DNA of 64,000 nucleotides from Limnovirga soli (GTDB lineage Bacteria > Bacteroidota > Bacteroidia > Chitinophagales > Chitinophagaceae), in the NCBI RefSeq assembly GCF_013106755.1, contig NZ_WHPF01000006.1:248001-312000 (forward strand). The letters run 5' to 3'. A program made the translations under genes and the position numbers. The notes under the pieces were generated by a model that was not told the origin of the DNA, did no database searches, and saw only the letters and a program-made list of their open reading frames with translations. Below, in pieces: positions 1 to 64,000 of the stretch (the first letter of the stretch is position 1; every line of letters begins with the position of its first letter).

Positions 1-1
1 C

Positions 2-1213
2 CTGGGTTCACCAAGCCCCTACCGGGGCAGCTGGACCAGCTCTGCATTTTCTGTTTCTATAAATCAGCTGGCCAGTTATAATAACCATATTAGTTATAAG
101 GGTTTAAACAATACCAGTTCTTATTCTGAACAATATCTTGAGGAATTAATACGCGATGGTGCCAGCCCCATTGCTGCAGAACAGAATTATATTTTTGGCT
201 CTTCTCTGGCTTACAGAACCTATTTGGTAGATACTGTAAATGCCAATGGCCAATTAATTGGTTATAAAAGTCTGGTGCCATTAGGTACCGGTATTACCCA
301 ACAGGTAGATGCTACTACCAGGGGCGGTTATCATGAACTTTCTTTTGCTTTTGCAGGTAATTTGCAGGATAAACTTTATTTGGGTACCAGCATTAATATA
401 CCAATTATAAGCTATACCCGTAACCTAACTTATACCGAAACCGATGCCACAGATAACCCTGATAACAATTTTGAATCCTCGGTTTTTAATGAGTATACCA
501 GTTCTAATGGGTTTGGGTTAAATGTAAAAATGGGCATCATTTATAAGCCTACCAATAATTTCAGGTTGGGTTTTGCATTTCATACCCCTTCTTTTATTGG
601 GTTTAGGGATAAAATACGCGCCGATATGACCACCAATACCGAGGCCTATGCCGGTATTGTTAGCGAAAGCAGCGATAACCTTAACAGTGGCGATCCCGGA
701 CAACGGGACTATTCACAAATTACTCCCTGGCGGGTAATGGGCAGTGCCAGTTTTGTTTTGCACGAAGTAGCCGATACCCGCCTGCAACGTGGTTTTATTA
801 CTGCCGATCTTGAATATGTAAATTATAAAGGGGCCCGTTTTTCGGCTTCTAATACCGAGGACCCAATTGCCAATAATTATTATACTTCTTTGAATAACCT
901 GGTGAAAGAATATTATAAAGGCGCCGTAAATGTGCGACTGGGCGGCGAACTAAAATTCGATCCTATTGCCGTAAGGCTGGGCGCTTCTTATTATGGCAGC
1001 CCTTATAGTGATAAGGCGCTAAAAGCCAGTCGCTTAATGCTTGCCGGTGGTCTTGGCTATCGTAACCATGGCTTTATATTAGACCTAACCTATTCCCACA
1101 GCATAAATAAAGATGTAAACTTTCCCTACCGCTTAAACGATAAGCCAAACACATTTGCCAGCTGGAATAATAACCGGGGTAATGTGATACTAACGCTTGG
1201 CTTTAAAATTTAG
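2..1213 (+). CDS. Outer-membrane beta-barrel protein, OmpP1/FadL-like (5' end outside window)
   Basis: The reading frame is open from the first bases of the window, so the N-terminus and signal peptide lie upstream; an internal Met at 224 is not the real start. The visible part, about 403 residues, has alternating hydrophobic/polar strands rich in Tyr, Asn and Gly. Phrases such as LGFAFHTPSFIGF and the final VILTLGFKI fit the last strands of an outer-membrane barrel. The pattern resembles the OmpP1/FadL/TodX family (hydrophobic-compound channels) as found in Bacteroidota, but the diagnostic N-terminal hatch is not visible, so the substrate is unknown. It is convergent with the lipoprotein gene at 1305, with a copy of the 48-bp dispersed element between them. 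Confidence 0.7.
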   Translation: MGSPSPYRGSWTSSAFSVSINQLASYNNHISYKGLNNTSSYSEQYLEELIRDGASPIAAEQNYIFGSSLAYRTYLVDTVNANGQLIGYKSLVPLGTGITQQVDATTRGGYHELSFAFAGNLQDKLYLGTSINIPIISYTRNLTYTETDATDNPDNNFESSVFNEYTSSNGFGLNVKMGIIYKPTNNFRLGFAFHTPSFIGFRDKIRADMTTNTEAYAGIVSESSDNLNSGDPGQRDYSQITPWRVMGSASFVLHEVADTRLQRGFITADLEYVNYKGARFSASNTEDPIANNYYTSLNNLVKEYYKGAVNVRLGGELKFDPIAVRLGASYYGSPYSDKALKASRLMLAGGLGYRNHGFILDLTYSHSINKDVNFPYRLNDKPNTFASWNNNRGNVILTLGFKI

Positions 1214-1223
1214 TTTTAGGTAG

Positions 1224-1271
1224 CCGGCTGTAGTAACACAGTGCAGCTTTACTTGTGTCACTCACTTGTAC
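1224..1271 (-). repeat. 48-bp dispersed element, diverged copy
   Basis: It reads on the minus strand as GTACAAGTGAGTGACACAAG, then TAAAGC, a 16-bp spacer and GCCGG. Two or three core positions differ from the family consensus, so it looks like an older copy. It lies between two convergent genes. Confidence 0.7.
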
Positions 1272-1304
1272 GGTTTGATACTTTGGGCAGCAGTTTAAAC
1301 CCAA

Positions 1305-1907
1305 TTATTTACTTGTAATTGAATCTATTGCTTTAATTGTATTAGTATAATTATGCTGCAGCATAACCAATGGCTGCTGGGCTGGCTTATTTTGTTGCTG
1401 ATATTTTTCAATAAGTGGCAAGGTTACTATCAGTTTTAAAACAGTATGCAAGTCAGTAAGAGTATTTTCTTTTGCATCTAAGTCCTCCATTAAAACAGAA
1501 AGGTCATTTGAATGCTGTTCAAATGCCTGTTTACTTTTTTGCAGCAATAATTTTATTTTTTGTTTTAATAAAGAATCAGTTATGGTAGAATCCATCCATT
1601 TGGCGGTGCTGTAATAATCATCATTTTTGGCAAAGAAATCGGTGTACAATGCCAACGTATCTCTTTTAATCCTTCTTGTATCGCTTATTTGCTTTTCCAA
1701 CGCCGAAAGTGATGCCGATTTTTTTACCTCCTCATCATACAAAGCATTAATTATATTGCCATCACTTCTTTTGGAAAAAATAAGTTCCCCGCTACTTTGA
1801 TTATTGGGTTGCAAAGCTTCGGGTATAGCATTTTTATCGGGTGGTGGCTGGTGCATATTGCAGGAAACGCAAACTAATAAAACACCTAACGGCAATGTCA
1901 TTTTCAT
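1305..1907 (-). CDS. Small predicted lipoprotein, unknown function
   Basis: 200 residues. The N-terminus MKMTLPLGVLLVCVSC is a short type II signal peptide with a lipobox-like VCVSC, so Cys16 is the probable lipidation site. The rest is almost entirely predicted helix with heptad-like stretches (about residues 60-90 and 110-165), which suggests a helical bundle or coiled coil facing the periplasm. I do not recognise the family. Its start faces the 21-bp operator array and the HTH gene at 2262 across a 354-bp divergent spacer, so the two genes may share regulation. Confidence 0.7.
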   Translation of the reverse strand: MKMTLPLGVLLVCVSCNMHQPPPDKNAIPEALQPNNQSSGELIFSKRSDGNIINALYDEEVKKSASLSALEKQISDTRRIKRDTLALYTDFFAKNDDYYSTAKWMDSTITDSLLKQKIKLLLQKSKQAFEQHSNDLSVLMEDLDAKENTLTDLHTVLKLIVTLPLIEKYQQQNKPAQQPLVMLQHNYTNTIKAIDSITSK

Positions 1908-2051
1908 ATAAAATATTTATGCTGAAAATTATTGCTTTTTAAAAATGACAGTTTGTTAATATTTATACATCATATGCTACAATTTACCGGTACGGCCTGC
2001 TTCGACTTAGCTGGACCCAGAACTACATAATTTATTGAACATAGCCTTGGA

Positions 2052-2240
2052 TTATATGCTTTTGACATATATTTATATGCTATTCACATATAATTATTTG
2101 TGAATGACTAAATATTTAATGTTACAGACTAAAAATTATATGTGTAAGACTAAAACTTTTACGTTAATGACGTAAACCTATATGTGAATGACTAATAATT
2201 ATATGTCATTCACATATAATTATATGCTACAAACATATAA
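2052..2240. repeat. Array of nine 21-bp tandem operator-like repeats
   Basis: Nine contiguous units start at 2052, 2073, 2094, 2115, 2136, 2157, 2178, 2199 and 2220, each exactly 21 bp. The best units are dyads: TTATATGT, five bases, ACATATAA. Units 3, 4, 5 and 7 keep ATGT on the left but have ACTAA on the right. Unit 6 has changed both arms to TTTACGT and ACGTAAA, keeping the symmetry. 21 bp is two turns of B-DNA, so proteins bound to successive units would lie on one face. Stops in all frames and the array's position directly before an HTH gene argue for a regulatory rather than a coding role. Confidence 0.85.
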
Positions 2241-2245
2241 TTTTG
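2238..2245 (+). promoter_or_regulatory. Candidate -7 box of the HTH gene
   Basis: TAATTTTG matches the Bacteroidota -7 consensus TAnnTTTG and overlaps the right arm of the ninth 21-bp unit. It sits 16 bases before the ATG at 2262, giving a very short leader. No clear -33 TTTG is seen 19-21 bp upstream. A protein bound to the array would cover this promoter, which suggests autoregulation. Confidence 0.4.
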
Positions 2246-2261
2246 GGGGAAATATACCATC

Positions 2262-2630
2262 ATGCTTTCCGGAAAAAAATACCTTGAGGCCGATAAGCAA
2301 GCCTACCCACATGTGGGCAATATGCTTCAGCAATTTTTAGTGACCAATAAACTTTCAAAAGCGGCAGTTGCCAAAAAGCTACAGGTTACCGCACCGGTTG
2401 TAAGTGCCTATTTAAAAAACCGGTCTATGCAGGTGGGGGTATTATGGAATGTGTCCTTAGCAGTTGAACATAATTTTATGGCCGATTTGGCAGATGCGTT
2501 CCCCGCAACATTGAATGGCGGTCTTAACACAAGTTGGAAACAACAACTTGCTGCCAAAGACCAACGCATTGCAGAACTGGAAAAAGAACTGGCTATTTAT
2601 AAAAGCATTGTTATTTCAAGAAATGGATAA
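2262..2630 (+). CDS. XRE-like helix-turn-helix transcriptional regulator
   Basis: 122 residues, a small DNA-binding protein. Residues about 20-65 form an XRE/Cro-type HTH (LSKAAVAKKLQVTAPVVSAY, the recognition helix near TAPVVSAYLKN). Residues about 96-118 (KDQRIAELEKELAIYKSI) form a short leucine-zipper-like coiled coil suited to dimerisation. There is no effector or protease domain. The start is the ATG 21 bp after the nine-unit repeat array, and no Shine-Dalgarno is needed in this phylum. The dyad symmetry of the upstream units fits a dimer, so the simplest reading is a repressor that binds the array and controls itself and perhaps the divergent lipoprotein gene. The binding is inferred. 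Confidence 0.8.
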   Translation: MLSGKKYLEADKQAYPHVGNMLQQFLVTNKLSKAAVAKKLQVTAPVVSAYLKNRSMQVGVLWNVSLAVEHNFMADLADAFPATLNGGLNTSWKQQLAAKDQRIAELEKELAIYKSIVISRNG

Positions 2631-2702
2631 CCTTATTTGCTAGAACCCCCTATTGGCGATTATCCCGCAATTCCAATATTCACCCACTGCTGCCATACAC
2701 CC

Positions 2703-2757
2703 CGAACGATGAACGGATTGCGACGCAAGCGGCGATGCCATGGTTGTTGTAGCTGGT
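2703..2757 (+). repeat. 48-bp dispersed element, variant subtype
   Basis: It carries GATTGCGACGCAAG, then GGCGATGCCAT and a terminal GCTGG. It shares the flanks CGAACGAT and GGCGATGCCAT with the copy at 23219-23274, and together the two define a subtype that lacks the usual GTAC end. Confidence 0.6.
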
Positions 2758-2766
2758 ATTACACTG

Positions 2767-4356
2767 CTATTTAAATGCCTGCATGGCCTTGGCAAGCATG
2801 GGATCGGTTTGGTTGCTTACCTCGTAATAACCCTCTGCACGCCATATTTGCCGGGCCATTAAGGTGGGCATTTTTTGCAATAATTCTGACTTGGCTAAGG
2901 CTGACAAATGGCTTAGGTTAATGGTATCTTTTGTAGCAAAACTGTTTAATTGCTGCCATTCATTCTCGCCGGGTTTAAATGCTTCAGATAGCTGTTTGGG
3001 GGTTTTTACGCCGGTAAAGGCGCTTTTGTTTTGCATATAATACTGGTATATAAAATTGTTGAGCGTATTTTTTATATACAGTTGCAGTATTTCTTTTGGT
3101 TGCGAGGTAGTGTCAAAAGGCACAAAAACATCAGGGGTTATACCGCCGCCGCCATACACTGTTTTGCCGCCCTTTGTTTTAAAGGCAGGCCCCTTGGGTA
3201 ATGCTGTATCGCCATGTACCACTTCCCCATCGTGAAAGCGTTGCATTAACTCGTCTTCGTAATTTTCAAGTCCCTTGTTATAAGGTTTTTGAATATTGCG
3301 GCCAATGGGTGTATAGTAACGGGCAATGGTTAGCCTTAGGGCACCGCCATCGCTTAAGGGGTATTGCTGTTGTACCAGTCCCTTACCAAAAGTGCGCCGA
3401 CCAATGATGGTAGCCCTGTCCCAATCCTGCAGGGCACCGCTTAAAATTTCGCTGGCGCTGGCACTGGTTTCGTCAACCAATACCACCAGTTTGCCGGTTT
3501 CAAAAACACCTTCTTTGCTGCAACGGTATTCTATTTTGGGTGCTTTATTGCCCTGGGTGTATACAATCATTTTATCGTTATCTAAAAACTCGTCGGCAAT
3601 ATTTACGGCCTGTTGCAACACGCCGCCGCCATTGCCCCTTAAATCAAGCACTAACTGCAGTAAACCGCTGCCCTGTAGCTTTTCCATGGCGGCCATAAAC
3701 TCGGGGTAAGTGGTTTCAGAGAATTTGTTGATATGTATAAAACCGGTAACCGAATCCATCATATAAGCCGCATCAACTGAGGGAAGTGGAATAATACCCC
3801 TGTCAATCTTTATGCGCTGTTGCTTATTATTTCTTAAAACGGTAACACTTACATTGCTGCCACCTGGGCCTCGCAATAGTTTTTTAATATCATCAGGCAT
3901 AATATGTTTACCGGCAACGGAGGCAGTATCGTTTACTTTTATCAGTTTATCGCCCACCTGCACACCGGCTTTAAAAGAGGGGCCATCGGGTATTACATTT
4001 ACTATATTTACTGTATCGTCAAAAATTTGAAACTCAACGCCAATGCCCATAAAATTGCCCTGCATATCTTCATTTACTTCCTGTATTTCTACAGGTGGAA
4101 TATAAATGGAGTGTGGGTCTAAATGCGCCAGCATGGTATTAATGGCGGTTTCTTTAAGGCTGTCTACTGATACGGAATCAACATATCTGTTTTCAATAAG
4201 GGTAAGCACTTCCTGTAGCGAATTATTGCGGGTATTAGACATAAAACCCTCTCCGCCGCTGGTATCTTCTTTTAACTGATAACCCAATGCCATTCCAATA
4301 GCCAGTACCACTGCAAACAATAAAGGCAACCAAACCTGTAATTTTTTATTCACCAT
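2767..4356 (-). CDS. S41-family carboxy-terminal processing protease (CtpA/Prc-like)
   Basis: 529 residues. It starts with a membrane anchor (about residues 7-26), then an S41 N-terminal helical region, a PDZ domain (about 95-180, with GIGVEF and the carboxylate-binding-loop region), and the S41 catalytic core (about 195-370). Ser300 in DETSASASE and Lys325 in RTFGKG are spaced 25 residues apart, as in the Ser/Lys dyad of Prc. The family cleaves misfolded or tagged periplasmic proteins near the C-terminus. The C-terminal about 140 residues are a helical extension common in Bacteroidota members. It is transcribed alone, with an inverted pair of dispersed elements upstream. Confidence 0.93.
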   Translation of the reverse strand: MVNKKLQVWLPLLFAVVLAIGMALGYQLKEDTSGGEGFMSNTRNNSLQEVLTLIENRYVDSVSVDSLKETAINTMLAHLDPHSIYIPPVEIQEVNEDMQGNFMGIGVEFQIFDDTVNIVNVIPDGPSFKAGVQVGDKLIKVNDTASVAGKHIMPDDIKKLLRGPGGSNVSVTVLRNNKQQRIKIDRGIIPLPSVDAAYMMDSVTGFIHINKFSETTYPEFMAAMEKLQGSGLLQLVLDLRGNGGGVLQQAVNIADEFLDNDKMIVYTQGNKAPKIEYRCSKEGVFETGKLVVLVDETSASASEILSGALQDWDRATIIGRRTFGKGLVQQQYPLSDGGALRLTIARYYTPIGRNIQKPYNKGLENYEDELMQRFHDGEVVHGDTALPKGPAFKTKGGKTVYGGGGITPDVFVPFDTTSQPKEILQLYIKNTLNNFIYQYYMQNKSAFTGVKTPKQLSEAFKPGENEWQQLNSFATKDTINLSHLSALAKSELLQKMPTLMARQIWRAEGYYEVSNQTDPMLAKAMQAFK

Positions 4357-4474
4357 AATACATTACTTAATAAACGTAAAACACGAATATCTGCAATAAA
4401 GTTGAAGCCGTAAAAATACAAATGGCAATGGTATCCAAAATGTTATAAACGGACGATTAATACATAATTATGGG

Positions 4475-4643
4475 CCCGTCAGGCGGAACAGGAATGAAGC
4501 TTTACTTGCGTCGCACTCTTGTACGTTCAAAGCTTTATTGGGCTGTTAGCTGTTAGCCTTTAGCTCTTAGCCAACAGCCGATACCTATTATACAGCACAA
4601 GTGTGCGACGCAAGTACAGTTAAGGTAAATTCCTGCAGACTGG
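4475..4643. repeat. Inverted pair of 48-bp dispersed elements
   Basis: The element at 4475-4524 reads on the minus strand and the element at 4595-4643 on the plus strand, so their GTAC/GCAC ends face each other over about 70 bp. The interval between them holds degenerate 7-bp repeats (CTGTTAG, CTGTTAG, CCTTTAG, CTCTTAG) and a GGCTGTT/AACAGCC dyad, so the whole unit could fold into a long cruciform. It fills most of the 365-bp gap between the CtpA-like gene and the TonB receptor gene; the rest holds the receptor's terminator. Confidence 0.85.
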
Positions 4644-4664
4644 CCAATAATATACCCTTTTAAA

Positions 4665-4703
4665 CAAAAAAGCAGTAAAAGAACCAGGGCCCTTTTACTG
4701 CTT
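4665..4703 (-). terminator. Rho-independent terminator of the TonB receptor gene
   Basis: AAGCAGTAAAAG and CTTTTACTGCTT form a 12-bp stem with a 10-base loop. On the minus strand the stem is followed by a T run, 19 bases after the receptor stop codon. Confidence 0.85.
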
Positions 4704-4721
4704 AGGTATGTATTTGGCTTT

Positions 4722-7106
4722 TTAGAATTTTATATTAACCGTTGCCATAAAGTTGGTACCTGCCATAGGATAATAATAATTATCGTTTATTAGCTGGCCA
4801 CCATAATAATAAGGGTAGGTATAGCCATTAGGCGCATACATTTTGTTAAACAGGTTGTTTACCTGCACAATAAAATCCCACTGTTTAAAAACGATATTTT
4901 TTAGTGAGTATACGCACCTGATATCCTGCACCAGATAGCTGTTTAACTGGCGGGCACTGTTTTGGGTATTATCCATATACTGGCGGCCAACATATTTACC
5001 CATAACACTAATTTCTGCATTTTTACAAGGGGTTATATTTAAGGCAGCGCCACCAATAACAGCCGGTGCAAACGCTATATTGGTATTGGAATGGGCAACA
5101 GTTTTTTGTATATAGTCTTCATCATAATTATCTATATACTCGTTAAAAGCTTTTATTTTATTACTGCTAAGCGTAAGGTTGGCGGTAGCGTTAATCCATT
5201 TGGCAAATACCACACCGCCCTGTAACTCAATACCAGTGCGGTAGCTGCTGGGCACATTAATACGGGTATAACTTCCTACATCGTTTATTTTACCGGTTAA
5301 TACCAGCTGGTTATTATAATTCATAAAATAAAAGGTAGCTGCCCAGTTATAAGTGGCTGTTTTTTTATCTATACCCAATTCCACATCGTGCAGGGTTTCA
5401 AATTTGGGTTGCTCTGATAAGGCTGCCTGAAAATCATCGCGGTTGGGTTCGCGGTGGGCCAACGCATAACTCGCATATAAATGCCAGCCATTTTTATAAT
5501 AACTAATACCTGCTTTGGGGTTAAAAAAGTTAAAGCTGCGTTTTATGGCAAGATCGGCATTACCCTCAAAACCCTGCATATCATGCACTACCCGCCTGTA
5601 TTGTAAATCGCCAAAAACATTCCATTGTGTGGATAGCTGGCGCAGCCATTTGGCATAGAAATTCACATCCGTTTTGGTAGCCGGGTAGCGATAATATTCA
5701 TAGTCTTTTGGTATACCTGCATTTGCCCAAATAATCTGGCCATAATGTTTGCCCTCATACGTACTCCAGCTGCCGCCAAAAGTAATTTCATCCACAAGGT
5801 GCTTGTATTGCAAGGAAAATGTTTGTCCGTAAAAATAATTACTTAGCCATCTTTGCCTAACCAAATCGGTGGCGGTGAGTGTATCATTATTAATTACGTA
5901 ATTACCCAGTCCATATTTGGCAAAATCCTGTTCAGCTTTGTACTCTTCGTAATACCCCTTACCTCGGGTAAGAAAGCTAGCTATATTTAGTTTAAGCCGG
6001 TTATTAAGTACCTGGTTAAAGAAAAGCTGGTAATGATCCTGCTGATAATTATCTGTTTGGTTATTATAAGGTTCACCGGCTTTTTCGGTTCCTGCTGCAT
6101 TATAGGTTCTGTTGGTAGTTAACAAAGCTTCGGGCAAACCATACCAGGATTGATATGTTTTCTCTTTCCCCGAAAAAACATTCAGCCTGATGGAAGTGTT
6201 TTTACTGGTATAGGCTGGTGAAAAATAAAAAGAATGCAGGTTGCTGGCAGCACGGTCTACATAACCATCACTGGTAATGCGGCTTACCCTTGCATCGATG
6301 GTAAAATGGTTGTTTAACAAGCCGCTACCTACTTTGATGGTATTTTTAAACGTGTTAAATGAGCCAGCACCATTATTGCTTTCGGCATAAGGTAGTTCAT
6401 TAAACTCATTGGTACTCATGTTAATGGTAGCCCCAAATGCGCCTGAGCCATTGGTAGAAGTACCCACGCCGCGTTGCACCTGAATAGAATTTACTGAGGA
6501 AGCAAAATCGGGCAAATCAACAAAATAGGTGGAATGACTTTCGGCATCATTATAAGGAATGCCGTTTAGGGTTACATTAATACGGGTAGCATCGGTACCA
6601 CGTATTCGTATTCCTGTATAACCAATACCATTGCCCGCATCTGAATTAACTACCACCGAAGGAGTTTGGTTTAACAGAAATGGAATATCCTGGCCTGTAT
6701 TTAGTTTGGCGAGCTGTTGTTTGGTGATATCGGTTTTAGTAAATGGCGCTTTATCCGATGCCCTGATAGATTTTACTTCCAGCGGCTCTAACAAAAAGGG
6801 AGAAGCCGATAACACCAGTTGAAAATTAGTATTGGCCGTGGCGGTAAAAGATTGTTCTTTAGCCGCAAGTCCAATATATTGTACCTGTACAATACAATTG
6901 GCGCCAGTAAGAATATTGGTAAATTCAAAATGCCCATCCTTGCCAGTGGCAATGGAGTTTTGTTTTTTACCATTCACCTGTAAGGTAACGGTAGCGCCAT
7001 CCAGCGGTTGTTGTTGTTCATTTAAAACGGTACCCGTAATGGTTACCTGTGCAAAAACGGTTGCAGCCATAAGTATGGCAGCCATTGTTCCCAAAAGCTT
7101 TTTCAT
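4722..7106 (-). CDS. TonB-dependent outer-membrane receptor, probable thiamine/TPP importer
   Basis: 794 residues. A signal peptide (1-19, ending FAQ) is followed by a carboxypeptidase-regulatory-like beta-sandwich (about 22-105) typical of Bacteroidota receptors. Next come a TonB plug (about 115-230, with GYTGIRIRGTDATRINVTLNGIP split over two strands and VQRGVGTSTNGSGAFGATINM) and a 22-strand barrel ending in NFMATVNIKF. A TPP riboswitch stands between its promoter region and the start codon. By established precedent a thi-box before an outer-membrane receptor in Bacteroidota marks uptake of thiamine or its phosphates. No inner-membrane thiamine transporter or kinase is next to it. The gene is monocistronic and has its own terminator. 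Substrate assignment rests on the riboswitch, not on the protein. Confidence 0.9.
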   Translation of the reverse strand: MKKLLGTMAAILMAATVFAQVTITGTVLNEQQQPLDGATVTLQVNGKKQNSIATGKDGHFEFTNILTGANCIVQVQYIGLAAKEQSFTATANTNFQLVLSASPFLLEPLEVKSIRASDKAPFTKTDITKQQLAKLNTGQDIPFLLNQTPSVVVNSDAGNGIGYTGIRIRGTDATRINVTLNGIPYNDAESHSTYFVDLPDFASSVNSIQVQRGVGTSTNGSGAFGATINMSTNEFNELPYAESNNGAGSFNTFKNTIKVGSGLLNNHFTIDARVSRITSDGYVDRAASNLHSFYFSPAYTSKNTSIRLNVFSGKEKTYQSWYGLPEALLTTNRTYNAAGTEKAGEPYNNQTDNYQQDHYQLFFNQVLNNRLKLNIASFLTRGKGYYEEYKAEQDFAKYGLGNYVINNDTLTATDLVRQRWLSNYFYGQTFSLQYKHLVDEITFGGSWSTYEGKHYGQIIWANAGIPKDYEYYRYPATKTDVNFYAKWLRQLSTQWNVFGDLQYRRVVHDMQGFEGNADLAIKRSFNFFNPKAGISYYKNGWHLYASYALAHREPNRDDFQAALSEQPKFETLHDVELGIDKKTATYNWAATFYFMNYNNQLVLTGKINDVGSYTRINVPSSYRTGIELQGGVVFAKWINATANLTLSSNKIKAFNEYIDNYDEDYIQKTVAHSNTNIAFAPAVIGGAALNITPCKNAEISVMGKYVGRQYMDNTQNSARQLNSYLVQDIRCVYSLKNIVFKQWDFIVQVNNLFNKMYAPNGYTYPYYYGGQLINDNYYYPMAGTNFMATVNIKF

Positions 7107-7177
7107 TTGCTTGATTTTTTGTTCAATAAATAAAATGGGAACAGGAATAAATGCTAGTGGATAGGAATCATATAAAG

Positions 7178-7266
7178 ATGATGCACCTTCCCTTCGCAGG
7201 CATTACCCTGTTCAGGTTCTACGGGTGTGATCTCAGCCTTGTACCTGGTACAAAGCACCCCGGGAT
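7178..7266 (-). promoter_or_regulatory. TPP riboswitch (thi-box)
   Basis: On the minus strand it has the TPP aptamer landmarks in order: GGGGTGC (7255-7261), a variable P3 hairpin (TTGTACC/GGTACAA), CTGAGA (7231-7236), ACACCC, GAACCTGA and GGGTAATGCC.GCGAAGGGA (7189-7217). The order and spacing match the class closely. It lies about 70 nt before the receptor start. No intrinsic terminator is evident between aptamer and gene, so control could be translational, with high TPP lowering receptor synthesis. Confidence 0.95.
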
Positions 7267-7308
7267 AACTACAAAAGAAATGGCATTTTGCTCAATTTAC
7301 TTGCTACA

Positions 7309-7357
7309 GTACAAGTGTGCGACGCAAGGGAAGCAATATACCTGCACTATAGATTGG
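7309..7357 (+). repeat. 48-bp dispersed element
   Basis: GTACAAGTGTGCGACGCAAG is intact, but GGAAGC replaces TAAAGC. The 3' end is the weaker GATTGG. It lies between the riboswitch-controlled receptor and the divergent DUF2807 gene. Confidence 0.85.
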
Positions 7358-7475
7358 CCAATAACAAAAAACAATTTCTTTTTAGCTAATACTGCAAAGT
7401 AAACGCAGAAATTTGAAATTGGTTGTAACTTTTTATTTTTGACAGCGTTACATAACTATAAAATACCTGACTATT

Positions 7476-8198
7476 ATGCAAAAAATTATATGGAGTATTT
7501 GTTTATTGCTACTTATTACCAATGTACAGGCACAAACCCCAAACCTGGTGTACGATGCCAATGCGCAGGTTAGAAATGTGGGCAACTTTTCTGGCGTATC
7601 TGTAGGTAGTGGTATAAAATTATACCTGTCGCAAGGTAGCACCCAGGCCGTAGCAGTAAGTGCAGAAGATGCCGGGTATACCGATAAAATTATTACCGAG
7701 GTGAAAGATGGCATACTAAAAATTCGCGTAGAAAGTAAAATGTGGAATAACTGGAACTGGGGCAATAAAAAATTAAAAGCCTATGTTACCGTAACCAATA
7801 TCAACTTTTTAGGCGCTTCCGGCGGGTCTATTGCCGAAGTTGCTGACGAAATTAAAGTAAATGATATAAAAGTAGATGCCAGCGGAGGCAGCATTATAAA
7901 AGGCAAATTTACCGGTAATAATATGCAGATAGATTTAAGCGGCGGCAGTATTGCAAAACTGGATGGCAGTTTGGAAAAGCTAGATATATCGGCCAGTGGA
8001 GGCAGTATTTTTAAAGATTATAGTTTGGTAGTAAATTATTTAACGGTAGATGCCAGTGGCGGTTCGATTATTAATGCCAGCATTAGCAAAGAATTAAAAG
8101 CCAGTGCCAGCGGCGGTTCGATTATTAATTACAAAGGCGCAGGGGTAATAACCAGTGTAGATGCCAGTGGCGGATCGATTATTAAGAAAAAAGATTAA
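7476..8198 (+). CDS. DUF2807 (GIN-domain) secreted beta-helix protein
   Basis: 240 residues. The signal peptide (1-20) ends at VQAQ. The rest is the 'head GIN domain'/DUF2807 fold, a right-handed beta-helix often annotated as a putative autotransporter adhesin. Seven copies of an (A/L)SGGSI turn recur roughly every 19-21 residues (LGASGGSI, VDASGGSI, IDLSGGSI, ISASGGSI, VDASGGSI, ASASGGSI, VDASGGSI), one per helical coil. There is no lipobox and no sorting tail, so it is probably periplasmic or surface exposed. Its function is not established. It is followed at once by the tRNA promoter. Confidence 0.85.
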   Translation: MQKIIWSICLLLLITNVQAQTPNLVYDANAQVRNVGNFSGVSVGSGIKLYLSQGSTQAVAVSAEDAGYTDKIITEVKDGILKIRVESKMWNNWNWGNKKLKAYVTVTNINFLGASGGSIAEVADEIKVNDIKVDASGGSIIKGKFTGNNMQIDLSGGSIAKLDGSLEKLDISASGGSIFKDYSLVVNYLTVDASGGSIINASISKELKASASGGSIINYKGAGVITSVDASGGSIIKKKD

Positions 8199-8214
8199 AA
8201 ACAATTGAATTAAG

Positions 8215-8246
8215 TTTGGCTCGTAAGCGAAACTCCCCTACTTTTG
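8215..8246 (+). promoter_or_regulatory. Promoter of the initiator tRNA gene
   Basis: TTTG at 8215-8218, a 20-bp spacer, then TACTTTTG at 8239-8246 match the Bacteroidota housekeeping promoter (TTTG, 19-21 bp, TAnnTTTG). The predicted start is about 6 bases before the mature tRNA 5' end. Confidence 0.75.
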
Positions 8247-8257
8247 CAGTCCAAAAT

Positions 8258-8329
<72 letters not shown>

Positions 8330-8334
8330 CTAAG

Positions 8335-8356
8335 AAGCCTCATACGAGGCTTTTTT
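8335..8356 (+). terminator. Terminator of the tRNA gene
   Basis: AAGCCTC, loop ATAC, GAGGCTT followed by Ts. It starts six bases after the tRNA 3' end. Confidence 0.9.
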
Positions 8357-8382
8357 CTTTTAAAGAATACAATAATTTTGGG

Positions 8383-8433
8383 CCCGGCATTTAGTAGTAG
8401 ATATTAAGCTTCCCTTGCGTCGCACACTTGTAC
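8383..8433 (-). repeat. 48-bp dispersed element
   Basis: On the minus strand: GTACAAGTGTGCGACGCAAG, GGAAGC, a spacer slightly longer than usual, then GCCGGG. It lies between the tRNA terminator and era. Confidence 0.85.
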
Positions 8434-8486
8434 TGCCATAATGCTATTAAGCAAATAAGTACAACACAAAAAACAATACACCAATT

Positions 8487-9356
8487 TTGAAAACCGGCTT
8501 TGTAAATATTTTTGGCAAACCCAACGCAGGAAAAAGCACTTTATTAAATGCTTTGCTGGGCGAGAAACTGGCTATTGTTTCGCATAAAGTACAAACTACC
8601 CGCCACCGCATCAAGGGTTTTTTAAACGAACCCGGCAAATACCAGGTTATTTTTTCTGATACGCCAGGCATTATTACCCCCCGTTATAAGCTGCAGGAGA
8701 AAATGATGCTCTCAGTAAAAAGTGCATTGGAAGATGCCGATGTAGCCATTTTACTGGCCGACGCCACCGAAGGACCCGAAGAAAACAACCTGCTGTTTAG
8801 TTCCTTAAAATTAAAAGTGCCCACTATTGTGGTGCTGAACAAAACCGATAAAATTGGCCTAAAAAGAATTACTGCTGCAGAAGAATTTTACCAGCAACAG
8901 CCCTATTGCAAAAAGCTAGTAACCATTTCAGCACTCGAAAAACAAAACCTGGATACATTATTACAGGCCATTTTAGCATTTTTACCCGAAGGCGAACCTT
9001 TTTACCCCGAAGACGACCTGACTGACCTTTCTACCAAATTTTTTGTGGGGGAAATGGTAAGGGAAAAAATCTATGAATTGTTTGGCGATGAAATTCCCTA
9101 CCACACCGCAGTAATTGTAAATGAGTTTAAAGAAAAAGACACATTAACCAAAATACAGGCCGATATTATAGTACAGCGTGAAAGCCAAAAAGGTATTTTA
9201 TTGGGCGAGGGCGGACAAATGATAAAAAAACTGGGCACCATGGCCCGTACAGATATAGAACAATTTTTACAGCAAAAAGTATTTCTGCAGCTATTTATAA
9301 AAGTTAAGCCCAAATGGAGGGATAATGATATGCAGCTGAAAGAATACGGTTATTAA
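8487..9356 (+). CDS. era: GTPase Era, 16S rRNA-binding ribosome assembly factor
   Basis: 289 residues. The N-terminal GTPase domain shows G1 GKPNAGKST (10-18), G3 DTPG (58-61) and G4 NKTD (118-121). The C-terminal KH domain carries GEGGQMIKKLG (GxxG loop) and ends VKPKWRDNDMQLKEYGY, a normal Era tail. Era binds the 3' end of 16S rRNA and helps 30S maturation. The start is a TTG codon: no ATG or GTG lies upstream before an in-frame TAA at 8448, and the family normally begins only a few residues before the G1 strand. der follows after 76 bp in the same direction, a likely operon of two ribosome-assembly GTPases. Confidence 0.96.
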   Translation: MKTGFVNIFGKPNAGKSTLLNALLGEKLAIVSHKVQTTRHRIKGFLNEPGKYQVIFSDTPGIITPRYKLQEKMMLSVKSALEDADVAILLADATEGPEENNLLFSSLKLKVPTIVVLNKTDKIGLKRITAAEEFYQQQPYCKKLVTISALEKQNLDTLLQAILAFLPEGEPFYPEDDLTDLSTKFFVGEMVREKIYELFGDEIPYHTAVIVNEFKEKDTLTKIQADIIVQRESQKGILLGEGGQMIKKLGTMARTDIEQFLQQKVFLQLFIKVKPKWRDNDMQLKEYGY

Positions 9357-9432
9357 TAAGCAGTACCTTTAGTACAGGCAGTATTAATAACCTTTGATCA
9401 CTTTATAAATTTCCCTTGCGGAGTTAACAGAT

Positions 9433-10752
9433 ATGAGTTTTACAGTAGCAATAGTAGGCAGGCCAAACGTGGGTAAAAGTACTTTATTCAACCGCTTGCT
9501 GGAACAACGCAAAGCCATTGTAGATGATATAAGTGGCGTAACAAGAGACCGCCAGTATGGAGTTACCGACTGGAATGGCAAAACCTTTAACGTAATTGAT
9601 ACCGGTGGTTTTGTACCTGATACAGAAGATATTTTTGAAACAGAAATTCGTAAACAGGTAAGAATCGCCATTGATGAAGCAGATGCTTTAATTTTTATGA
9701 CAGATGCCGCCATTGGTATTACAGAATTGGATGAAAGCATGGTTACCCTGCTGCGCCGTAGTGATAAGCCGGTTTACCTTGCCGTAAACAAAGTAGATAA
9801 TAACCAGCGTTTATTTGATGCATCAGAGTTTTACAGCATGGGGTTTGAACATATTTATTTTATCAGCAGTATGACGGGTAGCGGCACCGGCGAAATATTA
9901 GATGCCATTACCAGCCTGATACCAGAAATGGATAAACCTGAAGATGAAGAAACAAAGGAAGGTGCATTACCCAAATTTGCTATTATTGGTCAGCCGAATG
10001 TTGGTAAATCTTCCTTATTAAATGCCCTGATTGGCGAAGAGCGCACCATTGTAAGTAATATTGCCGGTACTACCAGGGACAGTATTCATACACATTATAA
10101 CCTGTTTAATAAAGAGTTTATTTTAATTGATACTGCAGGTTTAAGAAAAAAAACCAAGGAAAAAGAAGACCTGGAATTTTATTCTGTAATCCGTGCTATT
10201 CGCGCCATGGATGAAGCGGATGTATGTATTTTATTAATTGACGCCAGCAAAGGCATCACCGCACAGGATGTAAATATTTTTTCACTGGCTGCCAGAAAAG
10301 GAAAGGGCATTCTGGTATTGGTAAATAAATGGGACCTTGTTGAAAAAACTACCAATACCGCCCGTGATTATGAAAAACAGTTAAAAACAAAACTGGCACC
10401 ATTTACTGATGTGCCGGTAATTTTTATATCAGTAAAAGAAAAAACCAGGATTTTTAAAGTTATAGAAACGGCTTTGCAGGTGTACGATAGCCGCCATATA
10501 AAAATTACTACCAGCAAATTAAACGAGGTGATGTTAAAGGCAGTAGAAGCCTATCATGCACCTGTTGTTCGTGGGCATCCTTTAAAAATTAAATATGTAG
10601 TGCAATTGCCTACAGCAGTACCTTCCTTTGCTTTCTTTTGTAATTACCCCGAGGATGTAAAGCCTGCCTACCGCAATTACCTTGAAAACCAGTTGCGCAG
10701 CAACTTTGCATTAAGTGGTGTACCCATTCGTATTTTCTTTAGAAAGAAATAA
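9433..10752 (+). CDS. der: Double-domain GTPase Der (EngA), 50S subunit assembly
   Basis: 439 residues, normal length. Two tandem GTPase domains are visible. Domain 1 has GRPNVGKST (8-16), DTGG and NKVD. Domain 2 has GQPNVGKSS, DTAG and NKWD. They are followed by a KH-like C-terminal domain ending RIFFRKK. The acidic linker (DKPEDEETKEG) separates the G domains. Der acts in 50S ribosome maturation. It follows era closely and probably shares its transcript. A GC stem with a T run follows the stop. Confidence 0.97.
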   Translation: MSFTVAIVGRPNVGKSTLFNRLLEQRKAIVDDISGVTRDRQYGVTDWNGKTFNVIDTGGFVPDTEDIFETEIRKQVRIAIDEADALIFMTDAAIGITELDESMVTLLRRSDKPVYLAVNKVDNNQRLFDASEFYSMGFEHIYFISSMTGSGTGEILDAITSLIPEMDKPEDEETKEGALPKFAIIGQPNVGKSSLLNALIGEERTIVSNIAGTTRDSIHTHYNLFNKEFILIDTAGLRKKTKEKEDLEFYSVIRAIRAMDEADVCILLIDASKGITAQDVNIFSLAARKGKGILVLVNKWDLVEKTTNTARDYEKQLKTKLAPFTDVPVIFISVKEKTRIFKVIETALQVYDSRHIKITTSKLNEVMLKAVEAYHAPVVRGHPLKIKYVVQLPTAVPSFAFFCNYPEDVKPAYRNYLENQLRSNFALSGVPIRIFFRKK

Positions 10753-10776
10753 ATTGACATATCACAATTTACCAGC

Positions 10777-10809
10777 CCGGCGAATCATTTTGGTTTAGCC
10801 GGTTTTTTT
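10777..10809 (+). terminator. Probable terminator of the era-der operon
   Basis: CCGGC and GCCGG form a short stem with a 16-base loop, then seven Ts. The position, 25 bases after the der stop, fits. The stem is short, hence moderate confidence. Confidence 0.55.
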
Positions 10810-10817
10810 GTTGCTGC

Positions 10818-10870
10818 TCATGGGCAGGCGGATAGCAGTGGATACCCCGCTGAAGGGTTGTGCGTTTGGG
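10818..10870 (+). repeat. Degenerate GGATAGCAGTGGATA-type intergenic repeat
   Basis: The segment contains GGGCAGGCGGATAGCAG then TGGATACCCCGCTGAAGGG. It shares the GGATAGCAG(C/T)GGA..CCCGC core with the longer copy at 15158-15247. It is GC richer than its surroundings and shows no open frame. Confidence 0.45.
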
Positions 10871-10952
10871 CTGTGGCGGAGTAGTAATAGATAGCCGCAG
10901 CTACAGCTGCATGACACACTGCATTTGACTGCCCCTATAAATTAATTACAAA

Positions 10953-11705
10953 TTACATTACCAGATAATCGCCCTTGCTATTAACGGCTATAATGGGTAA
11001 TTTTTTCTCTTTTTGGAAAATATCAAAAGCCACTTTTAGCTGTGCGGCAAATTTTTGAACAGCAGGATTGTCTTTGGCAATTTTGTTTAAATATTCTACG
11101 CTTTCGGGGTTATTGTACCGCACCGGGAAAATATGCACAGGAATAAAATCCTGTCCGCTGCTGCGGGCACCTGCTGCCAATAAATATACTTCTTCAATCT
11201 GTGTATCGGTAATGGGGATGCAGCCTACCGTAACACAACTACCATGAATATAAATGCCGCTACCGGGCCTGAGGGAATCGCTGAGTATTTTATCGCTTTC
11301 GTTAGGATAATTCAGTTTGAGAGACAGATGGAAATCGCTGCGTGGATTAAATTCATTTATATAGTAAAAGCCTTCGGGCACCTGGTAATCGCCTTCCATA
11401 CGTTTTGGCCCCAAAGTGCCTGCCAAAGCGCATACTTTATAGGTTTTAAATAATTTATATTCTTCTTTATCGCCATTACGCACCCATACTTCCAGCTGGC
11501 TATCATATTTAAAAGACCGTAGGTACATTTGTTTGGGAGGCCATTGCAATCCGGCTTTTTCAAATTGCTTTTGAAGTGTATCCTGTTTGGTTTTTATAGC
11601 CATTGATACATTTGGGTAACTGCGCTGCATATCTAAAAAAGAATTTTGCGCCATTCCCAAAAAGCTTAATAAAACAACCAATACCAGTAAACCCATTTTT
11701 TTCAT
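10953..11705 (-). CDS. L,D-transpeptidase-family protein (YafK/YkuD-like)
   Basis: 250 residues from the Met that begins a good signal peptide (MKKMGLLVLVVLLSFLGMAQ); a Met six codons upstream is less likely. The YkuD-type catalytic motif is seen as HGSCVTVGCIPIT, with the nucleophile the Cys of GCIPIT and the His of IHGS about nine residues before it. This is the arrangement of the YafK (DpaA) branch, some of which hydrolyse rather than form meso-DAP links between peptidoglycan and lipoprotein. It therefore probably acts on peptidoglycan in the periplasm. It is convergent with der and transcribed alone. Confidence 0.88.
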   Translation of the reverse strand: MKKMGLLVLVVLLSFLGMAQNSFLDMQRSYPNVSMAIKTKQDTLQKQFEKAGLQWPPKQMYLRSFKYDSQLEVWVRNGDKEEYKLFKTYKVCALAGTLGPKRMEGDYQVPEGFYYINEFNPRSDFHLSLKLNYPNESDKILSDSLRPGSGIYIHGSCVTVGCIPITDTQIEEVYLLAAGARSSGQDFIPVHIFPVRYNNPESVEYLNKIAKDNPAVQKFAAQLKVAFDIFQKEKKLPIIAVNSKGDYLVM

Positions 11706-11809
11706 GGTGGCGAAATTATTCAATTAAATGTTTCTCCCTAAAAAATTAACTACAAACTTGTATACACCCTACTATAACGGCAATAAACGTATAAAAATAT
11801 AAAAGCCAC

Positions 11810-11833
11810 CGGTTATTATACCAATGGCTTTTA
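11810..11833 (-). terminator. Terminator of hppD
   Basis: TAAAAGCCA and TGGCTTTTA form the outer stem, with an inner GGT/ACC. On the minus strand a T-rich stretch follows. It starts 17 bases after the hppD stop. Confidence 0.75.
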
Positions 11834-11850
11834 CTTTGATACAAATTTTA

Positions 11851-12981
11851 TTAAAGATTGCCCCTTAATGCCTGCTCCCTTTCAATGGCCTCAAACAAGG
11901 CTTTAAAATTGCCCTTTCCAAAACTTTTAGCACCCTTACGCTGAATAATTTCAAAAAACAAGGTAGGCCTGTCCTCTACCGGTTTGGTAAAAATTTGCAG
12001 CAGGTATCCTTCATTATCCCTGTCTACCAAAACCCCCAATTCTTTTAGAGCGGCAATATCTTCGTCTATATGCCCTACTCTTTCAATCAATTCATCATAA
12101 TAAGTAGTTGGTACTTTTAAAAACTCAATACCGCGGCTTTCCAGGGCAGTTACCGTTTCAATAATATTATCGGTAGCCAATGCCACATGCTGGCAACCCT
12201 CGCCATCATAATAATCAAGGTATTCTTCTACCTGAGATTTCTTTTTACCCTCTGCCGGTTCGTTTATGGGGAACTTTACAAAGCCGCTTCCGGCGCTCAT
12301 TACCTTGCTCATCAGTGCAGAATATTCTGTAGAAATATCCTTATCATCAAAACTTAGGATATTGGTAAACCCCATCACCTGTTCATAAAAGCCCACCCAT
12401 TTATTCATTTGGTTCCAGCCTACATTACCCACACAATGGTCAACATATAATAAACCGGTGGAGGATGGATTATAATTTGAGGTCCATTCCCGATACCCCG
12501 GTAAAAAAACACCATTGTAATTACCGCGTTCAACAAAAATATGCACGGTATCACCATAAGTATGTATACCACTTACCACAACAGTTCCATTGTCATCTTG
12601 CATGGTAACAGGCTCCATATAACTTATTGCGCCGCGGGCCGTAGTTTCCTGCCAGGCACTGGTAGCATCATCAACCCTTAGTGCCAGCACTTTAACACCA
12701 TCTCCATGTTTATAAACATGATCAGCTATCAAATTACCCGCCCTTAATGGTGTGGTAAATACAAAAGTTAATTTGTGTTGGCGTACTGCATAACTGGCAC
12801 GGTCTTTAACACCCGTTTCCGGCCCCGCATAGGCAAGGCTTTGAAAACCAAAAGCTGTTTTATAAAAATGGGCCGCCTGTTTGGCGTTGCCAACATAAAA
12901 CTCTACATAATCGGTACCCTGCAATGGAAGAAAATCATGGGTATTACGCTCCTCTTGTATAATTGATACGGCATGTTGCAT
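11851..12981 (-). CDS. hppD: 4-hydroxyphenylpyruvate dioxygenase
   Basis: 376 residues from the ATG at 12981 (MQHAVSIIQ). The frame runs further upstream, but that stretch contains a copy of the dispersed intergenic element, so the longer start is rejected. The protein has the two-domain vicinal oxygen chelate fold. The likely Fe(II) ligands are the His in LYVDHCVGNV, the His in GCQHVALATDN and the Glu in LFFEIIQRKG. The enzyme converts 4-hydroxyphenylpyruvate to homogentisate in tyrosine degradation. Homogentisate dioxygenase and fumarylacetoacetase are not nearby. Confidence 0.96.
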   Translation of the reverse strand: MQHAVSIIQEERNTHDFLPLQGTDYVEFYVGNAKQAAHFYKTAFGFQSLAYAGPETGVKDRASYAVRQHKLTFVFTTPLRAGNLIADHVYKHGDGVKVLALRVDDATSAWQETTARGAISYMEPVTMQDDNGTVVVSGIHTYGDTVHIFVERGNYNGVFLPGYREWTSNYNPSSTGLLYVDHCVGNVGWNQMNKWVGFYEQVMGFTNILSFDDKDISTEYSALMSKVMSAGSGFVKFPINEPAEGKKKSQVEEYLDYYDGEGCQHVALATDNIIETVTALESRGIEFLKVPTTYYDELIERVGHIDEDIAALKELGVLVDRDNEGYLLQIFTKPVEDRPTLFFEIIQRKGAKSFGKGNFKALFEAIEREQALRGNL

Positions 12982-13002
12982 ATAAATAGTATTTTTTTTG
13001 AA

Positions 13003-13050
13003 CCAAACGATTAAACAATACCTGGCTTTACTTGCGTCGCACTCTTGTAC
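13003..13050 (-). repeat. 48-bp dispersed element
   Basis: On the minus strand: GTACAAGAGTGCGACGCAAG, TAAAGCC, a 15-bp spacer and a degenerate GTTTGG end. It lies 21 bp upstream of the hppD start. Confidence 0.9.
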
Positions 13051-13191
13051 TTTAGCACAACATGCAGCAAAAAGCAGGGAAATAAAAGTTAAAAACACGT
13101 TTAGATGCTTTCTAAACGCTTTATGATTTAAATGAAAAAATTAAGAATACACAATACTTAAACTAATTGGAAAACCAATATCAGCAAGAGC

Positions 13192-13368
13192 TTAGTGAGA
13201 TAACATAGCCAGCGCTTCCATCAACAAAGAATAGTTGATACGCTTATCATTAAACACTTTATGGGGATAATCAGGATGCATAGAAGAACAAAAATATAAA
13301 ATTCCGCTATCAAATGCGGTACAGAATTTATCTTCGCTGCTTATACTCCAGTTTATGAAAGTTGGCAT
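13192..13368 (-). CDS. Possible 58-aa small protein, unknown
   Basis: A 58-residue frame in the 370-bp gap between hppD and purK, overlapping the purK start by 14 bp on the opposite strand. The composition is protein-like and partly charged (SSEDKFCTAF, MHPDYPHKVFNDKRINYSLL), with no repeat in it. An internal Met at residue 30 would give 29 residues. I do not recognise it and it has no visible promoter. It may be chance, or the remnant of a larger gene. Confidence 0.3.
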   Translation of the reverse strand: MPTFINWSISSEDKFCTAFDSGILYFCSSMHPDYPHKVFNDKRINYSLLMEALAMLSH

Positions 13369-14473
13369 ACTTGGTGGCGGACAGTTAGGAAGAATGTTAT
13401 TACAGGCAGCTGCAAATTATGTAGTTGAGACTTATGTGCTTGAAAACGATGACCAATGCCCTGCAGCACATCTTTGCCATCACTTTGTAAAAGGTAATAT
13501 TACTGATTTTGAAACCGTATACAATTTCGGGAAAGGATTAGACGCCATAACCATTGAAATAGAAGCAGTGAATATAGACGCACTGGAAAAACTGGAAAAT
13601 GAAGGCGTAAAAGTGTACCCAAAACCAGCCGCCATACGCATTATAAAGAATAAAATACACCAGAAAGAGTTTTATAAAACCAACGAAATTCCCTCTCCTG
13701 CTTTTGTAATTACGCAAAACCAGCAACAATTACAGCAGCAAACTCATTTTTTACCCGCTGTACATAAACTGGCCGAAGGTGGTTATGATGGTAAAGGGGT
13801 TCAAATTATTAAAGCAGCAGCGGATATTGAAAAGGGCTTCGATGCCCCTTCGGTGCTGGAAAAAATGGTACGCATTAAAAAAGAAATTGCCATGATTGTG
13901 GCCATGAACGATAAGGGCGATATACGTTTTTTCCCCACAGCCGAAATGGTTTTCGATCCGGTTTTAAATTTATTGGATTACCAAATTAGTCCGGCACAAT
14001 TACCCCAACAAGCCACGTGGAAAGCCGAAGCCATTGCCATTAAACTGGTAAAAGCATTAAACAGTCCGGGTTTATTTGCCATAGAAATGTTTTTAGACGA
14101 AAACAATGATATTCTGGTAAACGAAACCGCACCGCGAGTGCATAATAGCGGCCACCACACCATTGAAGCCAATTATTGCAGCCAGTACGATATGCTTTGG
14201 CGCATAATGCTCAATTATCCATTGGGGAATACGGATGCTATTTTGCCTGCATCTATTGTAAACTTAATTGGCGCCGCCAATTATACCGGTGAAGCCATTT
14301 ATGATGGATTAGATGAGGTATTAAAAATGGACAATGTTTTTGTGCATTTGTATGGCAAAAAACAAACCAAACCGGGCAGAAAAATGGGCCATGTAACCAT
14401 TATCAGCAAAGACATTCAAGACCTTACCTATAAGGCCAATAAAATAAAACATACACTTAAAGTAATAGCATAA
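13355..14473 (+). CDS. purK: 5-(carboxyamino)imidazole ribonucleotide synthase
   Basis: 372 residues, usual length. It begins directly with the Rossmann-like pre-ATP-grasp strand [19 protein letters not shown]. The ATP-grasp core follows, with EGGYDGKGV and, later, the metal-binding region [29 protein letters not shown]. PurK carboxylates AIR to N5-CAIR using ATP and bicarbonate in de novo purine synthesis. purE follows 37 bp downstream in the same direction, the normal functional pair. Confidence 0.97.
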
Positions 14474-14510
14474 CAACAACTATCTAACGGCTACTGTTAA
14501 AACAACACAT

Positions 14511-15041
14511 ATGAACGAAGTACAAAACACAAAACCAATAGTAGGTATTATCATGGGCAGCGATAGCGATTTACCCATCATGCAGGCAGCAGCAGATGTA
14601 CTTACCGGTTTTGGAATTTCCTTTGAATTAACAGTAGTTTCGGCCCACCGTACACCTTTGCGTATGGTACAGTATGCCAATTCAGCCAAAAAAAGAGGCC
14701 TGAAAATAATCATTGCCGGGGCCGGCGGTGCAGCACATTTGCCGGGTATGGTTGCTTCCATCACCAGCTTACCTGTAATTGGCGTACCTATAAAATCTTC
14801 CAACTCCATCGATGGGTGGGATTCTGTATTATCCATACTGCAAATGCCCAATGGCATTCCTGTTGCCACAGTTGCCTTAAATGGCGCCAAAAATGCCGGT
14901 ATACTGGCCGCCAGTTTTATTGGAGCTTTCGACGATACAATTGGCAAGAAAGTAGAAGCTTTTAAACAAACACTTGAAAACGAAGTGTTGGCAAAAGTGA
15001 GTAAATTAAAAACCGATGGCTGGCAAAACCAGTTCGATTAA
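14511..15041 (+). CDS. purE: N5-CAIR mutase, class I
   Basis: 176 residues. The class I PurE signatures are clear: [37 protein letters not shown], and GVPIKS followed by [12 protein letters not shown]. The enzyme moves the carboxylate of N5-CAIR to give CAIR and works directly after PurK, whose gene precedes it in the same operon. The ATG at 14511 gives a nine-residue lead before the first strand. Confidence 0.97.
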
Positions 15042-15060
15042 ATCATTTGGTGTTTTGGGG

Positions 15061-15108
15061 CCAGGTGATGGTACTTGTAGCAGCTTTACTTGCGTCGCAC
15101 ACTTGTAC
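15061..15108 (-). repeat. 48-bp dispersed element
   Basis: The core is intact on the minus strand (GTACAAGTGTGCGACGCAAG, TAAAGC), with a 16-bp spacer and an ACCTGG end. It lies 19 bp after the purE stop. Confidence 0.9.
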
Positions 15109-15157
15109 CGCAGTATCATGTTGCAGCAATAAACAGCCTTAAACAATACCTGTATTA

Positions 15158-15247
15158 TGCGTGAGGGATAGCAGCGGAAAGCCCGCAGCCATGAGGCCAC
15201 GAATGGCGAGGACTTGCAGCGAATAGCCCGGCCCATAGGGCACGCCA
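15158..15247 (+). repeat. GCGTGAGGGATAGCAGCGG-type intergenic repeat
   Basis: A GC-rich segment starts GCGTGAGGGATAGCAGCGG and ends AGCGAATAGCCCGGCCC followed by AGGGCACGCC; the ends GCGTG and CACGC pair. Inside it are two related AGCGgAwAGCCCG units. Similar segments are, to my recollection, scattered between genes in many Bacteroidota genomes, without established function. A shorter relative lies at 10818-10870. Confidence 0.65.
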
Positions 15248-15274
15248 TTATTTTTAATAAAAATCTATCCAAAT

Positions 15275-15916
15275 ATGAAATATTTAGTATTGCTGTTGCT
15301 GGTAATATTTTGCTCGTTTTGCGCAAATGCTCAGTCGGTAAAAGACTCTGCTAAAATTTTAAAAATGCAGGCGCCAGATAGTTTTCAGGTTCAGTTTAAT
15401 ACCACACAAGGTGCATTTATTTTAGAAGTATATAAAGCCTGGAGCCCAAAGGCAGCCGACAGACTTTTTCAACTGGTACAAACAGGACAATACCAAGGGA
15501 ATTATGTGTTTAGGGCTACAGATAAATATGTGCAGTTTGGTATTGGCCAGCGAAAAGATTTTAATGGATTCTGGGAGAAACATGGCATTACTGATGAGCC
15601 TGTTTTACATAGCAATATGGATAGTATAGTTTCTTTTGCGACTGGCGGCGCAAATAACCGAACAGCGCAAATATTTATAAACATGCAAAACAACACCAAA
15701 CTGGATACCATCTCATTCAGAGGCGTGAAGGGTTTTCCGCCGGTAGGTAAAATAATTGCAGGCATGGAAAATATTAGAAAATTCAACAAACAATATGGAG
15801 ATGAAATTGCTTTTAAACACCAGGATTCCATTTTGGCAAAAGGCAATGAATATCTGATAAAAAATTTTCCCGGGTTGGACATTATAACCGATGCTATTAT
15901 TTTAAAAAAGCCCTGA
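15275..15916 (+). CDS. Cyclophilin-type peptidyl-prolyl isomerase, secreted
   Basis: 213 residues. The signal peptide (1-20) ends CANAQ. Residues about 40-190 are a cyclophilin domain. FNTTQGAFILEVYKAWSPKAADRLFQLVQTG is the classic opening (split here by strands), followed by YQGNYVFRATDKYVQFG in place of the usual YdgtiFHRVi..FMiQgG. The catalytic Arg is probably that of FRATDK, but the following segments are more diverged than in typical PpiA. It is likely a periplasmic proline isomerase, with activity less certain because of this divergence. Confidence 0.85.
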   Translation: MKYLVLLLLVIFCSFCANAQSVKDSAKILKMQAPDSFQVQFNTTQGAFILEVYKAWSPKAADRLFQLVQTGQYQGNYVFRATDKYVQFGIGQRKDFNGFWEKHGITDEPVLHSNMDSIVSFATGGANNRTAQIFINMQNNTKLDTISFRGVKGFPPVGKIIAGMENIRKFNKQYGDEIAFKHQDSILAKGNEYLIKNFPGLDIITDAIILKKP

Positions 15917-16148
15917 TTTTTATTATGAATTAAGTCGCTTACACAATCCAGAAATACTATCCCGGCGAATCCCAAAAATCATATTATATTTTTTGCCAAT
16001 ACCATTTATTTCTCCCATTTCTGCTTTTTAGCATCGGCTCAGTGGCAGTTATTGTCATTTCAGTAATATTCTTTACCCATTCAGCGTAGCTTAACATTGG
16101 GTTTAGGAGTTATAGTATATTTTTACTTTACTCAATAATAACAACAAT

Positions 16149-17300
16149 ATGAAAAGAATATTTACTAAAATAAGGTTAGCAAAAGTTTCAAAAAGTAAAA
16201 TTACCTATATCCTTTTTTCATTTTCCCTAATTACAGCAGGGCTTGTAAGTTTATCAAATACCAGTGGGCCTGCGCTGGCAAGTAATCTTGTAACAGGGGC
16301 ACCGTTTAACAGTGGCAATACCTGTTCTAAAAGCGGTTGCCATAGCGGCGGTAGCTTTGGTGGTGCAATTGTAACAGAATTGGTAGATGCATCCAGCAAT
16401 GTGGTTACTTCTTATAGCCCGGGTGCCAGTTATACATTTAGAATTACATTTAGTAAAACCTCTGGTACACCACAATATGGTTTTCAGGTTACAGCTGCCA
16501 CCACCGCAAATGTAAATGTAAACAAATGGGGTACTTTACCTGCAGGAACACACAACAAGCTTTCATCCTCTCATAATTATGTTGAACAATCAAAACGTTT
16601 AACTACCAATGTAATATCTATTCCCTGGACAGCGCCTACTGCAGGCACCGGTTCTGTAAAATTTTATACTGCTGGCAATCTGGTAAATGCCAATGGCAAT
16701 GAATCAGGTGATCAGCCGGTTAGTACCAACCTAACTGTTACAGAAACTGTATTACCGGTTAAATTATTATATTTTAATGGTAGTATTGTCAACGGAAAAG
16801 CTACCCTTAAATGGGCCACTGCACAGGAAATTAATAACAAAGAATTTATTCTGGAAAAAAGCAGCAATGGAGTAGATTACTCTACCATTGCTACCATTGC
16901 AGGCAAAGGCGTAAACAATAATGGTGCTTCTTATAGCTTTACCGATGTTTCGTTTGCCAATAAAGGCTTATACAGGTTAAAACAAATTGACCTCGACGGT
17001 AAAACAAGTGTATTTAGCGTTGTGGAACTTAAAAATGCTGTTGCAGGAGATTACAAAATTACCATGTATGCACATGCAGGCAGTTCTTCTATCATGTTCT
17101 ATAATGGTTTACAAAGTCAAAAAATCAATATTAGGGTTGCTGATTTAAGCGGAAAGCAATTATACAATTATAACGCTACTGCCAACAATGGAGAAAATAT
17201 TATTCAGTTGCCTTCTAATATTTCAAAAGGTATTATGCTTATTACCATTACCACAGAAGATGGTATTAGAACCAATGCTAAAATTGGCATAATGAATTAA
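16149..17300 (+). CDS. Secreted Reeler/choice-of-anchor-V-like protein with CxxxCH motif
   Basis: 383 residues. An N-terminal hydrophobic segment (about 19-40) acts as signal or anchor. Residues about 45-195 form a Reeler-like domain of the 'choice-of-anchor V' type, opening with GAPFNSGNTCSKSGCHSGG. The two Cys and the His (CSKSGCH) resemble a haem c site with one extra residue. Residues about 200-290 (LPVKLLYFNG, then LKWATAQEINNKEFILEKSS) are the Ig-like segment usual before T9SS tails. The last about 80 residues are a diverged C-terminal domain. The next gene is a paralogue lacking the middle Ig-like segment. Confidence 0.7.
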   Translation: MKRIFTKIRLAKVSKSKITYILFSFSLITAGLVSLSNTSGPALASNLVTGAPFNSGNTCSKSGCHSGGSFGGAIVTELVDASSNVVTSYSPGASYTFRITFSKTSGTPQYGFQVTAATTANVNVNKWGTLPAGTHNKLSSSHNYVEQSKRLTTNVISIPWTAPTAGTGSVKFYTAGNLVNANGNESGDQPVSTNLTVTETVLPVKLLYFNGSIVNGKATLKWATAQEINNKEFILEKSSNGVDYSTIATIAGKGVNNNGASYSFTDVSFANKGLYRLKQIDLDGKTSVFSVVELKNAVAGDYKITMYAHAGSSSIMFYNGLQSQKINIRVADLSGKQLYNYNATANNGENIIQLPSNISKGIMLITITTEDGIRTNAKIGIMN

Positions 17301-17336
17301 GAAAATAAATATTTAAAATTTAATATAACTACCATT

Positions 17337-17382
17337 AAACTAAAAGCTTGCTTTTATATCTCACCGAGCAAGCTTTTAGTTT
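17337..17382 (+). terminator. Strong bidirectional-looking terminator
   Basis: AAACTAAAAGCTTGCT and AGCAAGCTTTTAGTTT form a perfect 16-bp stem with a 14-base loop, 37 bases after the preceding stop. Confidence 0.85.
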
Positions 17383-17564
17383 AATATCCTGAGAAAATTA
17401 CCAGCACTACAATTTCAATTCCTTAAATTTTTTATTTCTTACCGGGTAATGTAGTTGTTTAATTACTAACAACTGCGTTGCATTAAAGCATATTGCTTTA
17501 TCGGTAATTGCGTGTTTACACGTAACTGTAGTCTATTTTTTCTCATCATAAAAACCAAACAAAC

Positions 17565-18482
17565 ATGTTAAAACAATTACCCAGGTCAATCGCAAATTTT
17601 GTGAAAAACAAAAGAATGGCAACCGTTTCATTATCTGTTGTTGCTATAATTGGAATTGCCCTTTTTTCCAGTTACAAAGCCGGACCCGCAAAAAACAATA
17701 CGCTGGTAACCGGAGCACCGTTTAACTCAGGCCAAACCTGTGCAAAAGCAGGCTGTCATGGTGGTGGTAACTTTGGTGGTACCATAACTACCCAGTTAAT
17801 TGACACATTAACCAAAAAACCTGTTACATCTTATACAGCAGGCAAAATTTATTGGTTGAGTATTTCCATGAAAAAAACAACTGGTAAACCTAAATATGGC
17901 TTCCAAACAACTGCAGCCAATGCAGCAGGTGGAAATGTAAATGCATGGGGCGTTGCACCAGCAAAAACACATAACACACTAAAATCTGGCCATAACTATT
18001 TTGAGCAATCTACTGCACTTAAATCTGGCACCATCAATATTCCATGGACAGGCCCAGCAGCCGGTACTGGTGCAATTACTTTCTACACTTCAGGCAATAT
18101 TGTAAATGGCGATGGCAGCACAAGTGGCGACCAACCGGTTAATACAACATTAACTGTTACCCAGGCACCAGTTGCAGGCATTGCCGCTGTTACAGCAACT
18201 GAGGCAAAAGCTGATGTTGTTGGCAAACCAGTGTACAAACTACAGTTACACAGCCAGGATGGCTTGCCTTACATTATGTTTAGCAATGGTGGTAAACAAC
18301 AAAAAGTTATGATTACTTATACTGATATTCAGGGTAATCCAATTTCTACAGGTACCACATTAGCTAATCAGGGTGATAATATCTGGCCTATTAATGCCGG
18401 CAAAGCCAAAGGATTTATGATTGTAAATGTAGTTACCGCAGATGGTGCAAGAACTTCATTAAAAGTTGTTCTTAACAAATAA
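17565..18482 (+). CDS. Secreted Reeler/choice-of-anchor-V-like protein, paralogue
   Basis: 305 residues, closely similar over its N-terminal part to the preceding gene. Both have an N-terminal hydrophobic segment (about 20-38), then TLVTGAPFNSGQTCAKAGCHGGG, and they share YGFQTTAAN, GHNYFEQS, INIPWTGPAAGTG and SGDQPVNTTLTVT. The CAKAGCH motif is kept. The Ig-like middle segment is absent; a linker (about 200-225) leads straight to the C-terminal domain (about 226-305). It is a tandem duplicate with domain loss or gain. Its role is unknown; surface exposure or redox is possible if the CxxxCH binds haem. Confidence 0.7.
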   Translation: MLKQLPRSIANFVKNKRMATVSLSVVAIIGIALFSSYKAGPAKNNTLVTGAPFNSGQTCAKAGCHGGGNFGGTITTQLIDTLTKKPVTSYTAGKIYWLSISMKKTTGKPKYGFQTTAANAAGGNVNAWGVAPAKTHNTLKSGHNYFEQSTALKSGTINIPWTGPAAGTGAITFYTSGNIVNGDGSTSGDQPVNTTLTVTQAPVAGIAAVTATEAKADVVGKPVYKLQLHSQDGLPYIMFSNGGKQQKVMITYTDIQGNPISTGTTLANQGDNIWPINAGKAKGFMIVNVVTADGARTSLKVVLNK

Positions 18483-18501
18483 TCATTATTACATTCTTAT
18501 T

Positions 18502-18532
18502 AAAGCCATCACCAAAAGTGATGGCTTTTTTT
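18502..18532 (+). terminator. Rho-independent terminator
   Basis: AAAGCCATCAC, loop CAAAA, GTGATGGCTTT followed by Ts, 20 bases after the stop of the second Reeler-like gene. Confidence 0.95.
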
Positions 18533-18625
18533 GTACATTTTTCGTTGTATACTTATCAGAAAATCTATTTGGTTTACACTGCAATTTATCATGCAACCCT
18601 TTTTTAAGCTGCAACAGTTGCAGCA

Positions 18626-18672
18626 GCACAAGAGTGCGACGCAAGTAACGCTGAAGTATACACTTTGCCGGG
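18626..18672 (+). repeat. 48-bp dispersed element
   Basis: GCACAAGAGTGCGACGCAAG, TAACGC, a 15-bp spacer, GCCGGG. With the terminator it accounts for part of the 359-bp gap before 18842; the remaining 170 bp are AT rich with nothing recognisable. Confidence 0.9.
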
Positions 18673-18841
18673 CTCCTATTTTTAAAAAAAAGCATTGAGT
18701 AAGTATTTTTACAATTACCATCTACCCTTTGTATATTCATTTAGCTATTAAGGCCAATAATTAGCATTGTTTAATTTTATTGCATTATAACAAAGCAACA
18801 CTTAAAACGCAGCTGCATATTATTCTTATACCACAACTATT

Positions 18842-19753
18842 ATGAACAGAAAACAGTTTATACAAACCTCCGCCACTGCCATGGCAGCAATGATAACAGG
18901 CTCATCATTTGGGTTTAGCAAGAAAACCCCACTGTTGTCTTTTTCCACGTTGGGTTGCCCCGATTGGACTTTTGAAAAAATTATTCAATTTGCAGCCGCC
19001 AATGAATTTAAAGGCATAGAAATTCGGGGTATTCAAAGAGAACTGGATCTTAATAAATGTAATACCTTTAATACGGCTGAGAAAATAAAGCAATCCATGT
19101 TGTTGTTGCGTGAAAACAATTTGAGTATTGTAAACCTGGGCGCATCGGCCACCATGCATTTTCCCATTGGGGCTGAAAGAACAAAAAATATCGACGACGG
19201 CAAACGATTTATTGATCTAGCCAACACGCTACAATGCCCATACATTAGGGTTTTCCCCAATAATTTACCAAAAGACCAGGATAAAAAAATAACCCTGGAT
19301 TTAATTGCGGCCGGATTAACCGAGCTGGGTAATTATGCGGCCAATACAAACGTTACCGTATTAATGGAAACACATGGCGACCTGGTGTACACTGCCGACA
19401 TTGTGTATGTAATGCAACAGGTTAATCATGCGCATGTGGGTTTGGTTTGGGATATGGTAAATATGTGGTCTATAACTGGCGAAGACCCTGCAATGGTATT
19501 CCCGCAACTTCAAAAACATATCAGGCATACGCATATAAAAGACATGGTTCGTAATAACGGCAAAGACCAATATACTTTTTTAGGCAAAGGCGAAACGCCC
19601 ATTTTTAAAGCCATTGACCTGCTTCACAAAAACCATTATAAAGGCTATTATAGCTTTGAATGGGAAAAATTATGGCACCCCGAAATTGCCGAGCCTGAAT
19701 TAGCCATTGCAGATTATGCCAGCACCATGAAAGCGCATTTTAAGGGTAAATAA
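18842..19753 (+). CDS. Sugar phosphate isomerase/epimerase-like TIM-barrel protein, exported
   Basis: 303 residues. The N-terminus MNRKQFIQTSATAMAAMITGSSFGF resembles the Tat-type leaders common on this family in Bacteroidota, though only one Arg-Lys pair is present. The rest is an AP-endonuclease-2/xylose-isomerase-like TIM barrel: FSTLGCPDW on strand 1, FKGIEIRG on strand 2, METHGD with metal-ligand Glu and His, VGLVWDMVN, and HTHIKDM, then YSFEWEKLW. The pattern of Glu, Asp and His ligands is kept, so a metal-dependent isomerase or epimerase on a sugar is likely. The substrate cannot be told. Confidence 0.82.
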   Translation: MNRKQFIQTSATAMAAMITGSSFGFSKKTPLLSFSTLGCPDWTFEKIIQFAAANEFKGIEIRGIQRELDLNKCNTFNTAEKIKQSMLLLRENNLSIVNLGASATMHFPIGAERTKNIDDGKRFIDLANTLQCPYIRVFPNNLPKDQDKKITLDLIAAGLTELGNYAANTNVTVLMETHGDLVYTADIVYVMQQVNHAHVGLVWDMVNMWSITGEDPAMVFPQLQKHIRHTHIKDMVRNNGKDQYTFLGKGETPIFKAIDLLHKNHYKGYYSFEWEKLWHPEIAEPELAIADYASTMKAHFKGK

Positions 19754-19761
19754 TAGTTGAG

Positions 19762-19972
19762 CCAAACATGGTAATGCAAATGGGCATCCGTTGCGTCGCA
19801 CTCTTGTGCTGCTGGATACTTTTTTCGGCTTTTACAACAGCCATTTAATAAGGAATAATTATTACGGCCTATCCTCATTGGATTGCAGAAAAAAATAAGT
19901 GGTTTGCTGCTACATAGCCTATCAGCACAAGTGTGCGACGCAAGTAAATCCAACTATTGTACTGCAGCCTGG
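19762..19972. repeat. Inverted pair of 48-bp dispersed elements
   Basis: The minus-strand copy at 19762-19809 (GCACAAGAGTGCGACGCAA) and the plus-strand copy at 19925-19972 (GCACAAGTGTGCGACGCAAG) have their GCAC ends facing across 115 bp. Both ends read GCAC instead of GTAC, so the pair has co-varied. It takes up most of the 303-bp gap before 20057. Confidence 0.85.
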
Positions 19973-20056
19973 TACCAAATTGGTATTTATTAAATTGTTA
20001 TGCATGCTTTTACCACAGGCAAAGGCATAATTTTGTTGACAACTAAAGTTGATATT

Positions 20057-21307
20057 ATGCGTTGGTTGTTTATTATTTATTGCAGTTGTTTAATAACTGG
20101 TGGTTATGCACAAGATACCAGCCAACATATTGTGCCGGGCAGGTTTAACAGCCCAAATCAACAACAAAAGCCTTATGTTATACTTATTTCGGCGGATGGC
20201 TTTCGCTACGATTTTGCAAAAAAATATAATGCAACCAACTTATTTGCATTAAGTCAGCAAGGTGTATCAGCGGCATCTATGCAACCATCTTTCCCTTCAC
20301 TTACCTTTCCCAATCATTACAGTATTATTACCGGTATGTACCCCAGCCATCATGGGCTGGTAAACAACTCTTTTTATGATGAAACCCGTAAAGAGCGGTA
20401 TAACATGAACAATAAAAAGGCTGTGGCAGACAGCAGCTGGTATGGCGGCACACCTTTATGGGTACTTGCGGAACAGCAGCAAATGCTGAGCGCCAGTTTC
20501 TATTGGGTAGCATCAGAAACAGCCATACAAGGGGTTAAGCCTACCTACTATTATGTGTACAACGATTCTATAGCCATGAACGACAGGATTGCGATCGTAA
20601 AAAACTGGCTGCAATTACCCGAGGATAAAAGGCCGCATTTAATAACTTTTTACTTCCCTCAGGTAGATCATGAAGCGCATACTTATGGACCCGAATCCAT
20701 AGAAACAGCGGCAGCAGTGAAACTGGTGGATGATGCCATAGGGAAATTGGTAGCAATTACAAATGAGCTGCACATAGCCGTGAATTTTATTTTTGTATCA
20801 GACCATGGCATGACGGCAGTAGACACTTTGCATACCATCCCCATGCCTGCCAGTATTGATACCAGTAAATTTATTGTACCCCGGGGTGATGTGCTGGTAC
20901 AACTATATGCAAAAGACAAAAATGATATAAACGCTACTTATACTGCCTTGCAAAAAGAAGCAAAAGATTATGATGTTTACCTTAGCACAGCTATGCCGGA
21001 ACGCTGGCATTATAGTAAATCAGACGACCGCTATAACCGCTTAGGTGATATTATATTAATACCACGTTTACCAAAGGTTTTTAGCTTTAATAATAAGCCG
21101 CCATCACCCGGTAAACATGGGTTTGACCCTGCTTTGACAGATATGCATGCCAGCTTTTTGGCATGGGGCCCCCAGTTTAAAACTAATATAACCATCCCAA
21201 CATTTGAGAATGTGCATGTATACCCAATGGTAGCCAGTTTACTTGGCTTGCAATATGATACCACCATTGATGGTAAATCATCTGTTTTAGCACCGATTTT
21301 AAAATAA
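20057..21307 (+). CDS. Nucleotide pyrophosphatase/phosphodiesterase (NPP/alkaline phosphatase superfamily)
   Basis: 416 residues from the Met that begins a signal peptide (MRWLFIIYCSCLITGGYAQ); the Met 19 codons earlier gives no sensible leader. The NPP signatures are: metal-binding ISADGFRYD, the nucleophile Thr in FPSLTFPNHYSIITG, QVDHEAHTYGP, VSDHGM and KHGFDP. These supply the ligands of the two zinc ions. The family hydrolyses phosphodiester or pyrophosphate bonds of nucleotides or related compounds in the periplasm. It is convergent with the serine hydrolase gene and shares a palindromic terminator with it. Confidence 0.93.
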   Translation: MRWLFIIYCSCLITGGYAQDTSQHIVPGRFNSPNQQQKPYVILISADGFRYDFAKKYNATNLFALSQQGVSAASMQPSFPSLTFPNHYSIITGMYPSHHGLVNNSFYDETRKERYNMNNKKAVADSSWYGGTPLWVLAEQQQMLSASFYWVASETAIQGVKPTYYYVYNDSIAMNDRIAIVKNWLQLPEDKRPHLITFYFPQVDHEAHTYGPESIETAAAVKLVDDAIGKLVAITNELHIAVNFIFVSDHGMTAVDTLHTIPMPASIDTSKFIVPRGDVLVQLYAKDKNDINATYTALQKEAKDYDVYLSTAMPERWHYSKSDDRYNRLGDIILIPRLPKVFSFNNKPPSPGKHGFDPALTDMHASFLAWGPQFKTNITIPTFENVHVYPMVASLLGLQYDTTIDGKSSVLAPILK

Positions 21308-21321
21308 AAACATCTACAAAA

Positions 21322-21355
21322 AATAAGGCCGGATGCAATTGCATCCGGCCTTATT
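21322..21355. terminator. Bidirectional terminator, 34-bp perfect palindrome
   Basis: AATAAGGCCGGATGCAA is followed directly by its reverse complement, without a spacer. It lies 14 bp from one stop codon and 18 bp from the other of two convergent genes, with A and T runs on the outside, so it can end transcription from both sides. Confidence 0.9.
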
Positions 21356-21373
21356 GTATAAATAATTAGCAGT

Positions 21374-23185
21374 TTATTTTTTGCGCTTTGCATTAAATGT
21401 GCCATTTGGCTGCACAAATGAAAGTTCAGTGGTCTCATTTTTGTCATTTACAATAAACAACACATAATACCCCTCAGCCACTTTTATGGCAAACTTATTT
21501 TTCTCTACGGGTACCAGCTCATACTCGGGCTGGCCGGGCACCAAAACATATAAAGTATTATCCCCTTTTATGTAGGTTTTTACCACTGCACCGCCCAATT
21601 CATATTCACCAACATACACCTGCAGTTCTTCTTTGGTAATGGCTTTGGGTTTTGCTTTCTTATCAAATGTAATTGGTTTTACACCCGGCTCCAGTGCTAA
21701 CTGAATGCCATTGATTTCACCTGCCTTATTCATTAAGAATTGTGGTTTAAGCTGGTCAACATCACTGGTATCTATCCCCTCTTTTTTATCTTTTTCGTAT
21801 ACTTCAAAAATATCGTATGCAAAAGGTTTTAACCACCAGGTATGTAATGGCAACAACAAAAACAAAGAGTCTCTTTCATTAACTATCTCAAAAGTGCCAA
21901 AGGCATCGTTATGGTAAAGCCCTGCATAATCCTTTAATGCATGGGTAGGTAGTATTACAGGTTTTTTGGCGGTAGTGTCTTTTACTGCACCTGCGGTAGC
22001 TTTTTGCTTATCAGCAAGCCCTTTTAAATAGGTTTCCCAATCAGTTTTTCTAACATTCAGCATCCTGTCTGCAATAATATTTCTTACCACCGAAGGGATA
22101 GATGAACCATTTTGATTGGTAAGTACAATAATACCTACACTATCGCTGGGGAAAAAACAGGTATTGGCTGAGAAGCCATCAATATTACCACCATGTTCAA
22201 CTCGTAAATGCCCTTTATAGGAAGACTGCATCCAGCCAAAACCATAAGTACTAAAAAATAAATCCGGATTCTCTTTTCCCGGTAACCCTGCACCTACAAC
22301 CATTTGTGGGCTCATTGCTTCTGCCACAAAGCCAGAAGGTAATATTTCAGTTCCTTTAAATTTACCGCCATTAATCCAGGTAATTACCCAGTTAGCCATT
22401 TCGTTTACACTACTGTTAATGGCACCGGCCGCTTCCATGGCCTGAATATGAAAATAATCGGTTTTATAAATAATGCTGTCTTTCTTTACATCATATCCTA
22501 AAGCAGCATCACTATCCAAAGCCATGCTATCAACTGAGAAATTACTGCGCACCATTCCCAATGGAGCAAATAATTGCTGTTTTACATTTTGCTCCCAGCT
22601 TTTATGGGTAAGTTTTTCAGCAACAACCCCCTGTACCATAAACATAAAATTATTGTACTGCCATTTTTCGCGAACCCCATAAGTGGGTTCCATATACTTA
22701 ATTCTTTGTATCAGGCTATCTGCTGAGTTAGAGCCAAACATGTACCAGGAATAGTCGTAACGTGGCAACCCTGTTCTATGACTCATCAGGTCTCTTAATT
22801 TGATGGTATTATTCATTTCATCGTTATAAAACTTAAGTTCAGGCAAATAATCCCTAACAGGTTTATCATAATCCACCTTACCGTCTTTATTCAGTAAGCC
22901 CAGAATAGAACTGGTAAAGGCTTTTGTGCAAGAGCCAATCGCAAACAGCGTATTAGCCGTTACAGGTAATTTCTTATCAATATCCCTGTAGCCAAAACCG
23001 TTGGCATACACCACTTTATCTTTTTCAACCACAGCTACTGCAAAACCTGCTGCTTTCCAGTCTTTCAATACACGGGCAAAAGCGGTATCAAGTCCCTCAA
23101 AACGCTTATCGGTAGCAGCTTTTTGTTTTTGGGCAATACTGCCAAGTGTTAAACAACATAACACCAATACACTAAACTTTCTCAT
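21374..23185 (-). CDS. Serine hydrolase (class C beta-lactamase/PBP4*-like) with DUF3471-type C-terminus
   Basis: 603 residues. The signal peptide (1-19) ends SIAQ. The beta-lactamase-like domain (about 30-385) has the SxxK motif SCTK (85-88), the YxN motif YNN (177-179) and HGG in RVEHGGN. The C-terminal about 200 residues are two small beta-barrel modules of DUF3471/lipocalin-like type (DYAGLYHNDAFG and VYVGEYELGG). The family holds D-aminopeptidases, esterases and peptidoglycan-recycling enzymes; true beta-lactamase activity is unlikely with this architecture. It is periplasmic. The substrate is unknown. Confidence 0.9.
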   Translation of the reverse strand: MRKFSVLVLCCLTLGSIAQKQKAATDKRFEGLDTAFARVLKDWKAAGFAVAVVEKDKVVYANGFGYRDIDKKLPVTANTLFAIGSCTKAFTSSILGLLNKDGKVDYDKPVRDYLPELKFYNDEMNNTIKLRDLMSHRTGLPRYDYSWYMFGSNSADSLIQRIKYMEPTYGVREKWQYNNFMFMVQGVVAEKLTHKSWEQNVKQQLFAPLGMVRSNFSVDSMALDSDAALGYDVKKDSIIYKTDYFHIQAMEAAGAINSSVNEMANWVITWINGGKFKGTEILPSGFVAEAMSPQMVVGAGLPGKENPDLFFSTYGFGWMQSSYKGHLRVEHGGNIDGFSANTCFFPSDSVGIIVLTNQNGSSIPSVVRNIIADRMLNVRKTDWETYLKGLADKQKATAGAVKDTTAKKPVILPTHALKDYAGLYHNDAFGTFEIVNERDSLFLLLPLHTWWLKPFAYDIFEVYEKDKKEGIDTSDVDQLKPQFLMNKAGEINGIQLALEPGVKPITFDKKAKPKAITKEELQVYVGEYELGGAVVKTYIKGDNTLYVLVPGQPEYELVPVEKNKFAIKVAEGYYVLFIVNDKNETTELSFVQPNGTFNAKRKK

Positions 23186-23218
23186 TTGGTTATTTTTAAA
23201 TATTTATTTCTTGTAATA

Positions 23219-23274
23219 CCGGCTTTCAGATCAGGATGGCATCGCCTCTTGCGTCGCAATCACTTGATCGTTCC
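23219..23274 (-). repeat. 48-bp dispersed element, variant subtype
   Basis: Minus strand: GGAACGATCAAGTGATTGCG then ACGCAAG, then AGGCGATGCCAT, ending AGCCGG. The flanks match the copy at 2703-2757, and a TGAT insertion replaces the usual GTAC end. Confidence 0.7.
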
Positions 23275-23376
23275 GGTTGCATGGCGGCAAATTTTAACTG
23301 CCATTTCTATACATAGATAGGTTATCGGTAGCTACAGGGCAACTTATATTACACCAAAGGCAAATTTTATGGATAA

Positions 23377-24030
23377 CTACTTAATTCTGCTAAAAGGAAT
23401 ATTTCCAATTCGATAATGTTGCCAGTCTTTAAAATCAAAATGCCACCATTCATACTCATATACAGCAAACCCGTCTGCTTCCATATACTGGCGCAACAAA
23501 TCCCGCAATTGGCGTTGTTCTGTTGTGCCACCGGTATAGTTGGGATAGGAACGTTCGCTCATTTCATCATACACACCGGTCATGGTAACTTCTTTGCCAG
23601 TGGCAAGGTTGTATAGGCTAAGGTCTACCGCACAACCGCGGTTATGGCGTGAGCCTTTGGCAGGATTGGCCACAAATTTTTTATTTTCGGCGGAGGTATT
23701 ATCCCAGAATAGTTTGGTTACACTCCAGGGCCGGTAGCCATCAAACACCAGTAAGCCATAGCCTTTTTGGTGCAGTTTTGCATTAATGCGTACCAGGGCT
23801 TCTGCAGCTGGTTGTTGCAAAAATGCCCTGGCTTCTTTGTAAACAGGTTTGCCTACCAGGTTATTACTGGTAGCATATCGTATATCAAGATGTATACTGC
23901 TATCCAGTTTGGTAAGTTCTACCAAATGAGTGGTATAAAACTCGCCGGTTTCTTTAGGTGGTTGAACAGCACAACTAAACAAACAAGAACAACCGATTAA
24001 TACAAGTAGGAGGATGGTGATTTTTTTCAT
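23377..24030 (-). CDS. D-alanyl-D-alanine dipeptidase, VanX-like lipoprotein
   Basis: 217 residues from the Met that begins MKKITILLLVLIGCSCLFSC, a lipoprotein leader with lipobox LFSC; a longer frame upstream runs into an intergenic repeat and is rejected. The M15D peptidase motifs are present: GSRHNRGCAVD (SxHxxGxAxD-type zinc site) and EYEWWHFDF (ExxWH with catalytic Glu and third zinc ligand). VanX-type enzymes split D-Ala-D-Ala. Outside vancomycin clusters they serve cell-wall dipeptide recycling. No vanH or vanA lies nearby, so resistance is not implied. Confidence 0.92.
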   Translation of the reverse strand: MKKITILLLVLIGCSCLFSCAVQPPKETGEFYTTHLVELTKLDSSIHLDIRYATSNNLVGKPVYKEARAFLQQPAAEALVRINAKLHQKGYGLLVFDGYRPWSVTKLFWDNTSAENKKFVANPAKGSRHNRGCAVDLSLYNLATGKEVTMTGVYDEMSERSYPNYTGGTTEQRQLRDLLRQYMEADGFAVYEYEWWHFDFKDWQHYRIGNIPFSRIK

Positions 24031-24073
24031 GAGAAAGATATAAATATTTAGCGATTTTACCATTGCCATTTTA

Positions 24074-24121
24074 GCTGCCACAAAGGAGGAACCCCGAACC
24101 GAGCGTGGCAAGAGCAGCTGC
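24074..24121 (+). repeat. Second dispersed repeat family, copy 1
   Basis: 48 bp starting GCTGCCACAAAGGAGGAACC and ending GAACCGAGCGTGGCAAG then AGCAGCTGC. An inverted copy with about five differences lies at 27386-27433. The ends GCTGC and GCAGC can pair. Confidence 0.75.
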
Positions 24122-24154
24122 CATTGGCTATACTGCTGGTTACCAAAAAATGTA

Positions 24155-25390
24155 TTATACCACCGCATGTAGGGCCTGCTCAAGATCAGCAAGAATATCT
24201 TCTATATTTTCCATTCCAACACTCATTCTAACAAGCCCATCGGTAATACCAAAACGCAAACGTTCTTCCCTTGTTACGCCATAATGTGTCATTGATGCTG
24301 GATGAGAGATAAGCGTATCAACCGTACCCAGCGATACTGCACGTACACACATTTGCAGGGCATCAATAAATTGTTTACCAGCCTGCAAACCACCTTTTAA
24401 TTCAAAACTGGTCATGGCACCGGGATGCCGCATTTGCTTTTTGGCGGTAGTATAATCAGGGTGCGAAGGAAGTCCGTTATAATTTATATTCCCCACCGCC
24501 GGATGGGTTGACAAAAACGCCACTACCGCCTCGGCATTGGCACAATGTCTTTGCATACGAATTTCTAGTGTTTTCATGCCAAGCGTTAACAAAAACGCAT
24601 CAAAAGGATTGCTGTTGCCGCCCAATAAGCGGTGCCATTTGGTGGCTTTGGTATGCATAAATTCCAAATCGCGGCCCAGTAATACCCCGCCAATAGCGGT
24701 ACCATGGCCATTTAAAAATTTGGTGGTACTATGAAACACAAAATCTACCGGGTATTTAAATGGCTGCTGCAGATAGGGCGTAGCAAAAGTATTATCAACA
24801 GATACAATGATATTTCGTGCTTTGGCCATCACCGCCACTGCTTCTATATCCACACACTGTATGGTAGGATTGGCCGGCGTTTCAATATGCACCAATTTAA
24901 TTTCGGGATGCTGGTTAAAAGCCTCTTCTACTTTATTAATGTCACGCATATCTGCAATAACAGGCTGAATATTATTTTGGGCAAGTACCTTATGTAATAA
25001 TTCATGCGTGCCACCGTAAAGGGAATAATGCGATAAGATTTTATCACCGGCAGCCAGATTACTTAAAAACAAAGTAGTCATAGCCGCCTGTCCGCTGGCG
25101 TGTAATAAGGCTTTTAGCTGTAAAGGATTACCATCGGCGCCTGTAATATTAAAGGCTTCCAGTGCGGCAATGGTGTCTTCTGCCACAGTAAAACTTGGGT
25201 TACCCCACCGTGAATATATATACCCTTCCTCAGTGCCTGCAAAGCGCTGCATACCCTGATCGGCTGTATCGAATGTAAAGGTAGAACTGGCGTAAATTGG
25301 CGACAAATGGGCATTTTCTGCAAAGCTTTTATTACCTGCATGAATGGCTACAGAACTAATGCCCTTAAATAACGGTGATTTTTTTGCCAT
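24155..25390 (-). CDS. Cys/Met-metabolism PLP enzyme (cystathionine gamma-synthase / methionine gamma-lyase type)
   Basis: 411 residues. A fold-type I PLP enzyme of the trans-sulfuration family: AIHAGNKSF, LSPIYASSTFTF, YSRWGNPSF, the active-site Tyr/Arg region, SVDNTFATPYLQQP, and the PLP lysine in FVFHSTTKFLNGHG. RAVSLGTVDTLISHPASMTH, split across the C-terminal domain, is the typical substrate-binding segment. The family members (cystathionine gamma-synthase, cystathionine beta/gamma-lyase, methionine gamma-lyase, O-acetylhomoserine sulfhydrylase) cannot be separated by eye. The length and LISHPASMTH favour a gamma-lyase or gamma-synthase. Confidence 0.9.
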   Translation of the reverse strand: MAKKSPLFKGISSVAIHAGNKSFAENAHLSPIYASSTFTFDTADQGMQRFAGTEEGYIYSRWGNPSFTVAEDTIAALEAFNITGADGNPLQLKALLHASGQAAMTTLFLSNLAAGDKILSHYSLYGGTHELLHKVLAQNNIQPVIADMRDINKVEEAFNQHPEIKLVHIETPANPTIQCVDIEAVAVMAKARNIIVSVDNTFATPYLQQPFKYPVDFVFHSTTKFLNGHGTAIGGVLLGRDLEFMHTKATKWHRLLGGNSNPFDAFLLTLGMKTLEIRMQRHCANAEAVVAFLSTHPAVGNINYNGLPSHPDYTTAKKQMRHPGAMTSFELKGGLQAGKQFIDALQMCVRAVSLGTVDTLISHPASMTHYGVTREERLRFGITDGLVRMSVGMENIEDILADLEQALHAVV

Positions 25391-25765
25391 AAGAATAGTT
25401 TATACAATATTGTAGGTAAAAAAGAATACCAAATGTAACAGAAAACCGGCAAGTAATTGGGCAAGCAGGGTGGCGATATCATTTTATAACCACTATCTGC
25501 TTGCGGAAGAAGGAAAAAGAAACAAATACAGGATCGGCCTATTGCCAGGGCAAAGGGAAACCAGTATTTTCGTTACACAGCCAATAAGATATAACCGGCA
25601 TATTCAAGACTATTTAAGGTGTGCTGAACTATCCTTACACCAAATTGTATTTAAATAGCAGCAAAGAATAACACACCTTTTACAAATCTGCCTATACATT
25701 CGCAATATACCTGTACATTGGGTTGAATGTTAGCAAAAGCATTATCATTTAATAAGAAAGGAAAT
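25391..25765. other. 375-bp spacer without a confident gene
   Basis: The gap between the divergent PLP enzyme and AAA+ genes holds the two promoter regions. A 62-codon frame with a GTG start (25470-25658, plus strand) is open, but it has no recognisable family, no leader and no typical start, so it is not called. No dispersed element is present, unlike most gaps of this size here. Confidence 0.6.
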
Positions 25766-27310
25766 ATGAACATACCAAATATAAAAACACTCGGAGAGCT
25801 AAAAGCAAGTGGGTATCAGCCCATGTCGGTTAAAGATGAGATCAGAAAAAACCTGATTAAAAAAATACAGCAAAAAGAAACCACATTTCCCGGTATTATC
25901 GGTTACGAGGATTCAGTTATTCCCGATACAGAAAGGGCCTTATTGAGCAGACATAATATTTTATTCCTGGGTTTACGCGGACAAGCCAAAACCCGTATGG
26001 CCCGCCAGATGACCGAATTACTGGATGAATACATACCTTTTGTAGCCGGGAGTGAAATAAATGACGATCCCATAGCGCCACTAAGCAAATATGCCAAAGA
26101 CTTTATTGCTGCACATGGAGACGACACCCCTATACATTGGCTTCACCGAAGCGAACGCTATGGGGAAAAACTGGCCACACCCGATGTAAGTGTGGCCGAT
26201 TTGATTGGCGATATAGATCCTATAAAAGCCGCAAACCTGCGTTTAAGTTTTGCGGATGAGCAGGTAATACATTATGGCATTATACCACGTAGCAACCGCT
26301 CTATTTTTGTAATAAATGAAATACCCGATTTACAGGCCCGCATACAGGTTGCATTATTTAATATTTTAGAAGAAGGCGATATTCAAATTCGCGGTTTTAA
26401 GTTACGCATGCCTCTAGATATTATGTTTGTTTTTACCGCCAACCCGGAAGATTATACCAACCGAGGCAGTATTGTAACGCCTTTGAAAGACCGTATTCAA
26501 AGCCAGATACTTACCCACTATCCAAAGGATATTGACACTTCGCTCTCTATTACTGAGCAGGAAGCCAATATTAACGCAGAACAAGAGCAAAAAGTAAGCA
26601 TTAGCGATTTGATAAAAAGATTAATTGAACAGGTAGCATTTGAAGCACGTACCAATGAATATGTAGATAAAAAAAGTGGTGTTAGTGCCCGTTTAACCAT
26701 TGCTGCTTTTGAAAATGCAGTTAGCAGTGCCGAGCGCCGTGCTTTGGTAAATAATGAAACACATACGCAGGTTTGGATAAGCGATCTGGCCGGCATTATC
26801 CCCTCTATTACCGGTAAAATTGAGTTGGTGTACGAAGGTGAACAGGAAGGCCCCTATCAGGTGGCGGTAAACCTAGTTGACAAAGCTATTCGCACCCAAT
26901 TTTTACAGTATTTCCCCAATCCAGAAGTACAGAAAAAGAGAAAGCCTACCGGCAAACCATCGCAGCAACAAAAAGAACTGGATGGCCCTTACAAAACCAT
27001 TACCAGCTGGTTTGATAAAGGCAATCATCTTGACATTTTAAATGACATGAAAGATGCCGAAAAAATGGTTGCCCTGTATAAAGTAGATGGCCTCTACAGT
27101 ATTGTAAAAAAGCTGTTTCCTATGGCCAATGAAAAAGAAAGTGCCTTACTAATGGAGTTTGTTTTGCATGGCCTGAGTGCTTACTCGCTTATTAGTAAAA
27201 AAATTATTGATGGCACTATTCAGTTTAAGGATTTAATTGGCAGCATGATGAACCTTGGGCCATTAACCATGGACGAAGAAGATGAATTTAACGAAGACGA
27301 TTTTAGATAA
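25766..27310 (+). CDS. Mg-chelatase subunit I-like AAA+ ATPase
   Basis: 514 residues from the ATG at 25766, which has AAAGGA eight bases upstream; a Met 13 codons earlier lacks this. The MoxR/Mg-chelatase type AAA+ domain (about 40-290) has a Walker A of GLRGQAKTR, Walker B-like IFVINEIPDL, and sensor 1 FTANPEDY. A helical lid (about 300-400) and a C-terminal helical region follow. In this phylum such proteins usually work with a VWA-domain partner as a metal-insertion or remodelling chaperone, not in chlorophyll synthesis. No VWA gene is adjacent here, so the partner must be elsewhere. A terminator follows. Confidence 0.88.
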   Translation: MNIPNIKTLGELKASGYQPMSVKDEIRKNLIKKIQQKETTFPGIIGYEDSVIPDTERALLSRHNILFLGLRGQAKTRMARQMTELLDEYIPFVAGSEINDDPIAPLSKYAKDFIAAHGDDTPIHWLHRSERYGEKLATPDVSVADLIGDIDPIKAANLRLSFADEQVIHYGIIPRSNRSIFVINEIPDLQARIQVALFNILEEGDIQIRGFKLRMPLDIMFVFTANPEDYTNRGSIVTPLKDRIQSQILTHYPKDIDTSLSITEQEANINAEQEQKVSISDLIKRLIEQVAFEARTNEYVDKKSGVSARLTIAAFENAVSSAERRALVNNETHTQVWISDLAGIIPSITGKIELVYEGEQEGPYQVAVNLVDKAIRTQFLQYFPNPEVQKKRKPTGKPSQQQKELDGPYKTITSWFDKGNHLDILNDMKDAEKMVALYKVDGLYSIVKKLFPMANEKESALLMEFVLHGLSAYSLISKKIIDGTIQFKDLIGSMMNLGPLTMDEEDEFNEDDFR

Positions 27311-27333
27311 TCAGGATTACATTATTAATAACT

Positions 27334-27385
27334 AAAGGTTTGTAGCCGGTAAATACAATGTATGAAGCCTGCTGCAAACCTTTTT
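27334..27385 (+). terminator. Probable terminator after the AAA+ gene
   Basis: AAAGGTTTG and CAAACCTTT pair around a 32-base loop that contains a GTAGC/GCTGC-like inner match, then Ts. It lies 24 bases after the stop and abuts the repeat at 27386. Confidence 0.6.
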
Positions 27386-27433
27386 GCAGCTGCACTTGCC
27401 ACGCTCGGTTCAAGGTTCCTCTTTTATGGCAGC
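27386..27433 (-). repeat. Second dispersed repeat family, copy 2
   Basis: The reverse complement begins GCTGCCATAAAAGAGGAACC and continues GAACCGAGCGTGGCAAG then TGCAGCTGC. It matches 24074-24121 over 48 bp with about five differences. The two copies are inverted and flank the PLP-enzyme and AAA+ genes. Confidence 0.75.
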
Positions 27434-27538
27434 AATAAAAAACAAATATTACTATTTCTTATTAAAGTTGGGTGCAAAATATATGGGTTTGCGCTTGTTA
27501 ATACCCGCTAAAACAAAAGCTGCTTAGCATTACCAACC

Positions 27539-27586
27539 GCACAAGAGTGCGACGCAAGTAAAGCCAAATAGAAAGAATTTGCCGGG
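27539..27586 (+). repeat. 48-bp dispersed element
   Basis: GCACAAGAGTGCGACGCAAG, TAAAGCC, a 15-bp AT-rich spacer, GCCGGG. This is close to the consensus. Confidence 0.92.
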
Positions 27587-27613
27587 TACATAATTGCAAT
27601 ATGCTTTTAAAAA

Positions 27614-28474
27614 TTACTTAATAAGCAAACCAACTTTAAGTCCGTAAGTTAAAGAAAGGCCGGGGCTAATACCTAACCGTTGATTTACATAATTATATCC
27701 ACCGGAATCATAATAAACATCATACCCATAATTTCCTTTCTTATTATCGGCACCATAACCTAGTCCCCAATAAACATCTACCAGCATTTTTTCTCCAAAA
27801 ACCCATTGTTTGCCAACCTCTAACTGTAAAGCGCCAAAACTAACATGCTGCTTTTCTACCGAATAATCGCTGTTGCCTTTCCAAATAATTCTGTTCTCGC
27901 TATAATTACCCAAATACACTACTGGTTTTACATAAGCTCCTTGCATTATATGTGTAAACCTGGTTTTTCCAAACAAAAAATCGGGTAGTTTATTAAACTT
28001 ATAACCAGCAGAAGCAAAAAGCCCGAATTGATTTTTATGCACGGTTCTATAGGTGTTGTCGAAATATTCAAGCAATTGGCTTTTGCCCAATCCAATAATA
28101 CCCAACGATAATTCGTAGCTTTTACCCACACCGGTGCTTTTCTCAAAACTAAACTGGGAATAGCCCAACAACGGACTTAAAAAATCGAGTTTAATGGCTT
28201 TGCGTTGCTGGCCGGCGTAGTTGGCAGTATCTTTTATATCAACAGTAAATCTATCTACATATCCATTGGCATAAACAATAGAAATTACCAGGTTTTTATC
28301 AATGGCATAAATAGGGCCATCGGGGTTGTCTGCCATTTTATACCAAATCTCCATAGTGCCCACCTGTATTACTTTGCCCACAATGGGTGGCCCATTGCGT
28401 TTTATAATCTGGTCTTGTGCATGCAATGCCTGCAACAGGAAAAGCGCAATACAAAGGGCAAAGAGCTGTTTCAT
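27614..28474 (-). CDS. Exported protein of unknown function, probable outer-membrane barrel
   Basis: 286 residues. The signal peptide (1-19) ends LHAQ. Residues about 20-90 form a small beta domain of a type seen in Bacteroidota exported proteins (IIKRNGPPIVGKVIQVGTMEIWYK, here split, with VISIVYANGYVDRF). From about 95 onward there are alternating strands with Tyr, Gly and aromatic girdles, and the end is LSLTYGLKVGLLIK, so a small barrel is likely. I do not recognise a family with a known function. It lies upstream of murB on the same strand, but the 3' end of this gene is away from murB. Confidence 0.7.
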   Translation of the reverse strand: MKQLFALCIALFLLQALHAQDQIIKRNGPPIVGKVIQVGTMEIWYKMADNPDGPIYAIDKNLVISIVYANGYVDRFTVDIKDTANYAGQQRKAIKLDFLSPLLGYSQFSFEKSTGVGKSYELSLGIIGLGKSQLLEYFDNTYRTVHKNQFGLFASAGYKFNKLPDFLFGKTRFTHIMQGAYVKPVVYLGNYSENRIIWKGNSDYSVEKQHVSFGALQLEVGKQWVFGEKMLVDVYWGLGYGADNKKGNYGYDVYYDSGGYNYVNQRLGISPGLSLTYGLKVGLLIK

Positions 28475-28530
28475 AATTTTATTTTTTTTGACAACTGCTT
28501 TAAAATAAGCGTTGCACCTGATGGGTAATT

Positions 28531-29547
28531 CTATACAATATTTACTTCCCGTTCCAACGTTACGCCAAATTTATTGTAAACACTTTCTATAATTTTAGTG
28601 GATAGGGTATAAATATCACTTCCTTTTGCAGTGCCATAATTTACCAACACTAAGGCTTGTTGTGCATGGCATCCGGCATCGCCTTCGCGGTAACCTTTCC
28701 AGCCACATTGCTCAATTAACCAACCGGCAGCCAGCTTGGTTTCCTCCAAACCAACGGGATAACCAACTATGGCCGGAAACCTTTCCTTTAATGGCAGAAA
28801 TACGGTATTGGGAATTGTTGGGTTTTTAAAAAAACTACCGGCATTTCCAATTACAGCCGGGTTAGGTAGTTTGCTGCTGCGGATATTAATTACCGCCTGC
28901 GAAATAGCGGAAATAGACAACTGTTGTACGCCCATTTTCTCCAGTTCCTGTTCAATGGCGCCGTAGCTGGTATTGTATCGGGGTTCTTTACGCAAACGAA
29001 AAGTTACGCTCACAATTACAAATTGATTTTTTAAATGCTGTTTAAATACACTTTCCCTATAACCAAACCTGCAATCAGCAGCGTTAAAAGCAACCAGCGT
29101 TTTATCCTTTATATGATAGCCTTCCAGAGAATAAAACACATCTTTTATCTCTACACCATAAGCACCAATATTTTGCATGGGTGATGCACCCACATTCCCA
29201 GGAATCAAACTCAGGTTTTCCACACCTGCAAAACCATGTTGAATACAGTATTGCACAAAGCCGTGCCAGTTTTCGCCGGCAAAAGCTTTTACATAATAAT
29301 ATTCATCATCTTCCGCTTCCAGCGAAATGCCCTTTATATCGTTTTTTATTACCAGTGCATTCACCTCTTTTGTAAACAAAATATTACTCCCACCGCCCAA
29401 TACCAGTGTTGGCATATTGTCATAAGTTTCTAGAGATAGCAGCTGCTCCAAATCAGCTAAACCAGAAAACGATGAGAAATACCTGGCTTTTGATTCAATA
29501 CCAAATGTATTATAGGGGCGTAATGAAATATTTTCCTGAATTTGCAT
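28531..29547 (-). CDS. murB: UDP-N-acetylenolpyruvoylglucosamine reductase
   Basis: 338 residues from the Met of MQIQENISLRPYNTFGI; an upstream Met would overlap the divergent promoter and is not conserved in the family. FAD-binding motifs are LVLGGGSNILF and SLIPGNVGASPMQNIGAYG. Later motifs are DCRFGYRESVFK, and GNAGSFFKNP with the proton-donor Ser of GSFF. The length and insertions fit the type I (E. coli-like) enzyme. It reduces the enolpyruvyl group to give UDP-MurNAc, an early cytoplasmic step of peptidoglycan synthesis. It is divergent from the Rossmann oxidoreductase gene, with 18 bp between the starts. Confidence 0.97.
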   Translation of the reverse strand: MQIQENISLRPYNTFGIESKARYFSSFSGLADLEQLLSLETYDNMPTLVLGGGSNILFTKEVNALVIKNDIKGISLEAEDDEYYYVKAFAGENWHGFVQYCIQHGFAGVENLSLIPGNVGASPMQNIGAYGVEIKDVFYSLEGYHIKDKTLVAFNAADCRFGYRESVFKQHLKNQFVIVSVTFRLRKEPRYNTSYGAIEQELEKMGVQQLSISAISQAVINIRSSKLPNPAVIGNAGSFFKNPTIPNTVFLPLKERFPAIVGYPVGLEETKLAAGWLIEQCGWKGYREGDAGCHAQQALVLVNYGTAKGSDIYTLSTKIIESVYNKFGVTLEREVNIV

Positions 29548-29565
29548 AAGCGAAAATACTAAAAT

Positions 29566-30228
29566 ATGAAAGCACAAACGGCAGTAGTAATTGGCGCCAC
29601 CGGTTTAATAGGTGGCTTTGTGGCAGAGCAGTTGTTGCAAGACAGCCATTTTTCTATTGTGCGACTGTTAGTGCGCAAACCCATTAGCCTGCAGCATCCC
29701 AAACTACAGGTTTGTATAACAGACTTTAATAACCTTGCCGATTTTGCCACTCAAATGGGCAAAGGCGATACTATTTTTTGTTGCGTAGGCACTACCCAAC
29801 AAAAAGTAAAAGGCGATAGTGCTGCTTATAGAAAAGTAGATGTTGATATACCGCTAAATGCCGCCAGTATTGGTGTTGCGGCAGGTTTTACAAAATTTAT
29901 GCTGGTATCATCTGTAGGGGCCAGTACTGGTTCGGGCAATTTTTATTTGCAATTAAAAGGCGAAGTAGAAGAAAAATTACAGGCATTTGCATTTTCTGTA
30001 ATTGGTATTTTTCAACCTTCTATGTTATTGGGGCCGCGTAAAGAAAGCAGAAAGGGCGAAGCCATTGGCAAACTATTGGCGAAAGTAATTTCACCGTTAT
30101 TATTGGGCTCGTTGGGCAAATACAAACCTATTGAAGCAAAACAAGTAGCCAAAGCCATGGTGCATGCGGCTGTAACTGCTGCACCCGGCTTACGGTTTTA
30201 CCAATACCCAGATTTAATAAAAGTATAA
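29566..30228 (+). CDS. NAD(P)-binding Rossmann-fold oxidoreductase-like protein
   Basis: 220 residues. The N-terminal VVIGATGLIGGFVAEQLL has the GxxGxxG dinucleotide motif of atypical SDRs. FCCVGTTQQKVKGDSAAYRKVDVDIP, split in the middle, resembles the HTATIP2/TIP30-like and YbjT-like group. There is no YxxxK dyad in the usual place, so catalysis is uncertain and a nucleotide-sensing role is possible. It is predicted cytoplasmic. It shares a very short divergent promoter region with murB. Confidence 0.82.
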   Translation: MKAQTAVVIGATGLIGGFVAEQLLQDSHFSIVRLLVRKPISLQHPKLQVCITDFNNLADFATQMGKGDTIFCCVGTTQQKVKGDSAAYRKVDVDIPLNAASIGVAAGFTKFMLVSSVGASTGSGNFYLQLKGEVEEKLQAFAFSVIGIFQPSMLLGPRKESRKGEAIGKLLAKVISPLLLGSLGKYKPIEAKQVAKAMVHAAVTAAPGLRFYQYPDLIKV

Positions 30229-30264
30229 GGTATAAATGGCTGTTATGCTGCGTTACTTGTTGCA

Positions 30265-30395
30265 GTACAAGAGTGCGACGCAAGTAAAGTTGACTGGTCA
30301 ATTACAGCCGGGATACAAAGAGGAAAAAACATCATACTTTTTTGGGCCAGACAAATGATTAAAAATGAGGCTGTACTTGCGTCGCACTCTTGTAC
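30265..30395. repeat. Inverted pair of 48-bp dispersed elements, tail to tail
   Basis: The plus-strand copy 30265-30312 ends in GCCGGG. The minus-strand copy 30347-30395 has its GCCGGG-like end facing it 34 bp away, so the GTAC ends are outside. This is the opposite arrangement to the other four pairs. Together with a promoter candidate it accounts for the 385-bp gap before the P-type ATPase. Confidence 0.87.
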
Positions 30396-30526
30396 CCCAG
30401 TAACTACATTCGGCTTTTACAGCCACGGTAACCAACTTTAAGCAATCCCAATTTACGTTAAGATATTAGCTTTAAATTAATGCTTGCGCCACCTAAATTA
30501 ACCTGAAAAGCAAGGCATTGTTAGTG

Positions 30527-30534
30527 TACCTTTG
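30527..30534 (+). promoter_or_regulatory. Candidate -7 box before the P-type ATPase
   Basis: TACCTTTG matches TAnnTTTG exactly, 80 bp upstream of the ATG. No good -33 TTTG lies at the standard distance, so confidence is modest. Confidence 0.4.
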
Positions 30535-30613
30535 CACAAGTTTGTTTTATACTATACAATTAAAACAACACACCTTAATTACACCTTGAAAACCTATAAA
30601 TAACCAGTTTTCT

Positions 30614-33115
30614 ATGCCAACTTCCACCATTAGTTTCACCGGCTTATCAAACGAAGAAGTAAATAGTTCCCGGGAAAAATTTGGCAGCAATGCCATCACC
30701 TCAGCAAAAGAACATACGATACTGCACGATATACTGGGTATTTTAAAAGAACCCATGATTTTATTATTACTCCTTGCGGCCACCATTTATTTTATAAGTG
30801 GTAAATATGGAGATGGCATTTTTATGCTGGTGGCCATAGTATTAATAGCGGCAATTTCTCTATACCAGGATAATAAAAGCCGCAATGCATTGGCTGCATT
30901 AAAAACACTTACTGAGCCTGATTGTAAAGTAATTCGCAACAGTGAAATAATCAGCATTAAAACCGAAGAGCTGGTACCCGGCGATTTGATGATGATTGAA
31001 GAAGGCAGCCCGGTACCTGCGGATGGCATCATAAAACAAGCCAATGATTTTTCGGTTAACGAATCTATACTTACCGGCGAATCTATGGCCGTTAACAAAT
31101 CTGAAAACAGCGAAGAAAAAGCTGTATTTCAGGCTACAACAGTAGTAAGCGGTTTGGCAATTTGCGAGGTTACCGCCACGGGCAACAATACCCGCTTAGC
31201 AGCTATAGGCAAAAGCATTGAAGCTATAAAGGAAGAAGACACTCCACTACAAATACAAATAGAAAATTTTGTAAAGAAAATGGTGGTAATTGGAGTGGTT
31301 GTTTTTTTAATTGTATGGGCAATTAATTATTTTAATTCAGGTAGCATGCTGGATAGCTTACTAAAAGCCTTAACCCTCGCTATGAGTATTATACCCGAAG
31401 AAATACCTGTAACATTTACCACTTTTATGGCGCTGGGTGCCTGGCGTTTGATGAAGATGGGTATTATAGTAAAGCAAACAAAAACAGTTGAAGCATTGGG
31501 CAGCGCTACGGTTATTTGTACTGATAAAACCGGCACCATTACTGAAAACCGAATGGAATTGGCCCGTTTTTATTCATTACCGGATAATACAATTAGCAAG
31601 TATAGTGATGGCTTAAATGATATGGAAAAAGAACTGATTCGTTTTGCCATGTGGTCAAGCGAACCCATACCTTTTGACCCAATGGAACTGGCTATACATG
31701 AGGCCTATAAACAAACAGCACCAACAGATGAAAGGCCATTGTATAAAATGGTGCATGAGTACCCATTATCTGGCAAGCCACCCATGATGACCCATGTATT
31801 TGAAAATGCATCAGGCAACCGAATAATGGCTGCCAAAGGAGCCCCTGAAGCTATTATAGCAGTTTGTACTTTAGACGATACCCAAAAGAAAAATATATTA
31901 CTGGCAGTACAAACCATGGCAGCAGAAGGCTTTAGGGTATTGGGGGTGGGCACAACCACCATGCAGGGCGATGCCTACCCTGCCACGCAGCAGGAACTAA
32001 CATTTGATTTTAAAGGGTTGGTTGCCTTTTACGATCCGCCAAAGAAAAATATTGCTGCGGTATTTCAATCTTTTTACCAGGCCGGCATAAAGGTTAAAAT
32101 AATTACCGGCGACAATGCTGCCACTACCACCACCATTGCCAAACAAGTGGGTTTTGAGGGTGCAGATAACCATTGCGATGGTGAAACCATTATGCAATTA
32201 GAGGGTGAAGCACTCAACAAAAAAGTAGCGGCCACCAGCATTTTTACCCGCATGTTCCCCGAAGCCAAATTAAAGGTGATTAATGCCCTTAAAGACAGCA
32301 AAGAAATTGTGGCGATGACAGGCGATGGGGTTAATGATGGACCGGCTTTAAAAGCCGCCCATATTGGTATTGCAATGGGCAAAAAAGGATCTGACCTGGC
32401 AAAAAGGGCCAGCTCACTAATTTTAATGGATGATGATTTGTCAAGCATGGTGGATGCGGTGGCAATGGGCCGAAAAATATATACGAATATCAAGAAAGCG
32501 ATACAGTATGTTATTTCTATCCATATTCCTATAGTGTTAACCGTGTTTTTACCATTGGCGCTGGGCTGGGTATACCCGAATATATTTACACCGGTACATG
32601 TAATTTTTATGGAAATGATTATGGGCCCTACCTGCTCTATCATATACGAGAACGAACCAATGGAAAGCAATACCATGCAGCAAGCTCCAAGGCCGTTTAC
32701 TACTACATTTTTTAAATTAAAAGAGCTTATCACCAGTATTATACAGGGGCTGGGAATAACCCTTGGCACATTGGGTGTTTATCAACTCTCGGTGTATTTG
32801 CAATACGATGAAAACACTACCCGCACCATGGTATTTGTTACACTGATTACTGCGAATATTTTTTTAACCCTGGTAAACCGTTCATTTTACTACTCAATGG
32901 TTACTACGGCCAGATATAAAAATAATTTGATACTGGTAATCATCGCCGCCACTATTGCATTATCGGCTGTTCTTCTATTTATTCCGGTGTGTAGCAGGTT
33001 CTTTCAGTTTGAGCCTTTGCAGCTGAACCAATTTGTGATTTGTATTGCTACGGGTTTTATATCAGTAACATGGTATGAAATAGTTAAGTGGATAAAACGC
33101 AATAAAAAGGCCTAA
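30614..33115 (+). CDS. Cation-translocating P-type ATPase (PMCA/SERCA-like, P2 type)
   Basis: 833 residues. There is an N-terminal cation-ATPase motif region (1-45). The actuator domain has TGES (154-157), the phosphorylation site is DKTGT with Asp304, and the hinge is MTGDGVNDGPALK. Ten membrane segments can be placed: two pairs before the P domain and six after. Membrane segment 4 carries PEEIP (261-265) where SERCA has PEGLP. Segment 6 reads FMEMIMGPTCSIIYENEP, with Gly where calcium pumps usually have Asp. The ion is therefore uncertain; calcium is the family default, but the altered ligands may mean another cation or proton coupling. Confidence 0.92.
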   Translation: MPTSTISFTGLSNEEVNSSREKFGSNAITSAKEHTILHDILGILKEPMILLLLLAATIYFISGKYGDGIFMLVAIVLIAAISLYQDNKSRNALAALKTLTEPDCKVIRNSEIISIKTEELVPGDLMMIEEGSPVPADGIIKQANDFSVNESILTGESMAVNKSENSEEKAVFQATTVVSGLAICEVTATGNNTRLAAIGKSIEAIKEEDTPLQIQIENFVKKMVVIGVVVFLIVWAINYFNSGSMLDSLLKALTLAMSIIPEEIPVTFTTFMALGAWRLMKMGIIVKQTKTVEALGSATVICTDKTGTITENRMELARFYSLPDNTISKYSDGLNDMEKELIRFAMWSSEPIPFDPMELAIHEAYKQTAPTDERPLYKMVHEYPLSGKPPMMTHVFENASGNRIMAAKGAPEAIIAVCTLDDTQKKNILLAVQTMAAEGFRVLGVGTTTMQGDAYPATQQELTFDFKGLVAFYDPPKKNIAAVFQSFYQAGIKVKIITGDNAATTTTIAKQVGFEGADNHCDGETIMQLEGEALNKKVAATSIFTRMFPEAKLKVINALKDSKEIVAMTGDGVNDGPALKAAHIGIAMGKKGSDLAKRASSLILMDDDLSSMVDAVAMGRKIYTNIKKAIQYVISIHIPIVLTVFLPLALGWVYPNIFTPVHVIFMEMIMGPTCSIIYENEPMESNTMQQAPRPFTTTFFKLKELITSIIQGLGITLGTLGVYQLSVYLQYDENTTRTMVFVTLITANIFLTLVNRSFYYSMVTTARYKNNLILVIIAATIALSAVLLFIPVCSRFFQFEPLQLNQFVICIATGFISVTWYEIVKWIKRNKKA

Positions 33116-33170
33116 ACCTTGCTATAAAAAAATGATTTATTGGCTGTTTGCAGCTGCTTCATTTGCTACA

Positions 33171-33219
33171 GTACAAGTGTGCGAAGCAAGGGATGCCCAT
33201 TATAGTCACCAGCGCTAGG
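33171..33219 (+). repeat. 48-bp dispersed element, one core substitution
   Basis: GTACAAGTGTGCGAAGCAAG (A for C in the core), then GGATGC, spacer and GCTAGG. It lies 55 bp after the P-type ATPase stop. Confidence 0.8.
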
Positions 33220-33354
33220 CCCAAAACATTCTTACTCTGTAAATTAATTGCATAGTGTTAGATGCTGCTTTTGATGAACACTTCCAAGAGATAGCTAAGA
33301 CTTAACAATCAGGTGATAATTGTTTTGTTACTTAGTGTTATAAAAAATACGCTT

Positions 33355-34188
33355 ATGTCTTTTACCAGAAGATCTTTTTTATTGAATGGTATTAAAACCA
33401 TTGTAGCCATAGGTGCGGCCAATACTATACAATCTTTTAGAGCAGGCGCTTTTGCGCTGCCACCGGCCAACAAAATTCAAATGCGTTTTGCCATTGCCAG
33501 CGATGGGCATTATGGCCAGCCTAATACCCCTTTTGAGGCACAGCACCTGGAAATGGTAAATTGGCTAAACGCAGAAAAGCAACACCGTGGTTTAGATTTT
33601 ACCATGATTAACGGAGATATTTTTCATAACGAAACGGCCAACCTGCCATTGGTAAAAGCAAACTGGGACAAACTTACCATGCCTTATCATGTTTCGCATG
33701 GCAACCATGATATGATTGATGAAGCCGCCTGGTTAGCAACCTGGCAAACGCCCTGGCATTACACATTTGAGCATAAAGACAATGCTTTTTTGGTATTGAA
33801 TACAGCAGATGATAAGGGCAATTATATTAGTCCCGATGCAGCCTATACCAGGGAACAACTTACCCAATTGGCTGGCAAAAAAAAGCTATTTGTGTTTATG
33901 CATATTACCCCTTTTAACTGGACCAAAGGTGGCCTGCCCTGCCCCGATATTGTAGCTTTATTTAACAAGCAAGAAAACCTGAAAGCGGTGTTTCATGGCC
34001 ACGACCATAATATGGATGATGTAAAAGAAAATGAAGGCAAATTTTATTTTTTTGATGCCCATATTGGTGGTAGCTGGGGCACAGATTATCGCGGCTATCG
34101 TATTGTAGAAATACTAAAAAACGGCACTATACTTACCTACCAAACCAACCCGGCGAACGCCAGCATGGTGAACAGCAAAACACTTTAA
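33355..34188 (+). CDS. Exported metallophosphoesterase (calcineurin-like)
   Basis: 277 residues from the ATG at 33355, whose product begins MSFTRRSFLLNGIKTIV, a twin-arginine (Tat) leader; the longer frame upstream would bury it. Metallophosphoesterase motifs run in order: ASDGHYG (D-x-H), INGDIFHN (GDxxH variant), SHGNHDM (GNHD), FMHITPF and FHGHDHN (GHxH). All dinuclear metal ligands can be assigned. It is probably a periplasmic phosphatase or phosphodiesterase folded before export. The substrate is unknown, and there is no operon partner. Confidence 0.9.
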   Translation: MSFTRRSFLLNGIKTIVAIGAANTIQSFRAGAFALPPANKIQMRFAIASDGHYGQPNTPFEAQHLEMVNWLNAEKQHRGLDFTMINGDIFHNETANLPLVKANWDKLTMPYHVSHGNHDMIDEAAWLATWQTPWHYTFEHKDNAFLVLNTADDKGNYISPDAAYTREQLTQLAGKKKLFVFMHITPFNWTKGGLPCPDIVALFNKQENLKAVFHGHDHNMDDVKENEGKFYFFDAHIGGSWGTDYRGYRIVEILKNGTILTYQTNPANASMVNSKTL

Positions 34189-34283
34189 AGTTTTTTAATC
34201 CATTTTGTTTGCCGCATATTTTAGCTGGCAGGCGTAACAGTGTTCGCCGTTATTAAAGGTGTTGAGGATTGATTGCAGGGCAC

Positions 34284-34312
34284 AAAAAAACAACCCCGAA
34301 AGGTTGCTTTTT
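34284..34312 (-). terminator. Terminator of the SPFH gene
   Basis: CAACC and GGTTG with inner CCGAAA. On the minus strand a run of seven Ts follows. A T-rich stretch on the plus side may also serve the metallophosphoesterase gene. Confidence 0.8.
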
Positions 34313-34330
34313 ATTCTAGTTATTAGCAAA

Positions 34331-35242
34331 TTACTTATTGTCTTTGGTATCTAAAATTACCGGTGTACTGCCCTTGCCCATAACAATAATTTTGGCGTTG
34401 GCAGATTGTGCCAAAGCTAATTGGGCTTTAATACTTTCGTACTGCAACTGCTTATCGGTAAGGCTTTCGCTGATAATGCGCTGGTAATCGGCAATACCTT
34501 GTGCTTCTACCCTTTTGCGTTCGGCTTCCTGTTTTTCTTTGGCCAGTACAAACTGCATTTTTTGTGCATCCTGCTCAGCATTTATTTTTTGTTCTATGGT
34601 AGCTTTTACACTTTCGGGAAGTGCTATATTTCTTACCAGTAATTGCTCTAAAAATAAACCACGGGAAGCAAAATCCTTTTCAATGGTTTTAAAAATGCGT
34701 TGCTGAAATTCATCCCTTTTGGTAGAATACAAAGCCACGGCATCGTAATAAACGGCATTGTCTCTAATACGGGTACGTGTAATGGGGCGTACAATTTTAT
34801 CTTCATAGTCCACACCTGTTTCTCTTAACAGCTTTGGCGCATCAGTGGTTACAACATGATACAATACGGAAAGATCGATGGTTACTTCCAGTCCATCTGC
34901 AGTTAATACCCGAATGGCATCGTCTCCGCTTTTCATTCCCTCGTCGTGTACACCACTCATGGTATAATTCTGGGTTCTAACATCCAGCTTTTCTACCTCC
35001 AATAAAGGGTTAATAAAGTTAAGTCCACTGGTAAGCACATCGGTTTGTACTTTACCAAATAGTTTTTTTACCCCTACCTGTCCTGCTTCTACCTGAACCA
35101 CGCAGGAGGTAAGTACACCAATAACAATCATAATAACACCTACAATTTTGGTGGGGCCAACAAAACGTCTCAGGTCATCATTGCTGCGGCCAAGGCTTAT
35201 GCCTACAATAAACACAATGAAGCCAATAATAATAAGTAACAT
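34331..35242 (-). CDS. SPFH/Band 7 (prohibitin-like) membrane protein
   Basis: 303 residues. Two N-terminal hydrophobic segments (about 2-17 and 33-50) anchor it. Residues about 52-225 are the SPFH/Band 7 domain (EAGQVGVKKLFGKV, VTIDLSVLYHV, YDAVALYSTKRDEF). A charged coiled coil follows (about 220-280, KMQFVLAKEKQEAERKRVEA). The prohibitin-like family forms large membrane rings that organise lipids or control FtsH-type proteases. No NfeD or HflK gene is adjacent. The inner-membrane location is inferred from the two helices. Confidence 0.9.
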   Translation of the reverse strand: MLLIIIGFIVFIVGISLGRSNDDLRRFVGPTKIVGVIMIVIGVLTSCVVQVEAGQVGVKKLFGKVQTDVLTSGLNFINPLLEVEKLDVRTQNYTMSGVHDEGMKSGDDAIRVLTADGLEVTIDLSVLYHVVTTDAPKLLRETGVDYEDKIVRPITRTRIRDNAVYYDAVALYSTKRDEFQQRIFKTIEKDFASRGLFLEQLLVRNIALPESVKATIEQKINAEQDAQKMQFVLAKEKQEAERKRVEAQGIADYQRIISESLTDKQLQYESIKAQLALAQSANAKIIVMGKGSTPVILDTKDNK

Positions 35243-35428
35243 TTTAGTTTGTATTTAAGCAATAAAACTACACATTAAATGCTGAGTGCAGGTTTCTATT
35301 TATCATTGTTTATTACCATTGGCAACATTTAAAAACAGGTATTCCAACCAAGCAAAACATATTAAATAAAATAGGATTACACTATATAGGGTTTATTTGT
35401 TTTATTTGTGGTTTACCAACTGCCTGCC

Positions 35429-36004
35429 ATGTTTAGACGTTTTGTTTTATTTATAAATAAAATTACCGGCTGGAAAACCGATGATAATATTCCACCGGAA
35501 ATTAAACGCTGCATAATTATTGCCGCGCCGCATACCAGCAACTGGGATTTTTGGTATATGATTGCTTCCTTTAGCATTTATCGTTTAAGAATAAGGTATA
35601 CCATTAAAAAGGAATGGATGCAGTTTCCCTTTAGCCTTATTACCAAACCACTGGGTGGCATTGCCATAGATCGCAGCCCCAAACAGGCCAATGCGCAACG
35701 TATAAGCCATACCGAAGCCATGATTAAACTATTTACCGAACAGGATGAATTGATTGTGGTAGTTACCCCAGAAGGCACCCGCAGCCGCCGGGAACACTGG
35801 CATACCGGTTTTTATCATATTGCCAAAAATGCAGGCGTACCCATTTGCCTGGGTTATGTTGATTATGCCAAAAAAATTGCTGGTATTGGTAAAACCATCT
35901 ACCCTACAGAAATGCAAAAAGACATGAAGGAAATCATGTCTTTTTACCAGTCCATGCATGCTAAATTTCCAGAGAAATTTAGTGTGGATATTGATTATGT
36001 GTAG
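35429..36004 (+). CDS. 1-acyl-glycerol-3-phosphate acyltransferase-like (PlsC family)
   Basis: 191 residues from ATG at 35429. A GTG start seven codons earlier is possible, but MFRRFVLFINKITGWK is the usual beginning of this short subfamily. The HX4D motif is seen as APHTSNWDF and the acyl-acceptor motif as GGIAIDRSP, followed by TPEGTRSR (EGTR). All catalytic and phosphate-binding parts are present. There is one hydrophobic segment (FWYMIASFSIY). It probably acylates lysophospholipid or an ornithine-type lipid at the inner membrane. It is convergent with the NIPSNAP gene, with only 3 bp between the stops. Confidence 0.9.
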   Translation: MFRRFVLFINKITGWKTDDNIPPEIKRCIIIAAPHTSNWDFWYMIASFSIYRLRIRYTIKKEWMQFPFSLITKPLGGIAIDRSPKQANAQRISHTEAMIKLFTEQDELIVVVTPEGTRSRREHWHTGFYHIAKNAGVPICLGYVDYAKKIAGIGKTIYPTEMQKDMKEIMSFYQSMHAKFPEKFSVDIDYV

Positions 36005-36007
36005 ATA

Positions 36008-36802
36008 TTAAAAATCAGAATAGGCAGTTGGCCTTAAAAACACCATATCATTTTTAGATACATTGTGTTGATATTCTGGCTTTGCAGATAATGTTTTCCA
36101 ATAAGCATCATCACCAAAAGTTTTCCAATGTGCATCTCTGTCGGCCATATTTTCAAAACAGGTCATATACATTAAATTGGGCATTTTACTGCCAGCAATT
36201 ACGGAGCTATAAAAAGCAGCATTAAAATTAAGGCGCTTAAACAAGCCAACTTCATCACCGTCGTTAAACATCTTAACCTTATTGGCAAAAATTTTCTCGC
36301 TGGTACTTTCATAGCTGCGCAACTCATATACTCTTTCACTGTTGGGGCTTTTTAATTGTGGTACCTGCATTTTGGGCGCTAAGGGAAATGCATACAATAC
36401 TATATTTTCTTTTCTACTAAAAGCCGGACTGGTATAAGGCGCATTAATGTAAGCCTCACCTGCGCTTTGATAAGCAGCATCTGCATCCAGTTTTTCCTGT
36501 TGGGTAGCTAATTCCTGTAAAGAACTTATGGTTTGAAATACATAAATTCTTTTATCAGCCGATGTATCGTTGGCCCATGAGGTAAACACCCCCAATTTGG
36601 TATAGCCCATTTTATGCAGGGCCGGCAAATAGGCATTTTGCAGGTATTGTTCAATAAGCTGCTGCTGTTGTGCAGTAGCAAAATGATAAACCGTTAAAGA
36701 ATAATATTCCCTTTTTTCTTTCCCTGCAAATGCACAAAACTGCACTAACACAAAAGCTATTAAAAATGCAGTTTTTAATACAAAAGGCAATCGCTTTTTC
36801 AT
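36008..36802 (-). CDS. NIPSNAP-family exported protein
   Basis: 264 residues. The signal peptide is about 1-26 (ending CAFAG). Two ferredoxin-like dimeric alpha-beta barrel modules follow. The first is about residues 30-130 (REYYSLTVYHFATAQQQQLI, LPALHKMGYTKLGVFTSW). The second is about 155-260 (VYELRSYESTSEKIFANKV, LMYMTCFENMADRDAHWKTF), the canonical NIPSNAP region. The biochemical role of bacterial members is not established. It is transcribed alone, with a dispersed element upstream. Confidence 0.88.
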   Translation of the reverse strand: MKKRLPFVLKTAFLIAFVLVQFCAFAGKEKREYYSLTVYHFATAQQQQLIEQYLQNAYLPALHKMGYTKLGVFTSWANDTSADKRIYVFQTISSLQELATQQEKLDADAAYQSAGEAYINAPYTSPAFSRKENIVLYAFPLAPKMQVPQLKSPNSERVYELRSYESTSEKIFANKVKMFNDGDEVGLFKRLNFNAAFYSSVIAGSKMPNLMYMTCFENMADRDAHWKTFGDDAYWKTLSAKPEYQHNVSKNDMVFLRPTAYSDF

Positions 36803-36881
36803 ACAATCATTTTATTTATAATGAGGCATAAAGCTATAACAAAGCAAGTGTATATGCGTAAAAGCAGTAGAAAGTTTTTAG

Positions 36882-36930
36882 CCAGGCTGTAAATAGTGTT
36901 TTAGGCTTTACTTGCGTCGCACTCTTGTAC
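36882..36930 (-). repeat. 48-bp dispersed element
   Basis: Minus strand: GTACAAGAGTGCGACGCAAG, TAAAGCC, a 16-bp spacer, GCCTGG. It lies between two same-strand genes. Confidence 0.92.
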
Positions 36931-36983
36931 TGCAACAATGGTGGCGGCAAATACAATGTATCTGTTTATTCTGGCATTTTTTA

Positions 36984-37616
36984 TCAATTCTCTTTTACAA
37001 ATTTTATATTTTCAAAAGGCATAAAATAATTGGGCAGGCAGGTTATTGTATTACCGTTAATGGTTAAATCAATGCCTTTAAAACTTACCTGTTCCAATAA
37101 AGGACTTAGCGACATTTCGAAATGGTTGTTTTTATTATCGGCATCTTTTATCAGCGTTAACACATCTGGGTATAAGGGATGTTGCAGGTAAACCTTTGTA
37201 ATACCCACCGTATCAAAAACTGCCAGGCCCTGTTTATTGGTATAATAAACATTTCGCGTTTCCCCGGAAAAAGCTATACAACTAATATGCTCATTTAAAT
37301 AGGCATTGGGATGCACTACCTGAATACTAAACTGTTTGCCTTGTACTGATTGCTTGTTAACAATAAAATCCTTGCCCGCCACTTTGTTGGCCTTTAAAAT
37401 TATGGTATTGTTTTGTTGGGTAAAAGTGCCAGCCGATGTTCTGTCAACTGCACCATAACTGTACATAAATCTAAAACTACCATCGCCGTTAAACTCAAAT
37501 GCAGCAGCCATTTCGGGTATGCCTGTTAAACTATATACACCTGTAATTTGCTGTGCATGCAACAGGCTGTTACCTGTACCAATGCACACAAGTAATATGA
37601 CTATTTTATACAACAT
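36984..37616 (-). CDS. Exported protein of unknown function
   Basis: 210 residues. The signal peptide (1-21) ends LLHAQ. The mature part is beta rich. TGVYSLTGIPEMAAAFEF and DGSFRFMYSYGAVDRTSAGTF resemble the start of a lipocalin-like barrel, with a second beta module (about 120-205). No catalytic motif is seen and I do not recognise the family. It is flanked on both sides by dispersed elements and has no evident operon partner. Confidence 0.7.
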   Translation of the reverse strand: MLYKIVILLVCIGTGNSLLHAQQITGVYSLTGIPEMAAAFEFNGDGSFRFMYSYGAVDRTSAGTFTQQNNTIILKANKVAGKDFIVNKQSVQGKQFSIQVVHPNAYLNEHISCIAFSGETRNVYYTNKQGLAVFDTVGITKVYLQHPLYPDVLTLIKDADNKNNHFEMSLSPLLEQVSFKGIDLTINGNTITCLPNYFMPFENIKFVKEN

Positions 37617-37672
37617 GTAAAGGCTTTAAACATTATTTTACAGTAGCAGCCTTGCTGCATTTATATTCAAAA

Positions 37673-37721
37673 GTACAAGTGTGCGACGCAAGTAAAGCAA
37701 CATATTTATTCTTTTGCCGGG
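37673..37721 (+). repeat. 48-bp dispersed element
   Basis: GTACAAGTGTGCGACGCAAG, TAAAGC, a 17-bp AT-rich spacer, GCCGGG. It lies 56 bp before the start of the preceding minus-strand gene. Confidence 0.92.
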
Positions 37722-37781
37722 CTAATAAAAAAAGTATTTCATGCATAATATTTTCCATAAATAGCACCCAAAATCAGATTA

Positions 37782-39020
37782 TTATTTGCTATAAATACGT
37801 CTGGCCACTTTACCCACCGTTAACCCCTGCACTACAATAGAAAACAAGACTACCCCATAGGTTATAAACACCAGCATTTCTTTTGGTGCTTCATTTGCCA
37901 GCGAGAGGGCCATGGCTATTGATAGTCCGCCCCTTAGTCCGCCCCATGTCATAATAAGCAGGGTTTTATTATCTATGTTTATCCGCCGCTTAAACAGTTG
38001 AAATGGCATTTGTAGTGAAATATACCGGGCAATTACTACAGCGGGAATTATAAAGAGCGCTATCCAAAAATATACTGCTTTAAATTCCAGCGTTAACACC
38101 CGCAAGCCAATCATTACAAATAATAAAGCATTCATTAATACATCTAACAAATGCCAGAATTGGTCAATATTATCTTTTGTTCTATCGCTCATAGCCTCAT
38201 TTTTAGAATGATGGCCCGTCATTAATCCCGCTACTACCACAGCCAAAGGACCAGAAACATGTATTGAATCAGCCAATACATAGCCACCCATTACAATAGC
38301 AAGCGTAATAAGCAATTCGGTTTCGTAATGATCAATGCTTTTTAACAAATAATAAATAGCAGCACCCAATACCAGGCCTAAAACCAAACCACCGCCAACT
38401 TCCTCCAATAATAACACACCTATATCTGCCGCTGAAGTATTTTCTATGCCATTATTATATATTGACAAAAGGGTTAAAAAAAGCACTACGCCTATCCCAT
38501 CGTTAAAAAGCGATTCGCCTACAATATTTATTTCAGCTTTTTCGGGTACGTTAGCTTTGGTTAAAATTCCCAACACGGCAATAGGATCTGTTGGTGAAAC
38601 CAGCGCACCAAACAATAAACAATAAATAAAAGCTACAGGAAATTGCAATAAAATACACACCCCATATAATATGCCCGCCATAAAAAACGTAGATAGTAAG
38701 GTACTGATAACGGCAAAAAGCAGAATTGATTTCCGGTTTTCTTTAAGTGCATCAAAATTGGTATGCATGGCACCGGCAAACAATAAAAAGCATAGCATTA
38801 CATCTAATACCACCGTGCTAAAATCTACCAGATCTACTGCTTTTTTAATATGGTTAAAAATAGCCGGACTAATAAAACCAACCACAAACAAACAAAGAGA
38901 AAAAATAATAGCAATCAACATTAAGCCGATGGTAGAAGGCAGTTTTAGGAAACGCACATTCAGATAGGCAAAAATGGCCGAGATGCAAATAAGGAAGGTA
39001 ATTATATAAAAAAGATCCAT
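37782..39020 (-). CDS. Na+/H+ antiporter, CPA1 (NhaP-like) family
   Basis: 412 residues with about 12 membrane segments and no large cytoplasmic tail. The CPA1 core motifs are SPTDPIAVLGIL (TDP in membrane segment 4) and GESLFNDGIGVVLF (ND in segment 5), the ion-binding pair for electroneutral Na+/H+ exchange. MTWGGLRGGLSIAMALSL near the C-terminus is the conserved Arg segment. The gene start faces the GTGATAAATCAC operator-like cluster at 39096-39175, so it may be regulated from there. Confidence 0.93.
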   Translation of the reverse strand: MDLFYIITFLICISAIFAYLNVRFLKLPSTIGLMLIAIIFSLCLFVVGFISPAIFNHIKKAVDLVDFSTVVLDVMLCFLLFAGAMHTNFDALKENRKSILLFAVISTLLSTFFMAGILYGVCILLQFPVAFIYCLLFGALVSPTDPIAVLGILTKANVPEKAEINIVGESLFNDGIGVVLFLTLLSIYNNGIENTSAADIGVLLLEEVGGGLVLGLVLGAAIYYLLKSIDHYETELLITLAIVMGGYVLADSIHVSGPLAVVVAGLMTGHHSKNEAMSDRTKDNIDQFWHLLDVLMNALLFVMIGLRVLTLEFKAVYFWIALFIIPAVVIARYISLQMPFQLFKRRINIDNKTLLIMTWGGLRGGLSIAMALSLANEAPKEMLVFITYGVVLFSIVVQGLTVGKVARRIYSK

Positions 39021-39095
39021 TTAACTAGGTTTTTCCAAATATAAGCGTAAAAAATGCCCCTCAAGGGGGTGATTTTGATGAAAACCGGGTATTCC

Positions 39096-39175
39096 GCGTG
39101 ATAAATCACGCACTCCGTGATTTATCACGCCCATTTTCCCGTGATAAATCACGCGGTTTTGCGTGATAAATCACG
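39096..39175. promoter_or_regulatory. Cluster of four GTGATAAATCAC inverted repeats (operator-like)
   Basis: Four near-perfect dyads with the 14-bp core CGTGATAAATCACG start at 39097, 39116 (reverse complement orientation), 39140 and 39162. They are spaced 19, 24 and 22 bp, about two helical turns. They lie between the divergent antiporter gene (start 39020) and the 50-aa membrane protein gene (start 39277). The dyads point to a dimeric regulator; which one is unknown. Confidence 0.75.
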
Positions 39176-39276
39176 TTGTTTGGTATTTGGGAACCATTTA
39201 CTTTTGACTTGTTAATAAGCAGCCACTTATTAATGCCGTTACTAAATTTTGAGAACACTTTTTTCAACCTTGTTGT

Positions 39277-39429
39277 ATGGAAACAGAAACCTTATCAAAC
39301 GTCGGTCTTATTTTAACAGGCATTGCAATATTTGCCATCGGTTTAACTGCTGGCGCTATTGCAATGTCTTACTTTATCAGAATGGTAGATAGCACCGACT
39401 TTAAAAAAATATTGAACGACGAGTTCTAG
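39277..39429 (+). CDS. 50-aa single-span membrane protein
   Basis: 50 residues: METETLSNVGLILTG, then a hydrophobic span (about 9-34) and a charged tail ending FKKILNDEF. It is too short for most gene finders, but it has a clean ATG, an upstream operator-like cluster and a terminator 32 bases after the stop, so it is very probably real. Topology is likely N-out/C-in or the reverse; the charge balance does not decide. It may be a small regulator of a membrane protein, possibly of the divergent antiporter; that is inference from position only. Confidence 0.7.
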   Translation: METETLSNVGLILTGIAIFAIGLTAGAIAMSYFIRMVDSTDFKKILNDEF

Positions 39430-39460
39430 ATACATTATGGTTTTTCTTAAGATTGAACAG

Positions 39461-39487
39461 CCCTGGCATTTTTATGCCGGGGTTTAT
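39461..39487 (+). terminator. Terminator of the 50-aa protein gene
   Basis: CCCTGGCA, six-base loop, TGCCGGGG (one G-T pair), then Ts. Confidence 0.85.
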
Positions 39488-39519
39488 TGTTTGTAGCTAC
39501 TAGTAATATTTTTTTGTAG

Positions 39520-39666
39520 CCGGGCAATTAAACCAATATGCATCTTTACTTGCGTCGCACACTTGTACTTTCTGAAAATGATTTGGCTTTTAGCCTGCAG
39601 CCGCCAGGTATTCTACGGCACAAGTGTGCGACGCAAGTAAAGCCAAATGCCTAATCATTAGCCGGG
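39520..39666. repeat. Inverted pair of 48-bp dispersed elements
   Basis: The minus-strand copy 39520-39568 and the plus-strand copy 39618-39666 have their GTAC/GCAC ends facing over 49 bp. Both copies are near consensus, and both outer ends carry the GCCGGG/GCCCGG block. With the terminator it fills the 261-bp gap between the small gene and lnt. Confidence 0.9.
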
Positions 39667-39690
39667 TAACAAATGCATTTATTGGCTGTT

Positions 39691-41208
39691 TTACATTGGC
39701 TTTTTTATACGACCGTACACCAACAACAACAAAACATAAAGCAGACTGCCGTATACAAAAAGCAGTGGCTGGTTGGTATAAATAGCATTGTAATTATTTG
39801 GCTGCACTTGTACCGTTTGTACATAAGGTTCAGTATTAGCTTGTTGAAAACCTATTTCGCCCGAAGCCTGTATGAGGCCGCAAATACCATTATTACTGTT
39901 TACCACCAGGTCTTTACGGTTTTCTACTGCCCGCAGGCGGGCATTGTAAAAATGTAGTCCAACTATATAAGTATTGCTAAACCAGCCATCATTACTTAGG
40001 TTTAGCAAAAATTCGGCGCCGTTATTAACCCTGTTTTGGGCTACGGCGGGCACGGTAGCTTCGTTACAAATAATAATGCCGGCCTTACCATAGGGCGTAG
40101 ATAATGGAAGATGGTATTGTTGCCCCGGCTGCACCTCAAAACCATTGCTGCTTAAAAATGGTAATAACACACCGGTAAGTGGTTTTTCTATAAGAGATAA
40201 CAGGTATTGTTTATCGTAACGGCCCGCCATTTGGCCATCAGGCAAAAAGCAATAAGCCGAATTAAAAACGGTATTACTATCAATGGCTGTATTAATACCC
40301 ATGATATGCGTAACATGGGCTGGGGAGGTAATACGCAATACTTCATTCACCAGGTCGTCGTTGGGGCTGTAAGTCCACGGTATGGCTGATTCTGACCATA
40401 ACACCATATCTGGTTTTAATGCAACAGCCTTTTTATTCAAATCCAGTAATCGCTGCACCAGTTGATTACCATTGGCTTCATTCCATTGAATATCGGGGGG
40501 TATATTTTCTGCCAGTATGGCCACCGTAAAAGCCTTACCCGGTTGCAGATTTTGTTCAAAGTTTTGTTGCAGTAAAAAGCCTGCAAGCAGGTATAACGGA
40601 ATTAGAGCCAATACCATTAATGTATTTTTCCATTGTTTTCTGGCAATAAAAAAAGACAGTAAAATATTTACCAGCACTACCACAAAACTCAGCACATAAA
40701 TGCCAAAAAATGCAGCAGGCTGTATGGCATATGTATTTTTAAGCAACATTCCTCCGGCATGAAAATCGAACCAGGGAAAACCGGCAGAGAATTGCATTAA
40801 TGCCCATTCGCTTAATACAAAAACTGCGGCCACCCCGATACCACTAAGAGAAACTGCAAAAACACTATTGGATTTTAGGGGTACCAGCCGGCAGCATAAT
40901 AATGTAACCCCCATCCATAACCCAAAAAGTAAACAGGATAAAACATATGCAAACAACCCATACCAGGTACTGCTTCCTGTAAATCGTTCAGCTCCTGGTA
41001 TCATCCAATAAAAAGCAAACAAGGTAATTACCAATCCAACTGTATAACCGGCAAAGAAAGATTGCTTTGCAGTGCTGAAATTCACCACTAAAAATAGCGG
41101 CACAAAACAATACCATGCCAGGTATACATTCATTTGTGTAAACGCCAAACAAATTAATATACCCGATAACAATAATAGTGGCCATTTATATTTTGGCAAA
41201 ATATTCAT
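39691..41208 (-). CDS. lnt: Apolipoprotein N-acyltransferase
   Basis: 505 residues, usual length. Six or more N-terminal membrane segments (about 10-210), then a periplasmic nitrilase domain (about 225-475) and one last membrane segment. The catalytic triad can be placed: Glu in LWSESAIPW, Lys in the RYDKQYLLSLIEK region, and Cys in GIIICNEATVP. NLSNDGWFSNT is the usual active-site flank. The enzyme adds the third acyl chain to lipoproteins in the inner membrane, in line with the many lipoproteins encoded here. Confidence 0.95.
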   Translation of the reverse strand: MNILPKYKWPLLLLSGILICLAFTQMNVYLAWYCFVPLFLVVNFSTAKQSFFAGYTVGLVITLFAFYWMIPGAERFTGSSTWYGLFAYVLSCLLFGLWMGVTLLCCRLVPLKSNSVFAVSLSGIGVAAVFVLSEWALMQFSAGFPWFDFHAGGMLLKNTYAIQPAAFFGIYVLSFVVVLVNILLSFFIARKQWKNTLMVLALIPLYLLAGFLLQQNFEQNLQPGKAFTVAILAENIPPDIQWNEANGNQLVQRLLDLNKKAVALKPDMVLWSESAIPWTYSPNDDLVNEVLRITSPAHVTHIMGINTAIDSNTVFNSAYCFLPDGQMAGRYDKQYLLSLIEKPLTGVLLPFLSSNGFEVQPGQQYHLPLSTPYGKAGIIICNEATVPAVAQNRVNNGAEFLLNLSNDGWFSNTYIVGLHFYNARLRAVENRKDLVVNSNNGICGLIQASGEIGFQQANTEPYVQTVQVQPNNYNAIYTNQPLLFVYGSLLYVLLLLVYGRIKKPM

Positions 41209-41309
41209 GTAAAAAAATATAGATATACAAAACTATTAGTGTGGTTTAAATATACAACACTATCGGGCCAACAAGTATAAAAAACTAACTGACATACCTG
41301 TTAAAAACA

Positions 41310-41336
41310 AAACACCCGGCATGCCGGGTGTTTAGC
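41310..41336 (-). terminator. Terminator of the T9SS-cargo gene
   Basis: AAACACCCGGCA is directly followed by its reverse complement (24-bp perfect palindrome, 41310-41333), 16 bases after the minus-strand stop. Confidence 0.85.
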
Positions 41337-41351
41337 CTAACAAGTAAATTA

Positions 41352-42479
41352 TTATTGTACCATTAGTTTTAATGTTTCGTCAATTGCATCGCCTTTTACA
41401 TGCAATATATACATACCTGGTGCAGGCATTTGCTTTAAGCCCAGCGTATATGTTCCATTAGCGGCCACTTGCATGGTTTCGTTATAAACGGTTTTGCCAT
41501 TTAATGCACTTAACACCAAACTTATTTTACCAGCAGTAACATCGTTAATACTTACACGAACAGCATCTTTTACCGGGTTTTGCACAAGATTTACTTTAGA
41601 TAAACCTTGTACCAGCATACGTAAAGATTTTACCTCAGAATTTCTGGACTTTCCATCCATATCGGTTTGTTTAATGCGATAGAAATTGGTACCATTGGCT
41701 GGTGCAATATCTACTGCGCTGTATGCGGTTGGTGTGGAGGTGTTACCGCTGCCCTTTACTTTTGCAACTGAAGTCCAACTTACCCCATCGGTACTGCGTT
41801 CAATATCAAATTGCGCATTATTTTGTTCGGATGCTGTTACCCATTCAATTTTCACCTTATTGCCATCGGGTTTAACGGTAAACTGTGCCAGCTGTATGGG
41901 CAATAAAGAACCGGTAATAAGCGATGGCAATGTTTTGCTAACGGGATAATTAGCCGCATCTACCCTAAAATAATACGTAGTACCCGATTGTAAATTGGCT
42001 GTTGGCTTTATTACATATTCATACTCGGTTTCTTTGTTTTTGGCTACTGTTTGTGCAGGCAATTTTTCTGTAGCCAGAATCATTTTACCTGCTACAAAAG
42101 TGAGTCCTTCGGCAGTAAGTTGATCTGTAGTAGCCTGTAAATCAGTTACATTGGTACTGGTGCCTGCCAATACAAAAGCATTGGTACCAACAGTTAATTT
42201 AATAGTATCCCAATGTGCACCGGGTAAATTACTCGAGTCCTCAAACAAAGCGCCATCCAGCAAACCACCAGCATTTGCCGGATCATTATACAAAACTATA
42301 CGCAGCCTTAATGTTTCCGTTGGACTGGTAATGGTTGGTGTAACATTTTGAGCTGCCATCCAGGTGGCAGTGGTTTGAGAACCATCATCCTTGCGCCAGC
42401 GCCAGCTGCCCTGTGTGGTAAAGGCATACATATTGCTCCAGGCAATGGTAAGCAAAATAATAAGTGTAATTTTTTTCAT
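41352..42479 (-). CDS. Secreted protein with type A T9SS sorting domain
   Basis: 375 residues. The signal peptide (1-19) is followed by an N-terminal beta domain of unknown type (about 20-195). It opens TTQGSWRWRKDDGSQTTATW and contains a Trp-rich strand. An Ig-like segment follows (about 196-285, LPIQLAQFTVKPDG, EWVTASEQNNAQFDIERSTDG). The last about 80 residues (LVQNPVKDAVRVSI, MPAPGMYILHVKG, LKLMVQ) are the type A sorting domain (Por_Secre_tail). The protein is therefore exported by the type IX system and cleaved or anchored at the cell surface. Its function is unknown. Confidence 0.87.
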   Translation of the reverse strand: MKKITLIILLTIAWSNMYAFTTQGSWRWRKDDGSQTTATWMAAQNVTPTITSPTETLRLRIVLYNDPANAGGLLDGALFEDSSNLPGAHWDTIKLTVGTNAFVLAGTSTNVTDLQATTDQLTAEGLTFVAGKMILATEKLPAQTVAKNKETEYEYVIKPTANLQSGTTYYFRVDAANYPVSKTLPSLITGSLLPIQLAQFTVKPDGNKVKIEWVTASEQNNAQFDIERSTDGVSWTSVAKVKGSGNTSTPTAYSAVDIAPANGTNFYRIKQTDMDGKSRNSEVKSLRMLVQGLSKVNLVQNPVKDAVRVSINDVTAGKISLVLSALNGKTVYNETMQVAANGTYTLGLKQMPAPGMYILHVKGDAIDETLKLMVQ

Positions 42480-42536
42480 AATAAACGTTTGTTGAAATGA
42501 AGATATATAGTTATAAAGAGAAATACCATTTTTTAG

Positions 42537-42585
42537 CCGGGCTGCCCTTTTTTATGGCATCACCGCTTGCGTCGCACTCTTGTAC
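42537..42585 (-). repeat. 48-bp dispersed element
   Basis: Minus strand: GTACAAGAGTGCGACGCAAG, CGGTGATGCC, a shortened variable part, GCCCGG. It belongs to the GGTGATGCC sub-branch also seen at 57274. Confidence 0.9.
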
Positions 42586-42605
42586 TGCAGGTTATAATGC
42601 AGCAC

Positions 42606-43466
42606 TTAAACATCATAATTTTTAAAACATGCCAATGGCAAACCGGCAACCTTCATATCCATTCTGCTAATATGCCATCTGCCCAGGTTTGCTGCAAACA
42701 ATTGCTTTGCGCCCTTACCCCCAAATGCAATATTGGTGGGGTTGCTTAAAGTATGCGCTTCCCAATCGTAAGATAATACACTAAGATCCTTTTTTGTATT
42801 GGCTATATAAATACAGTTGGGTGCATAGCAGGAAATATACAGGTTTTCCTCACAGTCAAAGGCAATACCATCGGGGCAGCTTTGTAATAGTTTTACATAT
42901 TCTTCCCGTTCGCCAGCCGTACCATCTGCATTAATATTTATACGCTCTACTCCGGGTAACCAGGTGCATACCACATATAGGTATTCTTCATTTTTTGACA
43001 ATGCCATACCGTTGGCAAAATTAAACGGGCCTTTATGCCAAACCACTCCTGTACCATCCTGATTAAAGCAAAATATTTTACCATTAATTTGCCTGAAAGC
43101 ACCACTATCAGACACATATAGTTTACCCTTACTATCAAATACAGCGTAGTTGGGAATACTTAACTGATCTTCACCGGCACCAGTTGTAAAAATTTCCAGC
43201 TGTAAGGTAGCCAATACCAGTTTCCAAATACATTTGTTTTTCAAATCGCAAATGGCCAACCAACTGCAATCGGGCGAAAATGCAATACCTAAAACAAAAC
43301 CACCTGTATTGGCAACTTCTTTTATCACTGCACCATCTTCGCTGATCATATAAATTTGTCCGGCTTCTCCACCGGCCCAAACAGTGCCATTGGGATGCAC
43401 TGCCACACATTCGGGATGATCGAGCCCATCTGCAAAAATTGTTATATTTTCTACCGCTATATCCAT
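42606..43466 (-). CDS. SMP-30/gluconolactonase-family sugar lactonase
   Basis: 286 residues from the Met of MDIAVENITIF (a Met eight codons earlier is possible). A six-bladed propeller of the SMP-30/LRE type: the first-blade GLDHPECVAVHPNG supplies the metal-binding Glu, and later come FDSKGKLYVSDSG, GMALSKNEEYLYV and PDGIAFDCEENLYISC, with the usual Asn and Asp ligands. The family opens aldonolactones to aldonates with Ca2+ or Zn2+. It is the last gene of the carbohydrate locus and fits between the SDR dehydrogenase and the enolase-superfamily dehydratase. No signal peptide is present, so it is cytoplasmic. Confidence 0.87.
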   Translation of the reverse strand: MDIAVENITIFADGLDHPECVAVHPNGTVWAGGEAGQIYMISEDGAVIKEVANTGGFVLGIAFSPDCSWLAICDLKNKCIWKLVLATLQLEIFTTGAGEDQLSIPNYAVFDSKGKLYVSDSGAFRQINGKIFCFNQDGTGVVWHKGPFNFANGMALSKNEEYLYVVCTWLPGVERININADGTAGEREEYVKLLQSCPDGIAFDCEENLYISCYAPNCIYIANTKKDLSVLSYDWEAHTLSNPTNIAFGGKGAKQLFAANLGRWHISRMDMKVAGLPLACFKNYDV

Positions 43467-43545
43467 ATACTCGTTTAAATAATTTTTCAATTATACAATT
43501 AGGCCATTTTTATCCAATTGTATTTTTTGATGCTATTTTGCTACT

Positions 43546-43594
43546 GTACAAGTGTGCGACGCAAGTAAAGTTTAATAATGTTACCATTGCCTGG
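43546..43594 (+). repeat. 48-bp dispersed element
   Basis: GTACAAGTGTGCGACGCAAG, TAAAG, a 17-bp spacer, GCCTGG. It lies between the lactonase and dehydratase genes inside the locus. Confidence 0.9.
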
Positions 43595-43612
43595 CCCACA
43601 CAATGAATTTTG

Positions 43613-44833
43613 TTATTGCTTTAATTTGGCCCAGTTTCGCTCTGGCAACACGCTAAACCAATCTGGCCTTTCCGGGTCGCGGTCGTACTGATAACCACCT
43701 ACTTCTTTATAATATTCCTCGTATTGTTTTAGTTTGTCTCTATCCAGTTCTACACCCAAGCCTGGACCGGTGGGTACAGCAATAGCACCATTTACATATT
43801 GCATTTTACCGCCTTTGATAATATCGTCGGTAACATGATGATAATGTGCATCGGCGGCAAAAGATAAGTTGGGAATGGCCGCACCTAAATGTAACATGGT
43901 AGCCAGTTGAATACCCAATTCGCCGGAGCTGTGCACGGCCACACCAATCTGGAATTTTTCGCATACCACACTTGCTTTCCATGCTTGTCTTAGTCCGCCC
44001 CAAAAAGTAGTGTCGAGCAAGATTACATCAATGGCATTGGTGCGGATGCAGGCAGCTAGCTGCTCAAAGTTTACCACTACGGTATTGGTAGAAGTTGGTA
44101 TTTTAACCATATCTCTTACCCTGCGCATGCCTTCCATGCCCCAGGTAGGATCTTCAAAATAATCGTTGGGCAAATGTTCTATGGCTTTACCAATGCGGAT
44201 AGATTCTTCCACACTCCAGGCAGCATTGGGATCGATTCTAACCTTATGCTTTGGGAATGCGGCCGACAAGGCTTTAAATACTTCCACCTCATGATCGGGA
44301 TGAAAAACACCGGCTTTTAATTTATGCGAGGTAAACCCATATTGTTCTACCAGCTCTTTAGCATGGGCCACAATTTCTTCGGCAGTTTCCTCGCCACCAA
44401 TACCAGTTTGTTCATTTTTATACCGGAAAAAAATATAGGAGGCAAATGGCACAGTTTCGCGAAGGGCGCCGCCCAATAAATCGCAGGCACGCATACCTGT
44501 TTTTTTGCCGATGATATCAATACAGGCGAATTCTATAGCGGCATGCAACTGGGTACGGTTATTATACAATGAAGCAGTGGGGTTACAAATTTTCCAGTAT
44601 AGCGATTCCAGTTGCATGGGATCGTGGCCTATTAAATATTTATTGAGGGCACGAAATGCATTTTCGGCAGACTCTCCGCCGCCGCCCATTTCACCAAGAC
44701 CGGTTATACCCTCATCTGTTTCTACTTCTACAATAGTACGCACAAAACGCCCCCAGTGGCAACCATTGGAATGCCTTATTGGGGCATGCAATGGCATGGC
44801 TACCGTTGTTGCTTTTATGTTTGTTATTTTCAT
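43613..44833 (-). CDS. Enolase-superfamily sugar-acid dehydratase (glucarate dehydratase-like)
   Basis: 406 residues. The N-terminal capping domain (1-130) is followed by a TIM barrel. All catalytic groups of the glucarate-dehydratase pattern can be placed: KxK at Lys171/Lys173, metal ligands Asp201, Glu227 and Asn250, then Asp274 and His301. Asn as the third ligand is the mark of this subgroup, against Glu in mandelate racemase and galactonate dehydratase types. The reaction is loss of water from a sugar acid to give a 2-keto-3-deoxy acid. The capping loops that set the substrate are not readable by eye. It acts after the lactonase encoded next to it. Confidence 0.9.
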
Positions 44834-44906
44834 AAAATGAAATAGTTTATTTGATTGTTTTAGAATACAACATATGCTTACTTATTTCAACATTTGATTT
44901 TACTAT

Positions 44907-45665
44907 TTATTCTGTGTCCCGTTTACTACCGGCAATGGTAATACCCAACCCGCCATCAATACGAATAGCCTGACCAGTGATAAAACCTGCTTTACTGCTA
45001 CATAAGAAACTAATTAGTTCGGCCACTTCTTCTGGTTTACCAATACGGCCCGCCGGATGCATATCAATACATTCCTGCATTACTGCTTCCGGGTTGGGTG
45101 ATAATGCAATGGCATCGCGTAGCATGGGTGTATCAATTGTTCCCGGGCAAACAGCTACACAACGAATATGCGGCGCATAGTCTACAGCAATACTTCTGGT
45201 AAGCCCCAGCAATGCAGTTTTAGCCGTTGTATAAGCAGCTACATTTTGCTGACTAACAAATGCCTGTACACTACTTACATTTATTATTACCCCACTCCCC
45301 TTTTGCTGCATATAAGGTATTGCATGTTTAGCACATAGGTACTGGCTTTTGAGATTTACATTCATTACCAGATCCCATTCTTCTTCGGCTGTTTCTGTAA
45401 CGTTGCCATAGCGCTGTATACCGGCATTGTTTATCAGCACATCAATACTACCATAACGGTGATGGATGTTAACCATGGCCTGTTTGATATCATTGCTATT
45501 GGCAATATCGCAATGCATAAACAACCATTTATCGTTTATGATACCGCTTGCATCTGCGGTAATATCCAATACGGCCACATTAGCCCCCGCAGCATAAAAA
45601 AGGTGGGCACATGCCAAACCTATTCCCTTGGCACCACCTGTTATTATGATGGTTTTATTAGTCAT
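44907..45665 (-). CDS. Short-chain dehydrogenase/reductase, probable sugar dehydrogenase
   Basis: 252 residues, classical SDR length. TGGAKGIGLACA (8-19) is the cofactor motif. The acidic residue in VAVLDIT, at the end of strand 2, favours NAD. NNAGIQRYG follows. The catalytic triad is Ser in NVSSVQAF plus Tyr/Lys in YTTAKTALLG. CPGTIDTPML and FITGQAIRIDGGLG close the fold. The start codon overlaps the end of the upstream mutarotase-like gene by 8 bp, so the two are translationally coupled. In this locus it would oxidise an aldose to its lactone, ahead of the SMP-30 lactonase. Confidence 0.9.
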   Translation of the reverse strand: MTNKTIIITGGAKGIGLACAHLFYAAGANVAVLDITADASGIINDKWLFMHCDIANSNDIKQAMVNIHHRYGSIDVLINNAGIQRYGNVTETAEEEWDLVMNVNLKSQYLCAKHAIPYMQQKGSGVIINVSSVQAFVSQQNVAAYTTAKTALLGLTRSIAVDYAPHIRCVAVCPGTIDTPMLRDAIALSPNPEAVMQECIDMHPAGRIGKPEEVAELISFLCSSKAGFITGQAIRIDGGLGITIAGSKRDTE

Positions 45666-46746
45666 GTTGATTAAATAAAAAGTTACCTATTTTAAATTGT
45701 TTGGCAGTTTGCATTTCTACCAATATCAATTCATTATTTTCCAAAAGCAATTTTTCAACCCCCAAAAAACCTTGTGGTGGCTGAAAAAGGAAATTACCAT
45801 ATTCACGCAATACTTTTTCGCCAGCATCAATCCAGGATACTGTTGGCTGCCCAAAAACTTGCAAATGATTATTTGCAATGATTTGCTGAAAAGGTTGATG
45901 CAAACCGGTATTACCAAATTCTAGTCCGCGGTATTGCAAATGGCCCTGCTCAAAATGTTGCCATAGATTAATCCAGGGGTATTGTTTACGGGGCCATATA
46001 TAGCCCATTATTAGGTTTTGCTCCGGATTGTACGCTGTAAGCCAGCCAAATTCATCCTGCGGGTTTACAATAAATGAAAAAACAGAATTAAATGGCTGCT
46101 GTGGCTGGCGCAAATCAAAGGCTTCTTCATTTTCAGGCAATGCAATAGTTGGCCAGTGTACGGTATTTGATAAAGGGTCATTTGCATGCATATAGGAAAA
46201 CCCTTCTGTGGCGTTGCATTGAATAACGGTTTCTTTATCTAAAAAGGGAGCACCAATAGTAGGATGCTGCACCATCTGATATAAGCGGCCCAATGTTTTT
46301 ATATTGGTAATTATTTCTGATACATGACAAACAGCTTCGTTGGCATTCATTTCAATTTTACGAAAAACATGCAGGCCCTCTAAGGGTGCCGTTGTATCCA
46401 TTGTAATTACACGTGGATTATTGGTCTCGTAATTTTGCCAGTTTATATTGGCTGGCTGACCATGATTGGGCATGCCTGCTTTTATTTCTCCGGGGGATGC
46501 TTCGCCCCACCTGCCGGCACAAATAAAATGACCCTGATATACCGCACCAGCTTTGTTTTGAGCCGGCATTTGATCCTTTGTAAAACGAAAGGATAATGGA
46601 TTTACCGGATTGCTGAGCAAATGAAAATCGGTAATGGCACCACCATGCAAATCTACCTGCAGCATGGCTATACTGTTTTGTAGTTGAATGCTATTATGGA
46701 TGATGTAGGCTGTCAAAATGTTGTTTTTTTTTTGGTTTTGCCGCAT
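45658..46746 (-). CDS. Galactose-mutarotase-like fold protein, unknown specificity
   Basis: 362 residues from the Met of MRQNQKKNNIL; the frame extends six codons further, to just short of the dispersed element at 46759. The protein is beta rich without a signal peptide. IQLQNSIAMLQVDLHGGAITDFHL, here in two strands, resembles the start of aldose-1-epimerase/DUF4432-type beta-sandwiches. EYGNFLFQPPQGFL and other aromatic strands follow. The catalytic His/Glu pair of galactose mutarotase is not clearly seen, so activity is uncertain. Coupling to the SDR gene suggests it serves the same sugar, for example by supplying the anomer that the dehydrogenase needs. Confidence 0.65.
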   Translation of the reverse strand: MRQNQKKNNILTAYIIHNSIQLQNSIAMLQVDLHGGAITDFHLLSNPVNPLSFRFTKDQMPAQNKAGAVYQGHFICAGRWGEASPGEIKAGMPNHGQPANINWQNYETNNPRVITMDTTAPLEGLHVFRKIEMNANEAVCHVSEIITNIKTLGRLYQMVQHPTIGAPFLDKETVIQCNATEGFSYMHANDPLSNTVHWPTIALPENEEAFDLRQPQQPFNSVFSFIVNPQDEFGWLTAYNPEQNLIMGYIWPRKQYPWINLWQHFEQGHLQYRGLEFGNTGLHQPFQQIIANNHLQVFGQPTVSWIDAGEKVLREYGNFLFQPPQGFLGVEKLLLENNELILVEMQTAKQFKIGNFLFNQHD

Positions 46747-46758
46747 TATGTACCTACA

Positions 46759-46807
46759 GTACAAGAGTGCGACGCAACGGATGTTTAATATGTGTTATTG
46801 AGCAGGG
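46759..46807 (+). repeat. 48-bp dispersed element
   Basis: GTACAAGAGTGCGACGCAAC, GGATG, spacer, GCAGGG. It sits in the 71-bp gap between the mutarotase-like gene and the first propeller gene. Confidence 0.85.
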
Positions 46808-46817
46808 CTCATAATGG

Positions 46818-48032
46818 TTAATATTTTACTGAAATAAATCTTGGCCTTAAATGATAAGGATGTTTAACAATATCATCTAAGAAATCGAATGAATTTACGT
46901 TATAGCTAATCAGCAATTCGCCGGGCTTGGATAAGCTGGGATGCGCTTTGGCATTGTACGTGTAAAAGTCAAGATCGTCGTAGGTTTCTGGTGTATCCCA
47001 TACTTTTTTGGCGGGTTGAAATGGCCCCCATGGTGTAGCACCTGCAGCCACCACAACAGAAGTGGCCGATGTTTTTAACTGGTAAGCAGCAATTACCCGG
47101 CCATCGGGCATAAAGCTTACACTCATTTCGTTGGAAATATTATCGGTTAATGCAGCGCAGCTATGCATATCGGTATTCCAGCCCATTCCATCCCAAAAAC
47201 GCCAGGCGGTAAAATCTTCAAATGCATTATCGGGCACCCTTGCTACCAGCAACTCTTTGCTTAATCCGCGAACCCCATATACATACACATAACCATCGGG
47301 CTTTGGTGCACCTGCACCTTTGGTGTTTGGCAATACACAAATGCCAAAAACGGTTTTGCCCTTTGCATCGGTGAAAAACAAAGGCGTATCAAATTGTTGT
47401 TGATTGGCAAATGGTGGGCGGCTGCCTTTTGGCAAGGCAATTAACGACACGCCAATATCTTCAAACGGATAAATACTACCCGGAATATTTCTAATAAGGT
47501 AGGCAAAAATGTACAGGGTACTATCCATTGCATGATTAAGAAAACCATCTCCCAGCCAGTAATAATTACCCGGTTGTGCTTTTGCCGTATGCGGCTCGAA
47601 CATTGAAATGGGTTTACCGGTACTATCTTTGCGCCAATGATAGGTTATTTTATTGGGGTTGGGTTCATCGCCTGTAAAGTAGGCAATAGAATTATTCATC
47701 ATTTGCCAGGCACCATTCAGGGTATCGGCCTGGGTATCAATATTACCCAATATGCAATCGCTAAACCAAAACATGGTTTCAGAATTGGCATTTAGCTGCC
47801 CCGGTTTATCAACACCATTAAGCGAAGTGCAATAAATACCGTCGGCCCCAATCCAGCCTGTATCGTGGCGCAGCATTTCACTCCATGCAGCCACAGGTTT
47901 TGTAACCAGCCTGGATGCGCTGTATTCGTCATAACCACCAGCTGCAGTTGCTTCCTCACTGTGTTGTGCATTTTGCGTACAACCAGCCATTATAGCAACA
48001 ACCAGTACATAAAATCCAACATTCGTTTTCAT
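46818..48032 (-). CDS. DUF4185/DUF5005-like beta-propeller lipoprotein, paralogue A
   Basis: 404 residues from MKTNVGFYVLVVAIMAGC, a lipoprotein leader; the 24 codons upstream are rejected because they lack a leader and run towards a dispersed element. The family pattern is WIGADGIYCTSLNGVDK (blade 1), MFWFSDCILGN, NYYWLGDGFLNH, LPKGSRPPF, PDGYVYVYGVRG and GELLISYNVNSFDF near the end. It resembles five-bladed propeller glycosidases. It departs from its two paralogues where LFGDTM/LFSDTM becomes WFSDCI. It is probably surface or periplasmic and may bind or cut a polysaccharide. Confidence 0.75.
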   Translation of the reverse strand: MKTNVGFYVLVVAIMAGCTQNAQHSEEATAAGGYDEYSASRLVTKPVAAWSEMLRHDTGWIGADGIYCTSLNGVDKPGQLNANSETMFWFSDCILGNIDTQADTLNGAWQMMNNSIAYFTGDEPNPNKITYHWRKDSTGKPISMFEPHTAKAQPGNYYWLGDGFLNHAMDSTLYIFAYLIRNIPGSIYPFEDIGVSLIALPKGSRPPFANQQQFDTPLFFTDAKGKTVFGICVLPNTKGAGAPKPDGYVYVYGVRGLSKELLVARVPDNAFEDFTAWRFWDGMGWNTDMHSCAALTDNISNEMSVSFMPDGRVIAAYQLKTSATSVVVAAGATPWGPFQPAKKVWDTPETYDDLDFYTYNAKAHPSLSKPGELLISYNVNSFDFLDDIVKHPYHLRPRFISVKY

Positions 48033-48064
48033 ATGCAATCGTTTTTCAAAATACATTTTATTGG

Positions 48065-48112
48065 CCAGGCTTTTGGTTATGTATACAGCATCCTTGCGTC
48101 GCACACTGCAAC
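48065..48112 (-). repeat. 48-bp dispersed element, altered end
   Basis: Minus strand: GTTGCAGTGTGCGACGCAAG (TTGC for TACA), GGATGC, spacer, GCCTGG. The length is still 48 bp. Confidence 0.8.
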
Positions 48113-48184
48113 TTCCGCCTTACTATTGTGCTTTAATACAAAAAGTCCTATATCATAATCCAAACCGGTTGTATAAATTTGTTT

Positions 48185-49666
48185 TTACCAATTATCTGTT
48201 CTAAAAGGTACAGCCGGCAAACCATCTGTATTACCAAAATTGGTAACAGGATAATTGGTATATGCATAACGTACGGCTACAGGTTTCTTTACTTTTTCAC
48301 TGGTTAATACCACCTGATTGTTAACTATTTTTGCATCCGCATAATAAAACTTCTTATCCTCACCCGCTATATAAAAATGGCGAGGTGCGGCTGCATCATT
48401 TGTTTGTAAACCAGCACCTATACTACCAGCTTCAAAGGAAACCTTAACCGTAGCACCAGATACTGAATAACCTTTAAATACAGGACCCAGGAATTGAACA
48501 TTTTTTACATGATAGGTTTTGGATAAGGCATTCCAGGCCAGTCTTTCCCCTACTTCCTTTTTTTGCCGCGGATGAATATCAGCAGGATCTGCTATATCCA
48601 TGGTAACCACCATACCTGTATTTTTCACTTTCAGCACATCCTTCTGTGCATCCCTGAATAAAGCATAGTTATAGGCGGTAGAATCGTTTAATTGCCAGTT
48701 ATAGGGCGCTACCTGTACATAATAAAAAGGCAAATCGCCCTGGTTAAATAATGAACGCCAGTTACCAATCATAGCGCCGCATAAACGTGCATAGATATCC
48801 TGGTTATCCTTATTACTTTCGCCCTGGTACCACAAAAAACCTTTTAATGATATATTTCTTAATGGATAAATCATGGAGTTATACAGCAAGGTTGGTCGAG
48901 TAAGTTTTTCAAAAGTTACCACAGAATCAAGTGGTTCTCTTGCAGCGGCACTGGTATCGTAAGCATACAATATTTTATTTAGTGCTTCATCCGCAGCCAG
49001 GGTTTCACGGCTTGTCCAGGCCTGACAGGTAGTAGCGCCAATTGATGAAGTAATTAACCCCACAGGAACATGCAGACGGTTCATTAATTCGCGGCCAAAA
49101 TAATATGCCACTGCACTAAAGTCTTTTGCGTTATCTGGGGTACAAATTTTCCAATCGCCTTTGCATCTTTCAACAGGCATTTTCTTAAAGTCTGACTTAA
49201 TATCCCATAAGCGAATTTGCGGATAATTTGCAGCCGCTATTTCCTTTTCATAATCCATTACACCCTGAAGCCAGGGTAAAAATGGTTTTAATTCCATATC
49301 CATATTTGATTGGCCACTGCATAGCCAAACTTCGCCAATTAATACATCCGACAACACCTGTTTTTCTGTATTGGTATAAACTTCAATAGTATGTGGTGTA
49401 TAATTATTTTCTGCTACTGCAGGCACTTCAATTGAAACCTGCCAATTACCATCTGCGCCAGCTTTGGCAGTATACAGTTTTTTACTCCAGTCGGGTTTAA
49501 TGTGTATTTCAGTTCCCATGGTGGCGGTACCCCAATAAATCATTGGTTTGGCCTGCTGAATAACCATACTGCTTTGCAAACCATTTCCCAACTGTAAGCC
49601 AGTTTGAGCCTGCAGAAAAAGTGCAGGCATTAAAAACAACAGGAAACTTACCAGATACTTTTTCAT
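48185..49666 (-). CDS. Sialate O-acetylesterase-like SGNH esterase
   Basis: 493 residues. The signal peptide (1-20) ends FLQAQ. A beta domain (about 22-105) is followed by the SGNH hydrolase core, with the nucleophile Ser120 in LCSGQSNM. FLWYQGESN is block III, and ADIHPRQKKEVGERLA carries the catalytic Asp/His (DxxH). It closes with a C-terminal beta domain. The family removes O-acetyl groups from sialic acid or other acetylated glycans. Its start codon overlaps the stop of the upstream propeller gene by one base (TAATG), so the pair is coupled. Here it would deacetylate the glycan handled by the propeller proteins. Confidence 0.92.
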   Translation of the reverse strand: MKKYLVSFLLFLMPALFLQAQTGLQLGNGLQSSMVIQQAKPMIYWGTATMGTEIHIKPDWSKKLYTAKAGADGNWQVSIEVPAVAENNYTPHTIEVYTNTEKQVLSDVLIGEVWLCSGQSNMDMELKPFLPWLQGVMDYEKEIAAANYPQIRLWDIKSDFKKMPVERCKGDWKICTPDNAKDFSAVAYYFGRELMNRLHVPVGLITSSIGATTCQAWTSRETLAADEALNKILYAYDTSAAAREPLDSVVTFEKLTRPTLLYNSMIYPLRNISLKGFLWYQGESNKDNQDIYARLCGAMIGNWRSLFNQGDLPFYYVQVAPYNWQLNDSTAYNYALFRDAQKDVLKVKNTGMVVTMDIADPADIHPRQKKEVGERLAWNALSKTYHVKNVQFLGPVFKGYSVSGATVKVSFEAGSIGAGLQTNDAAAPRHFYIAGEDKKFYYADAKIVNNQVVLTSEKVKKPVAVRYAYTNYPVTNFGNTDGLPAVPFRTDNW

Positions 49667-50901
49667 TATGGCAATAATTTAAGTTTTATAAATCTTGGTC
49701 GGTATAAATCGGGATACAGTTTTATTTCATTAAAAAAATCAAATGAATTAACATTATAACTAATCAGCAATTCGCCAGGCTTTGAAAAGCAAGGGAATGC
49801 TTTTGCATTGTAAGCAAATACGTTTTTGGATATTTTTTTCACATCGCTGCAATTCCATATGTTTATCACTTTTCCAAATGGGCCATAAGGCGTTTTGCCT
49901 AAGCGTAAGCCAACATAATCGCTAATTCCATTTACCTGAAATACCATAGCATAACGCCCATCCGGCAAGGGAGATACGCTTAATTCATTGGAAGCACTAT
50001 CTGTAATATTTGCTACGGTATTAATATCCGCACTCCATGCCTTGCCATCAAAAAAGCGCCACTCGTTAAATTGTTTAAATGCCTTTGGGGTAACTCTTGC
50101 AACCATTACATTTTTTGCTTTACCACGCATGCCATACACATATATATAACCATCCGGATTTGGTGCACCTGCGGCTTTGGTATTTACAAATATGCCCGCC
50201 CCAAATGAGGCATAATCATTCGCTGAATCAGAAGTGCCTTTTATATAAAAAGGTGTTTGTGTTTGGGTAAATTCTTTAAAAGGAGGTTTGCTTCCTTTGG
50301 GTATTTCAATCAGCACATTACCTACATCTGTAAATCCCCAGTCGGTTGTACCTGTATTACGAATAGTATAGGCAAATGCAAATAAACTACTGTCTAATTC
50401 GGTATTTACAAAACCATCGCCCAACCAAAAAATATCCCCCTTTATGGTTGAAGGCAAATTAGGGGAAAAGATGGTAGCAGGTTGATTGCTTTCGTCTTTG
50501 GCAAATTCAAAAGAAATATTGCCTGGGCTGGGTGTATTGCCTTTTAAAATGGCCACAGAATTACGCACCATGCTAAAACCAGGCTGCAGGGAATCCTGTA
50601 CAATATCTCCAATCATAGTATCGCCAAAAAGGAATAGTGTTTTAGCTGTATCATTACTTACGAAGGTATCTACGCCATTCAATGGAATGGCAAAAATGCC
50701 ATCGCCCCCAAACCATCCATGTTCCCGTTTAAATAGGGCTGTCCATTCAGGTGCCTCGCTAACAGTGAATTTTAGCGAATCAAGGTTATTGGCAATATCT
50801 GTTTGGGAAGGTGAGTTTGTATTGCATGCAGCAAAAAATAACAGGCCAACAAGACCAGCTATTTTGAATAAGCCATTTTGTATACAATACTTTTTTTGCA
50901 T
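49666..50901 (-). CDS. DUF4185/DUF5005-like beta-propeller lipoprotein, paralogue B
   Basis: 411 residues. The lipoprotein leader ends GLLFFAAC. It is aligned end to end with paralogue C at 50930: APEWTALFKREHGWFGGDGI, LFLFGDTMIGDIV, SMVRNSVAILKGN, FWLGDGFVNTELD, PKGSKPPF, NPDGYIYVYGMRG, SNELSVSPLPDGRYAMVFQV, TPYGPFG, ELLISYNVNSFDF. The DG of GGDGI, the D of FGDTM and the conserved Glu of NELS are candidate active-site acids by analogy with propeller hydrolases. It is the middle gene of the set, coupled to the esterase downstream. Confidence 0.8.
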   Translation of the reverse strand: MQKKYCIQNGLFKIAGLVGLLFFAACNTNSPSQTDIANNLDSLKFTVSEAPEWTALFKREHGWFGGDGIFAIPLNGVDTFVSNDTAKTLFLFGDTMIGDIVQDSLQPGFSMVRNSVAILKGNTPSPGNISFEFAKDESNQPATIFSPNLPSTIKGDIFWLGDGFVNTELDSSLFAFAYTIRNTGTTDWGFTDVGNVLIEIPKGSKPPFKEFTQTQTPFYIKGTSDSANDYASFGAGIFVNTKAAGAPNPDGYIYVYGMRGKAKNVMVARVTPKAFKQFNEWRFFDGKAWSADINTVANITDSASNELSVSPLPDGRYAMVFQVNGISDYVGLRLGKTPYGPFGKVINIWNCSDVKKISKNVFAYNAKAFPCFSKPGELLISYNVNSFDFFNEIKLYPDLYRPRFIKLKLLP

Positions 50902-50929
50902 AGTAGCGCCTATGTTGATATTTTATTAT

Positions 50930-52132
50930 TTATTGTAAAGTGAGCCTTAAAAAGCGCGGACGATAAAAATTATTGTGATTATTAACATCGTTCCAGAAAT
51001 CAAAGGAACCCACATTATAGCTAATCAGCATTTCGCCAGGTTTTGATAAGCTGGGATGCACTTTGGCATTATAAACAATAAAATTCTTTCCTTCCTTTTG
51101 TTCTGTGCATTCCCAAATTTTAATGATGGGGCCAAAGGGGCCATAAGGAGTTGTAGACAATCTTAAGCCCACTGCTGTACCAATACCATCAGTTTGAAAA
51201 ACCATGGCATAGCGGCCATCAGGTAAAGGTGTTACACTTAATTCGTTAGATGCACGATCTGCAATAGTGGCAGATTTTAAAATATCAGTTTGCCAGGTAG
51301 TCCCATCCCAATATCTCCATTTGGAAAAATCTTCGAAATTGCCTGGTTTTACCCTTGACACCATCACTTTTTTATTATCACCACCAACACCATATACATA
51401 TACATATCCATCTGGGTTAATAGCGCCGGCATCTTTGGTATTTGGGAAAATAGCAGACCCGAAAGAAATATAATTATTGGGATATTTTGCGGTATTATCT
51501 ACCGCATAAATGGGCGCATCAACTTGCTGTTGATTGGTATAGGGTGGTTTACTGCCCTTTGGTAAAATAATTAAAGCATTACCCACCTGTTGAAAAAGAA
51601 AAGCATTATCTGCCGTATCTCTTACCCTATAGCAAAAAATATAGGTTTTATCGTTTAGGGAATGATTTACAAAACCATCGCCCAGCCAATAATAATCGCC
51701 CTCTTTGGCATTGGGCGTATTGGGAACAAAAAAAGAACCTTCATTTCTGCTGGCAGTTTTTTTCCAGGTGAACTTTATATTTTCTTCAATGGGTTCGAAG
51801 CCTTTTAATAATGCCACAGAATTATGCACCATAATAAAACCGGGTTTGGGCCGATCGTTTACGATATCACCCAACATGGTATCGCTAAAAAGTATGGTTG
51901 TTTCGATGCTGCTATCAGCTTTATCTACTCCATTGGAAGGAACGGCAAAAATGCCATCGGCACCAAACCAGCCTGATGTACGGTTTAGCAAATTTGTCCA
52001 CTCCGGGGCAGGAGCGATGGTATATTTTAATGTGGTAATATCGGTATTGGTAACTATTGCATGTTTGGCACCACTACAGGAAAATAAGCCAGCGGCTGCA
52101 ATTATGTATAGCCAGTTTGTGTTTTTTTTCAT
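50930..52132 (-). CDS. DUF4185/DUF5005-like beta-propeller lipoprotein, paralogue C
   Basis: 400 residues from the Met of MKKNTNWLYIIAAAGLFSC, a lipoprotein leader with lipobox LFSC. It has the same blades as paralogue B: WFGADGIFAVPSNGVDK, TILFSDTMLGDIV, YYWLGDGFVNHSL, LPKGSKPPY, NPDGYVYVYGVGG, SNELSVTPLPDGRYAMVFQT, TPYGPFGP and EMLISYNVGSFDF. B and C are clearly closer to each other than to A. It follows a lipoprotein gene by 49 bp and precedes B by 28 bp, so the four genes from the lipoprotein to the esterase look like one transcript. Confidence 0.8.
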   Translation of the reverse strand: MKKNTNWLYIIAAAGLFSCSGAKHAIVTNTDITTLKYTIAPAPEWTNLLNRTSGWFGADGIFAVPSNGVDKADSSIETTILFSDTMLGDIVNDRPKPGFIMVHNSVALLKGFEPIEENIKFTWKKTASRNEGSFFVPNTPNAKEGDYYWLGDGFVNHSLNDKTYIFCYRVRDTADNAFLFQQVGNALIILPKGSKPPYTNQQQVDAPIYAVDNTAKYPNNYISFGSAIFPNTKDAGAINPDGYVYVYGVGGDNKKVMVSRVKPGNFEDFSKWRYWDGTTWQTDILKSATIADRASNELSVTPLPDGRYAMVFQTDGIGTAVGLRLSTTPYGPFGPIIKIWECTEQKEGKNFIVYNAKVHPSLSKPGEMLISYNVGSFDFWNDVNNHNNFYRPRFLRLTLQ

Positions 52133-52181
52133 TGAAAAATTTTTAGTTATGCGCAATTAAAATTTCATCCAAGTTCTTGAT

Positions 52182-52979
52182 TTAATACGCATCATAAGTA
52201 TACTTAAATAACTCCTCTTCCCCTAATCCAAATACTGAAAGATCGAGGGTTATTTCCAGTACCATTCTATCTTTCGTTAGAGAAATCACTTTATATACTT
52301 CAGTTGTTACGTTGGCCGGATTAAATATGGAATAATAGGTTCTTGTGAAGGTTTTTTCATCTTCACTTAATGTCCATTTAGAGAAAATATTAAACCCGTC
52401 AAACAGGCAACCTGAAGCTCCATAATTTACACTCATGGTACTATCGCGGTTAAAGGTCCAAATATCATCCTTACCACATTCCTGCAGGCTTTCTTCGGGT
52501 GGAGTGGCCGTTTCCCATAAGTTGGAACTGATTTTCCAGGGATGCGATGCAATAATTTGGGCACCTGAAGCAATAGTATTCACTGTTAAGTCTTTTTCGG
52601 CCGCTTTACCTTTTGCATCTTCTATCCTGTAATTAAAGCCAACCAGTTTATCCACCTCATTATCCTGAAGGGTATAGCTAAAGGGATATTCAAAGGTATT
52701 TTGTCCATCGGCGATGGTAGTTACTTTTAATATTCCATTGGTGCCCCAGCTACTATCTATTTTGAGGTTAATTGTTTTGGAAATATAAAAATTCTTTACA
52801 CCATTTTGAACTGTACCGGATAATACAGTAGATACATTAAAGCCTGATTTACCACTTACATTTTCTGGCGTAAGTTTTAAAACAGGTAAATCAGTTTCGG
52901 GCTTGTCCTTTTTACAGCCAAAGAACAATACTGAAGTGCAAAGTGAAACTGCAGTAAGAATGATTAAAGACTTTTTCAT
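52182..52979 (-). CDS. Lipoprotein of unknown function, possibly glycan binding
   Basis: 265 residues. The leader MKKSLIILTAVSLCTSVLFFGC has lipobox FFGC. The first half (about 30-130) is an Ig-like or cadherin-like beta-sandwich (LKLTPENVSGKSGFNV, FNYRIEDAKGKAAEKDLTV). The second half (about 145-262) resembles lipocalin-like/DUF5004-type modules of Bacteroidota (IIASHPWKISSNLW, DDIWTFNRDSTMSVNYG, ISLTKDRMVLEI). In sus-like loci such small lipoproteins are often SusE/SusF-like glycan binders. The position fits, but the sequence gives no direct proof. Confidence 0.65.
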   Translation of the reverse strand: MKKSLIILTAVSLCTSVLFFGCKKDKPETDLPVLKLTPENVSGKSGFNVSTVLSGTVQNGVKNFYISKTINLKIDSSWGTNGILKVTTIADGQNTFEYPFSYTLQDNEVDKLVGFNYRIEDAKGKAAEKDLTVNTIASGAQIIASHPWKISSNLWETATPPEESLQECGKDDIWTFNRDSTMSVNYGASGCLFDGFNIFSKWTLSEDEKTFTRTYYSIFNPANVTTEVYKVISLTKDRMVLEITLDLSVFGLGEEELFKYTYDAY

Positions 52980-53078
52980 TTTCGTTAGATTTATCGCTAC
53001 TATTTTTGATGACAGTTGCGTTTATTAAAAGATGTTATTCCCCGGCATTGGCTGTTAACAGCTGCTATACTTGTTGCC

Positions 53079-53127
53079 GTACAAGTGTGCGACGCAAGTA
53101 AAGCCTGATAAGCGCTATAAGGACGGG
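53079..53127 (+). repeat. 48-bp dispersed element
   Basis: GTACAAGTGTGCGACGCAAG, TAAAGCC, a 16-bp spacer, GACGGG. It lies between the symporter and lipoprotein genes. Confidence 0.9.
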
Positions 53128-53138
53128 TACATAATTTT

Positions 53139-54518
53139 TTATTTATTGTTTACAGATGCTTCATGTGCCTTCCAGAAATCCTGAATTTCCTCTAATGTTT
53201 TCTCCTTTGTTTCAGGTACCATTTTCCAAACAAACAAGAATGCGCCAATAGCCATCAGCATATAAATCCAGAAGGTAAATGCATTGCCTATGGAACCCAT
53301 TAAAATGGGGAATGTTTGAGATACGAGAAATACTGCTGACCACAACACAAAAACGGCAACAGACATGGCGGTACCCCTTGCTTTGGTTGGAAAAATTTCG
53401 GCAATTACCACAAATGTTAAAGGGCCTAATGAGGTAGCAAAACAAGCGATATAACCCAGGATAGCGATTAGTACCAGATAGCCTTTTTGCATTTCGAAGT
53501 AAAATGCGGAACCTACCGCCAGTAGGCATATGGCCATACCTGCAATACCGATTAATAATAAGGCTTTACGGCCCAGTTTATCTACATACCTGATAGCCAC
53601 CAGTGTAAACGCTACATTGATGATACCCACCAATACTGTTTGCATTAATGCGGAGTTGGAACCATCGCCGGTAGATTTAAAAATTTCAGGTGCGTAATAC
53701 ATTATGGCATTGATACCGGTAACCTGCGAAAAAATGGCCAACACCACACCGATAAATAAGGCGCGCCTTAAGCCTGGTTTCATCATTTCGGCCAGTGTGA
53801 GTGAGGTATCATCGGCAAGGGAGGCGTTGATTTCTGCGAGCTCCTGATTGGCTTTTTCCTGTCCGTTTATTTTGGTAAGGATATCCAGTGCTTCTTCATT
53901 TCTTTTTTGTTTGGCCAACCAGCGGGGGCTTTCGGGAACAGTGAATAACAAGAGTACAAAAATGACTGATGGAATTAAGCCGGAGCCAAACATATACCGC
54001 CAGCCGGTGGTGATATTCCATGCTTCGTTATACATGCCTGCAATGCCTGCGTTTACAAAGTAAATGAGGAGAATACCCGTTACCACACCCAGCTGAAAAA
54101 CGGCAATTAATTTACCACGTATATCAGCCGGTGCCATTTCGGAAATATACATAGGAGATAGCATGGAAGCAATACCGATGCCCATACCACCAATTAACCG
54201 AAATACAACAAAAAAAGTAAGATTAGGTGGCATTGCCGTACCTACTGATGAAATGGCAAATAATAATGCTGAAAGCATTAGTACTTTTTTACGGCCAACT
54301 ATATCGCTTAATTTACCGGCATACATGGCGCCTGCCACACAACCCAGTAAGGCACAGGATGCCACCCAACCCGTCATAGCATCCGATAGGGCATAATAGG
54401 TTTTCATAAACCCAATTGCACCGGCTATTACAGCAGTATCGTAGCCAAATAATAATCCACCTACTGCTGCTACCAAAGTAGCTTTATAAATGTACCAGTT
54501 ACTTCTGTTTTGTTGCAT
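53139..54518 (-). CDS. MFS sugar/H+ symporter (sugar porter family)
   Basis: 459 residues from the ATG at 54518, five bases after the stop of the isomerase gene; the longer frame would overlap that gene. Twelve membrane segments. Sugar-porter signatures are GGLLFGYDTAVIAGAIG, DIVGRKKVLML (the loop 2-3 motif), RLIGGMGIGIASMLSPMYISE, PESPRWL, QVTGINAIMYY and VPETKEKTLEEI. The order and QxTGINAxxYY match XylE-type H+ symporters. It carries the monosaccharide released in the periplasm across the inner membrane, probably to the ROK kinase encoded upstream. Confidence 0.94.
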   Translation of the reverse strand: MQQNRSNWYIYKATLVAAVGGLLFGYDTAVIAGAIGFMKTYYALSDAMTGWVASCALLGCVAGAMYAGKLSDIVGRKKVLMLSALLFAISSVGTAMPPNLTFFVVFRLIGGMGIGIASMLSPMYISEMAPADIRGKLIAVFQLGVVTGILLIYFVNAGIAGMYNEAWNITTGWRYMFGSGLIPSVIFVLLLFTVPESPRWLAKQKRNEEALDILTKINGQEKANQELAEINASLADDTSLTLAEMMKPGLRRALFIGVVLAIFSQVTGINAIMYYAPEIFKSTGDGSNSALMQTVLVGIINVAFTLVAIRYVDKLGRKALLLIGIAGMAICLLAVGSAFYFEMQKGYLVLIAILGYIACFATSLGPLTFVVIAEIFPTKARGTAMSVAVFVLWSAVFLVSQTFPILMGSIGNAFTFWIYMLMAIGAFLFVWKMVPETKEKTLEEIQDFWKAHEASVNNK

Positions 54519-54523
54519 GCTTT

Positions 54524-56299
54524 TTAGTTTATACGTAGATTTTCTAATTTTTCTGTTCGTACAGATGCCTTCATGGTGGCGCATTCTGTACCTATACTTT
54601 CACCATAAGGGGTGATGGTATATTCCCCAACATGGGCAGGTACAATAAAAGTTTCTGCATAATGAATGATAAAGGGAGCAAATGCATTGGTTGGACTTTC
54701 TACCACCGCCTCCCTGCCTTCAATTAGGTTAAGGATATTTACACCACCCTGTGTATTGTGAGTTACTTTTTTGGTAAACCAGGTGCGGGTGGTTTCAATA
54801 AATGAATCTGCATCCAAACCGGTTTGCTCCTCTCTCCAGCCATCGCCACTGCCAACAGGTTTAACCAGATTTAGAATATGTTCTTTGGTCCAGGAAGTAG
54901 TACGGTTCCACTGAATAACATTTTTACCATGTTCCAATGAAATGGGGCGAGGCTTACCATCTAAACCCATGCGGCCCCAATCCCATAGTTTAAAAGTGAA
55001 AATATATGGCGTGGCACTTATCTCCAATACCACGGTATTAGCACCGGAACAATGCACGGTACCAGATGGTATAGACACATGGTCGTGCTTTTTAACCTGC
55101 CATTTTTGTACGTACTTTTCTGCATCAAACTGTTCGCCATTATTTTGAACAGCTTCCAGTTCGGCAATCATTTGTTCTGGCACAATGTTCTCCTGTATAC
55201 CCAGGTAAACAAAGGCCTCATCCTTGGCATCCAGAAAATAATAGCTTTCATCCTGGGTATATGCCATCCCAAATTTGTCTTTAATGTATTGTTTTAAAGG
55301 ATGCACCTGCAAGCTTAAATTGCCGCCTTCCATGGTATCGAGAAAATCGAAACGTATGGGGAACTCATCACCAAAAAAATCATATACTTCTTTCCCCAGT
55401 AAGGCTGCAGGTTGAAAAAACACCAGGTTTACAGATGGCATTTCCATTACTTCATTTTGGAAGCGGAGTAGCAAACTATTTTCTTCGGGCACACAATCAA
55501 AACCCCAGGCAAAATTTTGTTCACTTCTGTCTAAATCACAAACCTCTTTTAGCCATTGGCCACCCCATGGACCCGGATCGAAAAAAGGAACTACCCTGAA
55601 TGGAGTAGCAATTAACTGTGCCATAGCATCTTTAAATGCAGCCGCATCTATCATTTTAGGGTTTTCCTCTATGGTAGTATCCAGAAAAAAATTGATATTG
55701 TTATACTGTTGTTTTTTATGCTTATCGCATACACGCCAGTCTACAAAATAGGCATGTTTGTATTTATAGGAAAACGCATCGGTTTTATTATTCCTACCAA
55801 TATTGGCTACTTTATTTCTTCTAAAGCGCAGCTGAATTTCCCAGCGGGGCATATCAGCATATACCATTATATCTGCTGCCGGACAAAGTACCGTTGCACC
55901 GGTACCTATTACAATAATCAGCCCTTCTTTAATACTATTTATTTTATCTGCACAGGCAGCCAGTTTTACAGTATCAAAATAATCACCCATCTCCAGTGAA
56001 GTGATAATACCAAACACGGGATCATCGGTAACAAATGGCTGCACCATGGTGGCAATGGCTATTTCATCCTTCAGGGCAGCGGTTGATTCTATCAGAATTA
56101 CCGGTTGTAATTCTTTTCTTAGATGGGCAATAAGCTCTTTGGTATATACACCATGGTAACATTCCACCGCACAAATAACTTTTGACTTATGCGTGTTTTG
56201 AATTGCCAATTTTAGTTGACCAAGCACCGCATCCCAGCCGGCATAGCAATGATGCCCCTGTATTTCAACTTCCGGAAATTTATCGTAATTCGATTTCAT
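54524..56299 (-). CDS. Mannose-6-phosphate isomerase fused to an N-terminal kinase-like domain
   Basis: 591 residues, against about 320-390 for an ordinary isomerase. Residues about 218-585 are a class I cupin phosphomannose isomerase: FFDPGPWGGQWLKE, the zinc ligands Gln331 and His333 in LSLQVHP, Glu351 in DESYYFL, and a further His in IPSGTVHCSGA. Residues 1-212 look like a uridine-kinase-type P-loop domain in which the Walker A is lost: ECYHGVYTKEL (46-56) stands where GxxGxGKT is expected. The isomerase interconverts mannose-6-P and fructose-6-P. The N-domain may be regulatory. It is in an operon with ROK (14 bp upstream) and the symporter. Confidence 0.88.
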   Translation of the reverse strand: MKSNYDKFPEVEIQGHHCYAGWDAVLGQLKLAIQNTHKSKVICAVECYHGVYTKELIAHLRKELQPVILIESTAALKDEIAIATMVQPFVTDDPVFGIITSLEMGDYFDTVKLAACADKINSIKEGLIIVIGTGATVLCPAADIMVYADMPRWEIQLRFRRNKVANIGRNNKTDAFSYKYKHAYFVDWRVCDKHKKQQYNNINFFLDTTIEENPKMIDAAAFKDAMAQLIATPFRVVPFFDPGPWGGQWLKEVCDLDRSEQNFAWGFDCVPEENSLLLRFQNEVMEMPSVNLVFFQPAALLGKEVYDFFGDEFPIRFDFLDTMEGGNLSLQVHPLKQYIKDKFGMAYTQDESYYFLDAKDEAFVYLGIQENIVPEQMIAELEAVQNNGEQFDAEKYVQKWQVKKHDHVSIPSGTVHCSGANTVVLEISATPYIFTFKLWDWGRMGLDGKPRPISLEHGKNVIQWNRTTSWTKEHILNLVKPVGSGDGWREEQTGLDADSFIETTRTWFTKKVTHNTQGGVNILNLIEGREAVVESPTNAFAPFIIHYAETFIVPAHVGEYTITPYGESIGTECATMKASVRTEKLENLRIN

Positions 56300-56313
56300 T
56301 AATCTTTTTACAT

Positions 56314-57258
56314 TTATTCATTTGTTACCAGATAGCCTGCACCCAATAAAGCCGCAGCATCAGGGTAGCTGGCTGATTCAATTTTTACTTTACCCCAGGG
56401 CGTCCATGCATGTGCATCGGTTTTTTGTTGCAGGTAAGGAATAATATAACTGCTGCTGGCCATAATGCCACCCGATACCAATACCATTTCAGGATCATAC
56501 GCATGAATAAGGTTTATAGCACAGGCTGCCCAAACATCCAGACTTTCGTCGCGCATTTGCTTAGCTAAAAAATCTTCTTCATTAGCCAGTCTGAAAATGG
56601 ATTCAAAATCAATTAAACATTCATTGGCCAATGTGCTGGCAGCAAATGCGGGATGTGCTTTTACTTTTGCACCGATACTCCAGGTAGCGGCTTCTGTTTC
56701 TACACAACCTGTATTACCGCAGTTACAAACAGTTCCTTTATAATTTATTACGCTATGGCCACCCAAAATACCAGCGGTAAAATGTTTGCCTCTTAATAAT
56801 TTACCTTCTATAACGGCCGAGCTTCCAACACCTGTACCCAGGGTGATTAATACCACATTATCCACGGCTTTAGCCTTACCAAATTTCCATTCGCCAATTA
56901 AGGCAGTACGGGCATCGTTTTCTATTGCCAGCGTTAATCCCAGGGCGTTGGTACACCAGCTTTCAAAATCAATACCCGGTGCATCGCCAAATTTTTTATC
57001 TATGGAAAGAATGCGTTTTTGCACACTGTCTACAATGCCCGGCACAGCCATACCCACACCTGCAATATCTGTTACCGTTAAATTTTGTTGTGCCAGTAAT
57101 GCTTGTATGGCGGCCGCAACAAAGGGAAGGCGCTCCTGCAAACCATTGCCAGAATGGGCATCAATGGCAGTTCCGGCCAATATAGTATTGCCCTGTACCA
57201 GACCAATTTTTATTTTGGTACCACCCAAGTCAATAGCGATTGCAGGTTTGTTAATCAT
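56314..57258 (-). CDS. ROK-family sugar kinase (glucokinase/fructokinase/mannokinase type)
   Basis: 314 residues. The N-terminal phosphate-binding AIDLGGTKIKIGLV and the catalytic Asp in IENDARTALIGEW are present. LGTGVGSSAV follows. The ROK zinc site is GGHSVINYKGTVCNCGNTGCVE, here in two parts: a His and three Cys. No DNA-binding domain is present, so it is a kinase and not a NagC-type repressor. Because a mannose-6-P isomerase follows 14 bp later, mannose is a likely substrate, though glucose or fructose cannot be excluded. It is separated from SusD by 204 bp that contain an inverted element pair. Confidence 0.93.
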   Translation of the reverse strand: MINKPAIAIDLGGTKIKIGLVQGNTILAGTAIDAHSGNGLQERLPFVAAAIQALLAQQNLTVTDIAGVGMAVPGIVDSVQKRILSIDKKFGDAPGIDFESWCTNALGLTLAIENDARTALIGEWKFGKAKAVDNVVLITLGTGVGSSAVIEGKLLRGKHFTAGILGGHSVINYKGTVCNCGNTGCVETEAATWSIGAKVKAHPAFAASTLANECLIDFESIFRLANEEDFLAKQMRDESLDVWAACAINLIHAYDPEMVLVSGGIMASSSYIIPYLQQKTDAHAWTPWGKVKIESASYPDAAALLGAGYLVTNE

Positions 57259-57273
57259 TGTTTTTATTTGTTA

Positions 57274-57447
57274 CCCAACTGTTTGTTTATTGCTCATCAC
57301 CGCTTGCGTCGCACTCTTGTACTTTGGGTACTTTGAGCAGCCAACAACAGGCATTTATTTTTATAATCTACCCTTTTTTTTGCTGATAGCATTACCTACG
57401 TACAAGTGTGCGACGCAAGTAAAGCTGCTTATAGCATGTCAGCTGGG
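57274..57447. repeat. Inverted pair of 48-bp dispersed elements
   Basis: The minus-strand copy 57274-57322 (GTACAAGAGTGCGACGCAAG, CGGTGATG) and the plus-strand copy 57400-57447 (GTACAAGTGTGCGACGCAAG, TAAAGC, GCTGGG) have their GTAC ends facing over 77 bp. They fill the gap between susD-like and ROK genes and might set a transcript boundary inside the locus. Confidence 0.9.
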
Positions 57448-57462
57448 CTACAAATACCTGTA

Positions 57463-58944
57463 TTAATACCCGGTATTTTGTATCAGGTTTGGATTTAAAT
57501 CAATTTCGCGCTGTGGAATGGGAAACAGATAATGCTTTGTTTGCGGCACAACGCCCGGCTTGGCAATCGGCACCAAAGTTTCCAGTTTTTTGGTGCGTGC
57601 CAGATCGAACCAGCGCTGCCCTTCGGCAACAAATTCCTGGCGACGTTCTTTTAATACAGCATCGCGAAATTCATCTTTTGACAGATTGCTATAATCTGGT
57701 AAAATATTCTGGTAAATAGTGCCATTAAAACGGGCACGTTTACGCACCATATTGATGTAAGTATAAGCATCGGCAGTATTACCAATTTCGTTGCTGGCTT
57801 CTGCATACATTAACAATACATCGGAGTAACGCATTATCGGATAATCGTTTGAACTACCATTTCCCTTGGGCTCTGCTGCACGATCCCAATATTTTTGAAC
57901 ATATGGCTTGATGGTTTTTATTGATCCATCGGGGTTATGAATGGTGGTAATAAAAGTTGCTTCGCGTCTTCTGTCGCTGGGATCGTAACTATCATATAAA
58001 TTTTGCGTAGGTACCTGCCAGCCTTGTGCATTTTCTACCCCTTCCACACTTAGATCGGAAGGTAATAAACGCACCAGAAACTGGCCAGCCTCCCAAAAAA
58101 TGATGGCGCCGTTGGCATCGCCAAAACCTACTGAAAAAATGGCTTCTTTACCGCCACGGCTGGAGAGTTTAAATACATCGGCATAATCATCCCAAAGAGC
58201 ATATTCATTTAAATCAATTACTTCTTTGCATTTGTCGGCACAAAAATCGTATTGACCAAGGGTTAGGTATACTTTGGCCAGCATGGCTTTAGCAGCACCC
58301 TTTGTAGCACGGCCTCGGCCATTACCCGGCGGGTAATTTAAAGGTAGTTCCTGTGCATCAGACAGGTCCTGTATTATTTGGTTATAAATTTCATCAGGAG
58401 TGGCAATGGTGGGTAATAATGGTTCTGACTCTTTTAGCAAAAGGGGAATACTGCCAAACATACGCACCATATCAAAATATAACATACCCCTTAAATATTT
58501 GGCTTCGTTAACCAGCCTTGTTCTTAAAACCGGATCCATTTGTATACCCGGAATTCTTTCTATGGCAATATTGGCAATAGTGATGGCTTTATAATGCTTA
58601 TCCCATATTTCCTGTAACCCATAGTTGGTTGGGCCATAGGTAAAAGTGGCGGTTTGATCGTAATAAGGGGAAAATATTTCCTGGTTATTAAACTCATCTG
58701 AGGCCAAACCTGCAGTTACCCAGAAAGAATTAAGGTAAACGCCGGCAAATGTTCCATAGCTAATTGAATTAAGCCAGGAATAAATTGCATTTACGGCAGC
58801 CACGGCATCGCTTTCTGTTTTATAAAAATTGGTAACTGCTACCAGGTTTTTTGGATCTTCTGTTAGAAATTTCTTACAGGATGTGGCGCCCATGCCCAAC
58901 ATTATGATGAGCAATACAATTCTTGTGAATACTGTTTTTTTCAT
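57463..58944 (-). CDS. SusD/RagB-family surface glycan-binding lipoprotein
   Basis: 493 residues. The lipoprotein leader ends MLGMGATSC (lipobox ATSC). The SusD N-terminal helices (about 22-215, FLTEDPKNLVAVTNFYKTESDAVAAVNA split, WDKHYKAITIANIAIERIPG, EAKYLRGMLYFDMVRMFG) form the TPR scaffold. The C-terminal SusD_RagB region ends with RMRQ-like RRQEFVAEGQRWFDLARTKKL and YLFPIPQREIDLNPNLIQNTGY, diagnostic for the family. It caps the SusC barrel and binds the glycan outside the cell. It lies 14 bp after susC. Confidence 0.97.
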   Translation of the reverse strand: MKKTVFTRIVLLIIMLGMGATSCKKFLTEDPKNLVAVTNFYKTESDAVAAVNAIYSWLNSISYGTFAGVYLNSFWVTAGLASDEFNNQEIFSPYYDQTATFTYGPTNYGLQEIWDKHYKAITIANIAIERIPGIQMDPVLRTRLVNEAKYLRGMLYFDMVRMFGSIPLLLKESEPLLPTIATPDEIYNQIIQDLSDAQELPLNYPPGNGRGRATKGAAKAMLAKVYLTLGQYDFCADKCKEVIDLNEYALWDDYADVFKLSSRGGKEAIFSVGFGDANGAIIFWEAGQFLVRLLPSDLSVEGVENAQGWQVPTQNLYDSYDPSDRRREATFITTIHNPDGSIKTIKPYVQKYWDRAAEPKGNGSSNDYPIMRYSDVLLMYAEASNEIGNTADAYTYINMVRKRARFNGTIYQNILPDYSNLSKDEFRDAVLKERRQEFVAEGQRWFDLARTKKLETLVPIAKPGVVPQTKHYLFPIPQREIDLNPNLIQNTGY

Positions 58945-58958
58945 GATACTATGTTTTA

Positions 58959-61900
58959 TCAGAATCCTGCGTTGATTCCTATGGTGTAAGTTGTGGTTTG
59001 AGGATAGCCGCCCAGGTCAATTCCTATTAATGTGGTGCTTTGTCCATATGTATTGGCTTCAGGATCGTAGCCAGTGTATTTGGTATGCGTCCATAAATTG
59101 GTGGCGCCGGCATATAATTTCAGGTTTTGAATACCTGTTTTTTTCAAGATGGAATAAGGTAACCGATAAGCCAGCGTTACATTTTTAAGGCGTATATAAG
59201 AAGCGTCTTCTACAATATTGGAGGAGAATACACCAACATCCAAACTACCGCTTGATAATGCACGGGGATATTTGTTACTTGGGTTTTCAGGTGTCCAGCG
59301 ATTTAAGCCGGCCTCTGCCAGTACATTATTTTGACCTGTGAAATTCTGCAGATCAAACGTATTGTAATTGGCTAGCTTATTACCCTGAGATCCCTGGAAG
59401 AAAAAACTAAAATCAAGGTTCTGGAAAGAAATGGTATTGTTTAAACCCCAGGTAAAATCGGGTTGTGCAGAACCTAATAAAGTTCTGTCATCGCTGGTAA
59501 TTTTTCCATCCCCATTTATATCCCTGTACTTTCTATCTCCTGCTTTTGCCCTTGATGCAGGGTTAGAGGATGTTTGCTCCTGCCCTACCAATACCGGGCT
59601 GCTTGCTGCTTCCGCATCAGATTGGAAAATACCATCGAAAATGTATCCGTAAAAAGTACCAATCGATTCACCCTTTCTTAAAATAATACCGCCAAACAAA
59701 GGAATATCGGTACTTGAATTAAGATTGGTTATCTCATTTTTATTTATTGAAATATTGATGGATGTATTCCAACGCACAACACCTGTTGTGTTAATGGTTT
59801 TTATATCAAAATCAAAGCCTTTGTTTTCAATATTACCAATATTCAGCAGGGTAGATGTAAAACCACTGGTAGTTGGTATTGGCGTGGATAATAACAGGTC
59901 AACCGTTTTCTTATGATAATAATCTGCTGTAATGGTAACCCTGTTTTTGAACATACTAAGGTCTAAGCCAATATCCAGCTGCTTTGTTGTCTCCCATTTA
60001 AGGTTTTTGTTTACATAACTTAATGGTTCACGGCCGGCATAAGGCTCACTACCTTGTGAACTATTAAACACGCCCTCACCATAAGGGCCAACCAATGCCA
60101 ATGATTGATAAGGTGCAATGGCTTGATTACCTATTGCGCCATAACTGGCTCTTAGCTTTAAATCAGAAATAAATTTAACAGGCTCCATAAATTTCTCCTT
60201 AGATACCCGCCAGGCAAAAGCACCACTAGGGAAATAGCCATATTTATTGCCTTCTGCAAATTTGGATGAGCCATCCGATCTGCCGGTTAAGGTAAACAGG
60301 TATTTATCCTGTACTGTATAATTTACCCTGCCCAAAAAAGAAACCAGGCTCCATTGAGATTCGTTGTTAAAAGGCTTTTGCGGATTTAATGCTGCTGCCA
60401 AACTATGGTATCCAGTTCTGTCATCTGGAAAATCAAAAGCATAAGCAAACAAACTTTCATTCTGAAATTGCTGTACGGTAAAGCCGCCTAATACCGTTAA
60501 TGCATTTCCATTCTTAGCTTGATGCGTATAGGTAAGGGTATTTTCATTTAGCCAGGTCATACCCTGCACAGTTCCTATACTTGCCTCTCCCTTACTGGCC
60601 TGCGCCCTTTTAAGATAATAAGGCGCATAAGAATTTTCTTTTGAAGAAAATGCATCAATACCAAAACTGGTTTTAAACTCCAGCCCTTCCAGCAATTTAT
60701 ATTTTGCATACATATTACCCAGAAAGCGGGAAGAAACGGAATAGGAATTGTATTTATTTACTTCTGCAACAGGGTTACCCAATACTTTACCCCTGTCGTT
60801 TTCGAAGGTATACCCTCCGGTTACTGTTGAATCGTAAACAGGTAAAATTGGGTTAAACAATAAGGCATCTGTAACCACACCTGGTACAATGGTACCCGCA
60901 TTGGTTAATACACCGTTAGATGTTACACGGGCATAGGTTATGCTGGTACCTACGGTTAATCTTTTACTTACTTCTCTATCCAGGTTAGATCGAAATGAAT
61001 ATCTTTTAAAATCAGAACTTTGAATAATACCGTCCTGGGTAAAATAAGATCCGGTGATAGAATATTTTGTTTTTTCATCGCCACCAGAAAAACTTAGCTG
61101 ATAATTAGCCATTGGGGCTGTACGTAAAACCGCGTCCTGCCAATCTGTTCCTTCTCCCAGGTTTTTTGGGTTAACGTATACGGGGGTTTGATTGGCATTT
61201 ATTTTGGCATCGTTTACCAGATTGGCAAATTGAGCGGCATTTAACACTTCTACCTTATTGGCAATGGTTTGTACACCATAATAGCTATCAAGTGTAACAG
61301 TTCCTTTACCGGTACGACCTCTTTTGGTAGTTATAATCACAACCCCATTGGCGCCTCTTGATCCATAAATGGCAGTAGCAGATGCGTCCTTCAATATTTC
61401 AATAGATTCAATATCATTGGGGTTGATAGCAGATAATGGACCAATGCGCGGGCCTAGTGTTACTCCAGTGGACATGTCGCCACCATCGCTGCTAATTAAC
61501 ATGCCATCAACTACATATAAAGGTTCATTACCTGCATTTATAGAAGTGGTACCGCGAATACGGATAGAGGTTTCTGCGCCTGGTTTGCCCGATAAGGTAG
61601 TAACCTGTACACCTGCTGCCCTGCCCTGCAATGCCTGGTCGAAACTGGTAGCAGGTACGGCTTTTAATTCATCGGCCTTTACTGATACTACAGACCCAGT
61701 AAGATCACTTTTTTTAACGGTTCCATAGCCCACTACAACCACCTGCGAAAGCTCATTCTTTTCGGGTTGCAAGGTTATTTCTACCGTACTTTTATTTTTT
61801 AGGGCAATTTCCTGCTTAATATAACCCACATAGGATAAAACAAGCGTGGCAGCATCACTGGCAACCGTAATTGAAAAATTGCCATTTTCGTTGGTAGTAG

Positions 61901-62069
61901 TAGCTGTATTAGTGCCCTTAATTTGCACGGTAACACCTGCCAAACCTGTACCCGTTTCTGCGGTAACTTTACCGGTTATTTTCTTACCATTTTGCGCAAT
62001 AGCCCATGTGGAGAAAAAGATGGCAAAACAAACTAATGCCAACAACTTAATAAGATGTAGTTTTTTCAT
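58959..62069 (-). CDS. SusC/RagA-family TonB-linked outer-membrane transporter
   Basis: 1036 residues, usual length. The signal peptide (1-25) ends AIAQ. The carboxypeptidase-regulatory-like domain (about 29-110) is followed by the SusC signature VVVGYGTVKKSDLTGSV, the plug (about 115-240, with SIRIRGTTSINAGNEPLYVVDG in two strands and IYGSRGANGVVIITTKRG), and the barrel to the final GINAGF. There is no N-terminal STN domain, so it is not of the type controlled by an ECF sigma/anti-sigma pair; the adjacent GntR gene fits that. With SusD it imports oligosaccharides into the periplasm. Confidence 0.97.
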   Translation of the reverse strand: MKKLHLIKLLALVCFAIFFSTWAIAQNGKKITGKVTAETGTGLAGVTVQIKGTNTATTTNENGNFSITVASDAATLVLSYVGYIKQEIALKNKSTVEITLQPEKNELSQVVVVGYGTVKKSDLTGSVVSVKADELKAVPATSFDQALQGRAAGVQVTTLSGKPGAETSIRIRGTTSINAGNEPLYVVDGMLISSDGGDMSTGVTLGPRIGPLSAINPNDIESIEILKDASATAIYGSRGANGVVIITTKRGRTGKGTVTLDSYYGVQTIANKVEVLNAAQFANLVNDAKINANQTPVYVNPKNLGEGTDWQDAVLRTAPMANYQLSFSGGDEKTKYSITGSYFTQDGIIQSSDFKRYSFRSNLDREVSKRLTVGTSITYARVTSNGVLTNAGTIVPGVVTDALLFNPILPVYDSTVTGGYTFENDRGKVLGNPVAEVNKYNSYSVSSRFLGNMYAKYKLLEGLEFKTSFGIDAFSSKENSYAPYYLKRAQASKGEASIGTVQGMTWLNENTLTYTHQAKNGNALTVLGGFTVQQFQNESLFAYAFDFPDDRTGYHSLAAALNPQKPFNNESQWSLVSFLGRVNYTVQDKYLFTLTGRSDGSSKFAEGNKYGYFPSGAFAWRVSKEKFMEPVKFISDLKLRASYGAIGNQAIAPYQSLALVGPYGEGVFNSSQGSEPYAGREPLSYVNKNLKWETTKQLDIGLDLSMFKNRVTITADYYHKKTVDLLLSTPIPTTSGFTSTLLNIGNIENKGFDFDIKTINTTGVVRWNTSINISINKNEITNLNSSTDIPLFGGIILRKGESIGTFYGYIFDGIFQSDAEAASSPVLVGQEQTSSNPASRAKAGDRKYRDINGDGKITSDDRTLLGSAQPDFTWGLNNTISFQNLDFSFFFQGSQGNKLANYNTFDLQNFTGQNNVLAEAGLNRWTPENPSNKYPRALSSGSLDVGVFSSNIVEDASYIRLKNVTLAYRLPYSILKKTGIQNLKLYAGATNLWTHTKYTGYDPEANTYGQSTTLIGIDLGGYPQTTTYTIGINAGF

Positions 62070-62118
62070 TGCAAGAATCGATTTAAAGAATGGCTTATAT
62101 AATCACTTAGTATAAATA

Positions 62119-62148
62119 CAAATACGTGTTAACCCGTCATTAGAACAA
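62119..62148 (-). promoter_or_regulatory. Candidate promoter of the susC operon
   Basis: On the minus strand TTG (62148-62146), a 19-bp spacer, then CGTATTTG (62126-62119) approach TTTG-N19-TAnnTTTG; the -7 box has two mismatches. The -33 part lies inside the variable spacer of the dispersed element at 62133-62180. Confidence 0.35.
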
Positions 62149-62180
62149 TAGGCATCTTCACTTGCGTCGCACTCTTCAGC
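62133..62180 (-). repeat. 48-bp dispersed element, altered end
   Basis: Minus strand: GCTGAAGAGTGCGACGCAAG (TGA for ACA), TGAAGATGCC, GACGGG. It lies between the GntR gene and susC and overlaps the candidate susC promoter. Confidence 0.85.
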
Positions 62181-62236
62181 TTTTGGCTCAATATGCAGCA
62201 TCAGCGTAGCGCTTTCCAGTACGCACCAAAGTTCAA

Positions 62237-62249
62237 ATGTTCATACATA
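62237..62249. promoter_or_regulatory. Candidate GntR operator upstream of susC
   Basis: ATGTTCATACATA is an exact 13-bp copy of the sequence at 63042-63054, directly upstream of the GntR gene. Its symmetry (ATGT-TCAT-ACAT) is of the kind bound by HutC-type GntR dimers. It lies 168 bp before the susC start. Confidence 0.5.
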
Positions 62250-62282
62250 ATAAAAGCAAATGCTTTCTGTAAAACAAAACGT

Positions 62283-63023
62283 TTATCCCCTTTCTATATC
62301 AATGGTATAAGTAAATCTATCGGCCCTGTAATAGCCCAAATTATATTCTATCAACCTTTCACCGGGGTCGAAAACCACTCGTTTACGAAATAGTATCGGG
62401 TCGCCCACTGCTACTTTTAGCACTTCGGATAATTCATCATCGGCCAATATGGCGCTAATACCCTCTCTGGAAATAACTGCTGTTGTATGATGTTCGTTTT
62501 CCAGCATTTCGTATAAAGGCTTGGAAAAATCTTCATCGCCTGTTAAACCAACCCTTGGATGGAAATAAGAAATAAAATATACAATTGGCTCCGAAGCCAC
62601 GCCCCTAACTCTTTCCAGCTTTAAAATTTTGGTTTTCTTATCTATTTTAAATACTTTACTTAGCTCTGCATCAGCTACTTCCCAGCTTATTTTAAGGCTG
62701 TAGTTTTTAAATTTTACACCTTTCTCATCCATTTCGTGGGTAAAGCTCGACCATTTATTTAGCTTGGTGGTGATGTTGTTACTGGCTACTTTGGTACCAA
62801 CTCCTTTTTTACGAACAAGCAATCTTTCGTATACTAATTTATTGGTGGCCTGCCTTACCGTATTTCTAGATATGCCCAGCTTTTTGGCAAGATCAACTTC
62901 GTTGGGTAGCAGTTTACCGTTTTGGTATTCGGGCTGCTCAATTAATTTTCTTAATAAATCTTCTACCTGATAATGTAGTGGTAATACGCTGCTATGATCT
63001 ATAATAAATGAATCTTGTTGCAT
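62283..63023 (-). CDS. GntR-family regulator, HutC/UTRA type
   Basis: 246 residues from the third in-frame Met (MQQDSFIIDHSSVLPLHYQV). Two earlier Mets (63041, 63053) exist, but the first lies inside the candidate operator, so the shorter start is preferred. The winged HTH (about 10-80) has LPNEVDLAKKLGISRNTVRQA and the wing VRKKGVGTKVA. The UTRA ligand domain (about 95-245) has ILKLERVRGVASEPIVYFISY and LIEYNLGYYRADRFTYTIDI. UTRA domains bind small metabolites, often phosphosugars. It is encoded just upstream of susC on the same strand and is the likely controller of the locus. Confidence 0.93.
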   Translation of the reverse strand: MQQDSFIIDHSSVLPLHYQVEDLLRKLIEQPEYQNGKLLPNEVDLAKKLGISRNTVRQATNKLVYERLLVRKKGVGTKVASNNITTKLNKWSSFTHEMDEKGVKFKNYSLKISWEVADAELSKVFKIDKKTKILKLERVRGVASEPIVYFISYFHPRVGLTGDEDFSKPLYEMLENEHHTTAVISREGISAILADDELSEVLKVAVGDPILFRKRVVFDPGERLIEYNLGYYRADRFTYTIDIERG

Positions 63024-63041
63024 ACCCGGAATTTTGTTCAT

Positions 63042-63054
63042 ATGTTCATACATA
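63042..63054. promoter_or_regulatory. Candidate GntR autoregulatory operator
   Basis: TATGTTCATACATA (63041-63054) has perfect 5-bp arms, TATGT and ACATA, around TCAT, and repeats the 13 bp found before susC. A TATATTTG box on the minus strand at 63090-63083 (TAnnTTTG) lies 30-40 bp upstream of it and is a possible -7 element. Binding here would give autorepression. Confidence 0.5.
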
Positions 63055-63205
63055 CCAAATATCGAATTTTATTTCAACATGCCAAATATATTTTTTACGG
63101 TCCCAGTTTATTATAAAAAACTGTCCGGTTTATTAAACAAATTGCAGCAAATGAGTACCGAAAAGGTTACTAAAAGCAGATAGTCGCAAATACTGCTGGT
63201 TGCCA

Positions 63206-63240
63206 TAAAAAAAATTGGCAGACTGTTATGCCTGCCAATT
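63206..63240 (-). terminator. Terminator of the histidine kinase gene
   Basis: AATTGGCAG and CTGCCAATT form a 9-bp stem with a 10-base loop. On the minus strand a T-rich run follows. Confidence 0.85.
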
Positions 63241-63274
63241 AGCTGATATATTTTGCTGAATAGTATTACTGAAC

Positions 63275-63322
63275 GTAGAAGTGTGCGACGCAAGTAAAGC
63301 CACATATTGGTCTTTAGCCGGG
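63275..63322 (+). repeat. 48-bp dispersed element
   Basis: GTAGAAGTGTGCGACGCAAG (G for C at position 4), TAAAGCC, a 15-bp spacer, GCCGGG. It lies between the kinase stop and its terminator. Confidence 0.9.
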
Positions 63323-63354
63323 CTCAAAAAAACGAGAAATGCTTTAATATTAAC

Positions 63355-64000
63355 TTAGCTATTTTCCTGATTTACTTGCTTGTTTACATAATTAGGTATA
63401 TCCAGATAAAATGCTGTGCCGCCACCATAGGTAGAGTGCACTGAAATATCTCCACCAAGGCGGGTGAGGGCTTCTTTTACAATGTATAAGCCAATACCCA
63501 AACCATTTACCGTATGGTTGCTGCGGAAGAACATTTTAAAGATATTATTTAAATGCTGATCGAGAATGCCGATACCATTGTCCTCAATTTTTATAGATGC
63601 TTTATCCTCGTCAACTTTTACAGTGATTTCAATTTGCGGATTTGTTTCGGTTGGCTTTTGGTATTTTACCGCATTGGAAATAAGGTTATCGAGAATTACA
63701 GAGATGCGAAACTGATCATTTACAAATTCAACTGGTGTATCGATATCTAAAATATAATTAATATCGGGTCTCTGCATTTTAACCAGCTTAATACTTTCAT
63801 CGAGCATGGTACGAAAATCGATGCTGGTAAATTCATCCTCTACACGTATACTTTTATAATATTCAATAATTTTTTGAATAAAAGTATCCATTTTGTTTAC
63901 GCAGGTTTCAATCATGCCCAAATAGCCATTGGGATCTATTACCGATTTTTCCATGCTGGCCAGATTGAGTATACCCATTACAGAAGCCAGGGGTGAACGC
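63355..64000 (-). CDS. Sensor histidine kinase, C-terminal part (5' end outside window)
   Basis: The frame is open to the window edge, and about 215 residues are visible. The first residues, RSPLASVMGILNLASM, are the stretch just after the phospho-accepting His of a HisKA H box; the His itself lies outside. The HATPase_c domain is complete: N box LDNLISNAVKYQ, G1 IEDNGIGI, G2 GLGIGLYIVKEALTRLGG and YGGGTAFYLDIP. It is a transmembrane or PAS-type sensor kinase of a two-component system. The input domain and partner regulator are not visible. A terminator follows, so it is not linked to the GntR gene. Confidence 0.93.
   Translation of the reverse strand, partial: RSPLASVMGILNLASMEKSVIDPNGYLGMIETCVNKMDTFIQKIIEYYKSIRVEDEFTSIDFRTMLDESIKLVKMQRPDINYILDIDTPVEFVNDQFRISVILDNLISNAVKYQKPTETNPQIEITVKVDEDKASIKIEDNGIGILDQHLNNIFKMFFRSNHTVNGLGIGLYIVKEALTRLGGDISVHSTYGGGTAFYLDIPNYVNKQVNQENS

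Follow-up and report, generated by a model that had tools for sequence, protein, structure and literature searches.

Gene content of the locus

The window analysed here is a stretch of 64,000 nucleotides from Limnovirga soli (contig NZ_WHPF01000006.1, positions 248,001 to 312,000). Its minus strand carries a SusC/SusD-type locus that includes three propeller lipoproteins, designated A, B and C. From high to low coordinates, the genes are:

62283..63053, minus strand: GntR-type regulator, recognised from sequence; homologues head the locus in relatives
58959..62069, minus strand: SusC-like TonB-dependent porin, recognised from sequence; homologues in the same order in relatives
57463..58944, minus strand: SusD-like lipoprotein, recognised from sequence; whole-genome PF07980 match at the same place (G000:C56:305466-305951)
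56314..57258, minus strand: ROK sugar kinase (Pfam ROK, 169 bits)
54524..56299, minus strand: mannose-6-phosphate isomerase (PMI) homologue in its C-terminal half (phmmer to 1qwr, 6.4e-9, residues 303-457)
53139..54584, minus strand: MFS sugar porter (Pfam Sugar_tr, 420 bits)
52182..52979, minus strand: lipocalin-like lipoprotein (Pfam Lipocalin_4, 28.6 bits; cut-off 22.4)
50930..52156, minus strand: paralogue C, propeller lipoprotein of DUF4185 (408 aa with the TTG start; alternative ATG at 52132)
49666..50901, minus strand: paralogue B, propeller lipoprotein of DUF4185 (411 aa)
48185..49666, minus strand: SASA-type carbohydrate esterase between A and B (Pfam SASA, 68.1 bits)
46818..48104, minus strand: paralogue A, propeller lipoprotein of DUF4185 (428 aa with the GTG start; alternative ATG at 48032)
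45658..46764, minus strand: DUF4432-like (aldose-epimerase-like) protein, 27.1 bits, below the cut-off of 32.5
44907..45665, minus strand: SDR aldose-dehydrogenase-like enzyme (the best NCBIfam match, NF005007 aldose dehydrogenase, reaches 285 bits against a cut-off of 341)
43613..44833, minus strand: MR/MLE-type (enolase superfamily) putative sugar-acid dehydratase (Pfam MR_MLE_C, 186 bits)
42606..43490, minus strand: SMP-30/gluconolactonase-type lactonase (Pfam SGL, 71.9 bits)
41352..42479, minus strand: 375-aa protein accompanying the locus, with orthologues in 6 distinct other genomes

The three propeller ORFs are complete, share 40-51% pairwise identity and each encode a lipobox-like N-terminus, as expected of the paralogous lipoproteins that the first-pass annotation had proposed. 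The ATG of the SASA esterase and the stop codon of B share one base. The lipocalin-like lipoprotein, which has a homologue in 15 of 80 loci, is a possible glycan-binding partner of the propellers. The best solved relatives of the SDR are 3vtz and 2dtd. For the MR/MLE enzyme, the best NCBIfam match is glucarate dehydratase (165 bits, far below the cut-off) and the best PDB match is 3vc5, while the PMI homologue matches no Pfam family at 1e-4. Because an orthologue of the 375-aa protein travels with the locus in the 6 other genomes, the locus seems to extend downstream beyond the limit drawn earlier. This protein is probably secreted by the type IX route: its sorting tail scores 24.4 bits against a cut-off of 27, and that of the orthologue at L073 scores 41.5.

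The locus had been described as lacking classical glycosidases, and this description holds for the proteins scanned: a Pfam scan of 12 locus proteins (42606-57258), SusC, SusD and the GntR regulator being recognised from sequence, returned DUF4185 as the only glycoside hydrolase family above cut-off, with no GH92, GH38, GH76, GH99 or GH125. The single GH92 gene of the L. soli genome lies away from the propeller locus, and a KDPG-type aldolase and UxuA are likewise encoded outside it.

Family and fold of the propellers

The choice between DUF4185 and DUF5005, which had been left to a Pfam check, falls on the former. All three paralogues exceed the DUF4185 gathering cut-off of 39.5 bits (A 51.4, B 46.2, C 52.4), whereas that of DUF5005 (29.6) is exceeded, barely, by C alone (30.0), with A at 19.5 and B without a match; DUF4185 is thus the better family name.

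AlphaFold2 models of two of the three paralogues are confident (pLDDT 92.6 for C and 89.5 for A) and support the predicted beta-propeller. The nearest solved structure to both is BACOVA_04882 of Bacteroides ovatus (4hbs), a "putative hydrolase", with a VIA Z of 34.2 for C and 33.9 for A; this protein also matches the family profile over its full length (9e-30). The best characterised relative, by sequence as well as fold, is the GH183 endo-D-arabinanase EndoMA1 (8hhv, 8ic1), to which C aligns with a Z of 27.9 (298 residues, 3.3 A) and A with 28.0 (299 residues, 3.2 A). The fold is thus the one known from GH183 hydrolases. EndoMA1 and its fellow GH183 enzymes DgGH4185a/b have DUF4185 and a five-bladed propeller in common with A, B and C, but identity over the structural match is just 13-17%.

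Unrelated propellers follow on a plateau at a Z of about 20 for both models. The five-bladed propellers of GH43, GH62, GH32, GH68 and GH130 (Z about 18-20) share the general fold with the paralogues, and their catalytic acids are differently placed (PMC10509167). Influenza neuraminidases, returned by Foldseek alone at an E-value of about 1e-6, were set aside as fold background among general propellers. Among the matches of A is also 6n1b, a propeller N-acetylgalactosamine deacetylase (Z 18.4), which might be taken to indicate a different activity of the propeller (deacetylation, for instance, or a reaction of lyase or lactonase type). Such an activity is very improbable, given that 6n1b sits on the general-propeller plateau, ten Z units below EndoMA1, and that the residues conserved in the family are those of the retaining-glycosidase set.

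Catalytic residues

Alignments place the predicted counterparts of the EndoMA1 catalytic acids as follows:

51956-51958 (D67), 51881-51883 (D92) and 51242-51244 (E305), minus strand: paralogue C
50701-50703 (D67), 50620-50622 (D94) and 49984-49986 (E306), minus strand: paralogue B
47841-47843 (D88), 47757-47759 (D116, followed by Cys) and 47127-47129 (E326), minus strand: paralogue A

In EndoMA1, the D33N, D51N and E243A/Q mutants have lost nearly all activity (PMC10509167). All five MAFFT runs align residues of A, B and C with the acid/base Asp51 and the third acid Glu243. The nucleophile Asp33 aligns to the invariant Asp in three runs and is misaligned in the other two, and hhalign confines its alignment to the C-terminal 100 columns, so that the N-terminal Asp falls outside. 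Support for the Asp33 match comes from 4hbs, which can be matched to the family along its whole length and in which 18 residues separate the two Asp, as in EndoMA1; in A, B and C this gap is 25-28 residues. Both Asp are present in 4hbs, in which Ser replaces the third acid.

Across the family, both Asp occur in 130 of 130 members in two runs (129 in a third), Glu is kept in 123, and the counterpart of EndoMA1 Tyr293 is kept in all 130. Binding-only proteins need not retain such residues, and it is quite improbable that A, B and C are non-catalytic propellers presenting glycan to SusC/SusD, even if three lipoprotein paralogues in one locus, and GH92 as the enzyme in many relatives, would suit such a role. 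The DUF4185 assignment, the GH183 fold and the conserved acids together make the hydrolase role suggested earlier credible, and all three paralogues are probably active retaining glycosidases by these sequence criteria.

This extends to paralogue A, which had been said to have lost the Asp-Thr of the F(G/S)DT motif seen in B and C, a loss taken to suggest a binding protein or a changed activity. Its motif reads FWFSDC, so that Asp is kept and only Thr is replaced, by Cys. Of 123 close homologues, 60 have T after the motif Asp, 54 have S, 7 have C, and G and N occur once each; since T, S and C alternate here, the FSDC motif was rejected as a sign of lost activity. Retention of all three acid counterparts (D88, D116 and E326) speaks against a degenerate copy or binding protein. 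A belongs to a clade of 22 sequences (SH-aLRT 98), conserved to the same degree as the others, which occurs beside a C/B-type paralogue in several Bacteroidota families. In 19 loci with PMI/MFS genes, A and GH92 occur together in 4, A alone in 11, GH92 alone in 3 and neither in 1; mutual exclusion of the two was considered and set aside, these loci being too few and too related.

The D-arabinan question

DUF4185 proteins have been named after mycobacterial arabinan degradation, and lipoarabinomannan includes both D-arabinose and mannose. It could be, then, that A, B and C are true GH183 endo-D-arabinanases acting on actinobacterial arabinogalactan or lipoarabinomannan, with the mannose genes serving the mannan part of the latter. 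Their kinship to EndoMA1 agrees with this, as do two GH172-type genes elsewhere in the L. soli genome. However, EndoMA1 holds its sugar with Arg198 and Trp138, and the three paralogues have other residues at both places (two alignment runs; the region around 138 is less sure), whereas the close GH183 relatives L150 and L153 keep both. Furthermore, a D-arabinan utilisation locus would be expected to have a GH172 partner, and blastp (E 1e-6) with the two DUF2961 proteins of the L. soli genome as GH172 seeds found no match in any of 111 stretches around homologues, where GH92, PMI and ROK genes occur instead. Nor is a D-arabinose isomerase or kinase recognised in the L. soli locus. Because of the replaced binding residues and the missing GH172, D-arabinan is an unlikely substrate and the endo-D-arabinanase reading improbable; the absence of GH172 likewise makes an arabinan-utilisation locus unlikely.

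Genomic neighbourhoods of the homologues

The neighbourhoods point to mannose, in part. A GH92 alpha-mannosidase gene occurs in 38 of 80 homologue loci, compared with 4 of 68 generic SusD genes from six genomes (counted among the matches listed; in one genome 6 of 7 GH92 were placed), and 35 of those 38 have it no more than 2.5 kb from the propeller. The signal is concentrated in Mucilaginibacter (29 of 35 loci); elsewhere it reaches 9 of 45, weakly above the control among the matches listed (Fisher p 0.03, with rows that are not independent). GH92 is absent from the loci of Cyclobacterium (6) and Chitinophaga (6) and from 8 of 9 in Pedobacter. It is present in two unlike locus types, and other mannoside enzymes lie near homologues as well: GH38 in L110, L057 and L107, and GH130 in L102. 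At L053, a UxuA-type mannonate dehydratase, an SDR and a lactonase stand beside the propellers. Mannose fits the neighbourhoods, though not in every relative, whereas the arabinan suggested by the link to GH183 fails to fit them.

The same neighbourhoods bear on whether the propellers are active glycosidases whose target on a mannose-containing glycan is a furanoside or a side group other than mannose, clearing the way for mannosidases. Many propellers already have GH92 beside them, which would leave a further mannosidase partly superfluous. There are also loci that contain galactonate-type genes, or else GH43 or rhamnosidase-like neighbours (L143, L087, L108); the galactonate-type genes, at L143, are DGOK and a KDPG aldolase. 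The known superfamily members are furanoside cutters (PMC10115798, PMC10509167). Against this, the scanned proteins of the L. soli locus include no specific gene for another sugar, and a side-group role appears rather unlikely.

Proposed function

The best overall explanation, to which we assign a probability of about 0.5, is that A, B and C are exported GH183-superfamily glycosidases serving mannose-containing, probably acetylated glycans. From the observed family, fold, acid conservation, gene order and neighbours we infer an activity, a sugar, an order of steps and a cellular site. By homology, the mechanism would be retaining: the GxDG motif would supply the nucleophile with its Asp, F(S/G)D the acid/base, also an Asp, and SNE a third essential carboxylate, its Glu. 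SusC/SusD would carry the glycan across the outer membrane, the SASA esterase would strip acetyl groups from the mannose-containing glycan or oligosaccharide, and the propellers would free sugar from it for import by the MFS porter. Inside the cell, mannose could be phosphorylated by the ROK kinase and passed to the mannose-6-phosphate isomerase, or oxidised via the SDR, the lactonase, the dehydratase and the KDPG-type aldolase encoded outside the locus. Points against mannose are that the L. soli locus has no GH92, that its PMI homologue lacks a Pfam match, that the MR/MLE enzyme is not assigned to mannonate and that the propeller of L143 has galactonate-type genes around it.

The GH92-containing alpha-mannan and N-glycan utilisation loci of Bacteroidota combine SusC/SusD with alpha-mannosidases and mannose use. 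The L. soli locus resembles them in SusC/SusD and predicted mannose use but has propellers in place of GH92. More tentatively, the clade may comprise new mannoside-cleaving retaining hydrolases, built on a GH183 scaffold whose pocket was remodelled from D-arabinofuranose to mannose. The GH183 superfamily would then be wider than arabinanases, and propellers of two ancient types, A and B/C, would replace GH92 in loci like that of L. soli.

In the mostly open-access literature searched, DUF4185 and mannan appear together only in the two GH183 papers. The clade is widespread in Bacteroidota of soil, plants and water, and shares the catalytic acids while differing in binding residues and having mannoside neighbours. 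If the proposed function is true, much of DUF4185 is being mislabelled by automatic annotation as endo-D-arabinanase, and mannose-glycan breakdown gains an enzyme missed by present catalogues.

As to the cellular site, the stretch after the lipobox Cys is poorer in acidic residues in A, B and C than in the SusD and lipocalin-type lipoproteins encoded alongside them, a suggestive comparison in which a few rows are pattern errors. By a crude pattern, a lipobox is absent from 37 of 123 homologues. Together, these two features make periplasmic action at least as likely as that of a surface endo-enzyme.

Domain architecture and fold

The three propeller lipoproteins reside within one minus-strand locus, in which the genes are ordered GntR, SusC, SusD, ROK kinase, mannose-6-phosphate-isomerase (PMI) homologue, MFS sugar porter, lipocalin-like lipoprotein, propeller C, propeller B, SASA esterase, propeller A, DUF4432-like protein, SDR, MR/MLE dehydratase, SMP-30 lactonase and a 375-aa protein.

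Locus and propellers, with predicted catalytic acids
62283 down to 41352, minus strand: whole locus
50930-52156, minus strand: propeller C; D67, D92, E305
49666-50901, minus strand: propeller B; D67, D94, E306
46818-48104, minus strand: propeller A; D88, D116, E326

The first-pass annotation had suggested a DUF4185/DUF5005-like family, and profile searches place the proteins in DUF4185, with A, B and C (pairwise identity 40-51%) all scoring above the family cut-off. At window position 49666 the last base of the B stop codon is also the first base of the esterase start codon, which is indicative of translational coupling.

Models of C and A, built from alignments of the window proteins with those of 80 loci of relatives, reached pLDDT 92.6 and pTM 0.89 (C) and pLDDT 89.5 and pTM 0.86 (A). 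The closest structure to both is 4hbs, a putative hydrolase of Bacteroides ovatus (Z 34.2 for C, 33.9 for A), followed by the GH183 endo-D-arabinanase EndoMA1 (Z 27.9 and 28.0). Below these lies a plateau of general propellers at Z 18-20, within which the truncated AraH2 entry 8an0 falls (Z 19.4 and 20.3).

PMC10509167 describes Asp33, Asp51 and Glu243 as essential in EndoMA1. Their positions in the chain come from aligning it to L150, a close relative; in the D51N entry the corresponding residue is Asn. Among 130 homologues of A, B and C, the Asp of GxDG and that of F(S/G)D are present in all 130 in two MAFFT runs and in 129 in a third, and the Glu of SNE in 123. Asp51 and Glu243 align with conserved residues of the homologues in five of five runs, and have counterparts in A, B and C. 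Asp33 does so in three of five, the GH183 N-terminus being shifted in the other two, and the gap between the two Asp residues is longer in the window proteins: 25 residues in C, 27 in B and 28 in A, versus 18 in EndoMA1 and 4hbs. The Asp33 correspondence is bridged by 4hbs, which combines this EndoMA1-like spacing with a full-length match (9e-30) to the profile of the A/B/C homologues. Superfamily membership and predicted catalytic competence of A, B and C are firm, the Asp33 counterpart being probable.

Two types of propeller

Paralogue A was earlier held to have lost the DT of the F(G/S)DT motif, a claim that does not stand: the Asp is kept (D116) and followed by Cys; of 123 close homologues, 121 have T, S or C at that place. 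The clade that includes A comprises 22 sequences (SH-aLRT 98, with a program warning about a long outgroup branch attaching close by) from Chitinophagaceae, Cytophagales and Cyclobacteriaceae-type loci, as named in the sequence titles. Of the 19 loci having PMI or MFS genes, 15 carry an A-type gene. The retention of two ancient types, A and B/C, side by side would reflect two specificities rather than decay.

Gene neighborhoods

A scan of 84,980 species yielded 517 pattern matches containing 502 relatives, of which the best 80 were taken, so that the census covers the nearest relatives; 26 of the 80 stretches are shorter than 20 kb. Within these best 80 of 502, the α-mannosidase family GH92 is found in 38 loci, in 35 at most 2.5 kb from the propeller (calls Pfam-confirmed in L048, L044 and L104, otherwise by blastp). 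As a control, GH92 lies within 10 kb of 4 of 68 SusD genes in six related genomes, among the matches listed. Mucilaginibacter contributes 29 of the 38 (29 of its 35 loci); outside it the count is 9 of 45 loci (p 0.03, rows not independent), in 8 of 15 genus-level groups. GH92 occurs in two locus types, that of the window and a Mucilaginibacter type with dissimilar SusC/SusD (25-36%). In relatives from the window's own family it follows a single propeller (L048 and L044 by Pfam; L049, L052 and L055 by eye), and GH38, GH130 and GH2 genes lie close to some propellers (L057, L107, L110, L102).

Counting against a single sugar are the 42 of these best 80 loci in which GH92 was not found, along with galactonate-type, GH43 and rhamnosidase-like neighbors in L143, L087 and L108. 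GH172 had no matches in 111 stretches around homologues, overlaps and continuation stretches included. Overall, the mannose context of the propellers is good but uneven.

In Pedobacter psychroterrae (L143:13020-18162) the propeller adjoins a galactonate-type set of lactonase, KDPG-type aldolase, MR/MLE enzyme and 2-keto-3-deoxy-galactonokinase. A gene resembling Lgt, of the prolipoprotein diacylglyceryl transferase family, is present in 31 of the 80 loci, including L104:8826-10001 (PF01790, 99.5 bits). In 29 of the 31 it sits immediately upstream of the propeller gene; 27 are from Mucilaginibacter.

Proposed fate of the released sugar

The PMI homologue matches 1qwr over part of its length (6.4e-9) and no Pfam family at 1e-4. 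The SDR is closest to the NCBIfam "aldose dehydrogenase" (285 bits, below the cut-off of 341) and to the solved structures 3vtz and 2dtd, the latter of which we take to be the Thermoplasma acidophilum enzyme AldT. AldT converts mannose to mannonolactone, after which mannonate dehydratase and KDG aldolase act, according to PMC6901390. In the related locus L053, a UxuA-type dehydratase, SDR, DUF4432-like protein and lactonase all adjoin propellers, an arrangement that suggests mannonate. The window's MR/MLE enzyme is closer to glucarate dehydratases. In the window genome a KDPG-type aldolase is encoded beyond the window on the same contig, and UxuA and one GH92 are found elsewhere.

Cellular site and related proteins

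A, B and C have lipobox-like N-termini, in which the Cys is followed by TQNAQHSE (A), NTNSPSQT (B) and SGAKHAIV (C), compared with KKDKPETD in the lipocalin-like protein and KKFLTEDP in SusD. Across type-1 loci, acidic residues after the Cys average 1.0 (A) and 1.3 (B/C), versus 3.1 (lipocalin type) and 2.6 (SusD). Surface lipoproteins of Bacteroidota carry acidic export signals, as PMC5080379 describes. The paucity of acidic residues favors a periplasmic face for A, B and C, judged against a Bacteroidota signal that may not be that of the family here.

The window genome also encodes, far from the window, two more distant DUF4185/DUF5005-like proteins (G000:C34, L065, L066), both below the DUF4185 cut-off, one of which passes DUF5005 (61.6 bits). 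The 375-aa protein ending the locus (41352-42479, minus strand) scores 24.4 bits for a type IX sorting tail, a weak match (cut-off 27; 41.5 in L073), and orthologues lie behind the locus in six distinct other genomes. Its residues 1-190 share 39% identity (7e-29) with the N-terminus of the own-genome protein L065:6168-8456, which also contains CBM_4_9 and a DUF4185-like propeller. This shared N-terminus amounts to a fusion link.
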